Below are positions 1-28,773 of a DNA stretch of 28,773 nucleotides, piece after piece. The notes under the pieces are model-generated. The model was not told the DNA's origin. It did not search any database and worked only from the letters and a program-made list of their open reading frames with translations. The stretch lies in IMG/VR virus record IMGVR_UViG_3300032134_000013, positions 1 through 28,773 of that record. The stretch is one strand, 5' to 3'. The stretch is from a virus. The translations under genes were made by a program, and so were the position numbers. The stretch's first letter is position 1. Each line of letters begins with the position of its first letter.

Positions 1-1576
1 TCGTCTGTCCAGAAGTTGCTGTGAACTCAAAGACGTACATCGACACGTTGCCAGACGAGCTAGCGGCTATCCAAGCTGCACCATCCCATACTTGCATTCC
101 TGTGCCTGTAAGGAAGTAAAGGTTGCCTGTTTGGAGTGGGTCGCCATCGTTGTCTGTGGTTGGAGCGGATGCTTTAGCGCCTAGATAACGGTCATCAAAG
201 CTGTCGAATGCTGAGGCGGCACTTGCGGCACTTACGGCTGCATTGGAGGCTGAGGTGGCTGCTTCGTTGGCTTTCGTGGTCGCTGTGCTGGCCTGAGCCG
301 TAGCTGTGGATGCGTTTGCACTAGCGCCTTGGATGGCGGCAATATTAGTGGCGTTAGTGGTCACGTCTGAGGCAATTCCTGCGACACTGGTGACGTTACC
401 TGAGATGCCTGCAACTGTTGTGACGTTACCTGAAATACCTGCGGTAGTCGTAATGTTACCTGAGACAGCCGCTAAGGTGTTCATATCAGATACAGCGTCA
501 GAAGTGCCTAACGTATTCATATCAGAGATAGCGTCTGTTGTGCCTAATAAGCCGATCTGACTAGCCTTACCTGCAACTGTAGTTACATTGCTAGAGATAC
601 CCGCAACAGTGGTCACGTTGGAGTCTATATCTGCAACCTTGGTTACATCCGCATCAACCGCCGCCACCTTATTTACGTTAGTAGTGTTACCAGCCACAGC
701 GTTCACGTTAGTGATATTGGTTGCGGCTGTGTTTACGTTAGCAATATCGCCAGCGACCGTATTGATGTTAGCAATACCACTAGATACCGTAGCCACATTA
801 CCTGTGGTTGCATAGTGCTTAGATGAGTAGTTAGTGCCGTCTACTGTGCCAGAAGTCTTACTGGCCCAATCTTCGGATAAGTCAGCAGAGGTTGCCGCAT
901 TGGTCGCAGAAGCAGCGACAGCAACAGCGTCAATCACTAGCGCCCATTTGTTAGCCGTCACATCAGAGGCTAGGGTTCCCGCCGTATGGCCGACCAAGCA
1001 AGTGTAAACATTATTCGTAGCAGTATCCAAGACCAAATCACGAACAGCGTAAACTGTAGTAGTAGACCAATTACCTTGCCAATCACCCAGCTCATTCGCC
1101 ACCGAGAGATCGCCATTCGCATCATAAGCCAATACCTTACCGGAACGCTGCGCCACAGTGTCGGTAATTTCAACACCGCCTGCATCAGATACCGTTGTGG
1201 AGAATCGAATGGTACGGTCAGCCTGCTCTTGAAGCTGCTGAACCATCATGGTGAGTTTGTCGTATTGAGCCTCAACCACCTCGGCATCAAACTTGCCGTA
1301 GTTGATTAGGTCAACACCTTGGGTTAAAGCAAGGCTTCGTAGAAGTGTGACGTTACCCGTTCCACTGGCCGGGAGATTACCCGAAGTGAAGGTGACGTTA
1401 CCACCGCTTGAACTGCCCACACCTGATAGCGTGTAATGCGTGTTAAGCGATTGAAGTGCTGTGCCAACATAGACTTTAATGTCTGCGTCAGCAAAGACTT
1501 TAAATGTGTAAGCAAAGGCGGCTTGTGAGCCATTACCATTGTATGAGTGTTTATTTGTGGTGCTAGATACGGTCAC
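1..1576 (-). CDS. Tail fibre protein, T7 gp17-like N-terminus (3' end cut by window)
   Basis: An open frame runs from a GTG at 1576 to the left edge with no stop, about 525 codons, so the C-terminus is missing. The GTG is supported by AGGAG seven bases upstream (1588-1584). The first ~150 residues (for example YTFKVFADADIKVYV near residues 18-32, then NYGKFDAEVVEAQYDKLTMMVQQLQEQ-type helix in pieces) match the T7 tail fibre N-terminal domain that anchors the fibre to the tail. Residues ~235-400 form a degenerate run of short repeats of the NVTTVAGI type, expected to make a trimeric rod. Then come Ala/Ser-rich residues and FDDRYLGAKASAP, a common joint in podoviral fibres. The receptor-binding tip is not in the window. 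The gene follows the second large ejected-protein gene and is headed by the repeated 14-bp element at 1618-1631. Confidence 0.85.
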   Translation of the reverse strand, partial: MTVSSTTNKHSYNGNGSQAAFAYTFKVFADADIKVYVGTALQSLNTHYTLSGVGSSSGGNVTFTSGNLPASGTGNVTLLRSLALTQGVDLINYGKFDAEVVEAQYDKLTMMVQQLQEQADRTIRFSTTVSDAGGVEITDTVAQRSGKVLAYDANGDLSVANELGDWQGNWSTTTVYAVRDLVLDTATNNVYTCLVGHTAGTLASDVTANKWALVIDAVAVAASATNAATSADLSEDWASKTSGTVDGTNYSSKHYATTGNVATVSSGIANINTVAGDIANVNTAATNITNVNAVAGNTTNVNKVAAVDADVTKVADIDSNVTTVAGISSNVTTVAGKASQIGLLGTTDAISDMNTLGTSDAVSDMNTLAAVSGNITTTAGISGNVTTVAGISGNVTSVAGIASDVTTNATNIAAIQGASANASTATAQASTATTKANEAATSASNAAVSAASAASAFDSFDDRYLGAKASAPTTDNDGDPLQTGNLYFLTGTGMQVWDGAAWIAASSSGNVSMYVFEFTATSGQT

Positions 1577-1617
1577 TATAGCTCTCCTATGATCTAAGGA
1601 TTACAGTAACCGCTGCC

Positions 1618-1631
1618 TACACGGTTATTAG
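1618..1631 (-). repeat. Copy 1 of 14-bp late-gene element CTAATAACCGTGTA
   Basis: Read on the minus strand this is CTAATAACCGTGTA. It contains the stop codon of the upstream virion gene and lies about 40 bases before the tail fibre start. Exact copies sit at 13011-13024 and 17369-17382. A further shared word, TAATCCTTAG (minus strand, 1603-1594), follows this copy and copy 2. At this copy TAACCG and a downstream CGGTTA could form a 6-bp stem. The function is unknown; a late promoter part, activator site or RNA-processing site are all possible. Confidence 0.6.
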
Positions 1632-4054
1632 AAGCTAGGTGAGGTTTCGCCTTTCTTCCACCAGAACCTCTGACCTTGTTCTTTACGCATTCGTTTTTCT
1701 GTACGCTTCCAGCTTGTCTTGGCTTTAGGGTCAGCCATGCGCTGGAATTGGTCGAATAACATACGCTCAGTAATTAGCCGGGTGTACCATAGTGAGTTGC
1801 CGGGCGTGTAGCTCTTTAGATACTTAGAAAATGCCCGTCCAACATTAGAACCTTCCCCTTCAAAATCAACGCCTTTCATAACAGTGAAGCCAAGCTCTGC
1901 GGTGTCTGACATAAGCCCAATGCCGGGGCCAGCTAATGTCGTTGCTAAGTTGGTGCCATAGCGGGATTTGCCATTCAAGCCTGTATATAGGAAGTCGCCC
2001 AATATCCCCATGCCGCCGCCTTGAATCATGGCAGCAAACAAAAAGTCAGGGCTATTTATATCTCTAGGGTTTTTACCTTTAGAAATATCTTTAAGCTGGA
2101 TAGCGAGGCCACCCATTATAGTTAAGCCAGCCACCAATCGGGTAAGATAAGCTAAGTCCCGTTTGCCCGTATAATCTTTGGTGACGGCCCTCATAATGTG
2201 CGTGTTAAATATAGAAATCGCAAAGCCTTTGTACATAGTTCCCATTCTTGCAAACTCGCCCATTACAGTGCCGCGCTGTTTGCCTGCGGTCATAATGGCG
2301 CGATCCCTTGCGCTTGGCATAGGGTTAGCAAAGTCCATCTCAGTGTTGATTGCGTCAAGTATCATTGAGGATAATTCATCTGCCTGCTTGGGAGTCACCC
2401 CATCAATCTGGCGAATGTTATCAGGACGGAAGTATTGAGTCCCCTGATTATCTTCAAGGGGGGCCTTGCGAATAACTTCCCACGCTTCATCTGTAACGCC
2501 ATAGCGCCGTAAAGTGGCTTGGAACTTAGTCTCAATTTCAGAAAGCGGTTTACCAACTTGGTTGCCGAGATGCCACTGAAAACTCATACCGAATGCGTTC
2601 CTGTGTGCCGAAGTCCATGACTGCAGCCCTGACGCTCTCATAAAAAATTCTGACAACTTAGCGCCCTTAGCTGAAGCATCCATTTCCCCGCCAAACCGCG
2701 CCGATGCTGTTGCTCGATGCGTCCATGAGTCAGCAACTAAATTTAGGTGGGCAGCAAGCGCCCTATGTGCGTCATTGGATGGATCAAGCTGCCCAACTAG
2801 CTCACTAGCCATCTTAGTGGCAGGAATGCCGTTATAGGCTCTAGTCATCTTGCCCATTATTGGATCGCCAATGGATGATAAGAATGCGCTACCTAACTGA
2901 GCAGCCACAAGGCCGTGACGCGCCCCGCCTGAAACATTGGCAATCTTCTGTGCGTACTTACCCTCTGCTATTGCGTCAGCTTGCCCTGACACCACATTAT
3001 AAGTTGCGTCCAATAGGTTTAAGAATTTCTTATCTTCAAGTCCAGCCATATCCTTAAGGTATTGGTATGCCTGCTTTGGGTTGGGGCCAAGCACCTCAAG
3101 TAATGCAATCTCACTACTCATGTGGCGTAAATGACCTGTCATTGTGGCGAATATGTCTGGCTCACCGAATTTCTCTTGATACTCCAACCACGACTTAGCA
3201 TCTTTAAATATAAGAAATCGACTGTCTTGGTGCTTGTTTGATAGTTTTTTGCCGCCCATTTGTCCCGCAGTTTGTGCAGATGCGCCGTTAGTGATGATGT
3301 TTTTATATGAGTCACGCAATCCTTTATCTAGCACCTCGTCACCTAAAGGCACCCCAGTATCATCCGTCATGCGCTCAACAGCCAGTCGAGGCTTAATGAA
3401 GTCAAGCCACGCATCTTCTGAAACTTTATTTACCCGGCGCATCTCATGGCCCTGTGGCAGCGCCCAATCATCACGCTTGCCAATATAGCCCCCTGCGCGA
3501 TTGAAGCGCTCACGCGCATATTCTGCCGCCTCAGTGAAGCTCTTTGCAGCCTTAGATGCGGTACTATCACCAGTGGCCTCACCAAATAACTCTCTTACCG
3601 CATTACGGAGTGTCACCGTATCCTGCTTTAACCCCAAGCCAGTAGTATGGAGTGCCTCAAGCCCGTCTTTAAAGCGGCTGTGTGTTTGACCTTCAATGGT
3701 CTTGGCGCGATAGTGAATATTGGCCCAAGGAGTGGCTCCTTGGTGAACTAAGTAATCTCTATCCAGTAGGCTCATAAGCCCAGCTTCCATGCCACGCGGG
3801 TGCGACTTAATGTTCTCTAGGTTGCGAGCCATACTGATCACTTGCAACGCTTTTTGATGTTTGGCGCGTTTCTTCTTAATGGCCATCTGTGTGAGTGCCA
3901 TCTTGGTGGCGATAGCGTCTAGCTGGGCCTCTGAATGCCCCTCTTTAATCGCTTTGTTTCGATACGCTTCAATGTCGGCATTAAGCTCGTCAGCCATAGG
4001 CTGGTCAATTATTTTCTGATTTAATGCGCTCGTTACGCAGGCGTGGTATTTCAT
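1628..4054 (-). CDS. Large internal (ejected) virion protein, T7 gp16 position
   Basis: This is an 808-residue protein. The start at 4054 is chosen because GGAG lies 8 bases upstream and the ATG overlaps the previous stop as ATGA; a GTG at 4063 is less likely. The middle region (FLIFKDAKSWLEYQEKFG and, a little further on, HMSSEIALLEVLGPNP, about residues 285-345) is a conserved block of large podoviral internal proteins and polyvalent phage proteins. The C-terminal third has hydrophobic stretches (around YLTRLVAGLTIMGGLAIQL and LFAAMIQGGGMGILGDFLY), as expected for a protein that enters or crosses a membrane during DNA ejection. No lytic transglycosylase motif was recognised. It is the last internal-protein gene before the fibre. 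The family assignment is firm at the level of virion structural protein; the ejection role is inferred from gene order. Confidence 0.7.
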   Translation of the reverse strand: MKYHACVTSALNQKIIDQPMADELNADIEAYRNKAIKEGHSEAQLDAIATKMALTQMAIKKKRAKHQKALQVISMARNLENIKSHPRGMEAGLMSLLDRDYLVHQGATPWANIHYRAKTIEGQTHSRFKDGLEALHTTGLGLKQDTVTLRNAVRELFGEATGDSTASKAAKSFTEAAEYARERFNRAGGYIGKRDDWALPQGHEMRRVNKVSEDAWLDFIKPRLAVERMTDDTGVPLGDEVLDKGLRDSYKNIITNGASAQTAGQMGGKKLSNKHQDSRFLIFKDAKSWLEYQEKFGEPDIFATMTGHLRHMSSEIALLEVLGPNPKQAYQYLKDMAGLEDKKFLNLLDATYNVVSGQADAIAEGKYAQKIANVSGGARHGLVAAQLGSAFLSSIGDPIMGKMTRAYNGIPATKMASELVGQLDPSNDAHRALAAHLNLVADSWTHRATASARFGGEMDASAKGAKLSEFFMRASGLQSWTSAHRNAFGMSFQWHLGNQVGKPLSEIETKFQATLRRYGVTDEAWEVIRKAPLEDNQGTQYFRPDNIRQIDGVTPKQADELSSMILDAINTEMDFANPMPSARDRAIMTAGKQRGTVMGEFARMGTMYKGFAISIFNTHIMRAVTKDYTGKRDLAYLTRLVAGLTIMGGLAIQLKDISKGKNPRDINSPDFLFAAMIQGGGMGILGDFLYTGLNGKSRYGTNLATTLAGPGIGLMSDTAELGFTVMKGVDFEGEGSNVGRAFSKYLKSYTPGNSLWYTRLITERMLFDQFQRMADPKAKTSWKRTEKRMRKEQGQRFWWKKGETSPSF

Positions 4055-7014
4055 AAGGCGCACTCCATGAGTCGCTCAACAGAATTAATTTCTCGATTAG
4101 CTTTCACCATCACTAAGTTCGATGGGCGCAACACTTCATTGCCGAACTCATCGATTTCTAGGATAGGTAGGTCTTTGGACGCGAGAGCATCTGCCTCGGC
4201 TATTTCAACATCAACTTGCTCGTCGAATGAAAGGTCTTGCTTGGAAGGAGCGTCTAGCTTTGTGGCATGTATGGCGCTACCAGCTCCATCAAGGTTTCCG
4301 TCCACTCGGACTGTGGCTCCCTGATGAACGCTGCTAGGTCGTTGTCGTCCATCGTCTGTAGATGCCCGTCCGACTCCAGTAGAGCGACTATCGCCGCTTT
4401 TTGCGCTTTGTTTAATTCTTGTTCCATTTGTTAACCCCAAGGTTTCAGTTCGTCCTGCTATTGGCAGGGTGACAAAATGTTCCATGCTGGAATCAATGTC
4501 ATTAAGTATACCTCTTGCGTCCAAACCATCCACTACTTTATCCATATCTTTAGGCATTTCTTTCTTAGTCCACCATGCCTCATCGGTATAGATGATACTG
4601 TTTTTGTTTAGGTTTAGTCGCTCCAGTAGTTTGCGAGTATCGTTATACGTTCCAATCTTTACAATTGGGTCAGGATAGCCTTTTGTGTTGTAGTATGGCG
4701 GGTCAACTATTCCCAAGACATGGTCGCCTTTCGGGTTGGCTACATCGTAGGAGTTGCCGTTAACGTATTCGATTTCAATGCCGCGCTGCTCGGCAATCTC
4801 GATATTCTTCCTTAACTCTGCAAATTGTTTTGATAAGAGTTTAGTTACCGCGTCAACTTGCTCTTGACTAGTGCCGTCTTTTATCCGAGTACCATAAGAC
4901 GCCTCACCATAATCCACTACGGCAGCAAGAGCTCCACGCTCAGCGTCATTTATATCAACCCTGCCATCCATTTGGCGCTTAACCCGGCGAGATAGCGCAG
5001 ACGCACTCGTAACTCCTACCGCGTCCATATCTTTCGCAGCTAAATCTAATATTTCTTTAGGCTTTCCGCTACTAAGCAGCTCTCCAAGCGTATCGCCATT
5101 TTGATGAATGTATTTAATCTTATCAATACGGTCAGGATTCATTTCATATAAGCGAATCTTCTTCACATTAGGAAAGTGCGTGAGTGCGTTGTATATACCC
5201 CACCCACCGCCGCCGCCGAAGTAATCGTCCACTTCGGTTATTTTAGCCCGGTCAGCATTATTCCAAACATGGCGAATAGCATCAGTGGTGGCCTTGGCCA
5301 TTTTCTGCTTCCCGCCCTGAAACGTTGGCATTACCCCGGTATGGGCTTTATGTAATTCTGGCCCCTTCCTTGCGCCAAGAGAATCTATCTCTGGCAAATC
5401 AAACCCGCGACTCATGTTTGGTGTTGGGGTAGTGATCTCAATATCAGCTTCTATCGCTTCCTTAATCGCCACAACTTCTTCTGGCACTGGGGTTGGTTTA
5501 GATAATTCACCGCGCTCTGCCTGTAGTGCAAAAAGCTCCTGATCTTGAGCCTTGGTCGATACGTCCAGTTCTTCAATCCGAAGGGCTGCGGACACCGGGT
5601 CAAACGTGTCGTTGGCTATTTTAACCTTTAACCTTCGCAGTTCATTTTCAGCCGCATCAGCCGCCTTAGCTGAATCATAGCGAGCCTCTAATTGAGTCAT
5701 CCGTTCTTCAATAGGGCGCTGTATCTCAGTATTTCTTGCGCGTGTCGCAGCTACAGATTCTTTATAAGACACAGCATCAGAGCCTGCCATTAGGTCATAG
5801 TTGGCATCAGTGCGACTTTGTAGCCGCATTTGAACCTTATTGCCCTCAGATACCGCTTCATCTATCTCCTTACGAAGGGCTTTTTTCTCTGCGCGAGTTA
5901 ACTTACTAGCCGCGATTTGCTCCACATCAGGGAATCTAGCTCGATCAGAGTGATACGCATCCACCTTAGCGGCTAGCGCATTACGCTCATTTGTGATTGT
6001 TGCAATATCACCTTCTAGCCGGGTGACCTCTAAATCAACCGCTTCGATATTACGAGCCTTTATTGTGCTAGACGCAGCTTCTCCATCAATAGGGTTGCCT
6101 GCTAACGCCTCGCTCTGATGCATTCGCATTTCTTCAAGGCGCTGGGTTAATTCTTCTGGTGTCGCAGCATTTGTATTAGCAACTAAATCTTGTGCATCCT
6201 CAAGGTTATCGATATGCTCTCGCACTTCTGGCGTATCAGGCATCTCGCCAGACTTTATCTTTTTGCGTAAAGAGCGAACAACAATCGAGCCGCCGCCGTA
6301 CATTAGAACTGACACAAGGCCAACGCTGGCTACGTCAGCCATCACTTGATCAAAGGTAGGCTCTACGCCAGCATCGCGCTTAAACTTGAACGTACCCGCC
6401 TGAATGCCAGCCTCAATGGATGATTCCAGTAAGCCAACCTTCGCTGTTGTTTTTAAAAATCCTGCCGCACCCTTCGCTGCTTTAAATTCAGGAAATAGCA
6501 TTGCGAGCGCAGTTAGCGGGTCTTTTAATGCGCCATATCCTGTGCCGCCTAGCCAGCCTAAAGTGCCAGCCAAGGTGTCTGATTGAGCATAGTCTGACTC
6601 TGCCTTAGCTCTTGAATCACGAACCTTCTGCCCCGCTTGCTCATACAATGCTTCAACAGTTTGGAAGCCTGCATCAGGGTAATCTTTTTGTAGCCGCTCA
6701 ATATTGCGGAATAAAATGTCGTGGTGAGCGCCACTGGGCAGACCGCCCGGCCTATCTTCCCTCTCTTTAGCGTAGTCGAGAGTTTGGCTGTACTGCATCT
6801 CACTGATAAGCGCTTCATTTGTGAATAAAGCAGGCTCGTACTTTTCGGCCAGACTCATCTGCTCATCAAAGCTATCCCCAATAAGGTGGCTCACTTGTAA
6901 AGAAGATGCGGTGTAATCATATTCCTGAGTTGTGGATTGGAATACAGTCGCAATGCCGGGCGTTGTGCCTTTGTAGGCTACTGAGGTGTCATGCTTTAAG
7001 CTGGCTAATCCCAT
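4051..7014 (-). CDS. Large internal virion protein with embedded Dam-like adenine-N6 DNA methyltransferase domain
   Basis: This is a 987-residue protein. Residues 1-550 look like a podoviral internal core protein: hydrophobic Gly/Ala-rich segments near 150-250 and long charged coiled-coil stretches near 260-510. Residues ~560-830 carry the signature of a class-alpha N6-adenine methyltransferase (Dam/D12 type): FQGGKQK (565-571, motif X-like), DDYFGGGGGWG (596-606, AdoMet-binding motif I), an acidic residue after the next strand (E624 in LYEMNPDR), and IVDPPYYNTKGY with catalytic DPPY at 771-774. The C-terminal ~150 residues look disordered and acidic. The ATG shares its A with the TAA of the upstream gene. 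The likely role is methylation of incoming phage DNA or another early step after ejection, by analogy with P1 DarB, a methyltransferase-bearing virion protein. Packaging of this protein is inferred from gene position. Confidence 0.72.
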   Translation of the reverse strand: MGLASLKHDTSVAYKGTTPGIATVFQSTTQEYDYTASSLQVSHLIGDSFDEQMSLAEKYEPALFTNEALISEMQYSQTLDYAKEREDRPGGLPSGAHHDILFRNIERLQKDYPDAGFQTVEALYEQAGQKVRDSRAKAESDYAQSDTLAGTLGWLGGTGYGALKDPLTALAMLFPEFKAAKGAAGFLKTTAKVGLLESSIEAGIQAGTFKFKRDAGVEPTFDQVMADVASVGLVSVLMYGGGSIVVRSLRKKIKSGEMPDTPEVREHIDNLEDAQDLVANTNAATPEELTQRLEEMRMHQSEALAGNPIDGEAASSTIKARNIEAVDLEVTRLEGDIATITNERNALAAKVDAYHSDRARFPDVEQIAASKLTRAEKKALRKEIDEAVSEGNKVQMRLQSRTDANYDLMAGSDAVSYKESVAATRARNTEIQRPIEERMTQLEARYDSAKAADAAENELRRLKVKIANDTFDPVSAALRIEELDVSTKAQDQELFALQAERGELSKPTPVPEEVVAIKEAIEADIEITTPTPNMSRGFDLPEIDSLGARKGPELHKAHTGVMPTFQGGKQKMAKATTDAIRHVWNNADRAKITEVDDYFGGGGGWGIYNALTHFPNVKKIRLYEMNPDRIDKIKYIHQNGDTLGELLSSGKPKEILDLAAKDMDAVGVTSASALSRRVKRQMDGRVDINDAERGALAAVVDYGEASYGTRIKDGTSQEQVDAVTKLLSKQFAELRKNIEIAEQRGIEIEYVNGNSYDVANPKGDHVLGIVDPPYYNTKGYPDPIVKIGTYNDTRKLLERLNLNKNSIIYTDEAWWTKKEMPKDMDKVVDGLDARGILNDIDSSMEHFVTLPIAGRTETLGLTNGTRIKQSAKSGDSRSTGVGRASTDDGRQRPSSVHQGATVRVDGNLDGAGSAIHATKLDAPSKQDLSFDEQVDVEIAEADALASKDLPILEIDEFGNEVLRPSNLVMVKANREINSVERLMECAL

Positions 7015-9005
7015 TAGTCTTTATACTCCAGCACATAATCTTCTCCTTGAGTATTTTTAATGAACATGCCGTTACGACTCAGCATGTATCGGCCTTGCTC
7101 ACCATTAGGCACTAAAGCAATATCGCCATCACTTAACTCTTCCTGCACTTGATTCCAATCTAAGTCAGAATCAATGCCGGCAAAATCAGCCTCATCTAAT
7201 CGGTTAATCCATTTCTTGACATGGTATTCCTTCATGCCTCTGCGCGGGGTCATAAACATATAGCCGTTACGCTCATAAACGTTACCCACTACAGCTTGTA
7301 ATGCTTCTTCATAACGATCTTCATTGAAGTCGCCGCTATTATCCCCAGCGCGCATTGATAGCCCCGCATAAGCGAATTTAACCGCATCCAGCATTCCTTG
7401 TTTAATATCGTGATCACCCTCAAAAAGGTCTTTATCACCATCAACGATATACTCGTCAAAATGCACCTTAGCATCGTCTTTACCGGGGCCGTAGTGACCT
7501 AGACCCCCCTCGCCATCCGCTAGCTTCTTGCCGTTATGAACAAGCTCTACAGCTAGGCCAGCATCCGCTTGTGACATTAAGTCACCGACAACCGCTAAGG
7601 TGCGGTAGCCTTTGGTAAATATCTTACTTAATAGGTCGTGCGCGTTACTCTCGGTTGCTTTTACAAGGCTTTCTAGCGTTCCGTAGCCTTGGGCTGAGTC
7701 TAAATGCTTGGATAGCGCGTCAATCTCATCATCCTTAAAGAGTGATGTATTAATCCCCCAATGCTCATCAACTAAAGCCTTGCGTGTCACTTGCTCTTCT
7801 AGGTAGCTTGATATATCGCCAGACTCTATCGCTTCGCGTAGGGTGGATTGCTGGGGCTTTAATAACCCCATATTAACTGCGGCTTGCTGCGGGTCTTTAT
7901 TGATTGAAGAGATAGCGCCATCCAACATATTAACAATGGTGTCACGCCGCTCCCCTTCGGTAACGTCACCCACTGCGGTAGCAGATAGTGCGCCATGCGC
8001 CTCGATTAGATCATCAAGCGAGTGTGCGTCACCATGCAGTATAGATTGCCCATCAGCGTACCAAGTGAGTGAGTTTTGAAGGTCTCGCCTATCTTGCTCA
8101 TTCGTGACTTGCTCCACCAAATTAATGTAAGTCTCTACAAATCCGTCAGCTAGCATCGCGCCACTTGTAATGATGTCTTGGTGCCTTTTCGCTTCATCAG
8201 TAAATAGCTTCTGCTGCGCTTTTTGCTCGGCCTTTAACTGCCTCTCTGCCGCAGCAGCTTGAACATCATCACGATCTAGAATTACCCGCATATAGGTATT
8301 CAGGCTATCCTGCTCCCCCTGATCGAACCATTTAGGGTAGGCTATATTTTCAGCAAACTCACTCCCTTTCTTAGCGCCATGAGCTAATTGGAAATCGCTC
8401 TTAATTTGATTCGCACTATACTCTTGGCGAAAAGCGTCAAGGTCACTTACTTGCTTGGCTGGGGATATAAGATTAGTGGCTAACGCCTCGCTTTGCGCTT
8501 GCTTAAACTTCTCTAACCCATCGGTGGCAGTCATTAAGTCGATTCTTGACTGCTCATAAGCTCCCCCCAAATGAGCGACACTACGCTTACTCATTTCGCC
8601 ATTAATGGTATGAGTGTACTGAGTTAATAAATTTCTAGAGGCTTGCGATATGGCGCTTTTGTTCGCCGTCATCTTCACCCGGTCACTATGGCTTTTGACG
8701 ATTTGCTTATATTTAGTGTTGAACTGCTCGATCATCGCCCCGTGTGTAGGGTCGCCATTTTCGTCCACGGCTGGCGCATCTTGAATAGTTCGCCATGTAT
8801 CAGCCGCAGCTTGGTCAAGGCTATTGGTTAAGCGACTGTACTCTTCGTCAGTCTCAGCCTTTTGTACTTTGGCTTGGTAGTCATCAACCACCTTAGTCAA
8901 CGCTTGGCTGGTACGCATCTTGGCTTGAGCGGCAGACGATATAGCACCAAGGCTGAGTTGTTCAGCACCCGGCACACCTGTTTGATTTATATTTGGTATT
9001 CTCAC
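7014..9005 (-). CDS. Internal virion protein, T7 gp15-like position
   Basis: This is a 663-residue protein that begins with GTG, overlapping the upstream TGA as GTGA. The N-terminus MRIPNINQTGVPGAEQLSLG followed by long Ala/Gln/Lys/Glu-rich helices (about residues 30-330, with a coiled-coil-like AAAERQLKAEQKAQQKLFTDEAKRHQ region) is typical of the middle internal core protein in T7-like and BPP-1-like phages. The C-terminal half is acidic and globular-looking, with no catalytic motif recognised. It lies between the gp14-like gene and the methyltransferase-bearing gene, all in one overlapping chain. Related proteins form the internal core above the portal and are ejected into the cell envelope; that role is inferred from position and architecture. 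Confidence 0.68.
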   Translation of the reverse strand: MRIPNINQTGVPGAEQLSLGAISSAAQAKMRTSQALTKVVDDYQAKVQKAETDEEYSRLTNSLDQAAADTWRTIQDAPAVDENGDPTHGAMIEQFNTKYKQIVKSHSDRVKMTANKSAISQASRNLLTQYTHTINGEMSKRSVAHLGGAYEQSRIDLMTATDGLEKFKQAQSEALATNLISPAKQVSDLDAFRQEYSANQIKSDFQLAHGAKKGSEFAENIAYPKWFDQGEQDSLNTYMRVILDRDDVQAAAAERQLKAEQKAQQKLFTDEAKRHQDIITSGAMLADGFVETYINLVEQVTNEQDRRDLQNSLTWYADGQSILHGDAHSLDDLIEAHGALSATAVGDVTEGERRDTIVNMLDGAISSINKDPQQAAVNMGLLKPQQSTLREAIESGDISSYLEEQVTRKALVDEHWGINTSLFKDDEIDALSKHLDSAQGYGTLESLVKATESNAHDLLSKIFTKGYRTLAVVGDLMSQADAGLAVELVHNGKKLADGEGGLGHYGPGKDDAKVHFDEYIVDGDKDLFEGDHDIKQGMLDAVKFAYAGLSMRAGDNSGDFNEDRYEEALQAVVGNVYERNGYMFMTPRRGMKEYHVKKWINRLDEADFAGIDSDLDWNQVQEELSDGDIALVPNGEQGRYMLSRNGMFIKNTQGEDYVLEYKD

Positions 9006-9427
9006 TTACCTATACCCCACCAATTGTTGTCGTTACCAATCTTGCCCACGTTACTAATCAATAAACTCTGCCCTTGGCTGCGCATTGAGTCGGCTTGTGC
9101 GCTCGCTCCCGCCCGTCTTGCGGCGGCAGTACGCTTGCCTTGCGCTGCGGTGAAACTCATCTCACGCTCTGCTACGTTAGCTGCCTCGGCCATTACAGCG
9201 AGGGTTGAACCACTAGATAGGTCAACGCCTGCCTTTGCGTATGCCACAACTCGCTGGCCTTGTTCTTGCTCATGCTGATAGCGTGATCGTCTGATCCGCT
9301 CTTTTGTTTCCAACTCAGCAAGTTGGGCATTCTTCTCGCCAGCCTCACGCATTTGTGCTGCTGCGTTATCTGCATCACTGTATTGTTTAACTGCTCCCAA
9401 GATGGATAGGATTGTCATAAAACTCAT
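9002..9427 (-). CDS. Internal virion protein A, T7 gp14-like
   Basis: This is a 141-residue protein. The start at 9427 is chosen for the GGAG seven bases upstream; an in-frame extension to 9475 lies inside the tail tube gene. The sequence has a short hydrophobic N-terminus (MSFMTILSILGAVKQ), a long charged helix (about residues 25-60), then the recognisable YAKAGVDLSSGSTLAVMAEA segment (about 62-81) shared by small podoviral internal virion proteins, and another Ala/Arg-rich helix. It starts just past the tail tube B stop and is followed by the gp15-like gene with a GTGA overlap. In T7 the counterpart is ejected to the outer membrane. Confidence 0.72.
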   Translation of the reverse strand: MSFMTILSILGAVKQYSDADNAAAQMREAGEKNAQLAELETKERIRRSRYQHEQEQGQRVVAYAKAGVDLSSGSTLAVMAEAANVAEREMSFTAAQGKRTAAARRAGASAQADSMRSQGQSLLISNVGKIGNDNNWWGIGK

Positions 9428-9429
9428 CT

Positions 9430-11379
9430 TTAATCTCCTACGCTCAACGTGCCGAACAGTGAAACGATGTGGCAAGCTAAGGGTAAATCCTGCTCAATAG
9501 TGATTCGACCATCACGGTCATAGCCTAAGTTACGCACGTTAATGTCTTCTGAAACCACAGGCTCTTCATTGCCGTAGTTCGTGTTAGGTGAGCGAACAGG
9601 TGGACGCTGACCGTTGATGGTTGGGATGGCTGATTGCTCTAGTCGAACAAAGATTTCATTCCACCGCTTCTTCTTGCCAAGTGTGGTGCCTGAACCCGCA
9701 TTGGAGCCGGGTCGTGTTGGGGTGAGTTTCGAGATGTACTTGAGGCCCACCTTAATCTCTGTGGCCGCATAGTTCAGAGCGATAGCACCACTTGCAACCA
9801 CTAGATCGGGGTGTACAGCGCCATCGGCTAAAACTTGAACCGTCTTACCTTCTAGGTGAGATAAGCCCGTCACGGCGCTCGTAGAAGCTCCTGAGTAGGA
9901 AATCATAGAGTCTAGGTAGTCATTAGGCGTGTACAGCTCGATATACTGCTTTGTAGCGCCGTTAATGGTGCGCTCAACCACAAACCAATACTGATCAGGG
10001 CCATCCTCTGAGATCACAGTGAGTGACTTGTACTTGCCATCAGTAATGTGACGATGCCAGCCAATGACTTCTTGGGTCGGCTCATAGGTCAGCATCAGTA
10101 AAACGCCATCAGCACGTAAGCCCATGAGGACTGAATCAGGCACATGGGAATAACTTAATGTGGTCAATCCACCTGTGGTGATGTGTTCAGCCAAGAAAGT
10201 CATATCATCCGATTGGAATGAATCGCTTTCCCATTTATACGCCACGTTACGCACCTGTGTACCACTACGCTGGATAAAGAACACATCAGAACCCACATAG
10301 GCGGGATGGCCTAACTTAGATCCGTAAGAGGTTTGACGGCGTACATCGACATTAGTAGGGGTGATGGCTGATTCATTGCCGCCAGTAATACGGAACTCAC
10401 CGCCTGATGTGCCGACAATAAGAACGCGCTGTGCCGCCATCCACTTGATGTTATTTACCCGATCCGAGGCAATGGCGTAACTGAGGCCATCATCGGCTTT
10501 CGCGCCGGGATTGAAGTCTTCATAAATACCCGGCTTACTGCCCCATAGGGTTTGAGGCTTGTGTGTCGTGCCGCCATACCAAAGACGCTGCTCGTAGAAC
10601 ACGACTGAGGATGGGAAGCCTCTTAATGTAGAGAATGCGCCCTCTTGCCACAGGTTAGTCGCCGTGGTCGTGGTGGGCATATAATCCAAGTCTTTGATGG
10701 TGATATTAACCACTGTGCTGGAGGTGTAGCTATTCACCCGAACCCACACCACTTCACCCGCTGAGTTGCCGGGATCAGTGTCTACCAACCAATCAGTGCC
10801 AACATGGGAACTGTCAAACAAAGCAGCACTAGCGGTGAGGTTTTGAGTTGCAGAAGTCGTATCAGTGAAGGCAAGGGTCAATGTCTCGTCTTGGTTAACA
10901 GGCAGGAATGGGCCTTTCTTGAATGCCTCATCAACCAGCGTCCAGTTGTCATGGGCTAGTCGGGTCAACTTCCGAGGCTTATGGCTTGGGTGAACAATCC
11001 ACATCACATCGGCGTTCTGAGCAAATTGTAGTTCATTCACTTCCGTATGGGTGTAGGTCGTGGTGATCTCATAGGTTGAGCCACTCGACTGTACTTGACC
11101 ACCATTGGTATAGAAGCGAATGTAGTTATTACCAAACTCTAAAACATAGGTCTGATCCACACTGTACTCAAAGGGAATCAACCGGGTGGTGTGGGCTGAG
11201 TTTTTCACTTCATTGATAAAGCGAGTACCACCTCTACGTTTGGCTCCGCCATGAGGTAAGGCCATGAAGTTTTCCATCTTCTCGCAGCCAGAGCTGTACT
11301 TCGGTGAGTCAGTGCGCCCCATCAGTCGTGGGGATAATTCACCCGCCGCGAAGCTGTTGATGATTGGGGTTAGCCTCAT
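9430..11379 (-). CDS. Tail tubular protein B / nozzle, T7 gp12-like
   Basis: This is a 649-residue protein with its ATG overlapping the upstream TGA (ATGA). The opening MRLTPIINSFAAGELSPRL followed by SGCEKMENFMALPHGGAKRRGGTRF (quoted in two pieces) is the hallmark of podoviral nozzle proteins. The rest is beta-rich, as expected for a beta-propeller nozzle that closes the tail tip. The length is a little below that of T7 gp12 (~794 residues). It is paired with tail tube A upstream, the usual order in this virion type. There is no sign of truncation. Confidence 0.88.
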   Translation of the reverse strand: MRLTPIINSFAAGELSPRLMGRTDSPKYSSGCEKMENFMALPHGGAKRRGGTRFINEVKNSAHTTRLIPFEYSVDQTYVLEFGNNYIRFYTNGGQVQSSGSTYEITTTYTHTEVNELQFAQNADVMWIVHPSHKPRKLTRLAHDNWTLVDEAFKKGPFLPVNQDETLTLAFTDTTSATQNLTASAALFDSSHVGTDWLVDTDPGNSAGEVVWVRVNSYTSSTVVNITIKDLDYMPTTTTATNLWQEGAFSTLRGFPSSVVFYEQRLWYGGTTHKPQTLWGSKPGIYEDFNPGAKADDGLSYAIASDRVNNIKWMAAQRVLIVGTSGGEFRITGGNESAITPTNVDVRRQTSYGSKLGHPAYVGSDVFFIQRSGTQVRNVAYKWESDSFQSDDMTFLAEHITTGGLTTLSYSHVPDSVLMGLRADGVLLMLTYEPTQEVIGWHRHITDGKYKSLTVISEDGPDQYWFVVERTINGATKQYIELYTPNDYLDSMISYSGASTSAVTGLSHLEGKTVQVLADGAVHPDLVVASGAIALNYAATEIKVGLKYISKLTPTRPGSNAGSGTTLGKKKRWNEIFVRLEQSAIPTINGQRPPVRSPNTNYGNEEPVVSEDINVRNLGYDRDGRITIEQDLPLACHIVSLFGTLSVGD

Positions 11380-11936
11380 GCGCGAACTCCCTCAAATAAG
11401 GTGGCGGTAATGTCTTCTCGGCCTACCTCTGCGCCGTCATACATAGACGCTTCGGTAATGGCTCTCTCTGCCAGCCCCCACATATCGGTTGATAGTGAGC
11501 GGTTTTGACTGAGGGCATAAGACACCTCGGCACCAATGCGACACGCCAGAGCAAATACAAAGGCAGGGTCGAACTGGCCGGGGTCAGTAATTCGTGCAAC
11601 ATACTTAATGGTTGCGGTATCGGTATTGCAAACAAGGGTGCGGCCCTCAATGCGGTATTGGGTAGACTCTTTAACGTCTAGTACAGCAAGGCAGTGTGGG
11701 TCGTTAGGCAAGCTGTATGCCTTGTCATAACCCCATGCGGGTGCTGTGGATAGCTGGGCTAAGGTGGCCCGTTGGATGGCACATGACCAAGGGAATGCCC
11801 TGAGTACCGCGTCACGCGCATCGGCGTAAACAGCATTACACACATTAGCTTCGGTTGAGCCGTCACTCAGAGAGGTGATGGTATTAGCACCTAGCATGGC
11901 TAACGCCCGATTACATATTGAGACTTCACTAGCCAT
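11376..11936 (-). CDS. Tail tubular protein A / adaptor, T7 gp11-like
   Basis: This is a 186-residue protein. MASEVSICNRALAMLGANTI with SDGSTEANVCNAVYADARDAVLRAFPWSCA just after is the conserved N-terminal part of tail tubular protein A (gatekeeper/adaptor), and the length is close to that of T7 gp11 (~196). AGGAGT four bases before the ATG gives a strong ribosome site. The gene begins only 15 bases after the intrinsic terminator that follows the capsid gene, and no promoter is obvious between them, so its expression probably depends on read-through or antitermination. It overlaps the nozzle gene by ATGA. Confidence 0.88.
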   Translation of the reverse strand: MASEVSICNRALAMLGANTITSLSDGSTEANVCNAVYADARDAVLRAFPWSCAIQRATLAQLSTAPAWGYDKAYSLPNDPHCLAVLDVKESTQYRIEGRTLVCNTDTATIKYVARITDPGQFDPAFVFALACRIGAEVSYALSQNRSLSTDMWGLAERAITEASMYDGAEVGREDITATLFEGVRA

Positions 11937-11950
11937 AACAACTCCTGATT

Positions 11951-11978
11951 AAAAAAAAGGGGCATATTTCAGCCCCTT
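11951..11978 (-). terminator. Intrinsic terminator after the major capsid gene
   Basis: On the minus strand AAGGGGC (11978-11972), an 8-base loop and GCCCCTT (11963-11957) form a 7-bp stem that runs directly into eight T residues. It lies about 20 bases past the capsid stop codon, inside the late gene block and only 15 bases before the tail tube A start. Confidence 0.85.
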
Positions 11979-11996
11979 GGTATGCCGACTTACTGA

Positions 11997-12848
11997 TTAC
12001 TCAGTACAGTCAACCTGTACAACACACTCGTCCTGTACGCGGGTTGCGCCAGCTACGAATGACAAGTACACCTGATGGGCATAAGACTTGTCAGGGCGTA
12101 CATCGATCTTAGTCTTCACATCAGAACCAATACCTAAGCCCATTGCACTCTTGGTGAATGCGAAGCAAGTACGGGTAGTGGACGCTAGACCTAGACGCTC
12201 AGAGCGCAAGAACTTGAAGCCCATGAAGGTATCAATGTCACCTTGAACCAACGCTTTCACAGAGTTGTAGTCGCTAGACTTGATCTCAGTGGTGTTCAAC
12301 AAATCAGAGATCTGCTTAGAACCCAACACAATGAAACGATCTTCATCGGGATCAACATCATTACCGTCAAGAATCTCTTTAGTAGAGATCAACTTAGCAA
12401 GGGTTAAGCCTGCGGAGCCGTGAGCGATCTTCTGTGCTGCTGGTAGAGCGATTGAAGTGCCGTCACCGTCTGTGGCTGTACCTGTAGCCGCTGCAATGAT
12501 CAAATCATCGATGGCGCGAGCCATAGAGTTTGCACCAGAGCGAGCATAATGGCTCTCAGGAGTAACCAACATACGCACCTTATCTTCGTTATCAATGAGG
12601 TCAGCCCAATGATAGTCAGACATAGTTGCAGTACGGCGTGAGTGAGGAACATCAAGAACAGGGGTGTTGGTGTGGCGAGTTGTTTTCGCAACAGCAGCAA
12701 CCGTACCTAGACGCTCAAAGTGGAATTTCTCGCCAGTTACAGATTGCTCATTTACTGAACTGCGTAAACGTGAACCCTTCTGCTGGGCAAGGTGGATTAA
12801 ATTGTCCTGAAACTGCTGGACGAACGCTTGTGTGATTGTATTAGCCAT
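11997..12848 (-). CDS. Major capsid protein, BPP-1-like phage capsid family
   Basis: This is a 283-residue protein. The N-terminus (MANTITQAFVQQFQDNLIHL, then SRLRSSVNEQSVTGEKFHFERLG) and the later ALVQGDIDTFMGFKFLRSERL fit the family of ~280-340-residue podoviral capsid proteins that includes Bordetella phage BPP-1. A Gly/Ala/Thr-rich loop lies near residues 120-140. The position is right: it follows the scaffold gene and is followed by a strong terminator, which suits a product needed in hundreds of copies. GGAG eight bases upstream of ATG is a good ribosome site. The HK97 fold is inferred from the family; the sequence itself shows only the family-like segments. No separate decoration (cement) gene lies next to it. 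Confidence 0.85.
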   Translation of the reverse strand: MANTITQAFVQQFQDNLIHLAQQKGSRLRSSVNEQSVTGEKFHFERLGTVAAVAKTTRHTNTPVLDVPHSRRTATMSDYHWADLIDNEDKVRMLVTPESHYARSGANSMARAIDDLIIAAATGTATDGDGTSIALPAAQKIAHGSAGLTLAKLISTKEILDGNDVDPDEDRFIVLGSKQISDLLNTTEIKSSDYNSVKALVQGDIDTFMGFKFLRSERLGLASTTRTCFAFTKSAMGLGIGSDVKTKIDVRPDKSYAHQVYLSFVAGATRVQDECVVQVDCTE

Positions 12849-13027
12849 GATCTTATCTCCGAAGTAGGCATTAGAAATTGGCGTTTTGAGCTACCCCTTT
12901 TCGGGACTCTAGACTGGCAATAACGCTTGCTTTGACGAGATAGGAAACGGCCCATCTAACCCACAGGACTAAGGATTAGCTACCCTGTTGATTAGATGAT
13001 CGTTGGTTTCTACACGGTTATTAGTGC
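12849..13027 (-). promoter_or_regulatory. Leader region of the capsid gene
   Basis: This 179-base gap holds no gene. Reading on the minus strand it contains, in order, copy 2 of the 14-bp element, the word TAATCCTTAG shared with the fibre leader, a possible stem CTAATCC/GGGTTAG, a small CCC-GAAA-AGGG hairpin, and the capsid ribosome site GGAG at about 12860. No convincing sigma70 promoter was found. A leader or regulatory role is inferred. Confidence 0.45.
13011..13024 (-). repeat. Copy 2 of 14-bp late-gene element CTAATAACCGTGTA
   Basis: This is an exact copy of the element at 1618-1631, placed four bases after the scaffold stop codon and about 160 bases before the capsid start. The match extends one base (G, minus strand) at the end shared with copy 1. 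TAATCCTTAG follows at 12978-12969, as it does (closer) in copy 1. Confidence 0.6.
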
Positions 13028-13861
13028 TTAAACCGCTTCGGGATAGGCTTGCGAGTAAAGACGCTCCATCTTCTCTACTTCGGCCCGGTGTTGTGGGTGA
13101 TTGGCTACGTTATATGGATGCTCAGTGTTGCGGCGAACCTCTGAGATACGATCCATGGCTTCGGTAGGCGATAAGGTGAAGTTATTGCCGCTTTGTAAGC
13201 CTGCGGATTGGTCTTCGGTCAAGGTGGCCCCAATGCCAGCCATTAAGCGGATCATGCCGGGGTTATTAGCTAAGCCTGAATCAAGAAGGAACTTCTGTGT
13301 CTCCGCATCGGCATAGGCCAATACCGCGTTCTTAGCTTGAGAGAGCTTGGTGTCGTAGGCATGGCCCCACTCTTTCTTGAGTAAGTCATTCGCCTCCTGC
13401 ATCTCTAAGTCATGATCAGTTTCATTCTGCTGACCTTGCTCTTGGGTGTTCTCCTGCCACGCTTTCACTTGCGAGCTAGATAAGCCGTTATCAAAGGCCC
13501 ATTGAAGGAAATCAGGATCAGCGCCATCAATGCCATACCCATCGGCTGAATCGGGTCGGCCTAGTCGCGCATACATCGCGGCTCGTGCTTCTTCTTCATC
13601 ACTCGGTAGGTTGAGTAAGGTGGGAACCTTGTCTTGCAGCTTGGCATTGAATGCTGACCAATCATCGGTGCTTGCATCTTCACCCGGTATGCGGATTGAA
13701 CCGCCTGCATATTGTTGAGCGTCCAAATAGGATTTAGCCAAGGTGTCCAGATCAGGTATTTGAGATAATGACTCATTGCCTCGGTATTCATCGGATAAGC
13801 CCTCATGCCATGATGCGCTTGATTCTTCTACAATTACTTCGTCACTTACTTCGTCACTCAT
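13028..13861 (-). CDS. Capsid assembly scaffolding protein
   Basis: This is a 277-residue acidic protein. Its N-terminus is very acidic (MSDEVSDEVIVEESS), it then has the segment LDTLAKSYLDAQQYAGGSIRIPGE (quoted over about residues 39-62), ARLGRPDSADGYGI, Gln/Glu-rich helices and a basic C-terminus. This is the usual composition and order of podoviral scaffolds, which guide capsid assembly and leave before DNA packaging. It follows the Bbp19-like gene by two bases and precedes the capsid gene. Sequence similarity to a given T7 protein was not recognised; the call rests on composition, motif style and position. Confidence 0.78.
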   Translation of the reverse strand: MSDEVSDEVIVEESSASWHEGLSDEYRGNESLSQIPDLDTLAKSYLDAQQYAGGSIRIPGEDASTDDWSAFNAKLQDKVPTLLNLPSDEEEARAAMYARLGRPDSADGYGIDGADPDFLQWAFDNGLSSSQVKAWQENTQEQGQQNETDHDLEMQEANDLLKKEWGHAYDTKLSQAKNAVLAYADAETQKFLLDSGLANNPGMIRLMAGIGATLTEDQSAGLQSGNNFTLSPTEAMDRISEVRRNTEHPYNVANHPQHRAEVEKMERLYSQAYPEAV

Positions 13862-13862
13862 T

Positions 13863-14051
13863 TTAGTTCTCCACTATGTCCGCGATTTGTATATAGATGC
13901 TACGCTGACCTTCGCGGAAAGCCGTTTCGCATGGGTCTTTGGTAAACGAAATTCGATCACCATAGGCCGCTTTCATATTGGCCAACATACGCTGACCTGT
14001 CTTGGTGCTAAATAGCTCCTTAACGTCTTTTTCAAACTGAGGTTTAGGCAT
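13863..14051 (-). CDS. Small Bbp19-like phage protein
   Basis: This is a 62-residue protein, MPKPQFEKDVKELFSTKTGQ and onward, with the C-terminal DPCETAFREGQRSIYIQI segment. The pattern (short phage protein with a FREGQR-type segment, encoded between portal and scaffold) matches the Bbp19 family named after Bordetella phage BPP-1. Its start overlaps the portal stop by eight bases and it ends two bases before the scaffold. The function is unknown; a minor head component is possible. Confidence 0.65.
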   Translation of the reverse strand: MPKPQFEKDVKELFSTKTGQRMLANMKAAYGDRISFTKDPCETAFREGQRSIYIQIADIVEN

Positions 14052-15654
14052 TAACCATCTGCTCCAGTTGTGCCGCTTGGGTCGCGCCTGCTAATTCTTG
14101 CTGGCCCTGTTCCATCTCGGCTTGTTGTTGCTGCTGTTGTTGACGCGCTTGACGCATCTCGCCCACTTCTTCATTGCCACGTAATATGTCAGCAGGAGCG
14201 CCCAATCGGTCACTGATAGTGCGCCCTGCCTTATCCACATCAACAATGTCGAGTACATCGGGATTGACCTGTGCGAGTTGCATAATCCCTTCGATAGCGC
14301 GTTGGATGCCTGTGACTTCATCCATCTTCTGAGATCGTGCTAACGGGCCAACGTATTCAATATCGAGATCACCTCCTACTTCCTGTAAGACTTCGGGCAT
14401 TGGTGGTAACGCTTGACCACGCAACATGGAATAAAACGCTCGCTCAACAATCGGGTTCAAGAACTCAGATTGAAGACGGCCAAGGGTTGGGCCTAATAAG
14501 CGTTGCATTAACTCATAACGCACCTGAACCTCAGTGGCCGTCATTTGTGGACCATCTTGTAACTCAAGTTGATCAGAGAAGAAGATACGGCGTACAGAAG
14601 CACGTACATCAGAGAGCATGAGTTGATCCGCGTTCCAGTTGGTCGCGTTCACAATTGGCTCTAGGTTGTTCATGTCACGAACATAGGTCACTGTGGATGG
14701 GCGCATATCAATCTTGCCCAAGATGCCGTTTTGCATGGCCTTTAATGGCGGATCTATGGATTTTTCCCACGCTTTCATGGCCAGCTTACGCGACTCATTT
14801 AGTGTCTTAATGTCAGGTCGAGCAGTACAGCCCGGCCCAAAGCCATAGACATCGCCTGTGGTCTTAGCCCAGCGTGGCACCATGAATGGCAACTCGTAAT
14901 AACCTGTCTCTTGGCAAATCTTCTTATCGATCACACTAATGTAATAGCAAGCCCATGGGCGTAGGTGGGGTGGTGCAACCATTGCAGGCTCACCCTCCAG
15001 TTCTCTAGGAAACACGGCTTGAATATAGTCAAACTCTTTATCAGGATCTTTCTCTAAGGCTTTCATGGCCTTGTCGCCACACTGATCACCAAACTTCTGA
15101 TTAGCTTGACGCGCAGTGAGTTTCAATTTACGGAACACCGTATCAATACGGCCCTCTACGGACTCAGCAATCACCACCTCAGCTAAGTGACACGCTCTAA
15201 AGTTAAAGCCATCAAAGGCAGCTTCTTTGGTCTTCACATCAAACTGGAGTGCGGCAGTGCCAAAGCCCACCATATCTTGATACGCCTCTGCTACCTCGGT
15301 TGAGAAGTTAGACTTGCCGAACTCTTGGAAGATGCTTTTCGAGCATTGCTCTAACCAATCCTTCGCGTCTTTGTGTTCGTTTAATTCGTCTTGACGGAAG
15401 CGTAGGCCGAACCACTTGGTCGATGGGCTAGTCAATGAGCCATGCAATGAGGCGGATAGGATTTGTAGCGCATGAATCGCAGTGGAGTCATACACCTCTG
15501 CTGACCGCTTGGAGCCTTTAGTATTGGTCGTAATGAAGTCGGCCTTGCCCGGCATTAGGAATGTAGACAGCTCTTCCCACATTTGATCCCAGTTAGCTCG
15601 GTCTGCCTTGAGTCGGTCGTGGCGCTTAATTAACGCTTCGGGTGATATATTCAT
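14044..15654 (-). CDS. Portal protein (head-tail connector), T7 gp8-like
   Basis: This is a 536-residue protein, the same size as T7 gp8. The start MNISPEALIKRHDRLKADRA, then WDQMWEELSTFLMPGKADF and DSTAIHALQILSASLHGSLT, are typical of the podoviral head-tail connector family (Pfam Head-tail_con). Twelve copies form the vertex through which DNA is packed and ejected. The C-terminus (about residues 500-536) is Gln-rich with a seven-Gln run, encoded by a CAA/CAG-type repeat. Its ATG shares a base with the TAA of the upstream Lys/Pro-rich gene and it has no strong ribosome site of its own, so translation is probably coupled. Confidence 0.93.
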   Translation of the reverse strand: MNISPEALIKRHDRLKADRANWDQMWEELSTFLMPGKADFITTNTKGSKRSAEVYDSTAIHALQILSASLHGSLTSPSTKWFGLRFRQDELNEHKDAKDWLEQCSKSIFQEFGKSNFSTEVAEAYQDMVGFGTAALQFDVKTKEAAFDGFNFRACHLAEVVIAESVEGRIDTVFRKLKLTARQANQKFGDQCGDKAMKALEKDPDKEFDYIQAVFPRELEGEPAMVAPPHLRPWACYYISVIDKKICQETGYYELPFMVPRWAKTTGDVYGFGPGCTARPDIKTLNESRKLAMKAWEKSIDPPLKAMQNGILGKIDMRPSTVTYVRDMNNLEPIVNATNWNADQLMLSDVRASVRRIFFSDQLELQDGPQMTATEVQVRYELMQRLLGPTLGRLQSEFLNPIVERAFYSMLRGQALPPMPEVLQEVGGDLDIEYVGPLARSQKMDEVTGIQRAIEGIMQLAQVNPDVLDIVDVDKAGRTISDRLGAPADILRGNEEVGEMRQARQQQQQQQAEMEQGQQELAGATQAAQLEQMVNA

Positions 15655-17303
15655 TATCCAATACTCATTAAGTTGGTTCGTTTGGTGTCGGCATCATCAA
15701 GCAAGCCTGCAAAGCGGGTGTTAGTTCGCATCATTCGCATTAAGCGAAGACGGCGCTGGTGAAGCGCCTTTAACTTATCCGGGTCGGTTTCATTCTTAAT
15801 TTCTTCATCGATAGAAATGATGTCGTCTTTGACGGTTGTAGGATCAACCTTCTGTGTGTCATTAATATGGCCTGCAATATCAGGCTTAGTCACCTTGGCA
15901 TCTTTGCCTAATGGGTCATGGCCTGTCTTAGTGGCCACCTCGATCCCATCAACAAACGTGGTTGAAGTCTTCTCGCCCAATCGAACCCCGCCGATAGTTG
16001 GGTCATTGGCCTTAGTGACAATGGATGGGCCACCCTTGTAGTCGTAAGTGGTCTTTAGGTTTTCACCCAGTAAGCCGCTCTTCTCTTCGGTCTTAGTCAC
16101 ACCCTTATTTTGCAATGTCGCCATTGATCCAGTAACGCGACTAAGATCATCGCTAGCCTTACGCTGCATATCCTCTGTGACAATCGTGTCACCTGAATAA
16201 GCTTTCTTCATACCTACCTTGTCTTGCTCAACCTTCATGTCGGCTTGACTCACACCCTTAGCACGTTGATCAGCCCAGTACGCTTGGTTGTACTCAGTTG
16301 GCGCGGGAGCGCGCTTCTCTGCTGCTTTCTTTGCATCATGTGTGACGTTGTTGCCCTTGGTGATAAGTTTCTGCTCATTCATGGGCTTACCGCCCTTCTT
16401 TGTGGACTCAACTTTAATTCTTGGTGCTGGAGTAGGGGCAGGCTTAGGCGCTGCTGGTTTAACGTAAGCCTTTTCGCGGTCATCCATTCCCATATCAGCT
16501 TTCTGTCGGTCTATAAATAGATCAGCCTTAGCTGTGGTTTTGGACTTAGCTGGAGCCTCATACACTTTCTCTCGGTTATCCATACCAGAATCAATTACTG
16601 GCGCTTTCTTTTCGATAGGCTTTGCCACAGGAGTAGGCTTAACCTCTACTTTAGGCTCAGCTTTAGGTAGTCCTTTTTCAAGGAAATTCATCTCAACCTT
16701 CTGCTTAGGTGTAGCGGGAGCGCTAGCTAGCACATGAGGCTTACCGCCTTTAGGTTTGGCTTTAGGCTTGGGCGCGACCTCAACTTTAGGCACTGGAGCT
16801 GGAGCTGGCTTTGGTGCTGGCTTAATCACAGCCACTTCTTTTTGAGCAGGATGATTGATCGGCTCCGCTTTAGGCTCAGGCTTTGGTTGTACCACTGGCT
16901 TAGGCTTAACTTCGACTTTAGGTTTAATGGCTGCTGCCGATCCAGTGCCGGGCTTCACCGCAGTAGGGCTAGGCGTTGCTTTTGCTTTAGGCTCTACCTT
17001 TGGCTCAACTTTAGGCTTAGGCGCAATTACGACTTTAGGCTTAGGCACTGCCACAATCTTTGCTGCTGGGGCTGGTGTCGTTACTACCTTGGGCTTTGGT
17101 TTGGGTGTTGGAGCGACTACAGCCTTGGGCTTAGACACGGTTTTAACATGGGCTACCCCGCCCTTTGGCTTGGCTTTGCGTTTAGCTTTAGGAGTTGGTG
17201 CTGGCCTGTTGCGCTCATGCGGGCTACCACCACCGCTTGATTTCTTAGCCTTATCTCTCATCGCGCTCTTGCCGCCATTAGGTGTTCCCCAAGTTAAACC
17301 CAT
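15654..17303 (-). CDS. Lys/Pro/Ala-rich low-complexity protein between terminase and portal
   Basis: This is a 549-residue protein. Residues ~33-300 are dominated by short KPKV, PKPEP and KPAPAP-like repeats, similar in style to the linker of TonB or to Lys/Pro-rich DNA-binding tails. Longer motifs also repeat: KGG-x-x-H/M at about 48, 186 and 303, and GMD(N/D)REK at 240-246 and 272-278. Residues ~370-549 look globular or helical and end with the basic RRLRLMRMMRTNTRF segment. GGGGAAG precedes the ATG at 17303. The gene lies between TerL and portal, and is headed by copy 3 of the 14-bp element. No enzyme motif is visible. The position suggests a head or packaging-linked protein; the basic repeats could bind DNA, which is inference. 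A repeat-driven expansion of a smaller conserved phage protein is another possibility. Confidence 0.7.
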   Translation of the reverse strand: MGLTWGTPNGGKSAMRDKAKKSSGGGSPHERNRPAPTPKAKRKAKPKGGVAHVKTVSKPKAVVAPTPKPKPKVVTTPAPAAKIVAVPKPKVVIAPKPKVEPKVEPKAKATPSPTAVKPGTGSAAAIKPKVEVKPKPVVQPKPEPKAEPINHPAQKEVAVIKPAPKPAPAPVPKVEVAPKPKAKPKGGKPHVLASAPATPKQKVEMNFLEKGLPKAEPKVEVKPTPVAKPIEKKAPVIDSGMDNREKVYEAPAKSKTTAKADLFIDRQKADMGMDDREKAYVKPAAPKPAPTPAPRIKVESTKKGGKPMNEQKLITKGNNVTHDAKKAAEKRAPAPTEYNQAYWADQRAKGVSQADMKVEQDKVGMKKAYSGDTIVTEDMQRKASDDLSRVTGSMATLQNKGVTKTEEKSGLLGENLKTTYDYKGGPSIVTKANDPTIGGVRLGEKTSTTFVDGIEVATKTGHDPLGKDAKVTKPDIAGHINDTQKVDPTTVKDDIISIDEEIKNETDPDKLKALHQRRLRLMRMMRTNTRFAGLLDDADTKRTNLMSIG

Positions 17304-17368
17304 GTTACTTCCCCTAGAAAATGCTTCGCCATTGGGCGCTATATCATTGTGCTACCTTGACGCATTGA

Positions 17369-17382
17369 TACACGGTTATTAG
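17369..17382 (-). repeat. Copy 3 of 14-bp late-gene element CTAATAACCGTGTA
   Basis: This is an exact 14-base copy of the element at 1618-1631 and 13011-13024. It includes the TAA stop of terL and lies 66 bases before the start of the Lys/Pro-rich gene that opens the portal block. The TAATCCTTAG companion word is absent here. Confidence 0.6.
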
Positions 17383-18614
17383 ATACTACTAACGACTTGA
17401 GGGAGGGTGGATTGCGGCTCATTCCAGCCCACAGCAAAGTACCTGAACGCATCAGCGCCGTGACTAGAGAAGTCGTGAACCGGGCGAGACTTGTAGACTT
17501 GGTTAATCTCGTCATACTCTTTGTGATAGGTCGATAAGCAATCCAATCCCAACTTACACTTCTGCTCATCGAACCAGCATCGGTTGAACAGTGAGCGAAC
17601 AGCCTGAACACCATCCATAATAGGAATATTCTTGACCACATTGAAATGAAGCCCCATATCCCCTGCTTGCTCTAATCGTGATCGGCCAGTGCCTAGTTCT
17701 CTGACCCGTATGTCATGTGGCCCCCAATGTTCGTCATAGATATACGGCTTCTCTCTCAGTAGCTTCACATAGAATGCCAAGCCCTCACCGGAATGTTCCT
17801 CGTAATCAATGACGCGAATCTCTTTGCCTACGGATTGGGTGAACCAGATTGAGGTGGAGTCAGCTACCCCTAAGTCCCACCATGTTTGTACAGGCACAGC
17901 TTGCTCCCACGGCACGTTTGTTATGCGACCCTCGGCCTTGGCCTGCCTCATCTGTTCGGCGTAGTAAGCGCCCTTATGTGCGGTCATACACTCCCCCTCC
18001 CAAACATGTTGATAAAGATCCGGGTCAGTGGCTTGAAGGTGTAGGCGCTCTTTGTCTAGCTCTTTGGGGAACCAAGGGTTTGAGTCCCAGTTGGCCTTAA
18101 CCACCACACTGTCTGGTGGCGGTGAGATCACGAAGCGTTGATAGGTGTCATCATGCTGCCTCATCGGGTTAAAACTAACCCAAATCTGACTACCCTCTTT
18201 GCGGATGGTGGGAATCAAGGTTTCCCAGCTAGACTTAGTGACCGCCTCCGCTTCTTCGACCCATACAATGTCAATGCCCTCCATCGACTTGATCTTATTG
18301 ACGTTGGAGCGCAAGCCCTCAAAGATAAAGCGTGAGCCATTCTTGCCGATGATTTGGGTCTTTTGAATCTCAAAGAATGAAGTCATGCCCAGCCGATCAA
18401 TGGTGTCGGATAGAAGTTGAAGCACCGAGTCTGCCACCGAGCGTTGAATCTCACGGGCGCAGAGTATGCGAGTCTCTTTGCTATAGGCGCTGATGATCAA
18501 TAACTGAGCAATCGCCCATGACTTGCCAGATCCACGACCACCGTGTGCGATACGATAGCGGTGCTTCTGTGTGGCAAATGGGTGAAAGATTGCGGGTAGC
18601 TCAGTCTCAATCAA
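17379..18614 (-). CDS. terL: Terminase large subunit
   Basis: This is an ATP-driven DNA packaging motor with a nuclease domain. With a TTG start at 18614 the protein has 411 residues; the frame is open up to an ATG at 18662, but that adds 16 residues lying entirely inside terS. Walker A is GGRGSGKS (25-32) and Walker B is IDIVWVEE (114-121). Nuclease acidic residues are likely D247 (WWDLGVADS), D301 (HDIRVRE) and D388 (HGADAFRYF). The layout fits the Terminase_3 (PBSX-like) family. AAGGA lies ~11 bases before the TTG, and TTG overlaps the terS stop by eight bases. It acts with TerS and the portal. Confidence 0.93.
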   Translation of the reverse strand: MIETELPAIFHPFATQKHRYRIAHGGRGSGKSWAIAQLLIISAYSKETRILCAREIQRSVADSVLQLLSDTIDRLGMTSFFEIQKTQIIGKNGSRFIFEGLRSNVNKIKSMEGIDIVWVEEAEAVTKSSWETLIPTIRKEGSQIWVSFNPMRQHDDTYQRFVISPPPDSVVVKANWDSNPWFPKELDKERLHLQATDPDLYQHVWEGECMTAHKGAYYAEQMRQAKAEGRITNVPWEQAVPVQTWWDLGVADSTSIWFTQSVGKEIRVIDYEEHSGEGLAFYVKLLREKPYIYDEHWGPHDIRVRELGTGRSRLEQAGDMGLHFNVVKNIPIMDGVQAVRSLFNRCWFDEQKCKLGLDCLSTYHKEYDEINQVYKSRPVHDFSSHGADAFRYFAVGWNEPQSTLPQVVSSI

Positions 18615-18897
18615 GGCTAGGTATATCCTTAAAGCTAACAAGAATATCCTGCACTGCGTCAATTTCTAACTCACCTGACACTTCAATCGACTTACGCTTA
18701 GGCGCGACATACTGGGCTAGATCCTTAAACGCCGCTAACGCCAAATGTAGATCACCCTCATCCATTGCTTTCTTGGCAATCTTAGCCATGCCCTTGATGG
18801 GATCACAGTTAAGCCCTACTAGTTGATCAATGATTGACTGAGTGCGTTTGTTAGGCACTCCCTTCTTGCGCCCACTATTGCCTTTAGTTCCTGCCAT
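18607..18897 (-). CDS. terS: Terminase small subunit-like protein
   Basis: This is a 96-residue protein starting MAGTKGNSGRKKGVPNKRTQ, the basic Gly/Lys/Arg-rich opening of DUF5681-type small phage proteins found directly before terL. A helical body follows (MAKIAKKAMDEGDLHLALAAFKDLAQYVAP), with an acidic tail. AGGGAAAAG precedes the ATG. The small subunit recognises phage DNA for packaging. The assignment rests on the N-terminus and the overlap with terL. Confidence 0.8.
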   Translation of the reverse strand: MAGTKGNSGRKKGVPNKRTQSIIDQLVGLNCDPIKGMAKIAKKAMDEGDLHLALAAFKDLAQYVAPKRKSIEVSGELEIDAVQDILVSFKDIPSLD

Positions 18898-18932
18898 TTT
18901 CTTTTCCCTACTTAAAATAAGACATCGCTAAA

Positions 18933-19247
18933 CTATGATTCGATAAACATTCCGTTAACAAGCGCTTCACTAGACTCCTTCATCGCTCTAATCTCGTTAA
19001 TAGATAGTGTTATCGGCCCATCCTTCATCTTCCCGCCAGAACGCTCATTGATGTGTATTAATGAGTATCCTCCCCCTCCTTTGTCATTCCTAATCAAAGT
19101 GACTACTACAGCGTCGTCGCCATTCTCGTTAAACCCCCCGCCTGTAGCTTTTGTAATTGCCACCTGAGTAACAAGGCTTCTCACCTTGGGCGCACCCACC
19201 TCAGCTTTAACGACTACTGCTTTTTGTTGAGCTTTAGTTTCTTTCAT
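18933..19247 (-). CDS. Conserved-looking phage protein of unknown function, end of early operon
   Basis: This is a 104-residue protein. The start at 19247 is chosen for AAGGAGT eight bases upstream; a GTG nine bases earlier is less likely. It has a charged N-terminus, a Gly/Asn-rich loop (GGGFNENGDDAVVV), beta-like strands (VVVTLIRNDKGGGGYSLIHI) and a C-terminal helix with SINEIRAMKESSEALVNGMF. The beta-plus-basic layout would allow nucleic-acid binding, but no family was recognised. It sits between the candidate late regulator and terS. It is preceded by a 41-base gap holding only its ribosome site. Confidence 0.5.
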   Translation of the reverse strand: MKETKAQQKAVVVKAEVGAPKVRSLVTQVAITKATGGGFNENGDDAVVVTLIRNDKGGGGYSLIHINERSGGKMKDGPITLSINEIRAMKESSEALVNGMFIES

Positions 19248-19288
19248 AAGATCCACTCCTTACTTTTCCTGCTTTTTTTTGCTTTAGA

Positions 19289-19471
19289 TTAGTGTTCGGT
19301 AATATCAGCAACCAACACAGCATCACTATGATCTTCTGCCCACTCCATTGCTGCCGCTATGATTAAATCGTCTTGCTCGTTCATAGGTCGATCAGTAATT
19401 TCAATCATCGTTGAAACTAACAATGAGATCAGTAATGCCCCTTCGTTGATAACGTCTTGATCGTATGTCAT
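19289..19471 (-). CDS. Small acidic phage protein, unknown function
   Basis: This is a 60-residue protein. The start MTYDQDV at 19471 overlaps the upstream stop as ATGA, which makes the longer open frame (to 19552) unlikely. The product is acidic, with a hydrophobic helix (NEGALLISLLVSTMIEI) and AAAMEWAEDHSDAVLVADI near the end. No family was recognised. Confidence 0.5.
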   Translation of the reverse strand: MTYDQDVINEGALLISLLVSTMIEITDRPMNEQDDLIIAAAMEWAEDHSDAVLVADITEH

Positions 19472-19935
19472 AACTTCCACGCCTTTCTTAACCATATTGA
19501 TGTAACGTCTGTACCTGTTGGCTTCCTGTCCGTCCCTTCTCTGTACGTCCAATTGCCTTGTCGTACTGGTATGGATACAGCTTGTTCTGCTGTCCAGCCA
19601 TAACGGAGGCGGTCTGACAGCGTTTGCCAGTTCATGTTGTGTTCGTCGGCTAGTTCTTTAATACCCATCTCCTTTCCTTGGTAGGTTACTGTGTGCTTTC
19701 TGTCGATAGCGCCACGCCCACTAGCAAAGTGAATCTCCAGCTCCCACGCCTGAGTTTTCAGGGTCGAGTACTTCACCCCCAATCGCTCAGCGGTTTCTCT
19801 TAGCGTAAAGCCACGTAATGCGAACAGGTTTAATATCTCTGCGGTTGGGCAGCAATACCGATCCTGTAAGTAGTTACGCGGCTGTCTTTTCGCCAGTTGA
19901 TCCAAAGCCGCCGATACCTCGATCTGTTTCTTCAA
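19468..19935 (-). CDS. Two-HTH DNA-binding protein, candidate late-gene regulator
   Basis: This is a 155-residue protein. The best start is a TTG at 19935 with GAGGTG eight bases upstream; this puts the first 20 codons inside dut in another frame. A TTG at 19905 is an alternative. Residues ~37-66 (LFALRGFTLRETAERLGVKYSTLK) form a sigma-factor-like helix-turn-helix; residues ~88-118 (GIKELADEHNMNWQTLSDRL then RYGWTAEQAV) form a second HTH seen in several phage DNA-binding proteins. It lies near the end of the early operon just before the terminase genes, where lambdoid phages carry the antiterminator Q or a late activator. The late-regulator role is inferred from position only. Confidence 0.6.
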   Translation of the reverse strand: MKKQIEVSAALDQLAKRQPRNYLQDRYCCPTAEILNLFALRGFTLRETAERLGVKYSTLKTQAWELEIHFASGRGAIDRKHTVTYQGKEMGIKELADEHNMNWQTLSDRLRYGWTAEQAVSIPVRQGNWTYREGTDRKPTGTDVTSIWLRKAWKL

Positions 19936-20344
19936 GCTCTTCCACCTCTACCCATTCAATGACTTCAACTTTCTCAAGCACAAGTTGAGCAATGCGCTCA
20001 CCCGGCTCAATGTATTGAGTCACCTGACTGTGGTTCATTAGCGAGACAAAGACTTGGCCTCTGTAGTCAGAATCGATGATCCCTACCGCGTTAGATGGGC
20101 ATAGACCCTTCTTGTCGGCTAGACCCGACCGAGCATAGATCTTGGCGCAGTAGCCCACTGGGATTTCAATGTAGATCCCTGTGGGAATTAGCTCATTCAT
20201 GCCCTGCACAATGTGAGTTGATCGGCCTACTTCGGCTACAAGATCCATCGCGGCTGAGCCTTTGGTGGCGTAACTGGGTAATGGGAACTTGCCAACGTGC
20301 CTTACCTTGATCTTCACCACGTTGTTTTTCTTTGCTGCTGCCAT
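19874..20344 (-). CDS. dut: dUTP diphosphatase (dUTPase)
   Basis: It hydrolyses dUTP to dUMP and pyrophosphate, keeping uracil out of DNA and feeding dTTP synthesis. This is a 156-residue trimeric-type enzyme with all five motifs: SAAMDL (motif 1, ~30-35), ARSGLADKKG (motif 2, 71-80), GIIDSDYRGQV (motif 3, 88-98, catalytic Asp D91), GERIAQLV (motif 4, 115-122) and RGIGGFGSTG (motif 5, 142-151). The ATG at 20344 follows GGAG by six bases. The length is normal and no key residue is missing. It sits between the NinG-like gene and the late-regulator candidate. Confidence 0.95.
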   Translation of the reverse strand: MAAAKKNNVVKIKVRHVGKFPLPSYATKGSAAMDLVAEVGRSTHIVQGMNELIPTGIYIEIPVGYCAKIYARSGLADKKGLCPSNAVGIIDSDYRGQVFVSLMNHSQVTQYIEPGERIAQLVLEKVEVIEWVEVEELEETDRGIGGFGSTGEKTAA

Positions 20345-20346
20345 CG

Positions 20347-20778
20347 TTAACTCCAACTTGTAATTGTTAATTTACCCACTGACCCATCCAACCGTAATTG
20401 ATGGATGCGTTTAAATTCTTCCCGGTAGTGCTTGGCAATGTCTTTAGCGTCGCGCCTTGCCGCTCGACCTAATGAGGTGTCGTTGGCTTTTTCTTGCAGA
20501 ATATCAATCGCACCCTGCCCAATAGATTCCAATTTGTGATCAGTATGAAGATTTGGATTTGCACCCAAGTATTGATGGCACCCATAACAAAGCGCCTCAG
20601 CGTTATTAACATTGAACCTCACTCCCCATTTCCCGCGACCATGATAGTGACTACAGTGCAGACCCATACGCCGACCTTCCGGGTAGTAGGTTTCACAGCG
20701 CTCACAAGTCCACTCTGCTGCTGATCTGATACAGTCACTAAACGCCTTGTCTGCGGGTGTTCTTTTTATCGCGCCCAT
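20347..20778 (-). CDS. NinG/HNH-like recombination endonuclease
   Basis: This is a 143-residue protein starting MGAIKRTPADKAF at 20778, where TAATG joins it to ninB; AGAGG precedes it. A zinc-binding HNH-like core is clear: CERC (about residues 25-28), GLHCSHYHGRGKWGVRF (His/Cys-rich centre) and ALCYGCHQYLG. The C-terminus is a Lys/Arg-rich helix. This pattern is typical of phage NinG (Rap)-like recombination nucleases next to ninB, which act on branched DNA. Whether it is a true NinG or a related HNH nuclease cannot be settled by eye. Confidence 0.75.
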   Translation of the reverse strand: MGAIKRTPADKAFSDCIRSAAEWTCERCETYYPEGRRMGLHCSHYHGRGKWGVRFNVNNAEALCYGCHQYLGANPNLHTDHKLESIGQGAIDILQEKANDTSLGRAARRDAKDIAKHYREEFKRIHQLRLDGSVGKLTITSWS

Positions 20779-21209
20779 TACGCTGCCTCTTTGTATTGTG
20801 AATAGGTTTGAAGTGCTGGTTCGCCCCACGCTACATTCTGCTCACTTCCAAAGGCGTAGATCACCTCGATTAATTGAGCAAAGCCTTCTTTGTCTAACTT
20901 GCTTGTTCTGCGATTAAGTCCAACAAAGCCGCCATCGATACCCGGCACTGATCGCTGCTTATTCAAGCTAGACATAAACATATCTTTCCAATCCTCGCTG
21001 TCTAGCTTCTCGCCGTACCAGTTCACTTGCTTTTGCACATCGCTCAACATAGGCCATAGTTTTTTGTTCTGGCTCATCGTGCGTACTGGGCGCTTTAAGA
21101 TCACTTCAACTGGCCCTTTGAATAGACCTTTGTTAATCATTGAAACGATCTGTTGAATCATGCCTGAGACATTTCCACTGTTGATCTGAAAAGCGACTTG
21201 ATCGCTCAT
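20778..21209 (-). CDS. ninB: NinB recombination protein
   Basis: This is a 143-residue protein. The start at 21209 is chosen because it overlaps the previous stop as ATGA. The segment RTMSQNKKLWPMLSDVQKQV followed by NWYGEKLDSEDWKDMF is the recognised NinB signature, and the length matches lambda NinB (146 residues). NinB (Orf) in lambda binds single-stranded DNA and SSB and helps phage recombination, replacing host RecFOR. It is encoded directly before the NinG-like nuclease, as in lambdoid nin regions. Confidence 0.88.
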   Translation of the reverse strand: MSDQVAFQINSGNVSGMIQQIVSMINKGLFKGPVEVILKRPVRTMSQNKKLWPMLSDVQKQVNWYGEKLDSEDWKDMFMSSLNKQRSVPGIDGGFVGLNRRTSKLDKEGFAQLIEVIYAFGSEQNVAWGEPALQTYSQYKEAA

Positions 21210-21484
21210 ACCGCAGCACCCCATTCACTCATAGGTAAACGCTGCAATCGCATAGATAGACGTATATCCCAAGCCTCAATCTTTTCGCCCAGCGGTTTGA
21301 AATGATAATCAGAGCGGTCGTAAATCATGTAATCTTCTAATGGGAAATGATGCCGCGAACACGCACCAATGCGCCTGATAGAATCTGCGGGAATGTTCAT
21401 GGCTGAGGCGATTGACCAATTTGGTTCGCCGTTGCGTCTGCGACTAAGAACTTCTGTGCATTCATTTTTATTCAAGACTCTCAT
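21206..21484 (-). CDS. Small phage protein of unknown function
   Basis: This is a 92-residue protein linked by ATGA overlaps to genes on both sides, which supports a real gene. MRVLNKNECTEVLSRRRNGE and SIASAMNIPADSIRRIG could form a weak HTH (about residues 10-42). The C-terminal half has an aromatic/charged stretch (EDYMIYDRSDYHFKPL). No family was recognised. Confidence 0.55.
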   Translation of the reverse strand: MRVLNKNECTEVLSRRRNGEPNWSIASAMNIPADSIRRIGACSRHHFPLEDYMIYDRSDYHFKPLGEKIEAWDIRLSMRLQRLPMSEWGAAV

Positions 21485-21732
21485 GCCATTACCCTTAGCA
21501 AGCTACGAGCAACAGAATGTGAGCGATCTTGACCATCTTCACAGATATTATTTTTATCGAGCAGTTCCCTCACTCGGCCAGTGATCCTGTTAATCTCCCA
21601 GCCTAATTCTTGAGCTATGTCTTGACGGGTGATCGGGCCTTTCTCGCGGATCACCTTCATCACCTCAATGCGGCACTCCCCCGTTATTGGCTCCATCGCT
21701 GCCATTCCTGCCATGCTGTTTGCGTGAATCAT
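21481..21732 (-). CDS. Winged-helix DNA-binding protein
   Basis: This is an 83-residue protein. Residues ~20-60 (RIEVMKVIREKGPITRQDIA and QELGWEINRITGRVRELLDK) form a clear winged helix-turn-helix of the MarR/ArsR-like type. The ATG overlaps the upstream small gene stop (ATGA) and it ends with an ATGA overlap to the next. GGAGAGGG about six bases upstream of the ATG is a good ribosome site. It probably regulates transcription within the phage cycle; the target is unknown. Confidence 0.65.
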   Translation of the reverse strand: MIHANSMAGMAAMEPITGECRIEVMKVIREKGPITRQDIAQELGWEINRITGRVRELLDKNNICEDGQDRSHSVARSLLRVMA

Positions 21733-21908
21733 GCTACCCTCTCCTTGTTATATTTTTTTCTGGCTGCTGGATTTAATTGGGATTTAACAATGTGTGTTAA
21801 GCCACCAGATTCACCCCACGCGGCTTTTGTAACCGGGCCTTTGTAATCAGGCAGTAACTCCTTGTACGGACTAACCGCTTTAGGCTTGGCCAAATAATCC
21901 TTGCTCAC
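21729..21908 (-). CDS. 59-residue phage protein with GTG start, unknown function
   Basis: A GTG at 21908 opens a 59-codon frame that exactly fills the space between two overlapping neighbours: GTGA with the upstream stop and ATGA with the downstream start. GGAG lies eight bases upstream. The product is basic (begins MSKDYLAKPKAVSPYKELLP when read with initiator Met, ends KKYNKERVA). No family was recognised. The overlaps and ribosome site are the main evidence. Confidence 0.55.
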   Translation of the reverse strand: MSKDYLAKPKAVSPYKELLPDYKGPVTKAAWGESGGLTHIVKSQLNPAARKKYNKERVA

Positions 21909-22174
21909 AAGTTCATCTCCGCGTGACTCACATAACCCCGTGTCACATTGAATCGGCGCTGTTCTTGCCTGATCGCTTGAATAGTTGCCTCTGAGCGTTC
22001 AGTTTCGCAAGGCGTCTGATGACCAGCCTTTTGGTGCCATTTGAGTAATTCAATCTCATTCTTAATCGCTCGCTTGCGATTCTCTTCACTGACCCGGTAG
22101 CTGGCAGCAGTGATAGCTGACGCTGTTGCTTTTTTTAATTCCGGTGTTAATTTACTGTCTGTTCCTGCGATCAT
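21905..22174 (-). CDS. Small charged phage protein, unknown function
   Basis: This is an 89-residue protein with its ATG overlapping the P-like stop (ATGA). The sequence is highly charged and helical (NRKRAIKNEIELLKWHQKAG, IQAIRQEQRRFN). The position directly after the P-like gene suggests a replication or nin-type accessory role, but nothing more can be supported. Confidence 0.5.
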   Translation of the reverse strand: MIAGTDSKLTPELKKATASAITAASYRVSEENRKRAIKNEIELLKWHQKAGHQTPCETERSEATIQAIRQEQRRFNVTRGYVSHAEMNL

Positions 22175-22650
22175 CCAAAAAGTCCTTTTAGTGCTGTTGA
22201 TTGTTCTAAGCCGAACTCGCGCTCAGCCTCAGTGGGTTGTCTTGTAATCATCAAAGGCCGTGTATCTGACTGCCTTGCCTGCTGTGCTGCAATTGCATCA
22301 TGGGCTTGCCCTTTGCTGTATCCGCGAAACTCTGCGTAGCTGGGTGGAAATAGCTTCACGCCCTTTTGAACTGATACCTCAATCGCCGCTTCCAGTGATA
22401 CAAACGCTTTACCGAAATCATCAAGCGATAAATCTTTCAGCTTGCGGCACCAAGTCTCAAACTTTCCGTTGGTCAGTTCAGGCATTCCATTACTGCTCAC
22501 CCATAGGTTTGGAAAAAGATCTTCCATGCGCACCCATAGCTCAGCCATGAGCCGAATGTGGCTGGCTGAGTGTGCTGACGAGTTGGTTTGCGGCTGCTCG
22601 CATTCTGTCTGAGCTTGTCTGGCGAGTTGGTTGACGTTGGCTAGTGCCAT
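22171..22650 (-). CDS. Replication protein P-like (candidate helicase loader)
   Basis: This is a 159-residue protein. The start at 22650 is chosen for AAGGGAG nine bases upstream; this overlaps the O-like gene by 110 bases. An ATG at 22548, next to the O stop, would start right at the conserved MAELWVRMEDLFPNLW block but lacks a ribosome site. The core has GKFETWCRKLKDLSLDDFGK and KLFPPSYAEFRGY, the layout of phage replication P proteins, which load the host DnaB helicase at the O-bound origin. The C-terminus is charged. The position directly after an O-like gene is the strongest support. Confidence 0.68.
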   Translation of the reverse strand: MALANVNQLARQAQTECEQPQTNSSAHSASHIRLMAELWVRMEDLFPNLWVSSNGMPELTNGKFETWCRKLKDLSLDDFGKAFVSLEAAIEVSVQKGVKLFPPSYAEFRGYSKGQAHDAIAAQQARQSDTRPLMITRQPTEAEREFGLEQSTALKGLFG

Positions 22651-23332
22651 GATTGAAATCTCCCTTGGGTGCAAATACCGACTTCCAGTTATTCAAGATC
22701 GCAGTCTCAAGTAGCTCATTCGGGTTGTGACCCGCAGCGGCTAACTCAGAGAGTTTGTTAATCAGGATGGAAGTGGCTCGGCTAGTCATTGGTGCCTTGA
22801 TCGACTTCCGCATGATTTGGTAATCATTAAAAAGATTGTGATCAAGCCATTCAGGTAATTCGATTGATTTAGTGATTACCTTTTTTTGCTTAGGTATTGG
22901 TTTGTTATATTGGTTTGTTACTTGGTTTGTTACTTGGTTTGTTACTTGTACTTGGTCTCTGGTGCCAACATCGTACTTGGTCTCTGAGTCCAAATTGGAG
23001 TTGGTATCTGCGTCCAACTTGGTCTCTGGTGCCAACTTGGTCTCTGAGTCCAAATTGGTAAAGCGTTCAGGCATACACATCGTGTATTGATTACACCCTG
23101 TAAAACCTTTCTTTTTCTTGGTTAACCAACCCTTTTTTGCAAGACTAGTTGTGATCTTAGATACGCGGGTTTTGTCGTTCATGTTAGATCGTTCAGCAAG
23201 CGCATCTAAGCTAGGAAATACTAACTCAGTCACTTTTCCACGGTAGCTAAACAAAGCCAGCAGAACGCGCCTCTCTGGATCAGACAGTAGCGAATCGGTT
23301 AACGCTTCAAGTGGTGCAATTAATAAACTCAT
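22541..23332 (-). CDS. Replication initiation protein, lambda O-like
   Basis: This is a 263-residue protein. Residues ~1-90 form a winged helix (SDPERRVLLALFSYRGKVTE, then SLDALAERSNMNDKTRVSKI) followed by a Lys-rich segment. Residues ~94-146 are a low-complexity linker rich in ETKLD and TNQV repeats, encoded by the iteron array. Residues ~155-225 (PEWLDHNLFNDYQIMRKSIK, then SILINKLSELAAAG) are a helical domain typical of phage O-like proteins that contact the helicase loader. The three-part layout with the origin inside the linker repeats that of lambda O. AGGTG precedes the ATG at 23332. It should bind the iterons and open the origin. Confidence 0.78.
   Translation of the reverse strand: MSLLIAPLEALTDSLLSDPERRVLLALFSYRGKVTELVFPSLDALAERSNMNDKTRVSKITTSLAKKGWLTKKKKGFTGCNQYTMCMPERFTNLDSETKLAPETKLDADTNSNLDSETKYDVGTRDQVQVTNQVTNQVTNQYNKPIPKQKKVITKSIELPEWLDHNLFNDYQIMRKSIKAPMTSRATSILINKLSELAAAGHNPNELLETAILNNWKSVFAPKGDFNHGTSQRQPTRQTSSDRMRAAANQLVSTLSQPHSAHG
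22897..22943. repeat. Four direct repeats TTGGTTTGTT next to the iterons
   Basis: Exact copies of TTGGTTTGTT start at 22897, 22910, 22922 and 22934, with 13-, 12- and 12-base spacing. They are AT-richer than the iterons and lie beside a T-rich stretch at 22880-22888, so this side is a candidate unwinding element of the origin. They also encode the TNQ repeats of the O-like linker, so protein-level repetition is a competing explanation. Confidence 0.7.
22952..23053. other. Candidate phage replication origin: five 17-bp palindromic iterons inside the O-like gene
   Basis: Five copies of a 17-base unit, TTGGTCTCTGGTGCCAA or close variants, start at 22952, 22977, 23001, 23019 and 23037. Each has TTGG and CCAA at its ends (dyad symmetry). 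The last three are 18 bases apart; the first two spacings are 25 and 24. The lambda origin likewise has dyad iterons inside gene O next to an AT-rich segment, here the repeats at 22897-22943. Confidence 0.7.
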
Positions 23333-23339
23333 ATATCAC

Positions 23340-23534
23340 CTATTTCAGACATATCTGGCTTTCAAACACCGAATGCATCATCTTGTACTTGTTTAATTCA
23401 CGATCTCGGAGAACAGATATGGCGGCTCTAATGTACCCAGACACATCAGTATCATCGTTTGCAGCAGCAGCCTTGACGAATGCGTACAGATCATCGTCAA
23501 AGGTTGAGCTAACAGGATTGGTAAGTTTATCCAT
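23340..23534 (-). CDS. Small RHH-like protein in the cII position
   Basis: This is a 64-residue protein whose ATG shares a base with the cro stop (TGATG). FDDDLYAFVKAAAANDDTDV followed by SGYIRAAISVLRDREL resembles a ribbon-helix-helix or similar small DNA-binding fold, with an N-terminal strand and two helices. It lies between cro and the O-like gene, where lambda has cII, so a regulatory role is plausible. There is no sequence similarity to CII by eye. Confidence 0.5.
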   Translation of the reverse strand: MDKLTNPVSSTFDDDLYAFVKAAAANDDTDVSGYIRAAISVLRDRELNKYKMMHSVFESQICLK

Positions 23535-23743
23535 CAGGAAGCCGCCTCTGACTGTTCAACTTGATTTGTTTCATAGAGAGTCGCGTCAAAGGCCAGTTCG
23601 CCGTGAGTCAATCGCTCAAGTCGGCCTGCCTGCTTTTCAGGGATGACTTCATCCCATGCAGAAACGGCTGGCGGCGATATGTTTAACTTGGTCGCTACTG
23701 CGGCCTGTGTGCCGAAATACGCTGTTACTGTTTCTTTTAACAT
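23534..23743 (-). CDS. cro: Cro-like repressor
   Basis: This is a 69-residue protein. The start at 23743 is chosen for AAGGA seven bases upstream; the open frame reaches 23797 but that would place the start on the promoter. MLKETVTAYFGTQAAVATKL then NISPPAVSAWDEVIPEKQAG is a Cro/YdaS-type helix-turn-helix (about residues 10-32), with the typical VIP-type turn. It is divergent from cI and first in the leftward early operon, with a clear promoter at 23769-23797. It should repress cI transcription and favour lytic growth. Confidence 0.85.
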   Translation of the reverse strand: MLKETVTAYFGTQAAVATKLNISPPAVSAWDEVIPEKQAGRLERLTHGELAFDATLYETNQVEQSEAAS

Positions 23744-23768
23744 TTTCATTTCCTTGTAAACTTTTCTT

Positions 23769-23797
23769 ATTTTATAACTGAATGCAAGTTTTGTCAA
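23769..23797 (-). promoter_or_regulatory. Early lytic promoter for cro (PR-like)
   Basis: On the minus strand TTGACA (23797-23792), a 17-base spacer and TAAAAT (23774-23769) make a near-consensus sigma70 promoter, about 25 bases before the cro start. It should drive the whole leftward early operon. Confidence 0.85.
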
Positions 23798-23835
23798 ACG
23801 TTGTTAAGCTGGGTTAAGTTGGAAGGCAAAGTTAA
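23786..23835. promoter_or_regulatory. CI/Cro operator region between cI and cro
   Basis: This region contains related half-site words: GTTAAG at 23803-23808 and again at 23813-23818, exactly ten bases apart, AAGTT at 23786-23790 and AAGTTAA at 23829-23835. The same TTAAGTT/AACTTAA words form an inverted repeat at the second promoter (24825-24851). Repressor binding is inferred. The cI promoter must also lie here, but no strong match was found, as is usual for a maintenance promoter. Confidence 0.5.
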
Positions 23836-23856
23836 ATACATAAAAGAGAGCAATTA

Positions 23857-24489
23857 ATGAGCCACGCAGGAAATCGAATCCGCGACAGACGGAAAGAGAA
23901 AAATTTAACTCAACGCAGCTTGGGGGCATTGATCGGCGTCAGTGCAACGAGTATTACCTATTGGGAAAGGGGAGATGTCGAACCAAAAAACAAGCATTTA
24001 GCTGCTTTAGCGAGAGCTTTAGATCTAGCACCAGACTATATTTTATATGGTGCAACATTCGGGGGTGAGGTTTCGCTCACACCTATTCACGCCCGTGTGC
24101 CGTTAATCAGGTGGGAGGAAGTTAGTAAGTTACAAGGAAAGTCTATGGAGTTAGACGAAAAAGCTGCGGATTGGCTGTATTGCCCTACGCAGTGTGGTAA
24201 ACGGACGTTTGCAACAACCGTTCAGGGTGATTCAATGACCTCACCCTATCCAAACAACAAGTCATATCCAGCGGGAATTGTTATTTTTGTTGATCCAGAT
24301 GCCACGCTATCCACAGGATCGCGGGTTTTGGCAAAGAGAGATAATTCCACCGAAGCAACATTTAAGGAGTACATTAAAGATGGTGGCGTAAGCTATTTGA
24401 AACCGATCAACCCACAATACCCAACGGTAGTGCTGGAGAGTGATTCGGAAATTATTGGAGTGATTATCGGTAGCTATTCAGCCGAGTAA
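23857..24489 (+). CDS. cI: CI-type prophage repressor with S24 peptidase domain
   Basis: This is a 210-residue protein. Residues 5-60 form an XRE-type helix-turn-helix (RIRDRRKEKNLTQRSLGALI, TSITYWERGDVEPKNKHL). Residues ~80-205 form the LexA/CI peptidase-like domain with Ser126 (GDSM) and Lys160 (VLAKRD). The start has GAGAG seven bases upstream. Where related repressors carry a cleavable Ala-Gly after VPLISWV-type segments, this protein reads VPLIRWEEVSKLQGK, without Ala-Gly, so RecA-stimulated self-cleavage may be lost or moved. It is divergent from cro and should keep the prophage silent. Confidence 0.9.
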   Translation: MSHAGNRIRDRRKEKNLTQRSLGALIGVSATSITYWERGDVEPKNKHLAALARALDLAPDYILYGATFGGEVSLTPIHARVPLIRWEEVSKLQGKSMELDEKAADWLYCPTQCGKRTFATTVQGDSMTSPYPNNKSYPAGIVIFVDPDATLSTGSRVLAKRDNSTEATFKEYIKDGGVSYLKPINPQYPTVVLESDSEIIGVIIGSYSAE

Positions 24490-24499
24490 TTAAATAATT

Positions 24500-24730
24500 A
24501 TGAAAACCCTAAGACAGTCACAAACAATTCACGATAGATCGTCATCCGTCAGAATGCGTATGATGGATTGGATGCGCCTTGCTGAATATGAATGGTGGCT
24601 GATTCATACCGACTGGATGCCATGCCAAACGCCTAAGTTTTACTGGCGGTTTGCAGAATGGTTCGGGCCGTATAATATGAGTTTCGGCTATGACTCGCAG
24701 AATGAGCACACTGGCCCACCATCCGATTAA
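24500..24730 (+). CDS. Small Trp-rich protein in the cI transcript, unknown function
   Basis: This is a 76-residue frame starting 11 bases after cI and ending before an intrinsic terminator, so it is transcribed with cI in the lysogen. The product is rich in aromatic residues (YEWWLIHTDW, FYWRFAEWFGPYNMSFGY). The ribosome site is poor, which lowers confidence. As a gene expressed in the lysogen it could alter the host (for example exclusion), but no homologue was recognised. Confidence 0.45.
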   Translation: MKTLRQSQTIHDRSSSVRMRMMDWMRLAEYEWWLIHTDWMPCQTPKFYWRFAEWFGPYNMSFGYDSQNEHTGPPSD

Positions 24731-24756
24731 GTTTCACTTATTTTTATCAAACTATC

Positions 24757-24779
24757 TCTCCTATATGGGGATTTTTTTT
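24757..24779 (+). terminator. Intrinsic terminator of the cI unit
   Basis: TCTCC, loop TATAT and GGGGA form a 5-bp stem (one G-T pair) followed by eight T residues. It separates the cI unit from the next rightward operon, whose promoter starts at 24831. Confidence 0.7.
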
Positions 24780-24824
24780 GCCTGAATTTTATCAATCCAA
24801 TACCCCTTTTCTGATCTTGCTGAA

Positions 24825-24851
24825 TTAAGTTTGACTTTCCTGTTAACTTAA
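24825..24851 (+). promoter_or_regulatory. Inverted-repeat operator over the recombination-operon promoter
   Basis: TTAAGTT (24825-24831) and AACTTAA (24845-24851) form a perfect 7-bp inverted repeat with a 13-base centre. It covers the -35 box and spacer of the promoter at 24831. The words resemble those at the cI-cro control region, so CI or Cro probably regulates this operon as well. Confidence 0.55.
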
Positions 24852-24859
24852 CTTATTAT
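24831..24859 (+). promoter_or_regulatory. Sigma70 promoter of the recombination/integrase operon
   Basis: TTGACT (24831-24836), 17-base spacer, TATTAT (24854-24859): a near-consensus promoter 34 bases before the first gene of the operon. It is the counterpart of lambda PL in position and direction (away from cro). Confidence 0.85.
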
Positions 24860-24892
24860 TGATGCATACCAATTGAGAACGGGAGCAGCACA

Positions 24893-25330
24893 ATGAATCA
24901 ATCAAACACCGCAATTGAACGCGCCGCACAGGATTATCGTGATCAGAAGTTGGCTGACTATCTAGACGATTATGATTCAGACGTAACTGTATTTGACGAG
25001 TTTTCATCGCTAGCTTCAATTTCAGGCGAGATGAAAATGGAGCGGCAAATTACTTTCCAACGAAGCTGGGATGATGAAGCTCTAGTTTACGACTTGTTTG
25101 ACGTAATTAGTGACCGTCTTGAGAGCGATGAAGACGATCAAAAGCTGATTTGCTCAACATTCCTCGCCGCATTATTCAACGCCGACAAAGGCGGCGCAGC
25201 TACCGATCTAGCCCAAAGCGCTGACCTTGACGGCTGGATTCAAGATTACTTCAAAGGCAAGCAGAAGCAGGAAAAGCCTTACTACATGACTGCGCCGAAC
25301 TTAGACTTTTTAAATGTCAGGAGTGCTTAA
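24893..25330 (+). CDS. Acidic phage protein of unknown function, first gene of the rightward operon
   Basis: This is a 145-residue protein with GGGAG eight bases before the ATG and its own strong promoter. It is very acidic (ADYLDDYDSDVTVFDEF, SDRLESDEDDQ) with a helical middle. Acidic early phage proteins are sometimes DNA mimics or inhibitors of host enzymes, but nothing in this sequence proves that. No family was recognised. It would be made early, or when repression is lifted, together with the recombination genes. Confidence 0.6.
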   Translation: MNQSNTAIERAAQDYRDQKLADYLDDYDSDVTVFDEFSSLASISGEMKMERQITFQRSWDDEALVYDLFDVISDRLESDEDDQKLICSTFLAALFNADKGGAATDLAQSADLDGWIQDYFKGKQKQEKPYYMTAPNLDFLNVRSA

Positions 25331-25332
25331 CC

Positions 25333-25422
25333 ATGAGCTATAGCGATTTCATTCTTTCAACAGTCGGCGCTCTAATGGGCGCGGGGTGTGTGATTTGGTT
25401 TACGGCAGGCGTAATCGCGTGA
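25333..25422 (+). CDS. 29-residue putative membrane microprotein
   Basis: ATG at 25333 lies two bases after the previous stop and the frame ends at 25422, overlapping the next start (GTGA). The product, beginning MSYSDFILSTVGALMGAG and ending in TAGVIA, is one hydrophobic segment long enough to span a membrane. No strong ribosome site; coupling to the upstream gene is possible. Confidence 0.4.
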   Translation: MSYSDFILSTVGALMGAGCVIWFTAGVIA

Positions 25423-25484
25423 GCAGCGCAATTCAAATGACGGCATTTGTGATTGTATTAATTTTGACGGGAGTACAGATATGA
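25419..25484 (+). CDS. 21-residue putative membrane microprotein
   Basis: A GTG at 25419 overlaps the previous TGA and the frame ends with ATGA overlap into the next gene. The product is hydrophobic (ending TAFVIVLILTGVQI). The exact start/stop coupling on both sides is the main support; it could also be only a coupling peptide for the gene downstream. Confidence 0.3.
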   Translation: MSSAIQMTAFVIVLILTGVQI

Positions 25485-25660
25485 CTATTGAAACTCAGAA
25501 GTTTTTAGCTCGAAACCGAGCTGATGTTGATTGGCAGCAAGAGGGTAGCAACATTAACCCCTACTCTGCCAAGCATCAACCAGAGGCTTATACAGCGTAT
25601 AACAATCGCTTTGAGCAAGTATCAACAGAGTGGGCAGAATTTACAGGGAGCGCAGCGTGA
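25481..25660 (+). CDS. 59-residue phage protein upstream of the Rad52-like gene
   Basis: GGGAG precedes the ATG at 25481 by about 6 bases and the stop overlaps the next ATG (TGATG). The hydrophilic product (MTIETQKFLARNRADVDWQQ, later YNNRFEQVSTEWAEF) belongs to no family recognised here. Placement directly before a single-strand annealing gene suggests a recombination accessory, which is inference. Confidence 0.55.
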   Translation: MTIETQKFLARNRADVDWQQEGSNINPYSAKHQPEAYTAYNNRFEQVSTEWAEFTGSAA

Positions 25661-26337
25661 TGGATATTTTAGGAATGTTGAAGCAGCCGTTTTCACCCAA
25701 CGATATAGAGTGGCGGGCGTGTCGATCTGGTGTATCCCAAGGTGGAAAGCCTTGGGTCATGGCTCTAGCTTACATCACCAACAGAGCCATTATGGATAGG
25801 TTAGACGATGTAGTCGGCCCTGCCAACTGGCGCAACGAGTACACCCAAGCGCCTTGTGGCGGCATCCTTTGCGGCTTATCTATACGGGCCAATGGTGAGT
25901 GGGTGACTAAGTGGGATGGCGCAGAAAATACCGATGTAGAGGCTATTAAGGGCGGTTTGAGTGGCTCAATGAAACGGGCGGCTGTTCACTGGGGTATTGG
26001 TCGATACTTATACGGCCTAACTGAAAACTTCGCACAGGTCGTTGAAAAAGGCACTAAAGGTAGTCAATCAGCCAAGATTAAAGCCACGGGTCAGTTTATT
26101 TATTGGATGCCACCACAACTGCCAGAGTGGGCGCTGCCTAGCAATAAGCGAATTTTGCGCGAAGAGATGCAACTAAGCCTTATGGCGATATTACAGAGCA
26201 TATCTAACGATGATAGATCAACTGTTGATGAATGTTACAGCGAGTTAGAAGAACACGAAACCATGTGGATATGGAAACTATTATCCACTAAGCAAAAAGA
26301 TTATATACGAAACAGCAATCAAGAGAGGGTAGCATAA
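25660..26337 (+). CDS. Rad52/22-family single-strand annealing protein
   Basis: This is a 225-residue protein. The start at 25660 is chosen over one 30 bases earlier because it overlaps the previous stop (TGATG) and follows AGGGAG. ITNRAIMDRLDDVVGPANW and GAENTDVEAIKGGLSGSMKR then AAVHWGIGRYLYGL are diagnostic for phage Rad52/Sak-type recombinases. Such proteins anneal complementary single strands during phage recombination and can help circularise or repair phage DNA. It overlaps the SSB-like gene by one base, a natural partner. No exonuclease partner gene was seen beside it. Confidence 0.9.
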   Translation: MDILGMLKQPFSPNDIEWRACRSGVSQGGKPWVMALAYITNRAIMDRLDDVVGPANWRNEYTQAPCGGILCGLSIRANGEWVTKWDGAENTDVEAIKGGLSGSMKRAAVHWGIGRYLYGLTENFAQVVEKGTKGSQSAKIKATGQFIYWMPPQLPEWALPSNKRILREEMQLSLMAILQSISNDDRSTVDECYSELEEHETMWIWKLLSTKQKDYIRNSNQERVA

Positions 26338-26633
26338 TGCAGTACGACAACAGTAACAGAGGCAGTGTTTGGAAGAATGAAGACCGTAAATCCGACTCGC
26401 ACCCACAGTTTAAGGGCAGCGCAGAAGTTAACGGTGTGGAATATTGGGTATCAGGATGGCTACGCAAGCCAGACGCTAATCCAAAGGCTCCAGCAATGAA
26501 TTTTAGTTTTTCGGCAAAAGAGAATCAAACGCATTCTCAGGCGCCACAGCAATCGTCGCAAGTTCAGCAAGCCAAAGCTGCGGTGATGGCGGGCGGGTTT
26601 GATGCGGCGTTTGACGACGATATTCCATTTTAA
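26337..26633 (+). CDS. SSB-like single-stranded DNA-binding protein
   Basis: This is a 98-residue protein. The N-terminal ~62 residues (HPQFKGSAEVNGVEYWVSGW and LRKPDANPKAPAMNFSFSAK) look like a small beta-barrel of a phage ssDNA-binding family, followed by a Gln/Ala-rich linker and the acidic tip FDDDIPF at the extreme C-terminus. That tip is the hallmark by which SSB recruits partner proteins. It overlaps the Rad52-like stop (TAATG). It is shorter than bacterial SSB (~178). A role with the annealing protein and NinB is likely. Confidence 0.7.
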   Translation: MQYDNSNRGSVWKNEDRKSDSHPQFKGSAEVNGVEYWVSGWLRKPDANPKAPAMNFSFSAKENQTHSQAPQQSSQVQQAKAAVMAGGFDAAFDDDIPF

Positions 26634-26646
26634 CAGGAGTTAACCA

Positions 26647-26892
26647 ATGAGCAATCTCAATATCGCATTATCAGCTTCAACAGATCAGGAGATTTTAGAC
26701 GAGCTGCAACGCAGAGGGCAAAAACTTAAATTCTCTCGGCAGGGTTTACCTCAGCCATCTAATTTGGGCCGACCTTGCTGGTCAATTTCGTGCGATGTTG
26801 AGAATGTCGATTGTCGCACAAAAGTAGAAATGGCGGCTGAAAGCCTACTCACACTGGATTATAACGGCGACAAGGTAGAGCCAAAAGTATGA
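26647..26892 (+). CDS. Small phage protein of unknown function
   Basis: This is an 81-residue protein with CAGGAG about 8 bases before the ATG and an ATGA overlap with the next gene. The N-terminal half is helical (STDQEILDELQRRGQKLKFS) and the C-terminal half has two cysteines (CWSISCDVENVDC includes a third). No family was recognised. Confidence 0.55.
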   Translation: MSNLNIALSASTDQEILDELQRRGQKLKFSRQGLPQPSNLGRPCWSISCDVENVDCRTKVEMAAESLLTLDYNGDKVEPKV

Positions 26893-27041
26893 CGTTGAAA
26901 GAAAAATTAGCAAGAGCGCGGCGGCGCTTGAAGAAAGAACAAGAGCGAGAGAGTTACCTAGAGGCCGTAAAGTCGGGTAGCAAATTTGCTGCATTTTATC
27001 AAGATAAGGCTGACAAGCTTGAGAGGGAACTAGAACAATGA
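26889..27041 (+). CDS. 50-residue coiled-coil protein
   Basis: The frame begins with an ATGA overlap on the previous gene and ends with an ATGA overlap on the next, strong support for a real small gene. The product is highly charged (MTLKEKLARARRRLKKEQER and ends DKADKLERELEQ) and reads as a continuous coiled-coil helix. The function is unknown. Confidence 0.5.
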   Translation: MTLKEKLARARRRLKKEQERESYLEAVKSGSKFAAFYQDKADKLERELEQ

Positions 27042-27325
27042 CTTGGAGCTTCACAGAGGTCAATCTGCTACGCGACAACTATGGTGTATTGCCAGTGGTC
27101 GCTATCGCCGGGTTACTTGGCAAGCAGCCCAATACAGTCGTAAAGAAAGCAGGCGTGATGGGATTGAGGTCTGGCCTACCCCACGCTGTGAAGATCCCTG
27201 TGGGGAGTGTTAAAACGCTTCGGGCGCATGGCTATAGCGCCAGAAAGATAGGACGGCTGCTAGGGCATAGTCATTTCGGCATTAGGTACGCGGAACAGAA
27301 CCACACGATATTAGAGGTTAAGTGA
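27038..27325 (+). CDS. HTH DNA-binding protein
   Basis: This is a 95-residue protein. MTWSFTEVNLLRDNYGVLPV then AIAGLLGKQPNTVVKKAGVM is a homeodomain-like helix-turn-helix (residues ~5-45); SARKIGRLLGHSHFGIRYAE (~65-85) is a second HTH-like segment. Overlaps join it to both neighbours. The position directly upstream of the Xis-like gene suggests control of integration/excision, which is inference. Confidence 0.6.
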   Translation: MTWSFTEVNLLRDNYGVLPVVAIAGLLGKQPNTVVKKAGVMGLRSGLPHAVKIPVGSVKTLRAHGYSARKIGRLLGHSHFGIRYAEQNHTILEVK

Positions 27326-27555
27326 TGAATCAGTTAATGAGTGAAGCGGAAGTGGCTCAAATCACGGGCTACGATATGCTGTCAAAGCAGTGCCAAGTGT
27401 TAACTGACCACGGCGTGTTCTTTGTGAAAGACCGCAATGGCTGTCCTCACGTAACTTGGTATTGCTTCAACCATCCCTCTCATTTGCGGTTTAATAACGG
27501 TCAGGCGCATAATGATGGCTATGCCGATGAACCCGACTTTTCAAGCATGGAGTAA
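27325..27555 (+). CDS. DUF4224-type protein, candidate excisionase (Xis-like)
   Basis: This is a 76-residue protein. The ATG at 27325 shares its A with the upstream TGA and has AGAGGT six bases upstream. MNQLMSEAEVAQITGYDMLS then KQCQVLTDHGVFFVKDRNGC is the recognisable DUF4224 pattern, a MerR/Xis-like small winged helix usually encoded just before phage integrases. The integrase starts three bases after its stop. Excisionase function is likely but not shown by sequence alone. Confidence 0.65.
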   Translation: MNQLMSEAEVAQITGYDMLSKQCQVLTDHGVFFVKDRNGCPHVTWYCFNHPSHLRFNNGQAHNDGYADEPDFSSME

Positions 27556-27558
27556 TTA

Positions 27559-28563
27559 ATGGCACCCCGTAAGCGCATCAGAGGCCCAGAATGGTTGCCT
27601 GTTCGTTGTTATGTAGGTAAGGCGGCGTATGAATATAGGCCGCGCTCTGGCGGCTGTGTCAGGCTTGCCGGACTAACAGCAGACAAAGCGATTGTCATGG
27701 CTAACTACTATCACGCGGTATCGCTACACCAAGAAAAGACAGGCGACTTCTCGCAGCTAGTGCGTGAGTATTTTACTGGCGCTAACTACCTTCGTTTGGC
27801 AACACGAACCAAGCGCGACTATGCGAACTACTCAGAGCGCGTCCTTAAAATCTTTGGCTCAATGAATCGCCATCGCATCAAGCCGCACCACATTCGTCAG
27901 TACATGGATAAGCGAGCCGTCGACGCGCTCACCCAAGCAAACCGCGAACACTCGTTTCTAAGCGCTGTATTTTCGTGGGGCTATGAGAATGGCAAGGTGA
28001 AGGTCAACCCGTGTGTAGGTGTGCGTAAATTCTACGAGCCGCCGCGTGATAGATATATTGAGGATTGGGAATATCAGGCTGTGCTAGCAGAGGCCTACAT
28101 TAAGTGGCCACTACTGGCTGCGACAATGGAGATCAGTTATTGCTGCGCGGCAAGGCAAGCCGATGTATGGGCGTTGACCCGTGAGCAGCTAAGAGAGCAA
28201 GGCATATACATTAAGCAGGGTAAGACAGGCGTTAAACAAATCAAGGAATGGAACCCTCGACTTCGTGCCGCAGTAGATTTGGCACTATCGGTTCAGACTG
28301 TTCCGAATTTCAAACTCGTTTTCTGTGATGCGAAAGGCAATCACCCGGCGCAAGGCACAATGCGCAATTGGTATGACAAAGCGCGACAGCTTGCAAAAGA
28401 TAAACATGATGGTGAATGGAATAGTGATTTCACCTTCCACGACATCAAGGCGCGAGCCATTTCAGATTTCGATGGCGACAAGCAGAATTTTTCAGGTCAC
28501 AAGACCGAAGCGCAAGTCAGAAGTTATGATCGGAAAGTAAAGGTCACGCCGACCCTAAAATAG
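27559..28563 (+). CDS. int: Phage integrase, tyrosine recombinase
   Basis: This is a 334-residue enzyme that cuts and rejoins attP and attB. It has an N-terminal arm-binding part (~1-65), a core-binding SAM-like domain (~66-150) and a catalytic domain. The catalytic set reads R199 (CAARQADVWAL), K222 (QGKTGVK), H294 in HDIKAR with Lys at the usual second Arg position (K297; R299 two residues on), H314 (SGHKTEA) and the nucleophile Y323 (RSYDRK), 11 residues from the end. The HDxKA variant occurs in other phage integrases. The gene faces the tRNA-Cys 97 bases away, the expected target. Confidence 0.92.
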   Translation: MAPRKRIRGPEWLPVRCYVGKAAYEYRPRSGGCVRLAGLTADKAIVMANYYHAVSLHQEKTGDFSQLVREYFTGANYLRLATRTKRDYANYSERVLKIFGSMNRHRIKPHHIRQYMDKRAVDALTQANREHSFLSAVFSWGYENGKVKVNPCVGVRKFYEPPRDRYIEDWEYQAVLAEAYIKWPLLAATMEISYCCAARQADVWALTREQLREQGIYIKQGKTGVKQIKEWNPRLRAAVDLALSVQTVPNFKLVFCDAKGNHPAQGTMRNWYDKARQLAKDKHDGEWNSDFTFHDIKARAISDFDGDKQNFSGHKTEAQVRSYDRKVKVTPTLK

Positions 28564-28659
28564 GGCCGACCTGTATGAATGAACAGCACTGTATATTCGG
28601 AAAAATATTCGGAACTGTTCGGAAGTTAGTAACCACTATGGCTACAACCCCCACCAATA
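28564..28659. other. Attachment region with three TTCGGAA repeats (candidate integrase arm sites)
   Basis: TTCGGAA occurs at 28596-28602, 28608-28614 and 28618-28624 (12 and 10 bases apart) between the integrase stop and the tRNA-Cys 3' end. Tyrosine integrases bind short direct repeats (arm sites) here. An imperfect inverted repeat (AGGTC...CCCTA / TAGGG..GACCT, 28541-28572) overlaps the integrase stop; it lacks a T-run. Confidence 0.5.
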
Positions 28660-28733
28660 TGGAGGCCGAACGCGGAGTCGAACCGCGGTAAACGGATTTG
28701 CAATCCGGTGCATGGCCACTCTGCCATTCGGCC
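28660..28733 (-). tRNA. tRNA-Cys(GCA), probable integration target
   Basis: A 74-base cloverleaf: acceptor stem GGCCGAA/TTCGGCC, anticodon loop with GCA (complement of 28699-28701), T loop GGTTCGACTCC, and encoded CCA at 28662-28660. Its 3' end faces the integrase, so its 3' half is probably the att core, with the 3' part contributed by the phage. The gene appears intact. Confidence 0.93.
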
Positions 28734-28739
28734 AAAAAA

Positions 28740-28773
28740 TGGAGCGGGAAACCGGATTCGAACCGGCGACCCC
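28740..28773 (-). tRNA. tRNA-Gly, 3' part (cut by window)
   Basis: The minus strand ends GGTTTCCCGCTCCA after a T arm (GGTTCGAATCC), as in tRNA-Gly(GCC) of gammaproteobacteria, with CCA encoded. It is six bases upstream of tRNA-Cys; the pair is a common gly-cys tRNA operon. The anticodon is outside the window, so Gly is inferred from the acceptor side and the neighbour. Confidence 0.8.

Follow-up and report, generated by a model that had tools for sequence, protein, structure and literature searches.

DarB, a constituent of the phage P1 head, gives DNA protection in cis (PMC5512222). The methyltransferases found in polyvalent proteins belong mostly to one clade, the EcoKI/TaqI-like gamma class with the motif NPP(Y/F), and are nearly always accompanied by an SNF2 helicase and LPD36 (PMC5512222). 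The virion-borne methyltransferases described so far are of this DarB type, i.e. gamma-class enzymes that are joined to a helicase and form part of very large proteins. They are also known from short-tailed phages: the DarB-like protein gp69 of the Bcep22-like podovirus JC1 was found in purified virions by mass spectrometry (PMC9144972), and DarB-like methyltransferase proteins are present in Parlo (PMC6606913) and Atu_ph08 (PMC6630229). Exchangeable injected domains are likewise an established idea, the polyvalent concept (PMC5512222). No literature on virion-borne or ejected Dam-type methyltransferases was found beyond the work on DarB and the polyvalent proteins.

Here we describe a protein of the virus record IMGVR_UViG_3300032134_000013, the whole of which (28,773 nt; 28.8 kb) was analyzed and is referred to as the window. 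Judging from the sequence and a structural model, this protein carries a domain of a Dam-fold, helicase-free family that appears to be new in such proteins. The original prediction likened it to P1 DarB and saw its novelty in the short-tailed ejection machine; the likeness to the proposed role of DarB is retained here as probable, but the novelty does not hold, since podoviral DarB-like virion methyltransferases were already known from the phages named above.

Gene map and position of the 987-aa protein

On the basis of its gene content, the source of the window is a temperate podovirus, with genes for a portal (PF12236), a capsid protein (PF19821), a terminase, an integrase beside tRNA-Cys and a CI-type repressor. 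The integrase adjoining tRNA-Cys indicates the temperate character. The main features are:

1628..4063, minus strand: virion structural protein, 811 aa, the conserved next gene (phrog_684, E 1.8e-165)
4051..7014, minus strand: candidate ejection ("polyvalent") protein with methyltransferase domain, 987 aa (ORF; stop/start overlaps with both neighbors)
7014..9005, minus strand: gp15-like protein by position, 663 aa (same-position relatives with 25-49% identity; Vibrio phage homologs)
9002..9475, minus strand: internal virion protein, gp14-like by position, 157 aa (phrog_418 "internal virion protein", E 9.3e-10)
9430..11379, minus strand: tail protein (phrog_376, E 2.7e-202)
11376..11936, minus strand: tail protein (phrog_394, E 3.2e-52)
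11997..12848, minus strand: major capsid protein (PF19821, E 7.9e-89)
14044..15654, minus strand: podoviral head-tail connector (portal; PF12236, E 3.8e-133)
17379..18662, minus strand: terminase large subunit (PF04466, E 2.1e-44)
23857..24489, plus strand: CI-type repressor, HTH and S24 peptidase (PF00717, PF01381)
27559..28563, plus strand: integrase (PF22022, E 9.7e-7), adjoining tRNA-Cys
28660-28733: tRNA-Cys (ARAGORN)

The window also encodes a dUTPase (PF00692; 19874-20356, minus strand), a NinG-like protein (PF05766; 20347-20829, minus strand) and a Rad52-like annealing protein (PF04098; 25630-26337, plus strand). At positions 28640-28773, tRNA-Cys is followed, where the contig ends, by what appears to be the 3' portion of another tRNA; this segment is probably host chromosome with the attachment site. 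An attachment-site repeat was looked for elsewhere in the window and was not found.

The genes of the virion module overlap and follow the order phrog_394 and phrog_376 tail proteins, phrog_418 (157 aa), the 663-aa gene, the 987-aa gene and phrog_684 (811 aa). The 987-aa ORF is thus the large ORF after the gp14- and gp15-like genes, i.e. in the gp16-like position, and the arrangement corresponds to the one reported for podoviral ejection proteins, gp14-gp15-gp16 (PMC8954989). A phrog_684-type next gene is found in 112 phage records, and in named phages the same gene order flanks a slot whose product varies widely in length, from 404 to 963 aa.

A profile of the N-terminal scaffold, made from relatives with the window omitted (Z set to 100,000), matched residues 6-355 of the window protein (E 1.8e-34). 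Among named Vibrio phages, a scaffold profile picked up a 618-aa frame of ZCVPP1 (E 2e-31) and the syntenic protein of K294 (E 3e-8); its match to the syntenic protein of virus SI2 was weak (E 2e-4). A sequence search of the PDB gave no match of the window protein to gp16 of T7 or P22, and the AlphaFold2 model of the N-terminal part (pLDDT 48) was too poor for a structure search. The term ejection protein is applied here as a candidate assignment, from gene order and homology to proteins whose location is itself mostly predicted. Of the podoviral, internal-core-like surroundings that had been proposed for the domain, the position in an ejection module is supported by the same gene order and scaffold homology.

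The predicted Dam-fold domain and its family

The layout of the 987-aa protein and the motifs of its methyltransferase domain are as follows:

5950..6999, minus strand: N-terminal scaffold, residues 6-355, common to syntenic proteins of related phages
6265..6360, minus strand: hydrophobic stretch, residues ~219-250 (Kyte-Doolittle 19-residue mean up to 1.88)
4435..5331, minus strand: predicted Dam-fold methyltransferase domain, residues ~562-860 (family alignment, AlphaFold2 model, EcoDam match)
5308..5322, minus strand: FQGGK, motif X-like, residues 565-569; F565, G567 and K569 family-invariant
5197..5229, minus strand: DDYFGGGGGWG, motif I (AdoMet loop), residues 596-606; D597, F599-G603, W605 and G606 invariant in full-length members
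4693..4704, minus strand: DPPY, motif IV (catalytic), residues 771-774; DPPYY (D771-Y775) invariant in all six full-length members
4570..4590, minus strand: YTDEAWW, residues 809-815 (alignment); Y809, T810, D811, A813 and W814 invariant
4054..4242, minus strand: C-terminal tail, residues ~925-987, weakly like the tails of syntenic proteins as judged by eye, without a statistic

The original prediction placed a methyltransferase at window positions 4501-5340, corresponding to residues 559-838, and read there a GGK motif, an AdoMet loop and DPPY in Dam-like order. All three are present as described and conserved in the family. The order GGK (X), FxGGG (I), recognition region and DPPY (IV) is that of the alpha class (Dam/D12). 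Shuffling the 987-aa protein 20,000 times never produced the ordered set; DPPY alone arose in 60 shuffles and F.GGG in 179. An origin of the motifs by chance is rejected by these shuffles, by the family conservation and by the fold described below. The placement of the domain was correct, but its extent (residues ~560-830) was too short: it spans ~562-860 and ends just past a conserved AGR.E.LG motif. Weak Pfam matches of the glycine loop to a NAD-binding family were below the cut-off and are explained by the common Rossmann-like loop.

The region 4405-5379 was modeled with AlphaFold2 from a seven-sequence alignment (pLDDT 78.8, pTM 0.79). In a Foldseek search, Mcbe1 and E. coli Dam took the top ranks, and most of the named top matches among viral predicted structures were adenine-specific or D12 methyltransferases. 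VIA-align superimposed EcoDam on the model over 224 residues (Z 14.5, 3.6 Å rmsd), followed by Mcbe1 (Z 13.7), DpnM (13.6) and T4 Dam (13.4); the best non-Dam methyltransferase reached Z 11.7 over 158 residues. The Dam match extends over model residues 14-323. It takes in the helical stretch that separates motif I from motif IV, where Dam has its target-recognition part. Structure prediction and comparison with Dam/D12 enzymes, suggested earlier as a check that could have revealed no methyltransferase fold at all, yielded a Dam fold.

Pfam, PHROG, NCBIfam and PDB sequence searches did not recognize the domain of the window protein. The Pfam D12 model (PF02086), which was detected in 14 of 14 control genomes, found no match in the window record or in seven related ones at a threshold as loose as E 10. 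The isolated domain of one family member matched MethyltransfD12 weakly (E 0.042; 14 bits, the cut-off being 22 bits), and this was its only match. We interpret the domain as a putative Dam-fold DNA adenine methyltransferase domain lying outside the Pfam D12 model, with predicted N6-adenine activity.

Scanning of viral contigs for back-translated FGGGGxWG, followed by a profile search (one contig had been found earlier), identified the domain in seven further viral contigs, which share ~27-38% identity with the window. The family therefore comprises eight viral records, and all relatives are uncultured viral contigs. No convincing relatives were found among 50,697 phage records and in plasmids. 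Two scans of cellular genomes also returned none, although these were pattern based and of limited sensitivity, so that relatives could be missed. Six sequences span the whole domain, two further stretches being cut mid-domain, and across these six F565, G567, K569, M572, D597, F599-G603, W605, G606, E624, D771-Y775, Y780, Y809-T810-D811, A813, W814, R855 and E857 are invariant. Catalytic motifs held invariant at such low overall identity form the pattern expected of a selected, active enzyme.

Every family member sits in a very large ORF (989 to 4,684 aa). The methyltransferase polypeptides of the relatives often carry ART-PolyVal, ddrB-ParB, MutS_I (MutS domain I) and phosphoribosyltransferase-like domains, so that several enzymatic domains accompany the same methyltransferase there, against one in the window protein. 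No SNF2 helicase match was obtained in the window protein or in the giant proteins of relatives that were scanned. Pfam scans likewise gave no LPD match; LPD36, which lies N-terminal to the methyltransferase in the DarB type, may lack a model in the library used.

One of the related records, L003 (IMGVR_UViG_3300044505_000028; 43 kb), has halves of the methyltransferase gene at both ends (ORFs of 1,026 and 2,059 aa). Such a split of the giant gene points to a record that is probably circular or circularly permuted.

An exchangeable middle in the slot protein

Close relatives of the window phage (capsid proteins 84-92% identical) encode, in the same place, a protein with the same N-terminal scaffold. 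A methyltransferase was searched for in these slot proteins and none was found. Their contents are:

L005, 15967-19368: Zeta-type kinase (PF06414, E 1.4e-33) and a ParB-like stretch seen by eye
L029, 6679-10431: DUF7178 (PF23802)
L008, 7275-12224: DUF7178 (PF23802)
L009 (6205-10443) and L047: cargo other than methyltransferase, Zeta-type kinase or DUF7178

The comparison of L009 with L029 gives direct evidence for replacement of the middle of the slot protein in one piece, with both ends retained: identity between the two proteins is 77% in residues 1-547 and 86% in the last 253 residues, but L009 residues 548-1159 show no similarity. As cargo of the same slot, DUF7178, a family of unknown function, may be an injected early effector.

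The last ~250 aa of the L009 and L029 slot proteins contain an EEIIGHYG-type segment resembling the zincin-like peptidase motif of polyvalent proteins, without a Pfam match. Between the terminase and portal genes of the window, a 549-aa protein (15654-17303, minus strand) has no family match. In most relatives its alignment is limited to the last ~210 residues, which suggests that its front part may be exchanged too.

Slot proteins with a transglycosylase are found in other phages. The product gp4 of E. coli phage vB_EcoM_APEC is annotated as a lytic transglycosylase and holds ddrB-ParB, and the slot protein of an Acinetobacter phage combines a weak SLT_4 match with ddrB-ParB. No lytic transglycosylase domain was recognized in the window protein. 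The earlier view that a methyltransferase stands in place of a transglycosylase agrees with these syntenic proteins, the evidence being an annotation in the first case and the weak match in the second.

In the more distant records L203-L206, a tail protein resembling phrog_376 (E about 1e-33 to 1e-37) comes first, followed by a gene of ~610-740 aa and then by the giant methyltransferase protein. The association of the methyltransferase with the ejection position therefore recurs. No GC step was seen at the borders of the domain in the window protein, by which a recent insertion of differing composition is rejected.

Possible role at DNA entry and comparison with known systems

We consider it, on balance, probable that the 987-aa protein is a gp16-like ejection protein whose swappable cargo, a Dam-fold methyltransferase, methylates the entering DNA early and thereby counters restriction. 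Three points favor such DarB-like methylation of delivered DNA: where the gene lies, the conservation of its catalytic residues, and the precedents set by DarB of P1 and by JC1 gp69. The helical N-terminal half would form the conserved scaffold and the middle-to-C-terminal part the swappable cargo site. The protein would be made late and incorporated into the internal core, from which it would thread out before the DNA; passage through the portal would require the domain to unfold and then refold. Residues ~219-250 are the sole strongly hydrophobic stretch of the protein, possibly a membrane segment, and lie N-terminal to the methyltransferase. If the topology is like that of T7 gp16, the part behind this segment would be in the cytoplasm, and the enzyme would face both cytoplasmic AdoMet and the incoming DNA. 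Tethered at the genome entry point, it would take AdoMet from the host and methylate adenines of the incoming DNA, at whatever sites it may recognize, before restriction enzymes or other modification-sensing defences attack. GATC avoidance in the window is only mild (124 observed against 139 expected) and uninformative.

The gene belongs to the late structural module, so the enzyme would be present during DNA packaging. An active Dam-like enzyme could then methylate DNA in the producing cell, in late infection or at packaging, and so protect the progeny, the virion fusion only coupling it to assembly. This explanation deserves some weight but is unlikely, because a free-standing phage Dam would suffice for it, whereas the domain is part of a giant polypeptide in every record, often beside domains of injected proteins.

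Dam-type marks regulate transcription, the phage is temperate (integrase, CI repressor), and the alternative cargo of such slots (Zeta-type kinase, ParB-like, ART-type) has diverse targets. An injected methyltransferase might on these grounds act on host DNA, or as a regulator of early transcription, lysogeny or host defence, instead of protecting the genome. We regard this as improbable: the few injected copies are unlikely to methylate a whole host chromosome, and the DarB precedent favors protection in cis (PMC5512222).

The cytoplasmic part of T7 gp16, gp16-C, binds DNA without catalysis (PMC8954989), and in our model the loop after DPPY is of low confidence; both would fit a catalytically dead methyltransferase fold serving as a DNA- or AdoMet-binding clamp of the ejection machine. 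That neither DPPY nor the AdoMet loop varies among the full-length members, whose overall identity is ~30%, is unexpected in a dead enzyme and makes such a clamp quite improbable. There is very little to be said for modification of RNA or protein instead of DNA: the core is common to many kinds of class I methyltransferases, and aviRa (an rRNA methyltransferase) was among the Foldseek matches, but only Dam-type enzymes match the whole length with Z above 12, and the domain has the DPPY and the motif order of an alpha-class DNA adenine methyltransferase.

Several points speak against the preferred reading, early methylation of the entering DNA: the sequence libraries do not recognize the domain, the ejection assignment draws on gene order and on homologs of mostly predicted location, and the domain would have to pass the portal unfolded. 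Moreover, the small number of copies might not suffice to modify the whole genome before restriction, since the protein, unlike DarB, has no motor domain. A more specific and distinctly tentative "mark-as-you-enter" version is that a motor-free Dam-fold methyltransferase is held on its gp16-like scaffold at the inner-membrane entry, as one module of a slot for exchangeable early counter-defence cargo in environmental podoviruses. An SNF2 translocase would then be unneeded, because ejection itself would pull the genome past the active site. A compact family of Dam fold occupying the ejection slot would represent a separate solution from the DarB type, open to study as one motor-free domain. The cargo slot itself, with near-identical scaffolds around wholly different middles, offers a simple route to other early-acting phage effectors, through inspection of its occupants.

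The Dam/D12 alpha class (EcoDam, T4 Dam, DpnM; PF02086) shares with the window domain the motif order X, I, recognition region, IV and the fold over the whole length (Z 13-14.5). However, the window domain shows only 10-18% identity to these enzymes, below Pfam recognition, and they are free-standing, whereas domains of the window type are embedded in virion-module proteins of ~1,000-4,700 aa. T7 gp16 and gp16-like ejection proteins occupy the same place in the tail/internal-protein cluster and are likewise large, probably helical and subject to domain swapping (PMC8954989). The window protein differs from T7 gp16 in having no detectable sequence similarity to it and a predicted methyltransferase instead of the transglycosylase.

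DarB of P1, JC1 gp69 and the proteins of Parlo and Atu_ph08 resemble the window protein in combining an adenine methyltransferase domain with a large virion-module protein and a proposed action at DNA entry. They are of the gamma class, with NPPY/F and an SNF2 helicase, whereas the window family has a predicted Dam fold and DPPY, the latter in all full-length members, and no SNF2 match; membership of the window protein in the DarB type is rejected on these grounds. The polyvalent proteins (Iyer et al. 2017, PMC5512222) are similarly large and multidomain, with exchangeable enzymatic domains, and relatives carry ART-PolyVal, ddrB-ParB, MutS_I, PRTase-like and Zeta-type domains. The window protein is smaller than is usual in this class and has a single recognizable enzymatic domain, but domain exchange on a common scaffold within a virion/ejection module is present here as it is in the polyvalent proteins.
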